Assembly (NCBI RefSeq): GCF_040054535.1
Contig: NC_090789.1
Location: forward strand, 6,118,697-6,182,696
Source: Antennarius striatus
Taxonomy: Eukaryota > Chordata > Actinopteri > Lophiiformes > Antennariidae
Direction: 5' to 3'
Length of the DNA: 64,000 bases
The notes below the pieces were generated by a model that searched no databases, had not been told where the DNA came from, and saw only the letters and a list, made by a program, of their open reading frames with translations. This document shows, in pieces, positions 1 to 64,000 of the stretch (its first letter is position 1; every line of letters starts with the position of its first letter). The translations under genes and the position numbers were made by a program.

Positions 1-109
1 CAGTCATAACATCTTGCATGTACTCAGTTACTGCACAAAGGTTACAATGACATTTGTTTCACAGGATTGACAATATTAAGTTTAATTCGCCAAAACAGTG
101 CAGTCCTTT

Positions 110-1531
110 AACCATCATTCACGTCAGAAATATAACCTCGCAAAACATGTTTTTAAATGCTTTTTTAAAGGCAGTTAGAGTTCCCATACTCCTAATTTCA
201 TTATCCAGTTCATTATCCAGTGAACGATAATGAAAATGTTTTTTATGTGGTTCTTGCTTTTATCTGTACAAATGCTGTGTTTTCTCTTAGTTGGTAATTG
301 GATTCATTAATCTGTATTTGTGATTGTATATTTTGAGGTAAATTGTTATTGGTGGCTTTATACATAAGTTGTACAGTTTTATAGCTTATGATGTCCTGTA
401 TTTTCAGTAGTTTAGATTCAACAAATAAGTGGTTTGTGTGAGCTCTATAATGTTCATTGTGAATAATCTTTAAGGCTCTTTTCTGGGTCAGTAATAAAGG
501 TTGTAAGACACTTTTATATGTGTTTCCCCATACTTCAGCACAGTAGTTCAGATTGGGCAGGGTTAGTGCACAATATATTCTATGGAGTGCCTTCTGATTT
601 AATAGTTTTTGAGTTTAACAGAGTATGGATACACTTCTAGCTAACTTTATTTGCAGTTGTCTTAAATGAGGTTACCAATTTAGCATCTCATCAATAATCA
701 CTCCTAGCATTTTAAATTCATTAACCCGTTCAATATCTACATCAGTTACCTTAATATTGATTTTGTGTTTGCAACTTTTCTTCCCGAATAACATACAGTA
801 TACTTAGTTTTGGTTAGGTTCAAGGATAATTTGTTTATATCAAACCATAATTGCATCTTGGCTAATTCCTCGTTTACTGTTTGAGTTAGTTTATTTATAT
901 CATTTCCTTTGCAGAGGATGGTTGTATCATCCGCAAAGAGTATCATTTTAAGTACCTTTGAAACCTTACATAAATCATTAATGTAAAGTATAAATAATTT
1001 TGGACCCAACACTGACCCCTGTGGTACCCCACACAATGTCTAATGTTTTTGATGTCCTCCCGCCCAGAGTAACATATTGAGACCTCTCATGTAAATAACT
1101 CTTTATCCAATTTAGTACTGTACCCCTAAATCCAAATCGTTCTAGTTTCTCAATTAGAATTTCATGATCAATTGTGTCAAAAGCTTTTTTTAAGGTCAAT
1201 AAAGATTCCTATGGAGTACAGCTTTTGATCCATGCCATCAGAAATGACTTCTATTGTTTCTGTTAGCGCTAATGCAGTCAAATGATCCTTCCTGAAGCCG
1301 TACTGACTACAGTCAAGGAGATTGTGCTTTGTTATGAGTTTATCCAGTCTGTTATTGAACAGCTTCTCTAGGATTTTTGATAACTGTGGTAGTATTGAAA
1401 CAGGTCTGTAGTTTGTAAATTCACAAGCATCCCCATTTTTATATATCGGAACCACTTTTGCAATCTTCATTTTGTCAGGAAACACCCTAGTTTGAACCAT
1501 GTGTGTAAATGGTTGCAGAATTCCATCCAAT
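110..1531 (-). mobile_element. LINE reverse transcriptase relic (L2/CR1/Rex1-like)
   Basis: Minus-strand translations give a degraded non-LTR reverse transcriptase. The pieces include NYRPVSILPQLSKILEKL (about 1440-1350), QYGFRKDH, FIDLKK followed by FDTIDHEIL, the catalytic block FADDTTIL near 930, and a C-terminal piece with NYCAEVWGNTYKS near 520. The frame is broken several times (for example near 1200 and 1030), so it is dead. The same element resumes at about 2849-2905 after a younger insertion. Assignment to the Jockey superfamily (L2, CR1, Rex1) rests on recognised motifs; the exact clade is uncertain. Confidence 0.85.
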
Positions 1532-2848
1532 ATGTCCTTAACTAGCTTCTTTTAAGAACAAGGGAGATGTGCAGAGTTGTGGCAACTACAGAGGAATAAA
1601 GCTGTGAGCCATACAATGAAGTTATGGGAAAGAGTAGTGGAAGCTAGACTAAGGGCAGAAGTGAACATTTGTGAGCAGCAGTATGGTTTCATGCCAAAAA
1701 AGAGTACTACAGATGCAGTATTTGCTTTGAGGATGTTGATAGAGAAGTACAGAGAAGACCAGAGGGAGCTGTTTTTGTATATCTGGAGAAAGCTTATGAC
1801 AGGGTGCCCAGACAGGAACTGTGGTATTGTATTAGGAAGTCTGGAGTGTCAGAGAAGTATGTTAGAGCAGTGCAGGACATGTATGAGGACTGTAAGACAG
1901 TGGTGAGGTGTGCTGTAGGTGCGACAGAGGAGTTCAAGGTGGAGGTGGGACTGCAACAAGGATCAGCTCTGAGCCCCTTCTTGTTCGCTATGGTGATGGA
2001 CAGGCTGACAGACGAGGTTAGACAGGAATCTCCATGGACTATGATGTTTGCAGATGACATTGTGATCTGTAGTGAGAGCAGGGAACAGGTGGAGGAGAAG
2101 CTAGAGAGGTGGAGGTTCGTCCTGGAAAGGAGAGGAATGAAGGTTAGCTGCAGTAAGACAGCGTACATGCGTGTGAATGAGAGGAACCCAAGTGGAAGAG
2201 TGAGGTTACAGGGAGAAGAGATCAAGAAGGTGGAGGATTTTAAGTACTTAGGGTCAACTGTCCAGAGCAATGGAGAGTCTGGAAAAGAGGTGAAGAAGCG
2301 TGTACAGGCAGGATGGAACGGGTGGAGGAAAGTGTCAGGTGTGATGTGTGATATGAGAGTTTCAGCTAAAATGAAAGGAAAGGTGTACAAAACTGTGGTG
2401 AGACCAGCGATGCTGTTTGGTCTAGAGACAGTGTCACTGAAGAAAAGACAGGAGGCAGAGCTGGAGGTAGCAGAGATGAAGATGCTGAGGTTCTCTCTGG
2501 GAGTGACCAGGAAGGATAGGATCAGGAATGAGTACATCAGAGGGACAGCACATGTTAGAAGTTTTGGAGATAAAGTCAGAGAGGCCAGACTGAGATGGTT
2601 TGGACATGTCCAGAGGAGAGATAGTGAATATATTGGTAGAAGGATGCTGAGTTTTGAACTGCCAGGCAGTAGGCCTAGAGGAAGACCAAAGAGGAGGTTT
2701 ATGGATGTAATGAGGGAAGACATGAAGGTAGTTGGTGGGAGAGAAGAGGATTCAAAGGACAGGGCTAGATGGAGGAAATTGATTTGCTGTGGCGACCCCT
2801 GAAGGGAAAAGCCGAAAGGAAAAGAAGAAGATGTCCTTAACTAGCTTC
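1532..2848 (+). mobile_element. 5'-truncated RTE-type LINE with 18-bp target-site duplication
   Basis: The insert itself is 1550-2830, flanked by perfect 18-bp direct repeats ATGTCCTTAACTAGCTTC at 1532-1549 and 2831-2848. It encodes the C-terminal half of an RTE reverse transcriptase: QQYGFMPKKSTTDAVF, then after a frameshift near 1795 the block with FADDIVICSE, FKYLGSTVQSNGE, WFGHVQRRD and a tail ending RWRKLICCGDP. The 3' end GGCGACCCCTGAAGGGAAAA and an AAGAAG tail are the usual end of this fish RTE family. Its 5' half is missing, as expected from incomplete reverse transcription. Confidence 0.93.
1804..2802 (+). pseudogene. RTE reverse transcriptase C-terminal fragment
   Basis: This 332-codon open frame carries reverse transcriptase palm motifs (GLQQGSALSPFLFA near residues 50-63, FADDIV near 80) and the thumb/C-terminal region of RTE LINEs. 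The upstream part of the same protein lies in another frame from 1577. The full protein would also need an N-terminal apurinic endonuclease domain, which is absent here. It is therefore a retrotransposon remnant, not a host gene. The long open frame on the opposite strand (1794-2723) is its shadow. Confidence 0.9.
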
Positions 2849-2906
2849 ATATCAAATCCATTCACATTAGTAGAAGTTTTTCCTACGCATTGATTGACCA
2901 GAGTCC

Positions 2907-4085
2907 TGTACCATAAAGCTGGATTAAGGCTTAGCGAGATAACTTCAGGCTTAACCCTGGCTTTTCGGTACCATAAAGGTGACTGACTTCCTATCGGGCT
3001 ACGTTGTCGCGGTAACGTATGCTGAACACCTAACCGGCTCCAGAGCAGGATAAGTTCAGGATAAGAGCTCAGCAGGTATAACAGCCCCACCTACTGACCG
3101 ATCAGTTCTCTTGGAAAATGGGCTGTCCGTTTTATGAGAACCCGGTGGATCTTGGTGCACAGCTTGTGCGAACAGCGCTCAGGCGCGAGAGAATATTTAG
3201 AGATCGCTGTAATCCGTTCAAATTGCCTGAACTGTACGAAAGGTAGAGGTTTTGGGGAGAGGGGTTACATTACATCTGTCAGCTGCTGGAGCCTTACATC
3301 AGTAATGTAACAGCACCGCAACCACGCACTGACAGTCCTGCAGACAGGGTGCATTGCACTGAGGTTCTTTGCCACAGTTAATATATTTCTTAGTGATGTT
3401 CGTAATTATTATGATGTCCTTAAATCCCTCGTTGGATGGGTTACAAGCAATCCACAGATAAAATGCCATTAATCAATTATTTGTTTACGTAAATCATGGA
3501 TTGATTCATTCATAGGTACTTTTATGTATTCTGTTGGCGATGCCGAAAACCTCAGAAAGAACACAGTATGTAGAGCTATTCATAAAGTCGCGGGGGCTAC
3601 AATCACACGCCATAACCAAAAATGTCGTACACACATATATTTATGGAACACACAAATGTTACTGTAGTCAGATATACAAGTGCAGTCATAGTGGGGAAGT
3701 AATATTATAATGGCACTAACTTCCGCATTGACAGTCGGCGATTTTGTGCCAGCGATCCTTGCGCCAATTGGCAGCTGCAACTGTGTTGCTTTTTGCCTGG
3801 ATTATTGATTTGTATTGCTCATATTTATTAATTATTATTGTTTGCTCCTACGTTGTGAAATATGCGGCTCGGGCCGGTTTGTTGCATGTTTGCGATTGGT
3901 CGCATGCAGCAACCTCCGCCCTTTTTATGTGAGTGCGCACAGATCTAGAGTGGACATGCCTGAATTAAATTAGTGAGTTGATAGCCGGCTTTATGGTACC
4001 GAAAATCCGGAGGGCGGATGTCTCGGTAAGTGAAGCCAGATAAGTAAGAGGAAGCCCGGCTAGGTTAATCAAGCTTTATGGTACA
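2907..4085. mobile_element. Non-autonomous DNA transposon with nested inverted repeats
   Basis: The ends are inverted copies of GTACCATAAAGCTKGATTAA (left 2908-2927, right about 4065-4084, one mismatch). A second inner inverted pair, TTTTCGGTACCATAAAG at 2962-2978 and its complement near 3989-4005, lies within. No transposase-like open frame is visible. I could not identify a convincing target-site duplication, so the superfamily is left open. It interrupts sequence that follows the LINE relic. Confidence 0.7.
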
Positions 4086-4481
4086 AGCCTCCGTTCACAC
4101 AAGTCAAGTTATATCCATCCAAATATTATGATGAAGCCGGGATAAGTAACACACAGACTTCAAATGCAATTTTTTGTGGGTCTTTATTGTGTTCCCCAAA
4201 TCAAGATATAATATTGGAAATAATTATAAATGAAATTTAAGTTGTTTGTTGAATCAAGTCGTAAATTTACCAACATAATCAGATATGGTTTGCATAAAAA
4301 TTATTCTTTTTCTGTTTCCCAATTTTAACACATGTTAAACATGTTACCATAAAAGTACATAAAAATGCAAAGAAAAATACAGGAATAAATACGTAGAAAA
4401 ATGCGTAACAAAAATCATGTAACAAAAATACATAACAAAATACAGTATATCAGTGGCACCTCTGGCTAGCTTAAACACACT

Positions 4482-4973
4482 GGGCCTGTTTCACAAAGCC
4501 AGTTGAGTGGAAAACCTGGGTGAGTTAACCCTGAAATCAGGGAAAACCAGGGTTTTCGGTTTCACAAAGGGAGGTAACTTAACCCAGGGTTAGAGCTGTT
4601 TCACGTAGCGAGGTAAACTGAACCTCTGGGTTTGTTACCGCAGTAACAGACTCTCTGAACATAACCTGGTCGGGAGCAGGTTTTATTCCACAAACCCAGG
4701 GTTTCTTTTGACTCCGCCCCCTTTCACCGCCGCTCGAGCGGCTGAATTTCCTGGTTCTGTCGGACGGAGAGTTTTACCGACGTCAGGTTTAATAAATAAC
4801 TCCATATTTTAGAGGTGGTTTTTTTTTCATCTGTCTAACATAGCATGTTAGTTTGACGTGGAGCCCCTTGATGGAGTTTCCGCATTAATTCACAGAGAAA
4901 TAAATATTTTTGTATCGCGTTTTGATGTCCAGTCATATCCAGACAGTTTATGATTTATGACAGTTCACGTCCC

Positions 4974-5028
<55 letters not shown>

Positions 5029-7263
5029 GATCCATCCTCACGTCTGCAGCAGCGCTGTGTGTAGCGCTCCGTTCAGTTTTTCATTTTTTATTTGCAAACG
5101 GTGATTTTCCTATATAATGTGGGAGATGCTCAGTGTGCCAAACTTTTACCCAGTTTTTCTATTTCCCTGGAGAGAAAACCGTCAGAATCATCAAGGAGGA
5201 GTTCCACAGGACTGCAGGTGAATGATGTAGAAATCTGATAAATTCATTTGAAAGCATGTTCTCTTAATGATATTTTCTGCAATGTTAGTAACATTAATTT
5301 CTTTTCGGATGTCCCAGTGTAATTTGCTGCCATAGATGGTACCCATATTCCCATCAAGACTCCCTCACATAATGAAGGTGATGATTTGAAGAGGATGACA
5401 ATTCACAGAAAATATATGCAGGTACAAGTACATTGACTACTGTTTCAAAATGTTAAAGACCGCATCATAGATAAACTAACATCTGTCCAGATCACATGTG
5501 ATGCTGCAAACAACATTTTCCGCCCTTATTTTTATAGCGCCTAATCACTTCAGCAGACATTTCAAAGAGTTTTAACAGACGGACACCCAACAGAACCCTC
5601 CAGAGCAAGCATAAGCAGCAGCAGCGGGGAGGAACTCCCCTCAGTATTGATGTGGAGACGGAGCGGTCCTGATCGGTTCCTGACTCACGGGTGTATGATG
5701 AGTCTCACCTGAGCAACAAGCTAATGCAGTAACTAAAGATTAGCACAATAATTCATTTGTCTACATTGTTTAATCCACTCTAATGAATCTATTTTCTATC
5801 ACAGGAGAGTCTGATGGTTGATTTCTGGGGGACAGGGGTCACCCATGCCCAACCGAGGCTGCTGACCCCTTGCTATCTATCTATCTGTACATTGGATGTG
5901 ACGGACTGTCCAGCTTGCTCTGTTAAAAAAGCATGAGAAAGTGTTGATCCTTCAGTGGAGGCTAAATGTCACTCTGTATTGCACCAGAATGTTAAGCAAT
6001 AGGAACAATCGGTAACAGAATATATTCGACCACCTTTCTTTTCTTCAATTTCCTGTTACTTTCTTTTTCTTTTTATTAATTATGTATAATTTGACTAAAA
6101 GACACAGAGAATTAAACATGGAATGCCTGAAAGCACATTTATGTGTGTGACAAGAGCATTCTGTCGGCGATAAAAGTAACAGACTCTCTGAACATAACCT
6201 GGACATAACATAAAATATTAGACCACCTATGTTTTCTTCTATTTCTTGTTAATTTCTTTTTGTTTTTATTGATGATTAACTCCTGTGTGTATCATTTGAC
6301 TAAAACAGACATAAAATAAAACTTGGAATACCTTAGAGCAATTCTAAGCAGTACAATGCCACAGCCACTGATATAAGAACTAAAGCAGTTTTGGCTATTA
6401 CTGTATCAAAAGAGCTACATGTCAGCTCTTGATTTCAGTTCTTAGATAATATAGGTGTACGCAATGGTGTGAATATCCTTATCAACTATTTTTGTAACGT
6501 GAATATGTCGATTTACTGTTTTATTTACACAACAATAAAACGTTTAAATATATTTCCTTATTGAACAGAACCTGATATACAGTAGATAAGAGCGCATTTA
6601 TGTGCGTGAAAAGAGCATTATGTTGGGGATAAAACAATTGATAGTCAAACGTCCACTTAATACTTACTGTACAATATCAAACATAATGAGGATGAGGAGG
6701 ATCCCTAACGAGATGATGCAGAAGTCTGACCTGTGGGAATGATGTTTTTATACTTCATTCTCAGCTGCTGACGTGCGCTTCTCCCCCCGCTGGATTGCAC
6801 CTAAATAAAATAAATTAATAAACTGTTATTGAAGCCATTTACTTCCATATTTTTACTGTGAGTGCAACACACTACGTTTAAAGTTACGCATCGACTTGAG
6901 CAGCAATTCACTCCCACGACATGTCGCTCTTCTTTGCAGCTGCAACACTGTTCTCTTTCTTGTCCTCAAAGTCTTCATATTCATGAATTAAAATCTGTAC
7001 TCCGACTGCTGTAAAGTGCTGCGGAGCACGTCTCATCCGTCGTCATTGTGAATCGTCAACTCGGGGCTCCATTGATGATGGCTTTTTTTTTCGAGTTGTC
7101 ATGTCTGTTAAACTGCGGGTCAACTTACTCTGGGTTAGAAAAACTAACCCTGAAACTTATTTGTGAAACCGAAATCCCTGGTTTTTCCAAGTTCAGGGTA
7201 AAGCAACCCAGAACCACATGTTTACCTCAGCGTAGGTTAACCCTGCCTTTGTGAAACGGGCCC
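4482..7263. mobile_element. Harbinger-like non-autonomous DNA transposon with 3-bp TSD
   Basis: Terminal inverted repeats GGGCCTGTTTCACAAAGCCA (left) and, read inward from the right, GGGCCCGTTTCACAAAGGCA. They are flanked by ACT at 4479-4481 and 7264-7266. The uninterrupted site, acacACTGAGC, is seen in the related LTRs near 14325 and 19620, which proves the borders. The subterminal parts are rich in AACCCTG/CAGGGTT motifs. No transposase frame is seen in 2.8 kb. The 3-bp duplication suggests PIF/Harbinger, but this is inferred. Confidence 0.85.
4975..5026. repeat. (CA)n microsatellite
   Basis: About 26 uninterrupted CA units inside the Harbinger-like element. Confidence 0.98.
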
Positions 7264-7484
7264 ACTGAGCTCCGGTAGCACACATGATAATGTGATCCAC
7301 CAGCATCAGCAATCCTAAGCTTGGCATGTCCAGAAATCGTCTCATGGTCGGCAAAGGTGACTCAACTCCGTGAAAAACCGGCATGATACCGTTTACTTCC
7401 GGTATTTTCCAAGAAAGCGCGCGTCTCCTAGAGACCGTCACTCTGCCCCCCTCTGTCCAAAGTTAATTCTTACAGCAGGACTAC

Positions 7485-7546
7485 TTCTTCTTTTCCTTTC
7501 GGCTTTTCCCTTCAGGGGTCACCACAGCAAATCAATTGCCTCCCAA
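7485..7546 (-). mobile_element. Very short RTE LINE 3' tail
   Basis: The stretch reads, on minus, GGTGACCCCTGAAGGGAAAA followed by GCCGAAAGG and an AAGAAG tail, matching the 3' end of the RTE copy at 2790-2830. It sits inside the LTR where the other LTR copies (14550, 19835) read straight through from GGACTAC to AACTGAG. It is thus a tiny, extremely 5'-truncated insertion private to this copy. Confidence 0.8.
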
Positions 7547-7706
7547 CTGAGAATATATTAATTACAGTGGTTTTTATTCCCTGAGTATCTTTAAATAGTT
7601 TTACCACCTGGTTACAATGATACAAAATGTTTGGTAGGTATTATACACTGTATACATACAGTATACATGGAGTGTATATAATATACATGTATATACTGTA
7701 TGTATG

Positions 7707-8085
7707 CAGTAATCCCCCATTACTAGCAGTTAATGCATTCCAGCACTACCTACCAGAAAACTAAATTCTGCAATATAGCGATGAGCTATTTATTTTATTT
7801 TTTGCAGTCATTTTAACGTTTGTGGACTCTCCCCATACTGATATTAAACCATCTTACATATGCATTACCTTTTCCCCACATTCTTACGCACTGTTCCAAA
7901 CACCTTTGTACTATATAAAAGTGTTTCTTTAATAAATGGAAGTGCGCTGCGTTCTCGAAATGCAGCGCACAGGCGGATGCTGTCAACCAATAGCATGTGC
8001 GTACAGTATCACGTGACTACCTACTAAAAATCTACAATGTAGTGAAGCTGTGCATCTTGAGGCACGAAAAAACGAGAGATTATTG
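7707..8085. mobile_element. Mariner-like MITE, copy A
   Basis: Ends are inverted copies of CAGTAATCCCCC / CAATAATCTCTCG. The right flank is TA and the left flank is a mutated TG. The equivalent element at 19961-20347 has TA on both sides. There is no open frame. It lies in the intron-like sequence upstream of fucosyltransferase gene 1 and was duplicated together with it. Confidence 0.7.
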
Positions 8086-8371
8086 TATATAAATTATTCT
8101 TTAAATGACACTTGATGCTTATCTAATGTACTTGTATAAGCAATGTAGGGCTTACAAATCTCCATTAGTATTTGCATTTTTATTATTGGTTTGGCTTTAG
8201 CTGATACTGTTGATAATTGATAATAATTTCAAAAATAATTTTCCTTGTAGATAAAAGTGATATAGTTGTTGCAGCCTTTCAACATAAAAACGAACAGGGA
8301 ATTGACTTAATAGCAGATTACAGATTAATGAATGTTAAATCACTGACTCATTTCTTTCTCTTATTCCACAG

Positions 8372-9463
8372 ATGAATCCTCCACCTACCAAGAAATTATT
8401 TTTTGTGGCAACAACATGTGCTGTGCTCATCTGCTGTACATTTGCAGTACTTCTATTTTTTAATAACTTTTCTCCTAAATGGACAGCTCCACCTTTTTTA
8501 GCTGCCATTAATAATTCTAAAAGTGTGGAAACAAAAAAAAAGCCCATTGTCCTGTTGTGGTTCTGGCCTCTTGGTGTACATTTTGATTTCAAAGAATGCT
8601 CTCGTGTCCACAATATTGACGGCTGTATTCTGACTGATGACAAATCTCTGTATAATGAAGCCGAAGGACTAATTATCTTCCACAAACATATTTCACGGGA
8701 CTTGTCAAACCTGCCGCGAAGTCCACGTCCAGGTTTCCAGAGGTGGATTTGGTACCATGTGGAATCCCCAACAAATACGGCAAAGATACCAGGACTGGAA
8801 AACCTGTTCAACTTGACACTGAGCTACAGAAAAGATGCAGACATCACGGTGAGGAACGAGCTCACCATCAGACCCAAAGACATGAAAGATGACTTTGTTC
8901 TGCCAAAGAAAGACAAACTCGTCTGTTGGGTTGTCAGTAATCATAATCACCACACTGGAACAGCTGTGAGAGAAAACTATTATCATGAATTGTCCAAACA
9001 CATTGCGATCAACGTGTATGGTACAGCTTTTACACCTCAAAGGCTGAGTTTTGATGACTACTACACAACGATTTCTCGCTGTAAATTCTACCTGTCATTT
9101 GAGAACTCAGTCCATAGAGACTACATCACAGAGAAGGTTAACGGGCCCCTGTATGCAGGGACAATACCTGTAGTTCTGGGTCCCCCAAGAGCAAACTATG
9201 AGGTGTTCTATCCCTCTAGTGCCTTCATTCACATAAATGATTTCCCTGATGCAAAGTCATTGGCAGATCATCTACACTTCTTGGATAAAAATGATGAGGC
9301 GTACATGAAGTACTTTGAGTGGAGAAAGCACTACACAGTGAGTCGTCATGTCCTGACACTCCAAGAAAGATTTGTTCAGCCTGTCTGTCTTGCCTGTGAT
9401 TTTGTGGCAAAAAACAAGGAATATCGCGAAATCCACGGTCTTTATGATTGGTACTTTTCCTAA
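8372..9463 (+). CDS. Alpha-1,3-fucosyltransferase, FUT9-like (gene 1)
   Basis: A Golgi type II membrane enzyme of family GT10 that would transfer fucose from GDP-fucose to N-acetylglucosamine in lactosamine chains (Lewis-x type structures). The 363-residue length is typical. Visible parts: a short cytosolic tail, signal anchor about residues 9-31, acceptor-side motif RWIW (124-127) with ESPTN (131-135), sequon NLT (147-149), and the donor motif FENS (243-246) to YITEK (251-255) and PVVLGPP (266-272). The coding region is one exon. A polypyrimidine tract and CAG (TTATTCCACAG) sit directly before the ATG, so a 5' UTR exon must be spliced to the start codon. Gene 2 is about 98% identical. The substrate is inferred from family only, so no symbol is given. 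Confidence 0.95.
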
Positions 9464-9699
9464 AAGACTAAATGAGTGTGATGAAATGAAAACGTCTTTG
9501 TGTCAATATGCAGATTAATGAACACACTCGTGAATATTGAGCCTGTAACCTTGGCTCATGTGAGCTGGCTAAGTTCAGCTGGTATACCTGTTTTAAAATT
9601 TTGATTTTGTTTTAATTAAAAAAAAGACATAAAACGTCAATAGGCCATTCTTTGTTGAGTCAAGTGATGGATTTTTTCCTCAAGTGTGAAAGTGATTGT

Positions 9700-9800
9700 G
9701 TCTGTGTGGTCCCGCAATAAACTGGTGACTTGTCCAAGGTGTACCCTGCCTCCCGCCTGATGTTAGCTGTGACTGACTCCAGTGAAATCTTGTGACCTGG
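9700..9800 (+). repeat. Partial copy of a dispersed SINE-like repeat
   Basis: The stretch contains GTGACTTGTCCAAGGTGTAC and the CTGCCTCCCGCCTGATG block. These resemble the 3' part of the repeats at 12965, 18012, 24181 and 25215. It is inserted in the 3' flank of fucosyltransferase gene 1. Confidence 0.55.
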
Positions 9801-10052
9801 AAGTGAATGAATAACATGGAAAAATTTGTTTCAAGTGTAAATATTTGTTTCTGACTACAAAATTTGGCTTTTATGAAAATAATAATTGAAATAAAATAAA
9901 AATGAGTCAACTGTGTCAATTATAGAATGATCGAATGCAAACATTACCGGGACTGACTTGAATTCATCCCAAGACAAACACATAGAGAGACAAGGAACCA
10001 TTCATGCTCACAGTCACCAGTTAATTGCCATTTGAGTTCATTTAAATGCCAT

Positions 10053-10903
10053 TGCTGCAGTGGAAAGTGTCAGCAGCACCAAGTTCCTGGGTGTGCACAT
10101 CTCCGAGGACCTGTCCTGGGACCGTAACACCGCATCGCTGGCCAAAAAAGCCCGACAGCGCCTCTACTTCCTACGCAAACTGAGGAGAGTGAGAGCCCAA
10201 CCCCCCATGATGCTCACCTTCTACAGAGGCACCATTGAGAGCATCTTAACCAGCTGCATCACCGTGTGGTACGGCGCCTGCACCGTTTCCTGCCGTAAGA
10301 CCCTGCAGCGCATCATGAGAGCAGCTGAAAAGATCACTGGTGTCTCTCTCCCTTCCCTCACAGACATTTATAACACCCGCCTCACACGCAAAGCCATCAG
10401 CATTGCAGGTGATCCCACCCACCCCTCTCACAGCCTTTTCAACCTGCTGCCATCAGGTAGGAGACTGCAGAGTCTGCGGGCCAGAACCAGCAGGCTCAGG
10501 GAGTTTCTTTCACCAGGCAGTCAGGAGGCTCAACTCCCTCCCTGCTCTACCCCCTGCCATAGCCTTGAACTCTACCCTCATACTGCCCTGCCCTCTCCCC
10601 AGCACCTGACTACCCCCCCCCCCCATCAACTCAGGGACTATGCACGCGTCACTTCCCCTATGGGATTAAGGAGTGTATAGAAATGTTTACCATTCCTTGT
10701 GTTTCGTCTAATACTTCGTACTGTACTGTCTGATGTACCGCCCGTGTTGTACTGCCTGTTGTACTGCTTGTGTTGTCCTGCCTGTGTTGTCCTGCCTGTG
10801 TTGTGCTACCTGTGTTGTACTGTCTGTGTTGTACTGCCTGTTGTACTGCCTGTTTACCGTGGGTCAGAGAGGACTGCAATTTCATCTGTGCTGTATGTCT
10901 TGC

Positions 10904-10905
<2 letters not shown>
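10053..10905 (+). mobile_element. L2/CR1-like LINE 3' fragment
   Basis: The open frame to 10680 encodes the reverse transcriptase C-terminal region: FLGVHISEDLSWDRNTASL, then RLYFLRKLRR, FYRGTIESILTSCITVWYGA and GVSLPSLTDIYNTR. A 3' untranslated part follows. The tail (TTTGACAATAAAGCTGACTT and repeats of TTTGACT) is found at about 11555-11587, after a nested insertion. The left edge is abrupt at 10052, exactly where the duplicated fucosyltransferase 3' flank stops. A second copy of the same region lies at 13890-14265. Confidence 0.88.
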
Positions 10906-10944
<39 letters not shown>

Positions 10945-11550
10945 ATTTTATTTATATTGCACTTTACATTATAAGAATCTCAAAGTGCTACAAAGACAAA
11001 GAGAGCATAAAACATATAGTGAAGTAAACGAATAAAAACAGCACAACCCAACAATAAGGCATATATAAAAGACTAAGGAAAGGCCTTTTTAAAAAGGTGA
11101 GTCTTTAAGCCACGTCTGAAAGAATCCACAGTCTGTGGCGCTCTCAGATGGTCAGGGAGAGCATTCCATAGACTGGGAGCAGCCGAGCAGAAGGCTCGGT
11201 CACCCATGCTGTGCAACTTCGTTCTGGGGACCTTGAGGAGGTTGGCTGTGCTGGAGCAGAGGGTGCGTGAGGTGGTCTGGGGGACGAGGAGTTCCTTTAC
11301 GTAGGCTGGAGCGTTACCGTGTACACACTGGTGGGTGAGGAGGGAGATCTTATATTTGATCCTGAGTCCCACAGGGAGCCAGTGCAGTGATTCCAGGATG
11401 GGGGTGATGTGGTCATATTTCCACACCCTCATCAGGATCCTAGCAGCGCTGTTCTGTATGTATTGGAGCTTGTGAATGCTCTTGCTAGGGATCCCGATGA
11501 GGAGCGCATTACAATAATCCAGCCTGGAGGAGACAAAGGCGTGGTTAGTG
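10906..11550 (-). mobile_element. Nested LINE 3' fragment on the minus strand
   Basis: Minus-strand translation gives a reverse transcriptase C-terminus: [20 protein letters not shown] near 11490, [20 protein letters not shown] near 11400, then [13 protein letters not shown] and [12 protein letters not shown]. The 3' UTR ends in a (TTA)n tail (10906-10941 on plus). It splits the L2-like fragment, whose 3' tail resumes at about 11555. The clade is not certain. Confidence 0.85.
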
Positions 11551-11589
11551 GTACATTTGACAATAAAGCTGACTTTGACTTTGACTTAG

Positions 11590-12100
11590 AATTAAGTCAG
11601 GAGGACAAACAGCTTTCTAAAGAGAGAACAAAAACATTTTCAAGAGACAAGGACACATTAAATTAACATGGGTAGAAAGCCAGGACAGATGCAGAAAGTA
11701 ATTGAAATGCATGACTGTAACTGGTGTGGTTTGAAACCAAAAGACATACACTGCCTTCCAGCCTGTCTGTCAACTCTGATGCTTTTTCTGTTGACATCAC
11801 TATAGATTCCTGATTGGTGTGTCTCAGGCCCCATGAACTTGACAGGATTTAAATTATGGATTGTTTGCCATCAACAGACATGGAACATAGAAAATCAGTC
11901 TGCAGGTATCCATGACAAATAATGAAACATTTCCTTGACCTGCCCATAACTGTTTGTTCGACCTTTTTTTAGAGACAAAGTACCTCATTGACAAAAGCTG
12001 ACAGTTTCCATTCTATTCTATTTTAATCTTACTGTCATAAAAAATTGAAGATAAACATATAGAACATTGCTCGTGTAAAATCAAGGGGATATGCAGACTG
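11590..12100. other. Unannotated stretch
   Basis: No gene, clear repeat or motif was recognised here; it is AT-rich single-copy-looking DNA. Confidence 0.5.
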
Positions 12101-12107
12101 TTTTTCA

Positions 12108-12163
12108 GGTTGTTCTTTCCCGAGTGTTTTGTCATAAAACAAAACACTCAGGAAAGAACAACC
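12108..12163. repeat. Near-perfect hairpin, 25-nt arms
   Basis: Arms at 12108-12132 and 12139-12163 are complementary except at one position, with a 6-nt loop (CATAAA). The left arm begins GGTTGTTCTTTCC. A further copy of the AGTGTTTTGTTTTG motif follows at once (12165-12180). It could be a small MITE core or a small-RNA precursor; no other evidence separates these. Confidence 0.75.
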
Positions 12164-12574
12164 TCAGTGTTTTGTTTTGTGACAATTTTTTTAAAGCCAA
12201 GATTGTTTTGAGCCTCTGTGTATGTCATCAGAGTGTACACCACTATTGCTCTAACTTTGTCTATAAGTCATAATAATAATTTTCTTCCAATAGCTGACAG
12301 TGAAGCACATGTAACCTCCAACTTGAGCTACAAATGTTTCCTTGTATATGAACTGTGTAATGTATTGTTTGTTCTTTGTTGCCTTTCATTTGCAGCATTC
12401 ACATGTATTTACCCTGTGTGTGGACTGCATCTGTGAGTGTTTGTCGAAGTATTATGACTAATCACTGTATTCCTGAGTGTTCACAGAAGTCACATTCACA
12501 AGTTACAGCGGACGTGTCATCCTACAAATGGATTCTCATTAGATCAAACAAAAAGACTCCAACTGGTTTTTCTA

Positions 12575-12705
12575 GTTGAGTTTAACGGGCTGGGGAACAA
12601 ATCATTGTCAGATTTACGAAAGGATTCACTTGGTCTCAAGAGTCACACACCTGCAGTAAGTCTTCAGCTGAATATTGGAAATAAGCTTTAAATTCCTCAC
12701 AAAAG
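12575..12705 (+). promoter_or_regulatory. Candidate 5' UTR exon end of a fucosyltransferase unit
   Basis: This stretch ends in a strong splice donor, AAAAG|GTAAGG at 12705/12706. It resembles 29221-29323 upstream of gene 3, which shares AGTTGAG, CAGCTGAATAYTGG and a donor at the same relative place (AAAG|GTGAGA). The fucosyltransferase start codons follow splice acceptors directly, so a 5' UTR exon must exist. These conserved donor-ending blocks are the best candidates, but transcript data are lacking. Confidence 0.35.
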
Positions 12706-12964
12706 GTAAGGCCTCTTTAGCATGTTTTAATTCTTTAATCCTTTTGTAAATAAGAATCTAAAGTATCTCATGCATGTTTATCTGACATGCAAATTGATGA
12801 CTGGTTAATGGACTTTATACTTTTCACTGCTTCTTCAAGTTTTTAAAAAAATTACATTTCCTAAATGAATGATGGAAGATGTAAAACAAAAATGTAATCA
12901 CAGGTCTCAGACTTCAATTTCAAAAGCACATACATTTTTTTAAACAAGTATTGTATACCTTTAT

Positions 12965-13315
12965 GGCGGCACGGTGGCACACTGGGTAGCGCTGTTGCGA
13001 GTTCGAGTCCCGCTCTGTGTGGAGTTTGCATGTTCTTCCCGTGTCTGCATGGGTTCTCTCTGAGTTCTCCGGCTTCCTCCCACCTCCAAAAACATGCGCT
13101 TCAGGTGAATTGGCCCGTCCAAGTTACCATAAGTGGGATTGTGTGCGTACGTGTTTATCTGTGTGTACGTATAGGTATGGCTCCGAGGTGCGCCGGAGTG
13201 TGTCCTGCCTCACGCTCCCAGTAGCCTGGAATAGATCCCGCAACCCCGCATCCGCTACAGCGGATGAAGCAAGTTGGAAATGGATGGATAGATGGATGGA
13301 AGTGCACCTTTAAGA
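12965..13315 (+). mobile_element. Dispersed SINE-like repeat
   Basis: Begins GGCGGCACGGTGGCACACTG, continues with GAGTTCGAGTCCCGCTCTGTG (tRNA B-box-like GAGTTCGAGTCCC), a CTCCGGCTTCCTCCCACCTC block, and ends in (ATGG)n with GATGGATAGATGG. Related copies lie at 18012-18330, 24181-24303 and 25215-25480. This is a very common fish repeat. I regard it as SINE-like but cannot name the family with certainty. Confidence 0.75.
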
Positions 13316-13377
13316 TACACTACACTGTTAAAAATTAGTCAGTCTGAAAGTGGATGATAGATTCTCATAAATGTGGA

Positions 13378-13432
13378 GGCATTTCTTTCTCTTCTTCCCA
13401 GGATGAGTCCTCCACATCCAACGAAATATGTT
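13378..13432 (+). pseudogene. Fucosyltransferase 5' relic (acceptor plus first codons)
   Basis: The stretch CATTTCTTTCTCTTCTTCCCAG followed by ATGAGTCCTCC (ATG at 13403) matches the acceptor and first ten or so codons of genes 1 and 2 with a few changes. The protein would start MSPPHPTKY against MNPPPTKKL. Similarity stops near 13432. The following 13440-13660 instead resembles the intron-like sequence at 29690-29890 upstream of gene 3. It is a remnant of another fucosyltransferase unit. Confidence 0.7.
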
Positions 13433-13682
13433 CAATGAGCTCATACATCCAAATAGAATCAAATGAAAAACTTCTGAGTTTAATTTGATTGGAATAAAAA
13501 AATGAACAAATCCGTAACAGCCTTGTTCACACAATAAAAAAATCAAGTTAGTCTTGCTGATCGTTGTTCTGTGATAACAGAGCAAGTTCAAAATTCTTCT
13601 GTCGTAACAGAATAATTTGCTAAATTAAAATATCAAATGATCAAAATTGTATTTGGAAGCGCATAAAGTAAAATAATCTAGA

Positions 13683-14265
13683 GGGGTTGCAGTTGGACTT
13701 CCTGACAGGGAGACCACAGGCAGTTCGAGTTCGTAACAACACCTCCAGCATCATCATGCTGAACACGGGAGCCCCCCAAGGATGCATACTAAGCCCCCTC
13801 CTCTTCACTCTGCTAACCCATTGACTTCCAGCTCCAACCTCTTCATCAAGTTTGCAGACTGTATTGGGTCTCATTAACAACAATGATGAGACAGCCTACA
13901 GAACTTTGTGCTGCAGTGGAAAGTGTCAGCAGCACCAAGTTCCTGGGTGTGCACATCTCCGAGGACCTGTCCTGGGACTGTAACACCGCATCGCTGGTCA
14001 AAAAAGCCCAACAGCACCTCTACTTCCTCCGCAAACTGAGGAGAGCAAGAGCCCAACCCCCCATCAGGCTCACCTTCTACAGAGGCACCATTGAGAGCAT
14101 CTTAACCAGCTGCATCACTGTGTGGTACGGCGCCTGCACCGTTTCCTGCCGTAAGACCCTGCAGCGCATCATGAGAGCAGCTGAAAAGATCACTGGTGTC
14201 TCTCTCCCTTCCCTCACAGACATTTATAACACCCGCCTCACCCGCAAAGCCATCAGTATCAGCAT
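13683..14265 (+). mobile_element. L2/CR1-like LINE fragment, internally deleted
   Basis: Translates to [18 protein letters not shown] and [17 protein letters not shown] (reverse transcriptase motif). After a deletion it jumps to SVSSTKFLGVHISEDLSW and FYRGTIESILTSCITVWYGA, up to the codons for RKAIS. It is the same family as 10053-10905. It breaks off abruptly at about 14265, where the truncated LTR starts. Confidence 0.85.
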
Positions 14266-14627
14266 CAGCAACAAAAATACGTAACAAAAATACATCAGTG
14301 GCACCTCTGGCTAGCTTAAACACACTGAGCTCCGGTAGCACACATGCTAATGTGATCCACCAGCATCAGCAATCCTAAGCTTGGCATCTGTTAATGTCCA
14401 GAAATCGTCTCACAGTTGGCACAGGTGACTCAACTCCGTGAAAAACCGGCATGATACCATTTACTTCCGGTATTTTCCAAGAAAGCGCACGTCTCCCAGA
14501 GACCGTCACTCTTCCCCCTTCTGTCCAAAGGTAATTCTCACAGCAGGACTACTACAACTGAGAATATATTAATTACAGTGGTTTTTATGCCCTGAGTATC
14601 TTTAAACAGTTTTACCACCTGGTTACA
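14266..14627 (-). repeat. 3' LTR, truncated
   Basis: Ends at 14627 (ACCTGGTTACA on plus). It matches the other LTRs from about the AACAAAAATACATCAGTGGC block onward, but lacks the first roughly 240 bp present at 19300-19590. The missing part is replaced by the L2-like fragment. Confidence 0.85.
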
Positions 14628-14639
14628 TTCTCCCCTGCT

Positions 14640-15095
14640 TAACTGTTAACGTCCTCGTTGACAGCAAAGCTATTTTTCACTTCATTAAGCGCTTCTCTAA
14701 AGAATACAGATCCCATACTTGACAGGATATGAGATACCATTGCAGGACTTAGAGACAATGACTCAAAAACCGATCTGGGCTCATGGTGTGGGTTTGGGTG
14801 AACTCCAGCATTCGCTCTTTTACTTCTCCACTGAGCAGGTATTGGTGGTTGCACCCCTGAATTTGGTTTCTGTCTCTGACGAACAACAGGGAGAGGCGCA
14901 TGTACATCAGGTGTCTGGTTAGTTCTAGGGTCAGGTGCATCAGACCCTGCTACTCCCTGATAAAGAACTGGACCCTCATCCTCTCTCAACACAAACTCAG
15001 AATTAGCTGTTTCACGTTCACAGTCTCTGACGGGTGAATTTTCTGTGTTTGGATCAGAGTTTAAACCAAAGGAAACATCATCAACAATAATAAAA
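14640..15095 (-). pseudogene. Gypsy integrase C-terminal tail
   Basis: The minus-strand open frame 14992-14639 contains APLPVVRQRQKPNSGVQPP and PHHEPRSVFESLSLS, a proline/arginine-rich tail like that after the integrase in Gypsy elements of fish, and ends just before the polypurine tract. It is separated from the zinc-binding part (15100-15240) without any DDE core between them. Confidence 0.75.
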
Positions 15096-17950
15096 CTTAA
15101 TAGGTGGATGAATCTTGGGATGAGGCATTTGGGTCAAAATACACTGATGGCAGTTCTTTACCCACCGTTCAATGTCATTATGCATGCCTGCCCAAAATGT
15201 TCTTTGTCTCAACAAATACAAGGTTCTCTCTTTCCTTGATGACTCATAGAGTCATGCACACTCTCCAGTACCTGTTTTCGCAAACAGTTTGGAACAAGCA
15301 ACTGAAGACAGTCTCCATGGTGCACATCTTCAACCACTCGGTACAACAAGCCATCTTTCTCTCTTATACGTTTACTCTGTTTAAACAGTGACTTCACAGC
15401 TCTGGAGAGATTTCTCCTTTCCTGAGGACTTGGATTATGTTTTTGATCCCAAAATGTGCGAAATACACTGAGCTCTGAATCCTGACTCTGAAATTTCCTT
15501 AACTCTTCCTGTGAATAGCCTGGAAGTGTTGGTGTAGCCTCCTTTACAACAGACTGACACGCATCTGCATCAAGTGCTCTGATCTGATTAACCTGAGATT
15601 TGACCCCTGCAGTAACCAACTCAGGTTCAAGGGAGGTTCCTTTCCAAATCATATTGCAAATGGGCACACAGTCATCAAATTCCTTGTCATCTTGGTCGGG
15701 TACTGGCTCCCCTGCTAACGGGTGTCGTGAGAGAGCATCAGCTGCTGTGTTGGATCGTCCTGGATGGTACTGTACATCAAAGTCAAATGCAGCTACCTGT
15801 GTCACCCATCTCTGTTCAATGGCTCATAGTTTTGCATTTTTGAGATGACACAAGGGGTTATTAGCAGTAATGAAAGTAAACTTGGAGCCAAGTAAATAAC
15901 GCCGAAACTTCTCAACTATGGACCACTTGAGTGCTAGCAGTTCTAACTTAATGCTGCTATAGTTTTTGTCATTTCGTTATGCATTTCTTAGTCGTCTGCT
16001 TGTATATGCAATCACCCTTTTTCTGTCGCCTTGTTGCTGTAATAGGATAAGTCCTAGACCCTGACTGTTTGCGTCAGTTTACAAAATGAAAGGGCGAGTG
16101 AAATCTGCAAAACCTAACACCGTTGCAGTAATTAGTTTTTCCTTTTAGATCAAAGGCCTGTTGACAATTATCATCCCACAAGGCTCTGAGCTTTTGGCTG
16201 GCCTTCGCGGGACTGCAAGCTGCACGCCATTGATTCCCCACATCATGTTAGGGAGAAGCAATCTTTGAAAATCCTTCAACATACCTATGGTAGTAGCTAC
16301 ACAGGCCCAAGAAAGATTGCAGTTCTTTCACTGTAGAAGGTGCAGGCCATTCCTTGACAGCTACCACCTTACAAGGGTCTGTTGCAATACCATCTGCTGA
16401 GATCTGATGCCCTAAATATCTGACTTCTTTTTGGAAAAAGTGACATTTTCCCAACTTAACCTTCAGTCCGGTGTCTCTGAGACACTTTAACACTATGTCA
16501 AGCCTATCCAGGTGTGACTGAAACGAGGGCGAGTACACCAAAATATCATCAAGGTATACAAGCATGATTTCAAAGATCAAATCTTTCATAGTCGCTTGCA
16601 TTAACCTTTGAAAGGTCGCAGGACCATTGCAAACACCCGTAGGCATACGCAAGTCTTCAAACAGCCCGAACGGCGTTGTAAATGCAGTCTTATGCCTGTC
16701 AAGCTCGTCTACCACTACCTGGTGATAGCCCCTTGCAAGGTCAAAGGTGGAAAAATATCTGGCACCTTTCAAAGCATCAAAGCTTTCGTCGATGCGAGGT
16801 AGTGGGAATGCATCTCTTTGTTTTCAGGTTTAGCTTGCGATAGTCTACACATAGGCTTATGCTGCCATCCTTTTTACGGACTGCAACCACAGGTGAAGCA
16901 TATGAACTCTCGCTCTCTTGAATTATGCCCTTTTTTAACTGCTTTGAAACGTGTTCTTGGACTTCTTTATATTGGTTATGTGGTATTTTCCTATAAGGCT
17001 GTGTGACAGGTATGTCATCAGCCAGCTTAACTTTGTGTTTCACTTCATCAGTACAACCGAGATCTTCCTCATCATTAGCAAATACATCAATGTACCTTGC
17101 CAATAAGGCCCACAGAGATGCTTTCTCCTCATCATCACCACCAATGTCGAGACTGACTAAGATAGTCTGCATTTTACTGTCAATGTGTCCATCTTTGGTG
17201 TCAACAGAGACCTGTTCAAAATCTGCAGAGATCCGATTAAACTTAACTTCATAGGTCTGGTCACTTTCAACACACTCCACGGTTGAGATGATTCCTAGCT
17301 TGGTTCTTGGACACAGCCACACGTCTTCTTGTAAGAAATTTACGATCTGGACCGGAATGACATGGCACTTGCCATCTACCAATGCTGGGATGACAACTAC
17401 ACCAGTGGGTAGGGGTGTGTTTATAGGCTCAATAATCTTTTGTGTATTGTTGGCTGTCTCTTTGGAGAGACCCCTAACCATGACAGTGGCAACACAAGAA
17501 GCAGGTATTCTCACTTTTTCCCTACCTGCTACCCTGACAATTGTTTTCTTTGGAACAATGCATGTTTGTATTGCTGAAATGCAGTTGTCCAACCAGAAGC
17601 TACCGTTCCTTTCAACCCTGTATCAAACTCTGATATGACAAGTTGTCGACATATGCGAATGACATTCATACCGATGATGTACTGTTCTGCTGTGGCTACA
17701 CTCGCTGAGGGTTTCAAGACCAGGAAACCACAGTGTGGGATTTTCAAACCCATTGTCTCCACTTCCAGTTGAACATATCCTTGATAAGGTATCTCAAGGC
17801 CGTTTGCAGCCGTTATCTTGAGCCAACTAGAAGTGACAAGCAAGGCATGATTGTGCTGACTTCGCTACCTGTATCTAGTAAGCCGCGAGCTTGTGTACTC
17901 TTGAGCTTAAGATCAACTACTGGACACTTGCCGATTGTACGCTCAATAAC
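15096..17950 (-). pseudogene. Gypsy pol: protease, RT, RNase H end, integrase zinc domain
   Basis: Order on minus: protease with LLDTGSEVST (near 17890), linker, reverse transcriptase with KKDGSISLCVDYRKLN (near 16860) and the catalytic YLDDILVYS (near 16545), FLGLCSYYHRYV (near 16290), RNase H end with YHPGRSNTAADALSRHP (near 15740), and the integrase HHCC zone (DSMSHQG near 15230, CHQC near 15140). At least one frameshift near 16810 and stops between 15805 and 16248 break it. The DDE catalytic core that should follow CHQC is gone. Description only; this is an inactive endogenous element. Confidence 0.9.
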
Positions 17951-18011
17951 TTGCTATCGAGTAAATTCAGGTTTGGTTGAGTCTGACATGTGTCCCTGCA
18001 TTGTTCGAATC

Positions 18012-18330
18012 ATGGGCGGCACGGAGGTCCCAGGTTCGAGTCCTGCTCTGTGCGGAGTTTGCGTGCTCTCCCCGTGTCTGCGTGGCTTCTCTCCGGGTTC
18101 TCCGGCTTCCTCCCACCTCCAAAAGCATGCGCTTCAGGTTGATTGGCCGGTCCCAAATTGCCTGTAGGAGTGAGTGTGTGTGTGAGTGGTTGTATGTCTT
18201 TGTGTGTGGCTCCGCGGAGCACTGGCGTCGTGCCCGGAGTGTCCCCCGCCTCACGCCCTATGCCACTGGGATAGGCTCCAGTTCCCCGCAACCCGCTGCG
18301 GTGGATACAGCGGTGGTAATATGAAAATGA
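18012..18330 (+). mobile_element. SINE-like repeat inside the Gypsy element
   Basis: GGGCGGCACGGAGGTCCCAG, then GGTTCGAGTCCTGCTCTGTG (B-box-like), the CTCCGGCTTCCTCCCACCTC block and the end GGATACAGCGGTGG. It is the same family as 12965-13315. It lies between the gag zinc knuckle and protease coding parts and so postdates insertion of the retrotransposon. Confidence 0.8.
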
Positions 18331-18339
18331 CTGACTGAC

Positions 18340-19275
18340 TGTTTGACTCACTACAACCAGGGGTTCTCGTTTCCCTGCCGACTTGAAGCAGAAGGGTTCT
18401 CTGTATGCTTCAGTTGTTTCTGTGGCCACTGTTTAGCAACATGACCTTCAGTTTGACATCAGAAACATATTGGTTTACCATCAGCTGTAAACTTTGGTAG
18501 AGTTTTTGGTCTCGTAGCTGATGTGGTGCTTAGACTTCGATTCTGAGTAGTCAAATTCTTTACTGCCTTAGTTAGTTCAATGATAACTTTCCCTTGTTCA
18601 GCAAGAATAGTCATAACATCACCAAGTGAGACAGATTTCTCACTAGCTTGATCGGTTGTGCTGACTTTCTCTTACTCTGCGAGGACCTCGATGCGATGAC
18701 ATCCTCAAGGTACCCTTTTTTTCTCACCAGCCATTGCAGCTGTACACTGTGCATCTGCGGTTACATGGCTACAGACTTTAACTCTACTCTTTACATCTTT
18801 TGCACTTATTGCAGGCTCCTCTGAGGCCCACAAGTAAGCTTCTTCACATACTTCTATCAAAGTTGATTCTGGATGAGCCCTGACATATTTACAAAGTTCC
18901 CGTGACAATGCAGGGTCTCTCACTCCATCGACAAACTGGTCTCTTAATGCCAATTTCTCATTAGCAACAGAGCTGGGATACTGTTTCAGTACTGAATTTA
19001 GTGCTTGTGATAAGGCATATGAAAACTCACGTATGCCCTCACCTTCTTTCTGTTTGCAGCTATAGAAGTTCTGAAGTAGCTGGGAGATACTGCGGTTATC
19101 TCCAAAAGCTTCTCTAAAGTAGCAAAAAATACTCTCTGTGGTTCACTGCACCATGCAACACAGCTATCTCTGTCCCTCCGGATCTGCTGTCGGGTCACTC
19201 TTCACCACTGCTGTATTTTACTCTACTATGCATACAATTATCGCCAATTTTAAATTTGACGGGAAAGACAAAAGA
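18340..19275 (-). pseudogene. Gypsy gag remnant
   Basis: The minus strand encodes ALRDQFVDGVRDPALSRELC and YVRAHPESTLIEVCEEAYLW (18950-18820), a capsid C-terminal signature of fish Gypsy gag. Near 18450 is a decayed zinc knuckle in which the second Cys region has a stop and the last Cys is Trp. Several frame breaks are present between 19000 and 19200. Confidence 0.75.
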
Positions 19276-19276
19276 G

Positions 19277-19294
19277 ACCCCACTCCTGGTACCA
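19277..19294 (-). other. Primer binding site, tRNA-Leu type
   Basis: On minus TGGTACCAGGAGTGGGGT, five bases inside the LTR edge. It is complementary to a tRNA 3' end reading ACCCCACTCCTGGTACCA, as in vertebrate tRNA-Leu(UAA). Confidence 0.85.
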
Positions 19295-19299
19295 AGATT

Positions 19300-19907
19300 T
19301 GAAGCCGGGATAAGTAACACACAGACTTCAAATGCAATTTTTTGTGGGTCTTTATTGTGTTCCCCAAATCAAGATATAATATTGGAAATAATTATAAATG
19401 AAATTTAAGGTGTTGGTTGAATCAATTTGTAAATTTACCAAAATAATCAGATATGGTTTACATAAAATTATTCTTGTTCTGTTTCCCAATTTTAACACAA
19501 TGTTACCAAAAAAGTACATAAAAATGCATAGAAAAATACATGAAAAAACACATAGAAAAATAGGTAACAAAAATCACTTAACAAAAATACGTCAGTGGCA
19601 CCTCTGGCTAGCTTAAACACACTGAGCTCCGGTAGCACACATGCTAATGTGATCCACCATCAATAGCAATCCTAAGCTTGGCATCTGTTAATGTCCAGAA
19701 ATCGTCTCACGGCCGGCACAGGTGACTCAACTCCGTGAAAAACCTGCATGATACCGTTTACTTCCGGTATTTTTTAAGGAAGCGTGAGTCACTCTACCCC
19801 CTTCTGTCCAACGTTAATTCTTACAGCAAGACTACAACTGAGAATATATTAATTACAGTGCTTTTTATTCCCTGAGTATCTTTAAATAGTTTTACCACCT
19901 GGTTACA
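19300..19907 (-). repeat. 5' LTR of the Gypsy element
   Basis: A complete 608-bp LTR with TG...CA ends on minus. It is the best-preserved of the three copies, and the bases to its right are identical to the right flank of the solo LTR at 7616. Confidence 0.88.
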
Positions 19908-19960
19908 ATGATACAAAATGTTTGGTAGGTATTATACACTGTATACATATATCATGTATA

Positions 19961-20347
19961 CAGTAATCCCCCATTACTAGCAGTAAATGCGTTCCAGCAC
20001 CACCTACCAGAAAACTAAATTCTGCAATATAGCGATGAACTATTTATTTAATTTTCTGCCGTCATTTTAACGTTTATGGACTCTCCCCATACTGATATTA
20101 AACCATCTTATATATGTATTACCTTTTCCCACATTCTAATGCACTGTTCCAAACACCTTTGTATCATAGAAAAGTGTTTCTTTAATACATGGAAGTGCGC
20201 TGCATTCCTGGGAGTCTCGGAATGCAGCGCACACACGGATGCTGTCAGCCAATAGCATGTGCATACGGTATCACATGACTACCTACTAAAAATCTACAAT
20301 GTAGTGAAGCTGTGCATCTTGAAGCACGAAAAAACGAGAGATTATTG
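19961..20347. mobile_element. Mariner-like MITE, copy B
   Basis: Terminal repeats CAGTAATCCCCC and CAATAATCTCTCG, with TA on both sides (19959-19960 and 20348-20349). It occupies the same place relative to gene 2 as 7707-8085 does to gene 1. An inverted, partial relative is seen at about 23090-23345. Confidence 0.75.
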
Positions 20348-20639
20348 TATATAAATTATTCTTTAAATGACACTTGATGCTTATCTAATGTACTACTATA
20401 AGCAATGTAGGGCTTACAAATCTCCATTAGTATTTGCATTTTTATTATTGGTTTAGCTTTAGCTGATACTGTTGATAATTGATAATACCTGTAATTTCAA
20501 AAATAATTTTCCTTGTAGATAAAAGTGACATAGTTGTGACAGCCTTTCAACATAAAAACGAACAAGGAATTGACTTAATAGCAGATTACAGATTAATGAA
20601 TGTTAAATCACTGACTCATTTCTTTCTCTTATTCCACAG

Positions 20640-21731
20640 ATGAATCCTTCACCTACCAAGAAATTACTTTTTGTGGCAACAACATGTGCTGTGCTCATCT
20701 GCTGTACATTTGCAGTACTTCTATTTTTTAATAACTTTTCTCCTAAATGGACAGCTCCACCTTTTTTAGCTGCCATTAATAATTCTAAAAGTGTGGAAAC
20801 AAAAAAAAAGCCCATTGTCCTGTTGTGGTTCTGGCCTCTTGGTGTACATTTTGATTTCAAAGAATGCTCTCGTGTCCACAATATTGACGGCTGTATTCTG
20901 ACTGATGACAAATCTCTGTATAATGAAGCCGAAGGAGTAATTATCTTCCACAAAGGTATTTCACGGGACTTGTCAAACCTGCCGCGAAGTCCACGTCCAG
21001 GTTTCCAGAGGTGGATTTGGTACCATGTGGAATCCCCAACAAATACGGCAAAGATACCAGGACTGGAAAACCTGTTCAACTTGACACTGAGCTACAGAAA
21101 AGATGCAGACATCACGGTGAGGAACGAGCTCACCATCAGACCCAAAGACATGAAAGATGACTTTGTTCTGCCAAAGAAAGACAAACTCGTCTGTTGGGTT
21201 GTCAGTAATCATGATCACCACACTGGAACAGCTGTGAGAGAAAACTATTATCATGAATTGTCCAAACACATTGCGATCAAACTGTATGGTACAGCTTTTA
21301 CATCTCGAAGGCTAAGTTATGACGACTACTACGCAACGATTTCTCGCTGTAAATTCTACCTGTCATTTGAGAACTCAGTCCATAGAGACTACATCACAGA
21401 GAAGATTAATGGGCCCCTGTGTGCAGGGACAATACCTGTAGTTCTGGGTCCCCCAAGAGCAAACTATGAGGTGTTCTATCCCTCTAGTGCCTTCATTCAC
21501 ATAAATGATTTCCCTGATGCAAAGTCATTGGCAGATCATCTACACTTCTTGGATAAAAATGATGAGGCGTACATGAAGTACTTTGAGTGGAGAAAGCACT
21601 ACACAGTGAGTCGTCATGTCCTGACACTCCAAGAAGAATTTGTTCAGCCTGTCTGTCTTGCCTGTGATTTTGTGGCAAAAAACAAGGAATACCGCGAAAT
21701 GCACGGTCTTTATGATTGGTACTTTTCCTAA
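20640..21731 (+). CDS. Alpha-1,3-fucosyltransferase, FUT9-like (gene 2)
   Basis: Same 363-residue GT10 architecture as gene 1: signal anchor about 9-31, RWIW at 124-127, FENS 243-246, YITEK 251-255 and PVVLGPP 266-272 are all intact. The splice acceptor TTATTCCACAG again abuts the ATG. It differs from gene 1 at 21 nucleotides by my hand count, about 17 replacing and 4 silent. The 15 residue changes include a cluster at residues 214-232 (N214K, V215L, P222S, Q223R, F227Y, T232A). The upstream LTR and MITE are shared with gene 1; the downstream flank is shared but carries private insertions. The enzyme should be functional as far as motifs show. Confidence 0.95.
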
Positions 21732-21854
21732 AAAATTAAATGAATGTGATGAAATGAAAACATCTTTGTGTCAATATGCAGATTAATGAACACACTCATG
21801 AATATTGAGCCTGTAACCTTGGCTCATGTGACACAGCTGGGTTCAGCTGATATG

Positions 21855-21992
21855 TTCAAAGCTGTTTAAGTCAATCAGTTCTGAAGAAGTCTTTTGGACG
21901 AAACGTCCTCAAGAACTTTCTTAAAGTCCAGTGGATTGACTTAAACAGCTTTGGATAACCATGACCTGGATAACTGAGAACCTACACAGACA
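21855..21992. mobile_element. 138-bp retroposed insert with inverted repeats
   Basis: Flanked by the 13-bp direct repeat TTCAGCTGATATG (21842-21854 and 21993-22005). The corresponding place in the copy A flank (about 9577-9590) is empty. Inside, CAAAGCTGTTTAAGTCAAT (21857-21875) is the exact reverse complement of 21935-21953. The sequence with GACGAAACGTCCTCAAGAA and GAGAACCTACACAGACATT is a familiar fish dispersed repeat whose family I cannot name surely. Confidence 0.75.
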
Positions 21993-22147
21993 TTCAGCTG
22001 ATATGCCTTTTTTGAAAATTTGATTATGGTTTAATTAACAAAAGACATAAAATGTAAATAGGCCATTTTTAGTTGTGTCAAGTGATGGATTTTGTTTACC
22101 TTCAGATAAAATCTAATCTAATCACCCAACAGGATTATCTTATCACC

Positions 22148-22375
<228 letters not shown>

Positions 22376-22447
22376 GTTCCTAGGAATGCGCTCTTCTGGA
22401 CTGAGGCTTCAGATGTTGTTCCAGGAATCTGCTTGAGCCAGTCTTCC

Positions 22448-22846
<399 letters not shown>

Positions 22847-23089
22847 GCCCCAAAGTCTCCTACTACCACGTTAGCCTTGGCATTTCACATATATGTTCCA
22901 GCTGTTATTTCAGCCTTTGATACCTCTAAATCTTTTCGTGTCCCTTCTTCCTGATGTTAGCGTCAGCTTGAATCGCCACATCTATCACCACTGCTCTCTT
23001 CCGCTCTTTTTCCACCATCTCTGGTTGGTTAACCAGCAGCTGTTTGGAAGCTGAAGTCCCACAGGATCTTCGTGTAAACCTTACGCGCA

Positions 23090-23345
23090 TTCTATTGGCT
23101 GATGGCGTCCATAAGTGCGCTCGTTCAGTCAGTCTCGGACTAACTTGAGACCCAAAAGTGCTTTAAACAGTTGATAAGAGTGTGGGGAAAAGTAATACAG
23201 TGGTGGTTTAATATCAGTAAGGGGAGGGTTCATTAATGTTTAAATTACCATAAATAATATGATAAATAGATCGTGTTCTTGATTGCGGATTCCACAATCG
23301 TGTGTGGTTCCTGGAACGCATTGACCGCAAAGGCGCACTGTAATT
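23090..23345 (-). mobile_element. Partial mariner-like MITE relative
   Basis: On minus it shares, with the MITEs at 7707 and 19961, the order CGCATTGACC..., CAATCAAG-type region, then CTCCCCTTACTGATATTAAACCACC and ATCAACTGT. It is in opposite orientation and incomplete. Confidence 0.5.
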
Positions 23346-24180
23346 GAAATAAAGTAATGATGGGTCATCTGTGTCAATCATAGAATGATTGAATGTCTCA
23401 AGGAAGCTTTATTTGGTCCCATGTATGCTTACCTGTCTTGGTGTCACTTGTTTCCTGGTTTTCTGAGATGAACCAGTTGGACCAGATATGGAGATTTTGC
23501 TTCACGTGTCACGCGTTAATTCATGCCTTCTTTCTGTTTTTCACTTTCACCTAAAATATTAGTTTTCAGGCTGATAATGATGGATAGCTGTGAAAACATT
23601 ACAGGGATGGTTTGAGTTCATCTCGGGGCTAACACATGGAAAGACAAGGGACCATTCATGCTCACAGTCACGTGTGAATCGCCATTTGAGGTCATTTAAA
23701 TGCCATTGCTACTCTAAATATGAACGTACTATTGCCTAGGACTTACCAGAAACAATTACAGCACACAAAAACAACACATAAACAAAACAAATTCTGTAGT
23801 ACCGTAACTTTTACATCACTTCCTCTGCTGAATAAATGTTATTCTCAAGGGTGTAGAGGGTAAGCAAAGTTTTAACCAGCTAAAGTATTTTACCGCAATT
23901 TGGTGAATGATGCACTGATGCACTTCCTTGTCATCAAAAGTCCGACAGGCCACTTTATGCTTGATTACTCTTTTATTTCCATGAGGTTCTCAGTTAACTC
24001 TATCAATAGTTAACATCAAATAGCCAAGCATTCGGTGTCCTGTTTTCTTACAGGAATCATATGATCTACAAATGCTGGCTCAAACTTTCAACTGACATGA
24101 ACTGTCGGCAGTCTCAATTTTCGATGTTCTCCATGCACATAAATAAATTGTGCATTCATTTCCTACTCATAATTTCAAGT

Positions 24181-24303
24181 TGCCGCGGTGCACTGGCGTC
24201 ATGCCCGGAGTGTCCCTTGCCTCACGTCCTGTGCCAGCTGAGTTAGGCTCCAGCTCCCCGTGACCCGCCTAGGCGGATGAAGCGGCAGAAGATGAATGAA
24301 TGA
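24181..24303 (+). mobile_element. SINE-like repeat, 3' part
   Basis: GCGGTGCACTGGCGTCATGC, CCCGGAGTGTCCCTTGCCTC and a GATGAATGAATGAA end match the 3' half of the repeat at 18012-18330. Confidence 0.7.
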
Positions 24304-24984
24304 ATTTCAAGTTGAATGTAGATACAAGAGGGACGAAACATTAAAAATTATTGCGTGAACAGGAAAGCCTCTTGAAGTCTGACATCAGAGCAAACTGTTC
24401 CTTTAGTCTTATATTTGCTGAGGTATTTTGACATGACATGTGAAATCTCAATCTATGGGATGTTAGTGCTTGGTGTGGGTTGTGGCAGAAAAGGGAACTA
24501 CAATAGTCCAAAACGGCAGCGCGCGGTTGTTCGTATCTACCAATGTTCGTAAGTAAGATGTTCGTATCTTGAGGACTACCTGTATATATTTTTGAAGCAC
24601 AACATGATTTGATGACTTGAGTAAACACAAAAGGACTGGGTCTGTGTTAAATACAAACATATATACCAATGAATACATACAATGCTAGTTGATAATGCCA
24701 ACAGTGGCAGATGGTATAAAGATGGCACCAGGGCACCACCACCAGAGTCAAAGAGTAACACATAGCACAAGCTTAATATTAAGGTTTTGCTATGTAATAT
24801 TAGTAACACAAAGTAACAATCAATAAACTGGACAGGTTATGAATGTTTTTGCATTTGCCATAATTATGCTAACAAAATGGTGCCCACTTCCAAGGGATGG
24901 AAGAGTGATGAGCCCATAAACATGATAAAAGTTATATCTTTTTCAGACACTTGTCACTAACGGAGACCTGCACCACATGTTTCC

Positions 24985-25195
24985 CTGCTCTGTGGGATGT
25001 CATGGACAGTAATACGGGTGTGCAAATAAAGCAGTATACAGCAAACAATATGTTCCTCACTAGTGAGTTCAATCACCGCTTTATGAATTTTGTTCTGAAT
25101 GTGTTGCTATTCTCCTGTCCCCTCACCGTTGATCCTGATGAGACTCCACCTCAGCTGATGGACCTGGTGGAGTTTCAGTGTAACAGCAAGTTACA
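24985..25195 (+). pseudogene. hAT transposase fragment
   Basis: The frame reads LTSEFNHRFMNF, then LFSCPLTVDPDETPPQLMDL and VEFQCNSKL. This resembles the hAT transposase region found in ZBED5/GTF2IRD2-type proteins (xxRRFxDF...LFSxPFxVxxExxPxxLQMELIELQC). Nothing upstream or downstream extends it; a SINE-like repeat follows. Confidence 0.65.
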
Positions 25196-25214
25196 CAGCA
25201 ACACGTGCAGCTCT

Positions 25215-25480
25215 CACTCGTGTCTTTTTACATGGGTTCCCTCCGGCTTCGTCCCACCTCTGAAAACATGCACTTCAGGCGAATTGGCGGGTTTGAAATT
25301 GCCCGTAGGTGTGAGTGTGCGCGTGAGTGGTTGTATGTCTACATGTGGATCTGCAGTGCGCTGGCATCACGCCTGGAGTGTAGCCTGCCTCACAACCCCA
25401 GTCAGCTGGGTAAGGCTCCAGCACCCCTCGACCTGCGACGGCAGAAGAAGCGGGTATAAAAAATTGATAGATACATGGAC
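25215..25480 (+). mobile_element. SINE-like repeat, 5'-truncated
   Basis: Contains CCTCCGGCTTCGTCCCACCT, AATTGCCCGTAGGTGTGAGT and a GCAGAAGAAGCGGGTA end, homologous to 13050-13290 and 18090-18310. Confidence 0.7.
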
Positions 25481-25619
25481 AGATAACAGAATATTTATCT
25501 GTGTCTTTGATTACTTTAAATATTGTCATCAGAGACTGTAGGCCCTTGGACACATTCACATTGTCAAATCTGGCCCACCTTTCAAAAAGTTTGGACACCC
25601 CTGCTCTAGAGCAACTGGT

Positions 25620-26090
25620 TCTGAAGCCTATGGGACCTCTCCATTTTGTTTACCAGGCTCAGGTTGAGGTTGAGGACGCTGTCCTGTACCTCCTCCACCA
25701 TATGCTCTTTAAGATAAGCTGCTCCTCTAATACATTCTGCTTTACTCCTGCTCATTTTCATTCTTATACTCTAATGCAAAACTCCCCCTTTTCAAGTTCT
25801 CCTCAACCTGCTTCCTATCCTAATTACAAATCAGTAGGTCATCTACAAACTGCATACTCCGTGGAAACACTTACTTCATCTTTTGGCCTATTTATAAAAC
25901 TGCAAACAATAAAGGTAGCAATGCTGATCTTCCACCTTAAAAAACTCTCTGCCATACCTACAAAACAAACTTCCTTCTGTTAGCCTTCACATACACAATT
26001 CTTTTACCACGCACATACTTTTCATACTTTCTCATGTAATACCATGTTTCCTCCCTCGGCACCCTATCATATGCAAAGTACATTTGTGTG
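25620..26090 (-). mobile_element. Degenerate RTE LINE fragment
   Basis: The minus strand gives AYDRVPREETWYYMRK (near 26050) and, after breaks, FVDDLLICN with DRKQVEENLKRGSFALE (near 25840-25760). These correspond to AYDRVPRQELWY and FADDIVICSESREQVEEKL of the RTE copy at 1800-2100. Many stops and frame breaks. Confidence 0.65.
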
Positions 26091-26092
26091 AA

Positions 26093-27005
26093 AAACAGCA
26101 AACGGACAGTCATGGACATGCTTGTGCTTTGTTGTCTGCTATGATAGCCATGGTGTACTGGTTGGATTTTTTGTTTGGGAAGAATAACAGTGCCAGTCAA
26201 TGTAATACAGAGCCACTACTGCCGCCTACTGGAAAATTATGTGACAATGCAACAGGTGTGTTTCCTTTCTTTCTAAAATAACATTAAGTGTTGAAATAAT
26301 AATAGTGTTATAATGAAATAATAATAATAATGAAAATGATAAATGATAATATCAATCATCGTAATGGAGATCTTAGTAACTATCCAAAAATAATAAGAAA
26401 TCAACTTTATTAATCCGACGTAGGGGAAATTGTTTGTCCACTCTAGCACATTGGTTGTTAGTCCATATTGCAGTACTTTTCCTATGGGACTAAGTTCCAA
26501 AACTGTCCATGAGCTCTGGACTTAAGCTCAACGTTGGTTTGTAGTGTCAAAATCCCATCTTCTACTTCAGTGGAGTTCAGGTGAAAATGCTGCAATATTT
26601 TGGTGCAACTGAATCAACCTCAGCATCTTCATGAGAAGGGTAGCACATGAATGTAGCGACTGGCTCAGACATGCAGCTTTGAGGAGATATATTACATCTT
26701 TCTTTTGATTACCTATTTATCAAGTAATTAAGTCAGCTGCTTCAACGAATGCCTTTTTCACCATCTCTCCATCGTGGAAGAACTTATTGATCTTAATGAC
26801 ATGTGCGTTGACCTAAGTTCAAGAAAAACTTAGATGTCATCTTATTGTCTGCTCTGTGTGTCAGGTGAGGGGCTGGCTGATAGGCTATTTTAATTTCATG
26901 AAATCTTCCCAATTACAGTACTAGTTTGCTTACTCATGTTTCTGTCCCTAGCGCTGCTGTTAGCGCATGCGCTGACATCTATCTTTTTAATGTCATGCGA
27001 TCTAC
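26093..27005. other. Unannotated stretch
   Basis: AT-rich DNA with ATAATAATA runs near 26300-26340. No gene or clear element was recognised. Confidence 0.4.
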
Positions 27006-27950
27006 CCAACCCACAGTGATGTGCGGTCAGTGGGGGCAGGTGAGGCACAACCTCACCTGCCATAATGAGAGAAAAAAAAAAGAAAAATGGAAGAAATAAA
27101 TTAAATGGTTATATTTATCCAATGATGAGTATTATAAAGTTATTTTATATTCAACATCACCAATTTTAGGTTATTTTTACTCAAAATTGCTGAATTTTCA
27201 CATTTAATGCTGAAATACTGAGAAGAGACCTGCGGTGAGGCACCAGCCAGATGAGCCTCACTATGGATTGCACAATGGTTCAACTAGCTGTGCTGGTATG
27301 CTATACAGTGAGACCGTAATGCTATCTCTCTATATGTCGCTATTAAAATGTTCAAACATGTTTGCTCTATTAACTAAATTTCCAAAATTTAGCTCATGTA
27401 TATAATGTACAGTGTTTTTTTGTCAACAACTGCATGAGTGTAACGTCTTTCTTGAATTGAGCGGTCCTGAAACCGCTGGGACAAGGCACTACGTGAGGCA
27501 CAATGATGTTGTGCCTCATTGGTGGGGGGCGCTGGTGATCCCAGGGATTCGACCAAGGAGTCTTCTTCCTCGGCCGTAGAAGAACTGACAGCAAACTACA
27601 GCCATTCATTTGTTTTCCGCTCGCTTTGCCTTACTATATAATTTTGCTTTCGCTGCTTTTGTTCAGAAGGAGCGGCACATGGACTTCATTTATAAGTAAA
27701 CGTAACATATAAAAAAACACGTAGGTAACAACAAAATGTGTTTTTTAATCAAATGTGCTTATTTGTGTGTTACGTTTGTACGTGTAAATAATTCTAATAA
27801 TTCTGCTCTGAGACTTTAACATAACCCACTCACTGTCGATAATTAAATGGTGAATAAGCTACACTGTAGGTTCATATGTTTGTAAATCTAATTATGATGA
27901 GATCAGTGCCTCACCAGCCATGAACCTCACATCATGTCACTGCCAACCTA
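27006..27950. mobile_element. Non-autonomous hAT element with 8-bp TSD
   Basis: The element is 27014-27942. Ends read CAGTGATGTGCGGTCAGTGG and, inward from the right, CAGTGACATGATGTGAGGTT, with GGTGAGGCAC motifs near both ends. Flanks CCAACCCA (27006-27013) and CCAACCTA (27943-27950) are 8-bp duplications with one mismatch, the hAT length. No transposase frame is visible. Confidence 0.8.
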
Positions 27951-28208
27951 CCATTGCCATCTACCAGAACTACCATCGCAATCGATGTATTGAGCACCTC
28001 TGTTCTAATTGATGAGATATGGCAGGGCTACAGAGTGAAGCAGATATGTGCGGCGGAATCAGGGTCCAGTGAAACAACTGGGCAAGGCAACACTCACACT
28101 CTACCAGGTTTGTACAAGTGAGAGCTGATAACTTTTCTGAATTGCAACAGCACTCTCAGAACCTTCTGGGACTAAAGATTCAGACATAAGATTGAGGATG
28201 CTTGCAGC

Positions 28209-28380
28209 TGGGGATGTAGCTCAGTGGTAGAGCGCATGCTTTACATGAATGCTGCCCCCAGTTCAATCCCCGGCATCTGCAGCCCTGCAGGGGCAGAAGT
28301 CAGTGTCAACTGTATGCCAGTTCCAAGCCTGAATAAAAGCAGAGGGTTGTGACAGAAGGAGCATCCAGCGTAAAAAAAAC
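28209..28380 (+). mobile_element. tRNA-Ala-derived SINE
   Basis: The head GGGGATGTAGCTCAGTGGTA and GAGCGCATGCTT (A box) with GTTCAATCCCC (B box) is a tRNA-Ala(UGC)-like sequence. The anticodon loop is TTTACAT (TAC in place of TGC), and there are mismatches in the acceptor and anticodon stems. A tRNA-unrelated body follows (GGGGCAGAAGTCAGTGTCAA, GAATAAAAGCAGAGGGTTGT). It is therefore a SINE head, not a working tRNA gene. Confidence 0.75.
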
Positions 28381-28439
28381 CCCTCTGGATAAAATCAGAG
28401 CTACTGCTCAGAGATCTGTCATCTCCAAAAAGTTTTTAA

Positions 28440-29080
28440 TGGCACAGTGGTTGTTGGATGTGTGAATAAGGGGGAGTACAGGGCGTTTATAGACAAGTTT
28501 CCTCCATGGAATGAGAAAAAGTACCTCCCACTCAGTGTGACAAACGTAAAAGAGCTGGTTATAGACCTGAGGACGACTAAGAGGCAGGTAACCCCAGAAT
28601 CTATTCAGGATGTCTCTGTGGACACTGTTAAGAACTACAAGCACTTGGGGGTCCACATTGACAGAAAACTTTTTCCTGAGGAGGCTCAGGTCCTTTCCCA
28701 TCCTTTAGCACCACTTATTAAGAAGGTTTGAGGTAGGTTGAGGCAGGAGTCTGGGGGAGGTGGACACCAACAGACTGAACAGACTGACCTGCAGGGCTGG
28801 TGACATTGTTGGGGAAAAGATGGACTCTCTAACAGTGGTGTTAGAGGACATTGTCCATTTTAGGGTCACCTAGGACAATGGGTATCACCTGCTGTATGAG
28901 TCATTAATTGAACACAGGAGTTTAGTCAGCAGCAGGATGACCTTAACTAAATACACTACTGAGTGCTTAGGAAGTCTATCCTGCCTGTTGTCATCAAACT
29001 GTACAACTCCTTCCTTTCTTATTTAGTCTGCTATTTATTCAATTTTAACAGTTCCTCTTTATTCTTACAATTTGTCTTGT
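28440..29080 (+). mobile_element. L2/CR1-like LINE fragment
   Basis: The frame 28447-28731 includes VTNVKELVIDLRTTKRQ and VKNYKHLGVHIDRKL, equivalents of the KTKELVIDF...YKYLGVxLD reverse transcriptase segment. Downstream, in another frame, comes a C-terminal piece (KMDSLTVVLEDIVH, FLPVVIKLYNS-like). It is broken and 5'-truncated. Confidence 0.75.
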
Positions 29081-29220
29081 TTTGATTTTTCCTTTTCTTT
29101 TCTCACTTTCTGATAGCAGCTTGACTGCATGAAAATCAATGAAGTATGCTAATTCTGAGTATAAAGTGTCAGCTTACATAAAAAAGGTGCTCAACAGGTA
29201 GAGCACATATGACTAGTTTT

Positions 29221-29323
29221 TCGAGTTGAGCTCAGGAGGTACATTAAGTACTTCATAGGATTCATTCCTGTGTCAAACGCTTGGAATACCCAGTCAGCTG
29301 AATACTGGCTAGTCTTCGGAAAG
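29221..29323 (+). promoter_or_regulatory. Candidate 5' UTR exon end for gene 3
   Basis: Ends GGAAAG|GTGAGA (donor after 29323). It resembles 12575-12705, including CAGTCAGCTGAATACTGG. If used, the intron would run 29324-30224 to the acceptor CTTCAACAG directly before the gene 3 ATG. Inferred only. Confidence 0.35.
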
Positions 29324-30224
29324 GTGAGACCAACATTTTTTAATTAATTTGGAGAATAAGAATGTCAGGTATCCCATCCTTCTTTATTTGAAATGTAAAC
29401 GGAGGACTGTTAATGAATTTCATCCTTTGACTATTGAACCTGCTTCTGCATTCCCTTTTTAAATTTTTTATTACATATGCAGTAACTGATAATGATAAAA
29501 GATATACAACCAAGATTGTAAAAAAAATTTATAAATACAGGGTGATGGAATTCAGACGGACGAAAGCAAATTAATTTTCTTTGTAGACCTTTAAGTAGAT
29601 AAGCTGTCTTGGAGATCTGTGTTGTAGCTGTAAGTAGGTTATAAATAAAAATAAATGTGAGAGAAGTAAATGTGTTCAATGAACTAATATGTTTAGTTCA
29701 AATGAAAAGACCTTTTAACTGAGTTTGATTCAAAATTTTAAAAATCTATATCTGCCTTGTTCACGAAACAGGAAAAACAAGTTAGATTGTGTTGATCTCG
29801 CATTTTTAGAGCAACTTAAATAATCCTCTGTCATAGTAACAGATTTAAATAAATTGCTAAAATAAATGATCAGATGAACAAAATTCTGAATACTGCAAAT
29901 GTTTGGACGACGAATATTATTTAAATAACACTAGATGTTTAATTATTGTACTTGTTAACGTAATCCAGGGGTTAAAATTATGCTTTAGTATTTATTATTA
30001 GCTTAGCTTTAGCATGACTGACAAAGCTGTACATTTTGAAGAAACACATATATAAAATTGATAGTGTGTTCAAAAATCTTTGTTCCTGTGTTTGGAAACA
30101 TAAAGACAGTGCAGTATCATAGTCATTGAAGCCTCTAAATATGGACCCAGAAATATCAATGAACTGATTTAAATGCAAACTTTAAAGAAACAAATACAGT
30201 AATATCTTTTCTCTCCTTCAACAG

Positions 30225-31325
30225 ATGATTTTCCCATCTCCCGGAAGGATTCGGTGTCTGGCAAAGACACTTGTTATGATTGCCGCTCTCTCTTCTATTC
30301 TTGCATTGTTTCAATTGTTTGATGATTTTAATCATGTTATGTGGTCATATCCACCTATGTTAGAATACAAAGCTGATTATCAAGGCAATCATGAAGAACT
30401 GAATACAACAGGGAAGCCCATCGTTCTGTTGTGGTTCTGGCCTCTTGCTTTAAAGTTTGACCTAAAAGATTGCTCTCGCTACTTCAACATTGACGGCTGC
30501 ATTCTGACTGATGACAGATCTCTATACAGCAAATCAAAAGGAGTAATATTCTTCCACAATGAAATTGACAGGAAATTGAAAAACATGCCACAAATACCAC
30601 GTCCAATTTTCCAGAGGTGGATTTGGTTTAATATGAAACCCCCAACAAATACGTTGAGGGTACCAGGTCTGGATAATCTGTTCAACATGACACTGAACTA
30701 CAGGACAGACGCAAGCATCCCAGTGATTAACTCCCTCTTCATCAAACCGTCATGGATGAAAGATGACTTCACTCTGCCAAAGAAAGACAAACTCGTGTGT
30801 TGGTTTGTTCATGATGAAGCCCCATCCAACGGAAGAGTTGGAGATGGATACTACAAAGAGCTGTCAAAATATGTTACGATCCACAGACGTACGATTGGAG
30901 GGCAAATGTTGAGTTATGAAAACTATTACTCAGCAATTTCCAACTGTAAATTCTACCTGTCATTTGAAGACACAATTAACAGAGACTACATCACAGAAAG
31001 TCATGGGCCCCTGTGTATGGGGACAGTCCCTGTAGTTCTGGGTCCCCCAAGACCAAACTATGAGCAGTTCTATCCGTCTAATGCCTTCATTCACGTAAAC
31101 GATTTCCCTGATGCAAAGTCATTGGCAGATCATCTACACTTCTTGGATAAAAATGATGAGGCGTACATGAAGTACTTTGAGTGGAGGAAGCACTACACAG
31201 CCATTCCTTATCTCCTGCCAGTTATTCATGAATTCATTAAGCCTATCTGTCTGGCCTGTGATTACATATCAAGAAACAATGAATACTATGTAATCCAAGG
31301 CCTTAATGAGTGGTACTTTTCCTAA
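30225..31325 (+). CDS. Alpha-1,3-fucosyltransferase, FUT9-like (gene 3, divergent)
   Basis: A 366-residue GT10 protein: signal anchor about 12-32, RWIW 131-134, sequon NMT 154-156, donor region FYLSFEDT (243-250) then YITES (255-259), and PVVLGPP further on. Compared with genes 1 and 2, the FENS block is FEDT. The YITEK lysine is missing: a 3-bp deletion turns TEK-V-N-G-P into TES-H-G-P. In characterised GT10 enzymes this lysine helps hold GDP-fucose, so activity may be lowered or changed, yet the frame is fully open. The codons for [20 protein letters not shown] and the next 8 residues are nucleotide-identical to genes 1 and 2. The ATG follows a splice acceptor; an AATAAA lies at 31386-31391. 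Confidence 0.93.
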   Translation: MIFPSPGRIRCLAKTLVMIAALSSILALFQLFDDFNHVMWSYPPMLEYKADYQGNHEELNTTGKPIVLLWFWPLALKFDLKDCSRYFNIDGCILTDDRSLYSKSKGVIFFHNEIDRKLKNMPQIPRPIFQRWIWFNMKPPTNTLRVPGLDNLFNMTLNYRTDASIPVINSLFIKPSWMKDDFTLPKKDKLVCWFVHDEAPSNGRVGDGYYKELSKYVTIHRRTIGGQMLSYENYYSAISNCKFYLSFEDTINRDYITESHGPLCMGTVPVVLGPPRPNYEQFYPSNAFIHVNDFPDAKSLADHLHFLDKNDEAYMKYFEWRKHYTAIPYLLPVIHEFIKPICLACDYISRNNEYYVIQGLNEWYFS

Positions 31326-31402
31326 AAAAATTAAATAAATGTAGTAAAATGAAAACATTCTTTAATTGTGTGAATATGTGAGAATAATAAAATGACCACA
31401 CC

Positions 31403-31435
31403 ATCCGTGGCCTTTATGAGTGGTGCTTCTCCTAA
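31403..31435 (+). pseudogene. Fucosyltransferase 3' relic
   Basis: The sequence encodes IRGLYEWCFS and a stop, corresponding to the last codons [10 protein letters not shown] of genes 1 and 2. The 3' flank after it (TGTCAATGTGCAGATTAATGAACAC and on) matches the 3' UTRs of genes 1 and 2, while the 70 bp between it and the gene 3 stop do not. It looks like the end of a second gene fused behind gene 3. Confidence 0.7.
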
Positions 31436-33041
31436 AAAAAACCAGTGGGAACATCCTCTGATGATTTTGTCAATGTGCAGATTAATGAACACCAATGTTA
31501 ATATAACCCCATGACTTTGTCTCATGTGAAGAGACCCAGTTGTCAAGGAAGAGTTAGACATTTTTTCTGACAGTTAAATGATGAAGCTCAGTTTCAATTA
31601 CAGTACTGTGTATGTCTGGGTGGTAAGCATGAGATTCTTGTTTGTAGCTGGAGATTGTTAACCATGTTACATATTTAATTGTTCAAAAATTCAATTTTGT
31701 TTAAAATAGCTCCTTCGTAATTGTTTAGAGTGGTGGATTCTGTCAGTCAAGCTCACAGTTTCATGCTACATCTGGCGTTTAGGAGACAAAACAAAGCAGC
31801 TGACTATTCATTCATATTTAAAGGACATATATGAAAGCAGAAAATGAAAGTAAATATTGACATTCTTTTGGAGTTTTATGAGCTAAGCTTTTCTGACAGC
31901 ATATTAATCTGTAGATATATTGGCTAAACACAGATTTTTTTATAACCTTGTAAAAAAAAACATCTTTTCTGTTAAAAAGTGAGTGTGAATGTGGGTAAAC
32001 GATTATTAGGTGATCAACAAACTGGTTTCATCAATGATACAATAATCTGTAACAATCATTTAAGGAAAAACTATAAATAATAAACTAAAACAATGTGATT
32101 TTGTGTTTTAATATATTTGTTGATGACCAAATTTAACTATTATGGAAATAATAGCTAGAATTTATAATTAAAAATAATCGTGAAAATAAAATAAGAATTT
32201 AAAAAAAAGGTTTCGGCTGAGTCATCTTTTGCAGAACAGTAGAATGATGGAATATCTCAAGGAAACTTAGGTATGCTTACCTTTCTCCATTCCACTTGTC
32301 TGCATCACTGAGATGAACCAGTTGGACCACATATGAGCCATTCTCACACTTAAATATAGAGAGACAAGCAACCAATCATGTTCACATTCACACGTTATGG
32401 CAATATAGAGACACCAAAGAGTCGTCAAATATACTGGACATATTTAATTTATAATAATGATTAACTGCTTTACTTGTAGTATTACAGGGGTTAAAAATGT
32501 GCTTTAGTATTTGCTCTTCAATCCCCCTCAACCAAAAAGCAAGACAGGAGAGAAGAATCAAAATCTGTATTTAATTCAAGAGCAGAGTTCAAAACACCAG
32601 GTAATCCTACCAAACAGGCAAACAAGTCTGAAAAGGGGCTGGCATCAGAATTCAGGGATCAGGCCAAATCAGTACTAAATATTCTGACAGAAAACAGGAA
32701 TGATGGATAACCCGCCAGTTCTGTAAGAGTAGGACAGGAGGCAGAAGTTTCAGCTATCTGTCTCCTGTACTCTGGAATTATGTCCTGCCCTCGGTCTGGC
32801 TTATTCCTTCCACATTTTAGTGAAGGGAATAGTGTATCTTCTTTCCGCAACGTTGTGTGAGTCATGATTGAGGTACACCTGACGCTTTTTATTTTATTTT
32901 GAATGCTTAGTTTGTGTCACATTGAATTTGAAATTAAAACAAATATAAATAATTTGCAGGAAGAATACAGTGATTATGATTCTATCTTTGTTACAGGTTT
33001 ATAATGACCTCTGCTTGCATTTTTTAAATTTGTGAGCTGCT

Positions 33042-33478
33042 ATGGCAGTGATTGTCATCCTGGCTGGACTCGTAGTTCTATTTTTAATGTCCTATAAATC
33101 ATTTCCTTTTGCAAACTAGCACCCTATCCAAGCTCATTCAAGTAGCCTGGCGAAGCAGTTCTCCAGCCACGATGCATCTGCTGTTGGTGAACAACCCAAC
33201 AGCTTTGCAGTGTTACAAAAGACAGACAAGCCTGTGATGCTGCTGCAGTTCTGGCTTGAAGACAAAAGATTTGATTTCCAAGACTGTAAAACATTTTACC
33301 ATATTGAAGGCTACCACCTCACAGATGATCGATCTTTATACCGAGGGCTGAGACTGGTCTGGTCTTTCACAGAGCTACACCTTTCTGGTCTTCCCACCTC
33401 ACCCAGGGAAATATTTCAGAAGTAGATCTGGTTTAACATGGACTCACCCACCAACTAGTGCAAAATACTGGGAATTCA
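33042..33478 (+). pseudogene. Fucosyltransferase pseudogene (5' third)
   Basis: One frame runs from a possible ATG at 33042. It gives a signal-anchor-like stretch (MAVIVILAGLVVLFLMSY), a TAG at about 33117, then TDKPVMLLQFW, FDFQDCKTFYHIEGYHLTDD and REIFQ. At the acceptor motif, RW is K-stop (TGG to TAG), followed by IWFNMDSPTN and another stop. The reading is close to the family up to about residue 145, then ends in the microsatellite at 33499. The upstream 32455-32520 also resembles the intron-like flanks of genes 1 and 3. Confidence 0.85.
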
Positions 33479-33498
33479 GGGTCTTTGTTTTTTCCATC

Positions 33499-33720
<222 letters not shown>

Positions 33721-33818
33721 CTATCCATCCAACATCATTCCATCCATCCATTTAATCAGGATTTCATATGCACCTATGTTGCAAGGTGCGAGGGCGAAAT
33801 CTCCACACGTACGCGCGC

Positions 33819-33984
<166 letters not shown>

Positions 33985-34281
33985 GCGCTTGGTGTCTGTT
34001 GTGGACAGAGCCGGGCTGCGCACACACACTTCTGCAAGCGATGCAACTTCTCTTGACGCGCTGCGCTGTCTCCCATCACAAACACCAACCTTTATTTTTT
34101 GTGCACTTCTTTTGTAAATCGTTCAACTTCTTCTTTCTACTCTTCTCGGATCTCTTCGCCGGGTAATCATTCTCTTCCAGCTATGAAACATTAGTGCTCG
34201 CCGCCCTCGGAGGACCGAGACGCGGACCCCCGCCGTCCGTGCGCCTCCTCCTGCCGGAGCTGGAGAGATGCCCGGGGCAGG

Positions 34282-36824
34282 ATGTGTTCCAGCCGCAAGA
34301 TCCTGTGGAGCCTGCTCCTGCTGTCCGTGGTGGAAGTGGGACTGGGTGTGGCAAGCATCGTCTTGGGAGCCGTGGGCATCAGCTGGGTTCGAGGACATCA
34401 CACACCGCAGCAGGGCGACGCGTCTCCGGTGTGGAGTGGACTCTGCGTAAGTCCTGGGATAACTTTTGTCCTTTTCTTTATTTACTCCCTGAGATGCTGC
34501 ATATCTATGGGAATGTTGTGAGGGAGAGCTGAACAGACAGAACTATCAACCATCAGTCTTTACACTGATTCACATGAGTCAGTGGTGCAGGCTCCTATGG
34601 TCAGCTTGTACATTAGTATTACACTAACACATATTTAAAGTAACACCTCATAAAGGAACTTCACTGATTCTACTTTGGTTTGTGTCTTAATATTTTCGTC
34701 ATTTATGTTCTTATCTTAAGATGTTTTCATCCATTAATACAGTATCTCAAATTACTTCTAACTCTATTTTTTTGATTGGGCAATTTATAATCTAAAACAT
34801 TTTTTTTTTTAAAGGCCTGATCTCCTAACTCAGTTTTGATGATTCTAAATTTTAACTATGAAGCTGTATCGGGGTACCAATTATTGACAGTAGAAATGAC
34901 TTTAAATTGTTGAAACATTTAGACATTGAGCTTTTTTCTTCTTCTTATAGCTGGTTATTTAACGTCACCAGTAAATTAGCAAATTAATCATAAATGATGA
35001 AGCCTCTACAGCCAGTAGCCTGTAAATAGAAATATAATGAAGACTAAATATTACAGTACTTATACTTCATATATTCACCCATTAGATGCCGTGCAGCCAT
35101 GTCACGTTTGAATTCTTTCCTTGTGCTTCGCACACATGTCCTCCTGTTACAATGCACCTCAAAGTCATATTACTTAGCTGCCAGGCAATGAAAAGTTGAC
35201 TTTCTGACATTTTTAGTAGCTATATACAGTACAAGCTTGAGTCAGCTACTTCTCTATGGCTGCTGCGCCTGCAGTGAGATTTTTTTTCTTTCTGAGAATG
35301 ACTTTAAGTGCTCAAAGTGCTGACAATATAAATCTAAAAGTAAGGGCATCAAGATTTTAAATACTTAAATACTTTGAATGTGTATATTTATTTATGAGCA
35401 TGTGTTGTTCCTCCACAGTGTTATGTGTAAAATCGCTCCAAAGATGTTATGCAATGAGACATCTTCAGCCTCTCAGCTGTTGAGTGCTGAGTCAGTCACC
35501 CATATCTCATGATAACCCAAAGGTTCAGATCTCCCTTCAGGAAGAGGAGTAATTAAGAATGACTGGCTGCTGACCTCGAAGGAGACTTGAGTGTCCAAAC
35601 ATGCAGATCATTATAGTTACTGACAAACCGGCAAAGTTCATTCAATGATGAAGGCCACAGTATCGAGCGCCCCAGAAGAAATGAGCGTGAAAAAACAACA
35701 CACTATAGGTACATTCAATCTGTAAGTCAATTAATGAACATTCTGTTGGATAAGCAGAGGTTGCCACGGAGTCATGAAACAGTTCAGGAAAACAATGCAG
35801 CCCTCAGTTCATTGAGCTTTTTTTCTTTTCAAACTTTCCAGTTATGGAAATATTTCCTTTGCTCTTCTTTCACTTCGGTCCTCTCTCTCTTCCCAGTTTC
35901 TCGTCTGTGGCATGTGTGGAGTGCTGTGCGCTCGAAAAAGGACAGGTCTCATTGTGAGTACATCCCTCTTTATGTTCAGTCTTTTCATGCTTTCTGACAG
36001 GAGGAGCGTCTCTCCTGTGTTCGCCCTCTTTAAACAGCAGTTTATCGCTGCAGCAGAGAGAAAAGACTCACTAGTGTCTCGTCTTTAGCACATTTTCACA
36101 GCAAAGGACTAAAAGATCATTTTGTCGACTATTCAACTTTCACCCAAAGCCTATACATAATCCACTCCTGGATGAATGTGTGTGTTTTTGCATGTGTGTG
36201 TACAGTGAAGCTGCACCATAAAAGACATCAGAGGAAATCAGAGGAGACATGCAGTCACCTCTCTGCTCTTCTTCTGTCATTCTGTCTCTCTTTTCTTTTT
36301 TTGCTCAGCGATCGCCTCTCAGTCACTCTGTATGTCAGAGTCCTCGTGTTTCTTTCTGACTCCCTCTGTCTCCTGCAGAGAGAGCACTAATGATGGATCA
36401 ATGTCAGCACAATCTACTGTAACAGAGACATCCTTCAACCTTTCCCTCCCCCTGTCTCACCCTATCCATCCCTTCCTATCATCTCTGCCACCATCTTAAC
36501 CCTCTTGCCTAATCGCCTTTTCCATCGCTCCTATCTGGTTGTTCAATCTCATCCTCCCAGTCGTATCAGTGCTTTGAGGATCTCCATCTTCCCCACCTCA
36601 TCTCCTTTCATCCCGTTTTTCCTCACCAGCCTGTGGGGTGATTATTACATTAGGTTGGTTTGGCTGCAGACTCCTACCAGCCGCTTTCCACACCTCTGTG
36701 GATAGTGACTGAAATTGGAGATGCTTTTTCTCCATGCGGTTAAGGGCACTAAAGGCATGTGTACTGGGATCAGTGAAAAATAACCTGAACTCCCAGACAC
36801 GACACACACACTCACACACACACA

Positions 36825-36863
<39 letters not shown>

Positions 36864-38270
36864 CTGCACATGCACGATCTTTTTAAAACTTGATTTTGTT
36901 TTTCCGACGGCAAAGTAATGTGAGCTCAGTCATTTTTCCACGACTTCCCGATAGAAAAGCTAGATTCTCATACTGCGTTTGAGCTCTCAGTTTCTGATTA
37001 CAGTTCTAAGAAAGCAATCAATAAAATTTGTTTGCTTGAATAATGCAGTTAGAATAAGTCACACGCACAATCAGGAGTAAAGCAACCGAGTGATGAAAGC
37101 ATATTCACAAGCCATGCAATATTTCTAGAAGAGACAGTGCTCATTCACAGCAATCCAATTTTCTAATTGGAAATGAGATTTATTTTGACTGATACACAAT
37201 CCTCACTGGACCAGCTGGCAAAGAAAACAGTAATGGAGATGGAATGTTTATAATAAATTATAATAGTTTGCTTTCAGTTTGTGGATAGGATATAAATTCC
37301 AGCATTTACATGAACATCAGCTTTTCTCTCCGCCCCTCAGATGATCCTGTTTTCAGCGTGCTGCATCTGTGGTTTGATTGGTGGAATCCTCAACTTCCAG
37401 TTTGTCCGAGCACTGAACAAACGACCTGACTCCATGCAGTCGATCCATCTCGCTGCCATGACGTTGGCCTTAATGGGTAAACAAAACCGTGATACGGTAC
37501 AATACGATGTGATGCAAACACTACAGTCCACGTCTGCTGTATGTGTCATGTGCAGTGATGGCACAGGAGCCTCTAAACAGTGTCTTTGTAAATTGATTAA
37601 TTCAATAAACAATTAAATTTCATGACATACGCTCCAATTGTGATTCCCTGTAAAACTGTAAAATAAAACTGCTAAACCAACTAAAAATCAAAGTTATTGA
37701 AAAGTCATATTTCACCTTCTTACAGGAATTAATGAGACATTCGCTCACATTAGGCTATGTCCTTTTATCCCAAAATTGTCTGTACAAATATTATAGCAGT
37801 CCATCAGATACTCAATAAATCATTAACAAACTGGTGAATACACTGATTTACTCATGGCCCAACCTAGAGGAATGTCACGTTCATGGTTAAACGGATGTGA
37901 AACACATAAGATGGAAAATCACTCTTTACAGTAAAGAATTCTTCCGCTGTTTCTCCACCTGGTTTCTTCTTCCTGTCTTGTCCAGGGATCTCGTCCTGTA
38001 CCTTATCCACCTGGCTGACCTGTCGCCTGGCCAGCTCCGAGCAGCAGAGGATGTTCCTGGAGAGGGAGCACTCGCTGCACCACTCCCACGAGATGACCGA
38101 TAAGGTGAGACATGACCACAGTGGAGAACACTCCAGCTTTCTTGCGCTTTTTGAAGTTTTTGTCAGATCATCAAGGGTTTTTGAATGTCCCCTAACAGGA
38201 GACCCTGGATAATTCCAGCAACGGCATCCCTCAGATCTCCTACAATGGACACACAGCAGCATCACCGTGA
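34282..38270 (+). CDS. tmem196: Transmembrane protein 196 (5 coding exons)
   Basis: A small four-pass membrane protein with no enzymatic motif; its cellular role is poorly known. Coding exons: 34282-34446, 35897-35953, 37341-37476, 37986-38104, 38199-38270. All have GT-AG borders and the phases agree, giving 182 residues. Helix 1 is [20 protein letters not shown], helix 2 [12 protein letters not shown] (exon 2), helix 3 [19 protein letters not shown] (exon 3), helix 4 [13 protein letters not shown] (exon 4). The tail has [11 protein letters not shown] and ends NGHTAASP. The match to vertebrate TMEM196 ([34 protein letters not shown]) is by recognition. A GT/GA array lies just upstream, and AATAAA at 38888-38893 is a likely polyadenylation signal. 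The neighbours keep the vertebrate order. Confidence 0.95.
36808..36859. repeat. (CA)n microsatellite in tmem196 intron 2
   Basis: Imperfect CA/CT run in the intron between coding exons 2 and 3. Confidence 0.95.
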
Positions 38271-39074
38271 CAACCTATGACCGAAGGCACACACTGAATT
38301 AGAAACAGAAATTTTCAAACGACAAATACAGCCTGTATCTACATATCCTGTTGCAAATGTGGTAACTATATCCTGACTGCAGGGAGTGAGGCCGGGTCAT
38401 TCGCCTTGGAATCATTTTCTGTGCTGCTGGAGTACACCGACAAATAATACGGAGGAATTTACACCTCTGAGTATTTATGCAATCACAGTTTAAATTCAGG
38501 ATGGACTGCCATTTGAATCATTATTCAGGTGATTAACATCTATGTGACTTTATTTGACCTCTGATCAAATCAAGATTTATTCAGTCAAATGCCTAGAAGT
38601 GATGAGCACAAGCCATGCATGCAGCTGATTCAACCAGTTTTGAAGAGCTACTGTTATTTCAGTCACAATGTCCTTACCCTTCACTCTATCTTCGTGGTTT
38701 GAAGGAATGCATACACTGGGATAGCCTACAATTAATGCTGTGTGTCTTCTGATCATGGAATCCTTTGACATGAAAATACAGTGATGCACAATGTACTGCA
38801 ATTATGTCCCTGCTGGTGTATCAGGTATCCAACTATACTTATAAATCAAACATATTTTTATAGTGGCTTCTTATAAAAGTGAATCAAAATAAACCAAGAC
38901 AAATATAAGTCATTTGTGTGGCACAGTTTATTTCATTGGAATTGTGTGTGTGATGTTATATGATGTGACACATTACTATACGTTTCGATACTCACATACA
39001 AACACGGTTAATGAAACGCGTTAATGAAACGCGTTCGTTTGCCTCGTTGGTTGGCTGGCTGTAATTTCGCATCT

Positions 39075-39092
39075 TGACCAGCAGGTGGCGAC
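39075..39092 (+). promoter_or_regulatory. CTCF-like motif upstream of polr1f
   Basis: TGACCAGCAGGTGGCGAC matches the CTCF core (CCASYAGRKGGCR, all 13 positions) and most flanking positions. It lies about 90 bp upstream of the polr1f start codon, between tmem196 and polr1f. Confidence 0.5.
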
Positions 39093-39129
39093 ATAAATAT
39101 TTGGGTTACCAAACAACGGGTGAATTTCT

Positions 39130-39177
39130 TAATACCGGATGTCGCTTCTACTTGCTTTTCCGGTCTTCCGAAAAAAC
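39130..39177 (+). promoter_or_regulatory. polr1f proximal promoter / 5' UTR
   Basis: No TATA box. Two ETS-type cores (ACCGGATG at 39134-39141 and TTTTCCGGTC at 39156-39165) lie just before the ATG, as is common for housekeeping genes of the ribosome-making machinery. The exact start of transcription is unknown. Confidence 0.4.
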
Positions 39178-41061
39178 ATGGCTAACCTCGACCATGCTGA
39201 AGACGACCAAAAACGTGTGAAAACGTCCAGTGAAGCGAAAGAGCAAACGGCTGAACCGTCCTCCGGAGTGAGAGAAGATGTGAACGCGGTTGTTTGCTCC
39301 GTGCCGACGTTCGCTGCCGCGTCCGAGCTGCTCTCGGCTCCGTATTCGTGTCTGGTCATGAAGAAGCACCGGAGGCACATCAGCCTGGCGCCCATGTACC
39401 TGAACAAGAAGAAGACAGGCATTCAGCAAGAGCTGGGAGCCGAGCTGTTGAAATACTCTCAGGGGTAACAAGACTTTCTTTTTTTTTTCTGTAATTCACT
39501 CCCACTCGTCCTTATGTTGACACGGCGGCAGGACACGACACAATCAGACAGAATAGATCGACTGTTCATTAACATCAAGATGACCTCTTGAAGTCAAGGC
39601 TAATGTGATTGTGCTCACACGGGTTACTATCGTTTGTGTTTGTTTTCTTCCTCTGTTGTTCACACTATTAGCATATTTCACCCAACCATAAAAGTGCATC
39701 ATGTCATGTAAATCTGTATCAACATGTTGGACATCATCAAAAGTAATTCAGCTTCCACTCTTTCATCCTTGCAGTCTAAAGGGAGTGCCCTTGGCGTATG
39801 AAAACATCATGATATTGGGCCACCAAGGAGACATTTATGATGACAGTGGCTACATCCACATGGACATAGAGGCTAGCTTTATTGTCTTCCAGCCCGATAA
39901 AGACCACAAACTGCTGGTAAGGTGTGAAATTAGTAGATTCTTTCTAGAATGGCTTGATCTTTTTGTGACAGCTCATTGGAGTTTAATCAGAAGAGAGTTT
40001 TGGAAGCAAAATTTGAAAACGCTGATATTCTTTCTCAAAACTTCATGTGCACATCTTCCATAAGTTGTCAAGGTACTTCCTTGTATTCCTCCTATGTTAG
40101 GATATCATTGTTATTTATTGGATGCTAATATATGTATATTGTTTTTATTTCCATTATTGTTCTGCTATGTCTCTTATCATAGGGTACAGTGAATAAACTT
40201 GGAGTAGGCCATGTGGGTTGCCTTGTGCACGGCTGCTTCAATGCCAGCATCCCCAAACCTAGCCTTGTTTCTGTGGAAACCTGGCGGGACTTTGGGCCAA
40301 GAGTTGGGACAGAATTGGAATTTGAGGTGTCTGCCCTGGATGCTGACTCTGTGGGGGTACTGCTGATCAGAGGACGACTGGAAAGGACCAGGCAAGTTTT
40401 GTAGTGGTGGGATGGTGGTGGTGCCTGTATTTTACCACTGGATGGATGACAGTATTTGTACTAGAAGCTGCTTTTATATTGTTTTGTAAAGGAAAATTAG
40501 TTTTATCTGGAGCCTAATATCAAAGTTTATTACAGCCTTTTTTGATGACTATGTTTTGTCTACTTTTACTTCAGGGTGCAGGAGCTGTTGGCGATGGATG
40601 AGAGCCCAGAGTCCATTGTCACTACAGACCAGCCGGACACACCAGAAATAGAGCCGAAACCAGAATCCACAGAGGAATCAGTGGAAGTACCACCAAAAAA
40701 GAAGAAAAAGAAGAAGAAAGACAAGGTCAAAGAGGGGGAGAAAGAAGTGGAATTAACAAACATTTCCTCCTGCCAATTTGAAGAGGACACAACACAAGAC
40801 CAAAATGGAACAATGGGTGAAGCAACTGGCAATGAAGCTTGTGAGAAAAAGATGAAGAAAAAGAAAAAAGATAAACGTGTGAAAGAAGAAGAAGAGCTGA
40901 TAGAGGTGCCCACCATGGAGGTCAATGGCAGCGACTCCAGTGGTTACCAGAGTGACAAGCCAAGTAAAAAGAGGAAACGCAAGACTGATGCAGATCTCAT
41001 ATCTGACACCGGAGAAGAGCTTGAACCAAAGATTAAGAAAAGGAAAAAAGTAACTGATTAA
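39178..41061 (+). CDS. polr1f: RNA polymerase I subunit RPA43 (4 coding exons)
   Basis: Also called TWISTNB; it forms part of the Pol I stalk and helps recruit initiation factors for rRNA synthesis in the nucleolus. Exons: 39178-39464, 39775-39916, 40183-40391, 40575-41061; the total of 1125 nt gives 374 residues. The N-terminal SHS2-like part includes SCLVMKKHRRHISLAPMYLN. The OB-fold region spans exons 2-3 (GDIYDDSGYIHMDIEASFIV, GHVGCLVHGCFNASIPKP). The last exon is acidic/lysine-rich with several nuclear-localisation-type runs (PPKKKKKKKKDK). Start chosen at 39178 (MANLDHAED) because it follows the ETS-type promoter; an upstream in-frame ATG at 39139 is less likely. The third intron uses a GC donor (AG|GCAAGT), the only choice that keeps phase. 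ATTAAA at 41131 may be the polyadenylation signal. Confidence 0.95.
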
Positions 41062-44000
41062 AATCAAAATCTGATAAATAAGACTATTCAAATTAGTTGA
41101 GATTGAGGAAAGGGCTGTTGTGTCTACACGATTAAAGCAAAATCCGTGTGTCTCTGAGCTCCTTTAAAATACTTTAAAACGAGGTTCAGACTTTCTGAGC
41201 GGCACATTTTCCAGTCACATTTCGGAACTATAGTCAAAAACATAGGAGGACGGAGGCAGAATTCCAGTTCCCTTAGATTGCTTGATGGGGAAAACTATTT
41301 CCTGCATCCACACTGGTGGTGCAAAAAGGTTTCACTCCTGTCTTGCTGAAAGTGATAACGCCAGGTTTGGATTCACTGAGTCAAATTTTAAAAGTTTAAC
41401 ACTGTAATTGCTTTGTTACATTTTCTGCTTTGGTGTTAAAGGAGACAGTTCAGACAATCAAAGTTGCCAAGCTCAGTTTAAGATAAACAAATCACTGAAA
41501 TACAATGCATTTCAGATATTCAGTTTTCATCCAAATAAAAGAGTTCTGTATTTTGCCATGTTGCTGTCTTCATTTTTTAATTTTTTTTTCTGATTTATGA
41601 TCACATATAACCATCAAACCATCACATCAAATCTCCAACATTTATTTTGGGATAGAAAACAATCACAGTGATGAATATTAATGCCAAGAAAATGTCTTTT
41701 GTGCCAAGGTTGTACAAAGTCTTGTGCGGATCAGTGAGTGTCAAGTGATAAAGTGCTGCGAGACGGCTAAAGATCTCTGTTTTCTTTACCCCCTTACCAC
41801 CCCCTTCCTCTCAGTAGGGGGTCTCATAAGCTGAGAGGTGCTAAGAGTTTGAGTTTATCGGGGCTGTCTAAAGAGGGCAGATAAGAACCTGCAATTAAAT
41901 CGGCTCATCATTTGACACACCTGATCATATCTGTGTGCCATGATTAAAATCTTTTGATAATGATTAACAACTGTAGATGTGAGGGCTTGCAGAAGCTCTG
42001 AGGAGTTTAGATGTTGCCTTGAAAAGATTGTTGCCACCTCTGCCTGTCAAATATAATGCGTCTATCAGGTAGCTTAGCATAAGCTAGGCTGAAGAAAATA
42101 TTCCCACCAGCCTTAAGACTCATTTACTAACATGTCAGATGTCAAGTAAATATCGTGAACAGGAGTGTATCTGCTTGACTCATTTTTATCTAGTAGTAAC
42201 TTCAACTTAACTAAATTTTAGAGTAATATGAATGTTATTAAATCCTAAGGAAGTGTATCAATCTCCAAATGTGGGACTATTAATGACTCACAGTGCCTTT
42301 ACAGTTTGCCACTCCAAAAGTAATTTATGATGAGTTAAAACTTTTTAAATATACGTCAGTGACTTATTGAGAAAATATTCATGAATTTTGACAAATAATA
42401 AAATCCTTACGTAGTAGTTCTTCTCTACGTAGTTCTAAAAATATGTTTTCATAGAATACGCAACTGAAATATCAAACTCAAGTCTAAATAAGTTTGACTC
42501 CAGTTTAAAGGTGGTTTTTGTTTCCTCCAATGATGTGTTTTCCTTCTTTTTCCCATAGTTCAATGTTTCATCTTCAGTAAGCAGAATTCCAAACTAGTTC
42601 CACTTCCATCTATTTAAAGAAAAAAGCTCATCTGTGCTTACTGATCTGTGAAATTTTATATTTTAATAGGTGGGCCTACAAGCATCATTTGTGACTTCAA
42701 AAATAGCTTGGAAGTAAACTTTTGGTTGTGTGATGAGGACACCTGCATCCTTTTTTTTGGTAACTCACTGTCAGTATACTTTTATTGACAGTCTCTCAGT
42801 TGTCCCCAGGTTCCGCTACTTCCACTGTTTCAGTTGTACAAATATACACAACACATAAAACCTGAAATCTCAATAGGAACAGATTTACAGTTATCTGAGA
42901 AGTTCATCTCCCTCTACCTCTATCAACCTCTGTCCTAAATCCATCCCGAGCCCCATTGCGCCTCTCTTGCACCTGCACTCCCTCCCTTCGTCATCACTCA
43001 TTTATCTCGTCAGTTCTTCAACACTCCCTCGCACTGACTCCGCCTTTCCCCCCATTCTGCTTTCTCTCTTCCTCCTCCCCATCCTCCTTGTCTCCTTGAT
43101 TTATTGGAGGCGGTGTACAGTTCACACACATTCCACTTTTAACCCCCCAGAACCCTCCCTTCCCTATGCTGCCACTGGACTCTCCTATCTAGACACCGTC
43201 GTTTATCTTCATGATACCCCAATGGAGACAAGAGGGATGAGACCATAGGAGGAGTCTTGTTTTTCTTGAGCGTTAAGAAGGCCAGACTATCATTTTATGA
43301 AGTTCCGTCTGAGGTAGGACTCTTCCTTCCTCAGATGGAGCCATCTCTGTTGTGTGTGTGTGTGTTAATGTGTGTATGGATTGGCTTAGTATCAGTATGT
43401 CAAAGTTTCCTGGCCTGGCCTGAATGCTCTGAGATGAAAGAGCCACTAAAGTCTGTATTGAGTAGAAACTGCTCCTTAACACATCACTCCAGGTTCAGGA
43501 CACACACAAAGACACCATGCCTCACACTCACTGGTTCACCGAGCCATTCACTCATGCAGACACACCACAATCACAAACCCACAATCCACAAATCCCTGTC
43601 CTTGAACACCCTCGTTTGCCAGGTCTAATTAGTTATGTGGTCGGCACTGTGCTCTATCCCAGAGCCCCAAATGGCAGCAGGTCATAAAACCTTAAGTGTT
43701 CCACCAGTCAGAGCCATGCAACTGTGACCATATATCCTCCAACACAGCCCATCGTTGCAAAGCCCATCTCTCACAAGCCTACTGACATCCATGAAATCCC
43801 TTTATGGTATTTTCAAAGGCATTTCTGAAGGAATTTTGGCACTTTTTCTTTGCTCTTCAGTTTTTTATGCTCCCTCAGGTAGGCACAGAGCCCACGCTGC
43901 ACAGACGGGTTCAAGCGTTAAACTTTTTCCCAAGGGATCAATGTCCACACAAACATGCACATGCGCACACACACTGTTAACCCCAAAAGTAAACATTGCT

Positions 44001-44990
44001 TTTGGATGGTCACCAGTTGGATTCTCATTGTTTCCATGGCAGCCAACACCCATAATACTGCCTTCAGTAACCCTGGAGATGATAGACGGTCCTAATTGTG
44101 ATCCCATATTACTCAAAGGAAGTGTGTTCGCATCCATGTATGTGTTGGTGTGAAGTCAAACACCCATTCTCTTTTAGTTGGGAAATCATAGCCTTATGAC
44201 TGTAATTTAACGTTCTTTAATCTGAAGCTGATAGGAGTCCACGTATCTTTCCAAAATCTGTTGCCCCACTGCCACCCTTATCTGTCTCCCTCTTTTGCCC
44301 CAAAGAGTCAAAGCAGAAGTCCTTTACTAACTGGAGTCTTGGATCTACTTGTGGTCTCTGTCCTTTAAAAGGACGTTTATACTCACAGTAGTTGCCAAGT
44401 TTCTGCTCACTTATTTGGTCTCTCTAGTATAAAGAGTCAGTCCAGAAGGTGCCATGACATAACATACATTGCAATTTATTTTTATGGAAATTCTTTCGGG
44501 GTTTTTTGCATTAATCCTGCTGATCAACCAGCCGATAATCAAATGAAGAAACGCGTACAGGTGAAAACATAACTTTCTTGGCAGAGCATTTTACTTTTAA
44601 TGATTTTTAAATGAACATACTGATGCACCAAAATCATGCAATACAGCTCTCTCTTTCTGTTTGCATGCTCCATGCCTCTTACCCAACATCTGCTGGCATA
44701 GAGTCAAATATTAGCTCCACAAAGTGTGAATGGATGGATGTCGGTACAAGCTGCGCAACCGCCCTACTGCGACATTAACCAGACACTCTAGTAAAATGTA
44801 TACAAAGGTCAATTATACACTGCATTGAGGATATTCATTGTTTTTCACTGTATACATTTCTCTTTACACTCCACTAATGCTACCATGGTATCTCATAACC
44901 TCTAACGTCACATTGATGTTCACTTCTCTTAGTGAATCTCTTTTGAATGTATTCTCATCACTGCAACTGTAAACCTAGGAGGTAATCCAA
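41062..44990. other. Gene-free interval right of polr1f
   Basis: The first few hundred bases are the probable polr1f 3' UTR. No coding exon is recognised. The stretch 41750-42060 is complex, non-repetitive DNA rich in TAAT, GATAA and TTGATAATGATTAA motifs and looks like a possible conserved element. The rest is CT-rich or AT-rich. Confidence 0.4.
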
Positions 44991-44991
44991 G

Positions 44992-45017
44992 GATCCATTT
45001 GCATATGCAAATGGATC
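44992..45017. promoter_or_regulatory. 26-bp perfect palindrome with two octamer motifs
   Basis: The centre ATTTGCATATGCAAAT holds ATTTGCAT and its inverse ATGCAAAT overlapping by four bases (GCAT shared on both strands). The palindrome extends to GATCC...GGATC. This is the arrangement expected for paired POU factor binding. Confidence 0.5.
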
Positions 45018-46372
45018 TAATTTATTGCCTTAGAGTCGTGATTTTCTCTGGATGAAGTATCCCACGGTTAAATGATGATTGAAATACAAATTTGCATTGT
45101 TCATATTCAGCATTCTTTTAGGCATGTTATCTATTGCTATTTATTATTTTCCATTTTGTGTTTATGTGTATGCGTATTCTGCCCTGGTCGGTGAGTCCAG
45201 TGAGATTAATAGGACTCAGTGTAATCAGGGGGTAATGGGGGGCTCATCAGTGTCTAGACAGTGTTCAGACCAAATTGTAACTCCTGCACCTGAAGAACTG
45301 GGGAAATATGACAGAGAAGACAAGAACTAAAGCAAAAAATAAGATTTAATCACTCTATTTATGACACAAACATCATCCACAGAGACAAGAAACATACTGG
45401 AACAATGAGGCTATAGCATATGAGTACTTGCATAAATGCTAAAGTGGACACTGATTTACTGTGGAGCAACAAGCAAGAATAGAAAATGTAGCTTCATCAC
45501 TCCCTATACCTGTTGTATATAAATCCAGAGGACAGAAGAGACATAGAGAGGAGTAGTGAAAGGAGAGGTAAGAAGAGGAAAACACAGAACACATCATCAG
45601 ACTCTAAACCTCCCAAAGCCACAGAAAAATAAATAAGCCAATAAGGGGTATTAAAAATATCGGGAACCCTGGAAAAAATTATCTTCCATTTAGTCCTGTA
45701 GCTTTGGAGGATGATACCCAAGACACAACTAAAGGTTTCATTACTTTATTTTCATGACAGCCTTGTGAAACTGCAGAGGAGAGCTGAGGGTACTGGAAGG
45801 AGAATAAAAAAGAACAGATAAAGGGAAAGTGGAACCTGGGTGGCCCAAGTGCTACTGCTGATGCGTACATTAGAGCAGATTGCTGGAAAAGCAATTAGAA
45901 AGCGATTGATGTGAAAATGAAAGACGCTTTCCTAATCACTGGACCTTCCACTGTAAATAGTTTTTATGACAAATATAATCATGAGAAGAAAGGTGCAAAA
46001 GCTATTAATCCTCTTTACTACTTTAATACAACAACCCTGACAGCTCATGATGGAACTTTGTGCAGTTCGTTGGAGACGCTGCACTGGTGCAGAAGCATCT
46101 GCAATAGTGCATAAAAACTGTAGGAACTAGCTTATAAGGGAAAGTTTTGGTCACTAGAAGCGAATTCCAAATTTATGACAACTATTGTTACCAGGACATA
46201 CAGATATGCAGTAGTGGGCTCTTCTAAAGTCTTTCCCTTCTTTAAAACTGCACCTGAGTTTGTTTTTTTATTATACTTTCAAAGAAGATGTATTACAACC
46301 TCAGTCAGCATATATTTATTAGTGGAATACCAGGGGCCACACAAAGGGATTAAGTCAAGATGGCATCTGAAT

Positions 46373-46374
46373 TA

Positions 46375-46466
<92 letters not shown>
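46373..46466. repeat. (CA)n microsatellite
   Basis: About 45 CA units. Confidence 0.98.
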
Positions 46467-46468
<2 letters not shown>

Positions 46469-46594
46469 CACACTAACACACACAAAACACTGGATAACTC
46501 TACCTCTTGAGTCCAATTCCTGATCATCTGAGTACAAACAGTAAATCCATGTCGTAGCCACAAAGAAAAGTTTACAACACAAATGTGCTGCAAA

Positions 46595-46620
46595 CATCAT
46601 CATCATCATCATCATCATCC

Positions 46621-46655
<35 letters not shown>
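46595..46655. repeat. (ATC)n trinucleotide array
   Basis: About 20 CAT/ATC units with one interruption. Confidence 0.97.
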
Positions 46656-46657
<2 letters not shown>

Positions 46658-48173
46658 AGAGGGGCACTGATCTCCTGGTAGCACACAGCAGAGTTAAAAA
46701 ATATGAACGGTAAAACAAATGAAACATAGCACCCTTAAAATACAGAGCAAAGTGCGGGTGAACTTTTCTCAGAAAATAAACACAGACATTAGTCAGCTGG
46801 CCGGAGGGGGCTGGGTTGAGCCAAGGCAAGGTGCTGACATGGGTGTGTGTGTTTTTAATGTGGCAGTGGAGAGGGGGAGCTAAGAGGTTTGAGTGGTTGG
46901 ATTAAGAGAAGGAGGGTAATTCCAAAAGGGGGAGTTGATGGCAAGCGGTTTGGCGGGTGGAGGAGATGTAGTGGAGGATGTAGGTCTGGAGAGAGTGTGT
47001 GGGAGGAGTGGGGGGAGGGGAGCGAGCAGATATATGATGTGGTATTGGGGTTTGTCCAACTTCAACATGCACGCACACAAGCATGAACCCTACATCAGCC
47101 CGTGTAAACACTCTGTGACTGATCGTTTGCTAGAGCGGCCAGCCAATCAGAAGGCAAAATGCAGAAAAAGGTGGAGCAAGCAAGCCGGAGTCCGGGCGTG
47201 GAGGGTGAAGGAAAAAAAGACTGAGAGAGTCAGAGTGACAGAGGTCAGGAGTTAAACTCATCTCCCTTACACCCCTTCTTTCCCTCTGCCTCCCCCCTTC
47301 TCAAACTACCTACAAAGACTGATTAAGTACAGCATCCTCACTGTTGTGAGAGGTTTGCAATCATATCTGCCTTACATATATTACCATGTGTATGACTTCG
47401 TCACTCCAGCTGTGTTGCTCACTTCTAGTTATTTTCCGAAGAAAAGGGGAGGGAAGGTCGCTCTATTTCTACGTTCGATCACAGAGGAACAGCCAGGCGA
47501 GAGGGAATAATGAAGACGAGAGGAGATGTGGTCAAGGGAAGAGAAAGAAGCTGAGAAATGAGAGAGACGTGTCCAGTTTCAGATTTACAGTGGTGGTGGG
47601 AGAGATCTGGCTGTGTTCTTACTGCACACTCAGGACTGAAGCAGAGGAGGAGTAGGGAGACAGATTTACAGGGTGAGAACAGCTCTGGCTGTTTTGGAGC
47701 AGCACACTGCACACATACTGGCCTCTGGGGATCTCAGGGCTTAAAAAACTACTACATGACGACTCTGTCAGCATTCGAACACAGTCCTCACATATTAAAT
47801 ATTTTTTTCCACACTCAATCATGGGATATTAGTCAAATCATGCTTCACAACACGCATCACTTGAAGTGTGTTCTTCTCAAGCTGCCTGCTCAGCTTTTAC
47901 TGTATTTAACCCTTGGGGACTGATTGGTACCAAAAGTGACATTTTTGTTGTTTTTATGTTTTTCTTTCCCAATAAATCAGTCAATTAAAAGGCTAAATAT
48001 ATTAAATTTTGCCAGTCATTTTCTTTCAACTTTATTTTCTAAATTCCTTAATGCCTGTCATTGGAAGTGTATAGAATAGTAGATTGTCACCGTGTACACA
48101 CAGGAACCAATTGGTACAAAAATGGTCTCATTGACTCCCATTATAACCACATATTTTTCATATGCTATAGGCA

Positions 48174-48236
48174 TATATATATATATAATATATTAATATA
48201 TTATATATGCATATTATATATATTACTATATACAAT
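48174..48236. repeat. AT-rich palindromic low-complexity tract
   Basis: Runs of TATATA with ATTAATATATTATATATG inside the piggyBac element. Confidence 0.85.
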
Positions 48237-48509
48237 AATGCTGCCATGTTATAATGCAACATGATCTTCATTGTCTGCAGCAAGCCACTGTCCCCACATT
48301 GACCCCACAGCCCAGACACAGTCTGTGTTTACTCCTCCTGTTTACTCCTCCTTCTTCTTATTTTCGTTCCTTCATTCACAACAACTACCTTCATGAAAGG
48401 TAGTTGGTGTGACAGAAGGACATGAAAAAGGACATGATTTGTTTTGCAGGTCTGTGTTTACACACCTGCAAAAATATGTATTTCCATTCATCCAATAGGT
48501 GAGCGGAGG

Positions 48510-48548
48510 CTTCTTTTGATCCAGCAAAATTTGCTGGATCAAAAGAAG
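48510..48548. repeat. Perfect hairpin, 19-nt arms
   Basis: Left arm CTTCTTTTGATCCAGCAAA, one central base, then its exact complement. Located just before the transposase-like coding part. Confidence 0.9.
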
Positions 48549-48554
48549 TCACTG

Positions 48555-49680
48555 TAGATAAATGGTCGCTTTTAGGGGCCGTTGTTCATTCAAACAATAC
48601 ATGCCTTCCAAACCAGCCAAGTACGGACTCAAAATCTGGGCTTTGTGTGATGTCCAGACCTCTTACGCGTGGAGGCTCCAGGTTTATACGGGGAGGTCTG
48701 CGTCAGCTCCGGTGGAGCGCAACCAAGGAATGCGTGTGGCACTGGAGCTCACTGAATCGCCCCAGGGCCACACGCTGACCACGGACAATTTTTTTTTACA
48801 TCTTTTCCGCTGGCTGGGGGGGGCTGGCTGTGCTCCCCCCGCAGCTCTTAGACAGTAAACAGCGGCAAGTGCAGTCATCGTTGTTCGGATTCACGCATGA
48901 AGACAGCGATCGTGTCATATGTCGTCCCCCCCAAAAAAAACCCAAAACAAAACAAACGTGCTTCTCCTGAGCACAAAACACCGGGAACCAGAGGTCCAGG
49001 AATCGGGGAAAAAACCCCCACAAATAATAATGGACTATAATCGCTGCAAAGGAGCCGTCGACCACCTGGACCAGGTATTTACGCATCACTTATTTATTTC
49101 ACTTACTGGTATTTATTTACTGTTACTCACTACGTTTGATTGTGCGATATAGCAATAGCCTATGCACTTTATTTCGTTGAATATTTTTCTATTTATCAAG
49201 AGGGATGTGTGAAATTGTATGCATATCATTCGTGTAATTTGTTTTTCTTCCGCAGGCTTGTGGCACCTACTCCTGCAGCCGGCAAACGCGCCGCTGGCCC
49301 AGGTGTCTTTTTTATCACATGGTCCATGTTTCCTGCTACAACGCCTTCCGTCTTTTCTTGTCTGTGTACCCCGGCTGGAACAGCTCTCGGTCCACGAAAC
49401 GCCACCTTTTTTTGGAGCAGCTCGGCGCAGCGCTCGTCACCCCAGCAATGGAGAACCGACCGCGGATGCCTAGAGCACCGTTTTCGGCGAGCCTGGTCCG
49501 TGAAGTCCAGGGCCGGGCCAATCAAGAGGAAGATGGGGCAGGGGAGGAGCCACAGCCGGTCCCGGCCAAATCACGTAAGACTCGCATATGCTGTGCGCTG
49601 ATCAGAAGGGAGTGTGGAGCCAGTGCGCAAAGTGTGACGCACATGCATGCAAGAGGCAAACAAGATTATCTGTGAGTCGT
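48555..49680 (+). pseudogene. piggyBac transposase with an apparent intron
   Basis: Recognisable pieces in order: FRGRCSFKQYMPSKPAKYGL and KIWALCDVQTSYAWRLQVYT (48562-48700), ERNQGMRVALELTESPQGHT with TTDNFF (to about 48793), a damaged or deleted middle, NVLLLSTKHRE and IIMDYNRCKGAVDHLDQ (to 49074). After a 181-bp gap with GTATTT donor and TTCTTCCGCAG acceptor (49075-49255) comes ACGTYSCSRQTRRWPRCLFY, continuing in phase to FLEQLGAAL. The C-terminal cysteine cluster (SQCAKCDAHACK near 49650) is in another frame. The N-terminal part with the first catalytic Asp is missing, so it is a pseudogene. Confidence 0.85.
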
Positions 49681-49714
49681 GTTTCAAGTGCCAGTAAACA
49701 TTCATTCTCACACA

Positions 49715-49779
<65 letters not shown>
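49715..49779. repeat. (CA)n microsatellite
   Basis: GCAC and CA units inside the piggyBac element. Confidence 0.95.
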
Positions 49780-49984
49780 CAACAACAACAAAACATACCA
49801 TACCACGGCATACACTGCACAAATATTGTTCTTATGTTTGAAATTTAATGAATGTTGAAATGTTTATATGTATAATAAAATATATAGTTGTACGAAGGTC
49901 TCATTTTTGTTTGTCTGCACCGGACACGTTGCCATGGCGAGGCGCATACAATTTCATGACATGATCCGTTTTGGACCATTAGCC

Positions 49985-51040
49985 AATGTGTTCATTAACT
50001 TTAAAATTCTCTTTGTACCAAAAACTAATTATGCATTAAAGTTAATATTGTTACCAATTACTGGCATGGTCAAGGTTGTAATATCTTTAGCCGAAATATT
50101 TAATCATATGCAAATTTTTCTAAATATTCCATATTTTGTGTTTTTCCCATTGGAAGAAAAAGAGGGTTGTCATGGCAAATTCCATATAGACATATATAAT
50201 AATAAAAAAAACTTTATATCTATGAATAGGGCTGAAGTAATGGAAAAGATCAGATACACTGAAAGAAAAAAATATTTCTGTATGGCATGTTTTTTTTAGA
50301 CTTTTATGAAATGTCAATTTTTTGTCTCTTTGGTTAAAGTGTTTAGAAAAGCCAAAATTCTCATTGTACCAAAAACTAATAATGCATTAAAGTTAATAAT
50401 CCTACCAATTGTTGGTATGGTCAAGGTTGTAATATCTTTATCAGAAGTATTTAACTGTCCACTAACTTTTGGAAATATTCCACATTTTGTGTTTTTCCCA
50501 TTGGAAGAAAAAGAGGGTTGTAATGGCAAATTCCATATAGACATATATAATAATGGAAAAACTTTATATCTATGGATAGGGCTGGAGTAATGGAAAAGAT
50601 TGGTGCGTTGAAAGAAAAAAATATATGTCTGTATTACAATTTTTTTGAAGACTTTTATGAAATGTCAATTTTTTGTCTCTTTGGTTAAAGTGTTCAGAAA
50701 AGTTAAAATTCTCATTGTACCAAAAACTAATGATGCATTAAAGTTAATAATCCTACCAATTATTGGTATGGTCAAGGTTGTAATATCTTTAGCAGAAGTA
50801 TTTAACTGTGCACTAACTTCTGGAAATATTCCACATTTCGTGTTTTTCCCATTGGAAGAAAAAAAGGTTATAATGGCAAATTCCATATAGACATATAAAA
50901 TAATAAATACAACTTTATATCTATGGATAGGGCTGAAGTAATGTAAAAGATTGGTGCATTGAAAGAAAAAAATATATTTCTGTATTACAATTTTTTTTAA
51001 CACTTTTATAAAATGTCAATTTTTTGTCTCTTTGGCTAAG
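49985..51040. repeat. Three tandem 351-bp repeats
   Basis: Matching bases recur at exactly 351-bp spacing (for example the block AAAATTCTCWTTGTACCAAA at 50003, 50354 and 50705). Units diverge by scattered substitutions, and each keeps a partly open frame containing VPKTN, GMVKVVISL and FVFFPLEE. They form the 3' subterminal part of the piggyBac element. Confidence 0.92.
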
Positions 51041-51840
51041 GTGTAGAGCCATTTTAATCGGTACCTAAGGGTTAAAAGATAAATGGACTGAATATCCCAG
51101 AGAGGTTAGTGTCAAGATGCTCTGTTGAGGTATGTGTTGTCAGACAATACAAGAGTAATTTGTCTTAAGTGCTTTGAAATATTACAGGTCTATTTTCAGC
51201 AGATTCATTCAATACAAATAGTAAAATTAAGAGTTTGGGGTGTTTTTTTTATCATCTAAATATGCAGTTTTTAAGCAGCTATTGTTTGACTCAGCATGAA
51301 ACTTTGTATAGATTAATACTCAAAAGATGAAACCTCTACCCTTACTTATTTTCATCCTGTTGGCCTGAGGTAGCATTTAGTTACAGTCTCACAGAGCTGC
51401 TGGACTGACAGCAGGGCAGTAAATTATTAGTACACCGTGTACATCCATCCATTTTCTATATAACTGTTTAATATGGAGCCAATCCCAGATGACATCAGGC
51501 AAAAAAATAGGTTACACCTTAAAAGATTCCCCACATATAGAACAAGTTCCACTCACATTTACACCTTGGGAAAACTTAATCACTAATCCAACCATGATAG
51601 ATGTCTGTATGGAGCAACAGGCTCCATGCAAACAGAAGCAGGATGTATCTGCCCTACTGTTCCATCCTATAAAGTCCTAAACTTGTACAAAGATGAAGAA
51701 AATCCACTGACTTTAATGGAACATATAGATTTTTTTGGTAAAATTTCTGTTCCACTCTCAGGTTTATCTGTCAGACTATCCCAGATTACACCACAAAATA
51801 TCATTAATTTAGCTCTATGTGACCAATATGGACCCTTACG

Positions 51841-51981
<141 letters not shown>

Positions 51982-53101
51982 ACGCGCGCCTCTTTTGGGG
52001 TTTCAGTTCTTATTTAAGACCAATATTTACCCACCAGCCCCAGGGTGAGATTACCTCATATTCTCCTGCCCAGCTGTGCTTTCTCAGCGTTTCCAGGACA
52101 ACCAGCAGAATGACCCATCATGTTTATCCTCCTGCCCACAAAACAGAGAGGATGAAAAAGCATCATCAGAGTGGGATAGACAAGAATCACTCGGGATGGA
52201 GAGAAAACACAAACACTCGGTCAACGATACACCACACTTGTGTAGATGAATATTAAACTTTAGATCTCCTTACACGAAGGCGCCGAGTTACTGTTTGTAT
52301 GTTATTGAAGTAACTGGTATCAAAGCTGCTGCTGAAAGTCCCTTTAACAACAACACATGAAAAATGTCTCAATTATTTAATATTTTTGTTCAGTAGAAAA
52401 TAGATCTTTGTATTAACTTGCAGTGAAAAAAATCATTTTACCTGAACAAATTTAATATATAAAAGGAGATTATGAAGACTTATGTTATTGTCTAAAGTTG
52501 TTTTTCACTATATTTGTCTGAAATAAAGCGTTAAAACAATAAATGATTGCTTGACAAGACTTACAGTATAAACCCACTTGACCACATTATTAGGATGTTG
52601 AAAATTGCATATACAGTACTCATTTGAAAATTTTGTAATTCAAACTCAGGATATATTGTGATGTCTTATCGGTCGATTTTGGCTGTTTTGTAAAAGATTT
52701 GCAGTTGTTAATAATAGCATACCTACCCTAAATGACATTGTATGACTAACCACTTTACAATAAGCTGTAAACCATTTAATAATTTAATAGAATTGAATAG
52801 ACAAGCAGTAGGGGAATAAAGGCAGTGGCTCTAGCAGTAGTCCCTGCCATGGGAACCGACAGTTATTTGCTTTAATTTGCAACAGAAAAGCATGTGTTGT
52901 ATGGTGACTGTTAGGGAATGTTCTATTTGGTTTTCTCCCCGCCTGTTTAAGTGATAAAAGTGTCATTATTTAGCCTCTGAGGCAGAGACTGCAAACAAGA
53001 CTGCATGACCCTCTGTCAAGAGCCTCCGTTCTTCAGAAGCTCATTAAGGGCCTCTAGGACACTGCATCAATTGGAGGGTCTCTCCAGCTTCCTCTTGGCC
53101 T

Positions 53102-53109
53102 TTTTAAAA
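53102..53109 (+). promoter_or_regulatory. TATA-like box upstream of ferd3l
   Basis: TTTTAAAAG at about 53102-53110, some 400 bp before the start codon, in GC-mixed sequence. It is the only good TATA-like element nearby, so it is a candidate core promoter. Confidence 0.35.
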
Positions 53110-53501
53110 GCTCCTCTCCTCAGATTCAACCCACTCACCGGTCGACTAGCGCTAGAAATTGACTCCATTTAGAACTAAAGTGGGCATGAAAGATGCCGAA
53201 CTGTGAGGAGGCATAGGCGACTTATTAAAACAGCAGGGAAGGACTTTGGACTTCAGCCAAATAGGATGTCACCCTGATGCGCGCTGACCGGACCCGGAGA
53301 CGTTTAGGTATTAGTTGTGGAGATGCTCTCCTGCTTCGGTCTGTGTACCTGGAGATTTATTTTAGACAGCAATGGACGCTTTGACTGGAATCTACTCTTG
53401 CGCTTGAGTGACGAGGAGACTGCTGCGTTTTGGGACTGAATGTGTGGATGCAAGGCCTTTTGTGGGACGCAAAGTTACTGTATTTTGTCAGTGAAGTAAA
53501 T

Positions 53502-53915
53502 ATGATGGAGTTTCGTCAAAGATGCACCATGGAGCCAAAACAGCAGGTGGATAATGACCCAATCGGTCCCAGCAAGCACATGTGGCTGAATGACGCGCCA
53601 TGGAGCGGGAACCTGGAAATCGGCGTGCGTAATGAGCTTCTGGTGACGGGCGCCCCGAGGTTCTGCAGTCGCGGGTTGCACAGACATCCCAACAAACCCA
53701 AACGGAGGAGGATCATCAATGTAGTCCAGAGACAGGCGGCGAACGTGCGGGAAAGGAGGCGAATGTTTAGCCTGAATGAGGCGTTTGACGAACTGAGGAG
53801 AAAAGTTCCCACATTCGCCTATGAAAAGAGGCTGTCCCGAATCGACACACTCCGCCTGGCCATCGTCTACATCTCCTTCATGACCGACTTGCTGGAGCAA
53901 AATAGTCAAAGATGA
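53502..53915 (+). CDS. ferd3l: Fer3-like bHLH transcription factor
   Basis: A nuclear bHLH factor (also Nato3) that in vertebrates acts in floor plate and ventral midbrain progenitors, binding E-boxes with E proteins. One exon, 137 residues. The bHLH lies at about 77-130: basic part [20 protein letters not shown], then [20 protein letters not shown] and [13 protein letters not shown], as in FERD3L. An upstream basic patch NKPKRRR (64-70) may serve nuclear import. The start was placed at 53502 (tandem ATGs at 53502 and 53505); 53529 is another possibility, and the frame is open upstream to 53430. It sits next to twist1 on the same strand, as in other vertebrates. Confidence 0.94.
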
Positions 53916-55780
53916 ATTTGTGCGTCTACAGGAGTTGGAATAGACCGAGAGGAACAGTGAGCCTAGATATGTGTGATTTTTTTTATTTATCCAAAATGTG
54001 ATGGGGTCAGTCTTAGTGCAAACCTTTGAAGACAAATTTACTTTGATAAAATTGTAGAGGTGACAACATAAAATTAAGATAAGATTAGATATTTACTTTA
54101 GTCATCCCGACTAAAGTCGGAGGTGTGTGTGGGTGTGTGTGTCTGGGGGGGTAATATACAGGTTGCATAAATAATTAGATTTAAACGAACTGTGAAAACC
54201 TCTTCAAAATATTTCATATATGACTTAGCCTTAAATAAATACGTGCATTATATCATGTTTTCTTTGCTCTGCATCACAACTACAAAAAAGGAAGGAAATA
54301 TATTATTTTATTTAGACACTTTAGGCCTATGTGTAGGAATGTGTCCGTCAATGCCTCTGGTTTTGTCACATTTTGAATATTTAAATGTTAAACAAGACGC
54401 TTGAATTAGTGACATTTGTAAAACTTCCGCTAAAACAGGCCGCCAAGAAATGTAGAGATCAAGAACTCAGGTGTGTTATTTCAGTACCCTGGAGAGCGAC
54501 CTGATGCTGACAACGAACAGGTGAGGGTCAAGAGGGATTTAAAACAGTTTTCTCTATGGAAAAACAAAACGTCTTATCAACTGATTCACAGTTCAGCATA
54601 TCTGATCAAAGCTGGGTATCTCGCACTAAGGTGTGAATTGGTTTAGAGATATGATTAAAGAAACCAGGCCAGCTCCAGAGGCAGATCGAGCCCCCTCCCC
54701 AAAAATGCAGTTTAAGTAGCACCGAAAAACAGAGTTATTTGGTGCAGGGTGATCCAGGCCCCAAAGGCCCCTGAGGCGGTTCGTGTTTAATGAAGAAAAA
54801 AGTTTAACGTGACCCCCCACGTGTGTCATTTTTTCATTAGTGGTGGTGAGGCCTCCCTTTGGATAATTTACACGATAGACCACCTCTGAAAGTTGCCAGA
54901 TCTGGTTCCACCCCAATGGAGGGAGCTGCTTGATTTCATATTATGTCGTGGTGGGCCTCATAGCCGGGTGGTCATTTGGACTCCCCACCCCCCACCCCCC
55001 CTCTCTTCCTCTCTCTCTTCTTCGTCCATCTTCATCACCTCCAATGTTTGCGTTACTCTCCAGCGGTACAGCGCATTTAGCGACCCCGCTGTGCGCACGG
55101 ATCCGCCCCGAGAGCTCCCTGCGACGGCTCGTCTTTTAAACCTGAGCCGCGGTATCCAGATCCCTGCGGGAGTCAGATCCATTTAAGCGCATACCTCGAC
55201 GCTGAGCAGCTGACGGGAAAATAAACACCACAGTTTCTGCTTACGAGCAGAGGCCTCCTGCTGTGACAACCTCCTGTGTTTCAGTAGGCCTGATTTTTTT
55301 TTTTTCATCGCCACAACTCCAACCTCACAGACCTGTATCTGGGAGACTTGAGACAACAGGCTTGTCTGTGTGTGTGTGTGGGGGGGGTTATTTAATTTTC
55401 TCAGTGTCTTTGATTCATTCGTGACAGGGATTAATTCATAGATAATTAATGGACAGTAACTCACAGCAGCAACCTCTAAAAGGAAATACAAATATTCAAA
55501 CGGAGTCAAAATTATGTGCACACAATTTAAAACAGACAATAAATCCAAAGACGAAAGAAAATGCAGCAGGAAGCGCACGGTGCAGGCGCAGTGATAGTCT
55601 GATTTGAAGAAGGGAATAACGTCTGAGGCGGGATAGATCCCTCTTGTCAACTCCTCACCTTCACTAACACCGCGCCCCAACCCTGTCATAATCTTGTGTA
55701 AGGGAGGCCGCATGTCTTAAACACCATTCCTGATATTAGCTTGAACTCTCCCTCTCCTGGAGTATTATGTTACACCCCTC
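53916..55780. other. ferd3l-twist1 intergenic interval
   Basis: No further coding exon recognised. Contains short GT runs (54121-54145, 55366-55380) and a GC-rich stretch 54960-55190 with CCGCGG and GGATCC-like motifs that may be part of the distal twist1 promoter. Confidence 0.4.
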
Positions 55781-55785
55781 CTCAC

Positions 55786-55834
55786 CCAATCACAGCGCTC
55801 CCCAAAATCCTCCTTGCGCGCTCCCCGCTATAAG
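55786..55834 (+). promoter_or_regulatory. twist1 core promoter (CCAAT and TATA boxes)
   Basis: CCAAT at 55786-55790 (CACCCAATCACAG) and TATAAG at 55829-55834, about 40 bp apart and 180 bp before the start codon. Transcription would start near 55860. Spacing and order are typical of a regulated TATA promoter. Confidence 0.65.
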
Positions 55835-56011
55835 AGCTCTGGTCAGCGCATTCTGGCAGACGCCTCTCCCTCCTTGTGGCGCACGATATTTACAGTCATA
55901 TCAGCCCACATTCTTCCAGGCCTGCGTGTTTGTGGACTCTCTGTTCCGTTGGTTGGGGTTCACGAGTTGTTAAGAGTCCAACAGAACACAGGAAAACTTT
56001 TGGAAAATACG

Positions 56012-56563
56012 ATGCGGGAAGAGGACTCCCCTCCGATGGACAGTGCGGGGAATAGTGAAGAAGAGACCGAACGTCTTCTGCCGCGGAGAGGCGCCAGGAA
56101 GAGGCGGCCGACAAGGCGGAGCGCGGAGGATGAAGAGGAGGAAAACGTGAATGATCCAAGTCCCGGGAAGAAGAAATCTAGAAAGAGCTGCAACGGAGGT
56201 GCGGGAGGCAGTGCGGGGAGCTGCGGGAGTGAAGGCAGCAGCAGCCCAGAGCCCTCCTTTGATGACCTGCAGACGCAGCGCGTAATGGCCAACATTCGCG
56301 AGCGGCAACGAACGCAGTCGCTCAACGAAGCGTTCACGTCGTTACGTAAGATTATTCCCACACTCCCATCAGACAAACTCAGCAAGATCCAGACGCTGAA
56401 GCTGGCGGCCAGGTACATCGACTTCCTGTATCAAGTTCTGCAGAGCGACGAGCTGGACGCGCGGGGAACCAGCTGCAGCTACGTGGCGCACGAACGCCTG
56501 AGCTACGCGTTCTCCGTCTGGAGGATGGGAGGTGCGTGGTCCCTGTCCACCACGTCCCACTAG
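56012..56563 (+). CDS. twist1: Twist family bHLH transcription factor 1
   Basis: A nuclear regulator of mesoderm, neural crest and skull development that dimerises with E proteins and binds CANNTG. 183 residues in one coding exon: acidic N-terminus, basic patches RKRRPTRR (29-36) and KKKSRK (53-58), a Gly/Ser-rich spacer, bHLH 89-143 ([40 protein letters not shown]), and the C-terminal Twist (WR) box [17 protein letters not shown]. The start at 56012 was chosen because it follows the TATA box and untranslated leader; the frame is open further upstream (to 55814). An intron lies in the 3' UTR (56594-56963). Small oddities: ANIRERQ in place of ANVRERQ, and GGAW in place of EGAW in the Twist box. 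Fish have more than one twist1 copy; which one this is cannot be settled here. Confidence 0.97.
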
Positions 56564-56963
56564 CGAAGGGGCAGCTCCGGATGGTGCAGCGAGGTAAAAC
56601 CGAGCACCTTTTCACTTTATCCCGCAGCGGTGCCAACATGTTTTAGGCGCTGACATTACAGAAAATCAAAATATTGTATCATTGATGTATGTAAACTCTA
56701 ATAAATAAAGTCTGCAGTATTTTTTTCGTATAGTAAAAAATTACACACAATATTTGTGAGCATCAAATTCTTTTAAATTTCAAATGTGAATTTACCTCAT
56801 AAGACATGTCTTTTAGAGACATGTATTCTTATACCTCAACCCATAATTTAAAACCTATTTAAAAATTTCAATGTCAATTAAAGGCTATAAACGCTTTAAA
56901 AAAGATTTCATTCTGATTTCTACAGACTATACATTTCAGTGAATGTTTCTGTTTCTTCCATAG

Positions 56964-57350
56964 ACTGCGCAGAGTGAAGGAGTGGACCAGGCTGGCCCGT
57001 CGGATGGACTGGGACAGGCCGGACACCGCAGAGGCCGCGCCGGTGTCAGGCCTGGCTGAAAAGCGGGATTTTCATATTTCCCATTGTATGAACTGTAATA
57101 TTTGCAATGGGAGCACTTATGACAGACAGAACGGATATGAAGAAAACAGACCACTGCGACTATGAATGTTCTAAAAACAAAACGATCTCCGAGGAACTTC
57201 TGAAAAGACAAGAGGACAAATGTCAACTCGTTCTACACTCCCTGTGACATTCCCTGTGTTTCACAGCAAATTACGTTTTATGTATTTATTTTTCTACACA
57301 TGTTCCAAATTCCTTTCCCTCGCTTGAATAAAAGTTATTTATTTTTGGAA
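56964..57350 (+). other. twist1: twist1 3' UTR exon
   Basis: Acceptor TTTCTTCCATAG ends at 56963; the matching donor is GAG|GTAAAA at 56593/56594. AATAAA at 57327-57332 is a likely polyadenylation signal, and ATTTA-type motifs around 57277-57345 may lower mRNA stability. A 3' UTR intron is a known feature of Twist genes. Confidence 0.8.
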
Positions 57351-58900
57351 TTTCTCAGAATGCCGAGCAGATCTAGAGTCTGCACATTTTGTGTTGTAAA
57401 TATTTGGCAATATCTTGAATTAAAAAAGTGAAAGCATTATTCTTACCTATTAGTGGTCTGAATATTTACTTCAACCTATTTAGGTGCTGAATAAAAAAAA
57501 TATTAGCAGATCAGTTTTCACTAATGGCATTAGGGTAATTTTTTGACACAAAATTGGAATACCTGTATTTTTTGGAAACACTCATTCCCATAGTCTCAGC
57601 ACTTTAAGCCTAAATGAAAGTTTATTTTCACTGGTTGTTGCTTAATCCCCAGTTAACTAAACCTCAGCAGAGGGGGCAAAAGAAAACATCTCATACCCAC
57701 GACTTATTCTGGAGTGATTTCTTGAGCTCAGGGATCTGGGAAAGCCATAATTAGCTGGTGGTCTGTTTGAACAGGGTGAATGTGGAGCTGTGGGAGTCAT
57801 GCATGATATTCCCAGATGTCCTTCAAGACGCAGGTCAGCCTGCAGGTGCCTCAGCAGCTAGGAGGACTGGATGAAATAGGTGGATAGGGGTCATACTGCA
57901 ATTTCAATGCGGGCTAGGTTACATATAGAATTATGTTGAAGTAGAAAGTATTGGTGTCAAAACTGGCCGTTTATTAAAAAAAAATTCCCAAGATTCCATG
58001 TTTGAAAATACACAATACCAGACAAAATAAATGTAGGTGTAATTTTCAATGACTTGGATGTCAAGTGGGGATTGGGTGAGCACTGGAGAATTAAAATTAT
58101 AGCCTTACTTTTGTTAAACCTTACCATAAATGTCCCATTAAAGACTGTAGTGTCATTGTGAAATACTGTAAATTTCCTAAAGGGCTATTACATAACTGCT
58201 ACAGCAATGACATGTTGGACAACATTTAAAAATCCAGATGTGCATTTCATGCGCAAGATATTTCAGAATGCCTCACCTTAAAACAAAAAAACTCCTTTTG
58301 GCTCTGCTTTGTGCAAAAAAAAGAAAAAAAGCAGTGCTTCAAGGTGAGATTGTGGCATCCTGGAAGATGGAATGGGAAACTCTTTACAGATACCTGTATC
58401 TGTTATTAATTTTTAATCAATTTATATCAATATCTACTTTTTTTTCATTGTTTATTTTTGATCTGTTTCATCAGCATTAATTCATATATTTGACTTCTTG
58501 TCATTTTTGGTGTAGAAATACAATTATACATTAACTTGTATGAAATGATGCTGCTTGTCTGTAGTGGCATAAAATGGAAATTATTTTAGTTAGTAAATTT
58601 GATGAAAAACCTTTCTCTTCCGTGAAGGTAATTCTGTCTGGTCTCTGATATAAACAATTTCAAGACTAAATGTAAACAAAAAAAATTATATATTTAAGTC
58701 CATATTAACACCTCAGAGTGTATCCTGCACGTCTCCAGAGGTTTGTTGGGGGGACTTTTATGGCAACATCACTGTGTTTTTGCATCACGGGTTGCATGTG
58801 GAAGGTAAAGCCATCAGCTCTGACCTGAGGCCCTCGCCATCCACCGAGGGGAATCAATTCCCACCCTCAGATCACCGTGGCCGTGTTATCTTAAACTTGA
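57351..58900. other. Gene-free interval right of twist1
   Basis: No coding exon recognised. The stretch 57650-57860 is complex, with TAATTA, CAGGTG and a homeodomain-like context, and could be a regulatory element. Confidence 0.4.
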
Positions 58901-58943
58901 GGCTGTTGCTCTGACACGAAGGAATGTCACCTCTGAGGTTTCG

Positions 58944-58947
<4 letters not shown>

Positions 58948-59034
<87 letters not shown>
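58948..59034. repeat. (CA)n microsatellite
   Basis: About 43 CA units. Confidence 0.98.
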
Positions 59035-59038
<4 letters not shown>

Positions 59039-59646
59039 GGCTATACACACGCAGAGGGAGATTTCTCACGCCGACCAAACTGGGGAATAGATTCCAGAGA
59101 AAGACACCCCCTACCCTCAACCACCCCCACCCCCTTTGATGTTTGAAGGTAAAGGGATGACTGCTTGTTATCAGTGTGAAGGCATGTGGTTCTTTGGATT
59201 CAGAGTGTGCTATGATAAATTCTTTGATGATTGACACACACACCCTCTCTCTCATTAATCACAGTTTATATCGCCACTCATTCAGTCCTTAAACTGATAG
59301 AAAAGTCAAAGGTGCAGACCTGTGTGTGTTTCACTCATACAAAGGACTGCACATCTTTTTAAATGTGGATTCTTCTTCACATACATTCACTTGAGCAGGA
59401 CCTGTCTTACCTCTTCCTTTTACCTCTTTCAGGTTCCAGTCTCATTTCTATCCTCCTATGAAGTCCCCCATTATGGGGTGACAGGAGCTGGTTTACATTA
59501 ACCCTCAACACCACAAGAAGAAGGGGGAGAGGAAGCTGCACTGGCACACACACACACAGGCACAAGGAGATCTGCATGTCTGGTTTCCATTAGAGCTAAT
59601 TATGTGTGTTTCATCTCAACCTGAGGCAATGAGTGCATGTAGGTGT

Positions 59647-59753
<107 letters not shown>

Positions 59754-59875
59754 AGAGTTCTCTACTGCTTTTGAATCATAGATCTAAAATCAAGACAATC
59801 GGTACCTGAGACAACACTTTGGATATCAGTGCAATCCTCATCTTCACATAAGTGTGCTTTATTTGATATGTAGTT

Positions 59876-59997
59876 CATACATTCATTCATTCATTCATTC
59901 ATTCATTCATTCATTCATTCATTCATTCATTCATTCATTCATTCATTCATTCATTCATTCATTCATTCATTCGTTCATTCGTTCGTTCATTCATTCA
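59876..59997. repeat. (ATTC)n array
   Basis: About 30 ATTC units with a few GTTC variants at the right end, followed by a SINE-like 3' remnant (about 60000-60060). Confidence 0.98.
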
Positions 59998-60099
59998 TCT
60001 TCCTGACTGTTTATTCCAGTTTTGCAGGTCACAGGGGTTGCTGGAGCTTATCCCAACTCGTATATAGTTTAAATTGTGAGTATATTTATGATCATATAC

Positions 60100-61600
60100 A
60101 GTGTGTTTCATCTCAACCTGAGGCAGTGAGTGCATGTAGGTGTCAGTGTGTGTGTGTGTGGTTAATTATAATTTTCCAAAGAGTGTAGTGTGAAATCGTG
60201 TAATTGTGATTTGATATTGACTACATATGATGGAATCAGGACAACATTTTAAGGGCAGATTGGCTCTTTATGTATGAGTGAACAGCTGAAGCATAAAGAG
60301 CATCTGACTCATCATGAGGTGTATCACTGAAGTTGTGAAATTGGTTGCTCAACATATTTTGCAGCTCTGAAGGGAGCTCTCTGATGTGATAAAATAAATC
60401 TGTTGACATCAAATGGGAACCAATCCCATGCCAGAGACCAAAGCTCAGGACATCCAGACATCTTTACCATAAATTCTGATTATTTTTAAAACCTCTACAA
60501 CTTAATGGAAGCATAAATCCTTGGAATCGCCCTCCAATGACTGGCCGGAGAAGGTTTGAGCCTGTAAAAGAGTTCTTTGGACTCCAATCATTGTACATCT
60601 TAGTAAAAGTAATAAGGCAAGGATTTGGCAGTGCTGCCAGTCATTTGAAGAAGGACATTACTCAGTAAAGTCAGGGGCCTTGTTAAAGCAGGAAGGAATA
60701 CAATGACAGAAGAGTGACAGAAAGGAAGTGATGTCTAAAACTGGCCCAGAAAAATAATGAGCTCACACACGCACATTCCCTGAGGACGGTGCCAACTGCA
60801 CCTATCACTCCTGACCTCTGATCCATCAAACTGACCCCATCCCCAGAATACAGCGACCCCCAGCTGGACCACGAGCCGTCACATTCACCGCCACAAAGTG
60901 CCCACTCAGTTTGCTAATGCCTCTCAGATGAATGGTTAGAGGAAGCATAAAAAAGAGAGAAGGGATTGTGGGGAATGGGGAAGGGAGGATTTACGTATGA
61001 TTGCAAGAGTAAGTTTGTGAAAAAGAGCAAGATGACAAACAGGTTGGAGACAGAGGAAGAAAAGAGGGTAGGACGGAGGGAGCAAATTTATATGAATCCT
61101 CTCAGCGCTCCTGCCCCGGGGCTGTTTGTCCTGCAGATTGAGTTAAGCTCAAGCCTCTTCCAACTCTCCACATACCAGACAATATCACGGTGACCCCCTC
61201 TTTACAAATATAAACATACACGCTTTATCAAAGATCAGCATGGTCCATTCATGGTCTCTTTCTCCTAACTTAATTACTGCAAACTTATACAAAGTTCCTT
61301 TATTGGACTTGAACTGTTTGAATATCTAATTTTAGTTTAAAATGAGGACCTTCAGGGGGTCTACTGATGAAGATTGGAAGGTGCTTTTCCATGTTTACCC
61401 TGTGAAACCCACACTAGCTCTTTTATCATGCATAGATGGACTATGGGGAGAAGCCCCAAGGTTATGCACAACACAGTGTGTGTTATTTCTACAGAGAGAG
61501 CATTGTCTAACTCAACACAGGTCCATTCACAATGATGGGAGTGAGGCTTTCAACGGATAAATGTATGTTTCTTCATTATGTTAATAGTAGAGAGGATTGT
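60100..61600. other. Gene-free interval
   Basis: No coding exon recognised. 60400-60700 is non-repetitive and of mixed composition, a possible conserved non-coding element. Confidence 0.35.
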
Positions 61601-61624
61601 CCAACTCGGCACAGTTTCATCTGA

Positions 61625-61839
61625 AACACACACACACACTCACGCACACACACACACACACACACACACGCACGCATGCACACACACACACGCATGCACG
61701 CACGCACACAGTGAGAGGGTTGCATCATTCTGCATTATATAAAGTTTTTCAGCTTTCCTCTTTTGAAAGCAGAAACCAGAGCTCAGCCGTAGTTTACTGG
61801 CGTTCTGAGGGCTCCTGTCATAAGTTTAAAATGCATGCA

Positions 61840-61888
<49 letters not shown>

Positions 61889-61918
61889 AAGCGCACACAC
61901 ATGCACACACAAGGGTAG
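61625..61918. repeat. (CA)n and (GT)n microsatellites
   Basis: CA/GCAC run at 61625-61710 and GT run at about 61842-61886 in inverted arrangement. Confidence 0.95.
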
Positions 61919-62781
61919 AAGGATTTGGCAGTAAGAACAACTCCAGCCTCCGTGTTGGTCTAAGAGGAGCCGTGTTGGGAGAGAAACAGACGTTGAAATC
62001 TTCCCTCTGGTGTTCACTGTGGGGTGGTCTCTCCTTCTCCACCTTCATTTTTTGCTCCCTCTTCAATCTCGATGCCTCTCTAACTTTGAGGTGGTCGGTT
62101 TCTGTCTTTCCATCTCCGATGCCTCCACCTCTCCCTCCCTCCTCTTCGTGTCTCCATTTATCATATAATCTCCTTCTCTCTGTTTAATATTTCCCCTCTC
62201 TCATTTCCTTCTCTTCATTCAAGCTCCCCCTTTTGTTTACTTCCACTCACAAATACAATAACACTCCTCATGCCTAGCAATGTAGTCACCAAAAGTGTAC
62301 ATATGGTTCTGCAGAGTTACTGTGTATACGAAAAGAGAGAGAAAACTCCACTGAGACAAAGAAAAAGATGTCGGGACTGAAAGAAAACACAGTCTTGCTG
62401 ATGTAGTCACTATCACAAGCCAACTTTTTTCCAAACTAATTATGACCCATATCAGCCTGTGTCTGTGTTTTTTCACATTGCAAAATATGAAAGCATCATG
62501 TTTTCCTTTCTTTCTGTTGTTTCTTTGTGTCTCCCTCTTGTTCTCTCCCTCCCAGAAGGTGTTGGCTGCGTGATTTTATAAGCCTGGCATTTGGTGTCAC
62601 ATAAACCATTTGCATGGTGTGTTTTTTTTCTAGGACTTGTTAAAGAGGCCTAAATGCCCTATAATTCTCATCCTTTGGCTGCTTGGGAAGGTTTGTACCA
62701 GCCTCAAAGACAATAAACACACAGTCACGCAAACACACTCAACTCACATAAGAGTCCTGGCATACAACAAACAGGAGTTAG

Positions 62782-62892
<111 letters not shown>

Positions 62893-63039
62893 CTGTGTGT
62901 GCGAATGAGCGCACAGGCTGTCGGGAGTTTAAAAAGTTTCATCTGGAGAACATTAGAGGTACAGTGTTTAAGTGAACAGGTCCGTTACCTTCGGCCACAG
63001 AAACCTCAGAGGACGCACTGCCAAGCCCCAAAAAAGACA

Positions 63040-63057
63040 CACACACACACCCACACA

Positions 63058-63137
<80 letters not shown>

Positions 63138-63177
63138 CGCACACACGCACACACGAACACACGCACACACACAAACA
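63040..63177. repeat. (CA)n microsatellite
   Basis: About 65 CA units with GCAC variants. Facing the GT array at 62782, it forms a large potential hairpin with a 150-bp spacer. Confidence 0.97.
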
Positions 63178-64000
63178 CCAGAGAATGAGGACAGTACAAG
63201 AGAGCTGGTAAATAATTTTACAAAAGTAAGCTGTAACAAAACGCTGATCAAACAGAAAGCATCTCACACTATGACGGAGGTTGTAATATGAACACATGTT
63301 AATTAGCAGAACAGAACAGATACAAAAAACCTGCTATTAGAAGGTGGGTCTGATGTGAAATTAGAAGGAGGGGAAGCATTTTGTCTGAATGAAGTTATTT
63401 AGCTTAGAACTGGCCACACATGAGCAGCACCTGCTTGCTCTAACGCAAAATCCAAACACAAATGTCATATGAAAGGTTAAGGAAATGATACTGAATTATG
63501 AAGCAACTTTTGATCAAATTCAGTGTGAAATCCTCCAAAGTAAGGTCATTTATTTACTCTATCACAAATATACTCCCTGTTTATTATGGGTTTCCATAAT
63601 GACCCAGAGTCCTGCTCCTAAACTGAGATATTAATGGCCAATATGGATGAATTTGTAGAGTCTTATGTTTTATTAAGTTTTGCTTTTATTGTGTGTTCTT
63701 CCCAGATTTTATGGATCTAAGGCTAAAAACCTAAGGAGTTGGCAAAGGAAGTGGACCCTCCCCCCAAAGCACATTTACACTCACACAGACTGAAACCTGA
63801 GCTACAGGAAGTGGTCCTGCACAGCATCTTGTCAGAGCAGACAAATTATTCACCATTTGAAAAATGCACCTTTTTTCCTCCTCTCCTATATTTTTCCTCC
63901 TCCCCCTCTGTTCTCTCCCTGTCCTCTCCCCTCCATTTATTGTTTTCATTTCTCGTCCTCCGGAGAGGAGTCAACAAGACAAAAAGCCCTGCTACCTGTG

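Follow-up and report, generated by a model that had tools for sequence, protein, structure and literature searches.

Two nearly identical fucosyltransferase genes in a 64,000-nt window of the Antennarius striatus genome (NC_090789.1, positions 6,118,697 to 6,182,696; all features given here by window position lie on its forward strand) differ mostly by amino acid replacements, which raises the question of what has driven them apart. The question needs care, as a dN/dS near or above 1 in a comparison of two young tandem duplicates is easily mistaken for adaptive evolution. Both open reading frames, gene 1 (g1, 8372..9463) and gene 2 (g2, 20640..21731), are intact, 1092 nt long and encode 363 residues with 96% protein identity. 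An earlier sequence-only reading had counted 21 nucleotide differences, about 17 replacing and 4 silent, and we obtained the same figures: 21 of 1092 sites differ, 17 in replacement codons and 4 silent, giving 15 residue changes (residues 4, 10, 100, 106, 192, 214, 215, 222, 223, 227, 232, 256, 261, 333 and 354), 6 of which fall within residues 214-232. Its statement that the replacement rate per site is at least as high as the silent rate also holds (NG86 dN 0.0201, dS 0.0173). The neutral share of replacement changes is 0.70-0.78 for kappa 1-6, and the probability of at least 17 replacements among 21 changes under neutrality is 0.19-0.48, while an omega of 0.3 or less is rejected (P<0.005).

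Beyond g1 and g2, a genome search revealed another almost identical copy, g0, which lies outside the window, 4-5 kb upstream of it. The tandem duplication unit with g1 spans 6286..13678, and its partner, which carries g0, precedes the window (L009 2270-9321); the two units are 97.8% identical over 6.5 kb and then 93.4% identical over 0.56 kb. The window also contains gene 3 (g3, 30225..31325), a divergent FUT9-like GT10 gene with an intact open reading frame of 366 residues, and a pseudogene fragment of a further copy (33198..33485), which matches g1 residues 47-145 at 41%, has two in-frame stops and ends at a TATC microsatellite. It is very improbable that assembly or sequencing artefacts, with g0 and g1 being alleles set in tandem or the differences being errors, account for these copies: the g1/g2 coding differences are all substitutions without indels, the window contains no N, about 6.7 kb of other sequence separates the g0 and g1 units, and the g1 unit is about 300 bp longer.

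The proteins encoded by g1, g2 and g3 match both Glyco_transf_10 and Glyco_tran_10_N far above the cut-offs (for g1, PF00852 E 7e-65 and PF17039 E 6.5e-36), g0 is above the PF00852 cut-off, and the best PDB sequence match of g1 is human FUT9 (8d0o, E 2e-89). In g1, a hydrophobic stretch is visible at residues ~11-31, a candidate N-terminal transmembrane anchor, and a splice-acceptor-like ttattccacag stands immediately 5' of the ATG. We take Q75, E137, R202, N246, E255 and K256 (human numbering by alignment) to be the functional positions of human FUT9, including donor-site and putative catalytic residues, with N246, E255 and K256 presumably belonging to the donor-binding motif. The donor-binding motif is retained in g0, g1 and g2 (FENS and TEK), and since these copies keep the conserved residues of the donor site as well as the putative catalytic ones, all three are probably still enzymes. 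Gene 3 has FEDT and then TES with a deletion, so it is a GT10 homologue by sequence and is not classed as an active enzyme. At the positions aligned with human E137, R202, N246 and K256 it has K, G, D and S, the last with a one-residue deletion, and because these four conserved residues are lost, g3 is probably catalytically inactive. The acceptor motif II, [F/I/V]HH[R/W][E/D] in the available text of PMC11949838, reads IFHKG in g0 and g2, IFHKH in g1 and FFHNE in g3, none of which fits; thus Lewis x synthesis is not to be assumed for g0-g3. Codon 106, the acidic position of motif II (human D112 by alignment), carries two replacements in g1 (8687..8688; GGT in g0 and g2, CAT in g1).

The differences between g1 and g2 are clustered, with 8 of 21 inside 60 bp (p=0.0006) and 11 inside 150 bp (p=0.0002), and with 6 of the 15 residue changes inside 19 residues (p=0.003). 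Since the cluster also includes two silent changes (codons 225 and 228), the excess of differences there extends to silent sites. When private changes were assigned with g0 by hand from the comparison table, the cluster of residue changes was, on this alignment, nearly all on the gene 2 side. Most of the cluster is a divergence island at 9014..9142 in gene 1 coordinates (codons 215-257, 129 bp) and at 21282..21410 in gene 2 (offset 12268), which holds 9 of the 11 g2-private coding differences within 130 bp.

The flanks of g1 and g2 are more diverged than the coding region. With the distal 5' flank of gene 1 (7299..8005) as the unconverted yardstick, g2-private differences number 43 in ~595 bp (7.2%) in the distal part versus 17 in ~1558 bp in the inner part (p=8e-13), with a change point in divergence near 8014 (0/500 permutations). 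Outside the island, g2 divergence is 0.6% over 8006-9563; inside the island it is 7.0%, indistinguishable from the flank (p=1.0). The stretch 8006..9013, which comprises pre-ATG sequence and codons 1-214, has 6 g2-private differences in ~1008 bp and is read as homogenised by gene conversion. As divergence shifts abruptly from one stretch of the copies to the next, in silent sites and flanks too, gene 2 is well supported as a gene-conversion mosaic, and the island looks like old sequence that copy-to-copy exchange missed. The island does not rise above the flank level, as a peak preserved by selection would, and its changes are 6N:3S; because its divergence equals that of the flank, there is no need to invoke selection keeping it.

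The sharp edges and high local divergence of the island would also fit import by conversion from another paralogue, as the sequence-only reading had suggested. We consider import quite unlikely, since divergence equal to the flank is what a leftover predicts, and at the 7 g2-private island sites alignable to g3, g3 agrees with g2 at 2, with g0/g1 at 2 and with neither at 3 (hand count). Gene 3 was considered as the donor of the island and is an unlikely one, matching g2 at only those 2 of 7 sites, and no other donor was identified. Conversion itself, on the other hand, is borne out by the gene 2 mosaic and by an 86-bp run in g3 (31101..31186) identical to g0, g1 and g2 (gene 1 9239-9324; gene 2 21507-21592). 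This run sits in sequence that is ~26% different, and the longest run in 5000 permutations was 50; judged by these alignments, it is a gene-conversion tract. The 3' flank of g3 also contains repeated C-terminal codons (IRGLYEWCFS-stop, 31403..31435), and unequal recombination between genes of the array may have left this second C-terminal copy as a scar.

With g0 as the third copy, the private changes are 10N:0S in g1, 5N:3S in g0 and 7N:4S in g2. The three lineages pooled give 22N:7S, in line with a neutral share of 0.744 (p=1.0; omega interval 0.45-3.0). The 10:0 count of the g1 lineage has a probability of about 0.03-0.08 under neutrality and was spotted post hoc. Between g0 and g1, divergence is 18/1092 in the coding region versus 95/5409 in the flank, and the ratio of dN to flank divergence is 1.03-1.06 (0.58-1.74), or 1.5-1.6 (0.85-2.58) without the two noisiest block-edge windows, which hold 37 of the 95 mismatches. 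The g1-private differences are spread unevenly (1 in ~595 bp distal versus 17 in ~1558 bp inner, p=0.034), and a clustering scan of the coding g0- and g1-private differences found none significant (p=0.80 and 0.97). No stops or indels were seen in g0, g1 or g2; as only ~1.6 indels are expected between g0 and g1 (P(0)=0.20), relaxed constraint is inseparable here from full neutrality. Replacements that accumulate about as fast as neutral changes are consistent with relaxed constraint, another of the explanations offered earlier.

A replacement rate near the flank rate would also be expected if the copies of this array (contig C14) were already non-functional and their reading frames intact merely through youth. 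The loss of four key residues in g3, the adjoining fragment and a g3 branch on which omega = 1 is not rejected (p=0.062) point the same way. We nevertheless regard fading pseudogenes as unlikely, since g0-g2 retain all four of the residues lost in g3, these three copies are without stop or indel, and the reading frames of g3 and g1/2 have both been retained over a dS of about 0.4. In addition, M1a with a near-invariant codon class beats M0 in standard codon models, with a small gain when multi-nucleotide changes are allowed.

All codon models were run with our own code, neither PAML nor HyPhy. Site models on g1, g2 and g3 favoured M2a over M1a (p 0.003-0.007), and allowing multi-nucleotide changes brought p to 0.44 and 0.73. 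We therefore rejected this signal as evidence of selection: its top sites are codons with 2-3 nucleotide differences, and it is lost with a multi-nucleotide rate. A branch model with separate omega for g1 and g2 fitted no better (lnL gain 0.4). A dN/dS significantly above 1 was not found, as 1 lies inside the intervals for g1-g2, g0-g1 and all lineages; these tests thus do not establish that g1 and g2 diverged under positive selection. When same-genome paralogues were added, dN/dS stayed high among the array copies. Orthologues were sought in prokaryote contigs and, as expected, none were found. Change driven by pathogens or gametes is speculation.

The genome search found 27 GT10 (FUT9-like) loci in all, of which L030, L031 and L032 (partial, broken or part-domain matches) were excluded from the tree, the pairwise table and the table of motifs; broken or partial copies do occur in this family. 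High dN/dS, together with a changed motif II on the acceptor side and homogenisation across the donor half, was also seen in a second, unlinked array of 13 loci at 17.7-17.8 Mb on contig C17, of which 11 genes entered the site models after exclusion of the broken 17.766 and the start-less 17.734. At same-residue codons of this array, silent differences number 14/541 in the donor half (h236-h320) versus 177/1469 elsewhere, as sums over 7 non-independent pairs, 6 of which individually give p<0.05. The same drop was seen between g2 and g3. Silent differences are fewer in the donor half too when 15.316, a more conserved C17 gene, is compared with 17.805, 2.5 Mb away, so the donor-half fall is not strictly within-array; no such drop was found for the pair 15.316 and C2 14.564, on different contigs. 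For 15.316 versus C2, the ratio is 0.47 overall and 0.21 in the donor core, so that other members of the family do show constraint.

Silent divergence in the C17 array falls ~4x from the stem and N half to the donor core. The whole-gene M2a result for the 11 genes (p 3e-6, multi-nucleotide rate allowed) was therefore rejected as evidence of selection, being confounded by regional silent-rate differences that break a model assumption. With multi-nucleotide changes allowed, the C17 stem gave omega 2.0 (p=0.004) and M2a p=0.001, and h62-h235 combined gave M2a p=0.036; no M2a signal was found in the donor core (p 0.96) or the tail (p 0.95).

These stem results favour diversifying positive selection on acceptor recognition, in which the stem, the acceptor-facing parts and the hinge would be driven to change while the gene 2 island is shielded from conversion and the donor half is kept uniform by it. 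The double replacement at codon 106 in g1, a motif II that deviates from [FIV]HH[RW][ED] in 18 of 24 aligned loci (hand count), variable sites common to g0-g2 and the C17 array (11/16 vs 103/282, p=0.015) and an island shaped like a peak of divergence, a concept set out in the accessible part of PMC3924837, fit this explanation as well. Against it stand the flank-level divergence and 6N:3S of the island, the loss of the C14 signal with multi-nucleotide changes, the confounded whole-gene test, an omega of 0.56 for C17 h62-h185, which is below 1 (p=0.008; M2a p=0.26), and a simple stem count without a site model, 100.5N:25.5S, that is not significant (p=0.11). We consider such selection rather unlikely as the main explanation. 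Equally doubtful is the broader proposal that both FUT9-like arrays are modular mosaics, in which conversion resets the donor half, the stem, motif II and hinge diversify, partly by positive selection, towards different acceptors, and the gene 2 island is a protected specificity segment. Selection on acceptor-side parts is possible. The 10:0 count in g1, the uneven spread of g1-private differences, the C17 stem signal and the site overlap between arrays are points against relaxed constraint.

Taken together, the evidence makes it fairly likely that g0-g3 and the pseudogene fragment form a tandem birth-and-death array of FUT9-like alpha1,3-fucosyltransferase genes, with relaxed constraint and patchy gene conversion. 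Gene 2 would have been homogenised with g0/g1 by gene conversion before the g0-g1 duplication, and conversion would have skipped codons 215-257 of gene 2, leaving the 129-bp island at distal-flank divergence. The g0 and g1 genes share a 6.5 kb tandem duplication and have gained replacements about as fast as the DNA around them has changed. Redundancy with better conserved FUT9-like genes at other loci of this genome may explain why the enzymes would tolerate most replacements. Seen against g0 and the flanking sequence, the g1/g2 signal resolves into a lineage evolving at a near-neutral rate and a conversion leftover.

Compared with human FUT9 (PDB 8d0o), the array genes share the GT10 N and C domains, and g0-g2 keep the FENS..DYITEK donor motif. 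They differ in being only ~47% identical over 297 residues (g0-g2), in having V at the Q75 position and in replacing motif II IHHRD by IFHKH (g1) or IFHKG (g0 and g2); g3 is without the key residues. As the FUT9-like genes of Antennarius striatus are many and fast-evolving, with motif II often altered, unusual fucosylated glycans become a testable question. A high FUT9-like copy number in a teleost was also reported for the pufferfish Lagocephalus sceleratus, with 24 FUT9 genes (PMC8692874), the only fish FUT9 expansion found in the literature searched, as far as the available texts go. That expansion is known, from the accessible part of the report, as a gene count, whereas rates, motifs and conversion were analysed here for the Antennarius striatus arrays. 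In the available text of PMC3924837, the red/green opsins of primates are gene-converted duplicates that show peaks of divergence, and gene 2 resembles them in that most of the copy is little diverged and carries a sharp coding island of high divergence. Unlike the opsin peaks as described there, the gene 2 island shows an N:S close to neutral and is no more diverged than its flank, so that selective retention is unneeded.

We compared the ORFs at 8372-9463 (gene 1) and 20640-21731 (gene 2), both of which are intact, are 1092 nt long and contain GT10 fucosyltransferase domains; by sequence, human FUT9 is their closest relative of solved structure. The comparison reproduced the counts of the sequence-only reading: 21 of 1092 sites differ, with 17 of them in replacement codons and the remaining 4 silent, and 6 of the 15 residue changes fall within residues 214-232. 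The differences are clustered beyond chance (8 in 60 bp, p = 0.0006). It was proposed that positive selection could be one cause of such a pattern. Among random non-stop coding changes, 70-78% are expected to be replacing (kappa 1 to 6), and at least 17 of 21 has P = 0.19-0.48 under this neutral expectation. Since the 95% intervals of omega, from 0.40-5.0 to 0.60-7.5 over the same kappa range, span 1, the pair alone does not demonstrate positive selection. Constraint of omega 0.3 or stronger was rejected (P < 0.005).

To find further copies, the genome (548 Mb, 42 contigs; the window is C14:6118697-6182696) was searched with PF00852. The search returned at least 28 matches, representing at least 27 loci because one broken gene was matched twice: at least 13 on C17 at 17.71-17.81 Mb, at least 4 on C17 at 15.29-15.32 Mb, at least 2 on C2, at least 4 on C14, and at least one on each of C15, C6, C3 and C10. 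Of the C14 genes, the fourth, g0 (L009, 4356-5447), sits outside the window, 4-5 kb upstream of it, within a 6.5-kb block with 97.8% identity to the block surrounding gene 1. A repeat of ~300 bp (7263-7616, 14323-14627 and 19620-19911) adjoins g0, gene 1 and gene 2, with one more copy between genes 1 and 2, and may have aided unequal crossing over. An ORF at 10060-10680 matches Pfam ALKBH8_N, a domain frequently found within retroelement ORFs; the 300 bp starting at 10053 have a second copy at 13909 (97% identity). Downstream, two bHLH ORFs (53430-53915 and 55814-56563; Pfam HLH), which we take to be FERD3L-like and TWIST1-like, serve as a synteny anchor.

With g0 as a third copy, each difference could be assigned to one copy; this was done by hand from the three-copy table, and the totals agree with the computed ones. 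The private replacing and silent changes are 10:0 for gene 1 (10 nt), 5:3 for g0 and 7:4 for gene 2, and their sum, 22:7, is what neutrality predicts (p = 1.0; interval for omega 0.45-3.0). The 10:0 of gene 1, spotted post hoc, is suggestive of a departure from neutrality (P 0.03-0.08). Between g0 and gene 1, 18 of 1092 coding and 95 of 5409 flanking sites differ. The ratio of replacement to flank divergence is 1.03-1.06 (0.58-1.74), or 1.5-1.6 (0.85-2.58) without two noisy block-edge windows that carry 37 of the 95 flank mismatches. Replacements have thus built up about as fast as the adjoining DNA has diverged.

Gene 2 is the source of nearly the whole difference cluster. Residues 215, 223, 227 and 232 are gene 2 changes, 214 is a gene 1 change, and 222 is altered in both g0 and gene 2. 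The flanks of genes 1 and 2 are ~5% different (41 of 813 aligned sites), versus 1.9% in the coding sequence (p = 0.0002); silent sites (4 of ~236) are also below the flank (p = 0.03), and divergence changes near 8014 (0 of 500 permutations). Gene 2-private differences number 43 in ~595 aligned sites at 7299-8005 versus 17 in ~1558 at 8006-9563 (p = 8e-13), and 9 of these 17, 6 replacing and 3 silent, lie in an island at 9014-9142 (codons 215-257). Divergence in the island (7.0%) matches that of the distal flank (7.2%, p = 1.0). The coding differences private to g0 (p = 0.80) or gene 1 (p = 0.97) showed no clustering; taken over flank and coding sequence together, gene 1-private differences are rather sparse in the distal flank (1 versus 17 in the inner stretch, p = 0.034). 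The simplest history has two stretches homogenised between gene 2 and the common precursor of g0 and gene 1, so that the island retains older divergence.

Gene conversion, another option of the sequence-only reading, is demonstrated in the C14 array by gene 3 (30225-31325), which shares with g0, gene 1 and gene 2 an 86-bp run identical even at silent sites, in sequence that otherwise differs by ~26% between genes 1 and 3 (281 of 1062); the longest run by chance was 50 in 5000 permutations. Gene 3, although its frame is intact, is likely a pseudoenzyme judging from its residues: at human-aligned positions it carries E137 to K, R202 to G, N246 to D and K256 to S, changes at residues of human FUT9 that we take to be functionally important. 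In the 23 other aligned loci, R202, N246 and K256 are always kept and E137 is kept in 21, the exceptions being 17.751 and 17.773 (loci named by Mb position) in the C17 array. For the branch that separates gene 3 from genes 1 and 2 (dS ~0.4), M0 omega is 0.71-0.77 under standard codon models and 0.58-0.61 when multi-nucleotide changes are allowed, and omega = 1 was narrowly not rejected (p = 0.062). A near-invariant codon class beats a single omega for the three genes under standard models, with a small gain when multi-nucleotide changes are allowed. In the 3' flank of gene 3, the C-terminal codons and stop are duplicated (31403-31435); farther downstream, positions 33198-33485 hold a pseudogene fragment.

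The large C17 array (FUT9-like loci L011-L014, L016-L020 and L022-L024 at 17.71-17.81 Mb) shows comparable features; human FUT9 positions (h) were assigned by alignment. Pairs with less than 16% nucleotide difference have NG86 dN/dS of 0.46-1.1, save two very close pairs (0 and 0.27), and the value for the C2 pair is 0.90. For four disjoint C17-array pairs, the ratio is 0.93 over the whole gene, 0.55 in h62-h185 (below neutral, p = 0.01) and 1.47 in the stem (p = 0.11). Silent differences in same-residue codons are 2-3% in the donor half (h236-h320) versus 8-16% elsewhere, with p < 0.05 singly in 6 of 7 non-independent pairs. Genes 2 and 3 show the same fall; 15.316 versus C2 14.564 shows none, and 15.301 versus 15.294 no clear fall. 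The donor half thus seems, from these silent sites, to have been reset by conversion in both the C14 and C17 arrays. A weaker fall is also seen between 15.316 and 17.805, so such conversion may not be limited to one array.

Site models, self-written like all codon models used here and run for C17 with fixed relative branch lengths, gave omega 2.0 for the C17-array stem (p = 0.004), where M2a was favored over M1a (p = 0.001), as it was in h62-h235 (p = 0.036), both with multi-nucleotide changes allowed; one genome was analyzed, and conversion breaks the single-tree assumption of these models. In the C17 array, M2a did not improve on M1a when h62-h185 was fitted by itself, nor for the donor core or tail. 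The whole-gene C17 result (M2a, p = 3e-6) was discounted because silent rates vary between regions. Residue positions variable among g0, gene 1 and gene 2 are often variable in the C17 array too (11 of 16 versus 103 of 282, p = 0.015), a tendency that common selection and common looseness would account for equally well. E255 is missing from 17.786, 17.726 and 17.734. Motif II is described as [F/I/V]HH[R/W][E/D] in all alpha1,3/4-FUTs (PMC11949838). Of the 24 aligned loci, 6 keep it (15.316, both C2 copies, 17.805, 17.711 and C6) and 18 have it altered, with C17-array variants FHHQY, FLHQY, FLHAD and IFHRF. Two singletons, C15 and C3, are among the altered loci, so arrays are not the only places where the motif has changed.

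The matches listed from open-licence literature held no rate or conversion analysis of fish FUT9 arrays. The expansion of FUT9 is not new, since 24 FUT9 genes are reported in a pufferfish genome (PMC8692874) and FUT9A is annotated at two places within low-diversity regions of farmed tilapia (PMC10286235). Peaks of divergence are a described signature of duplicates under conversion (PMC3924837).
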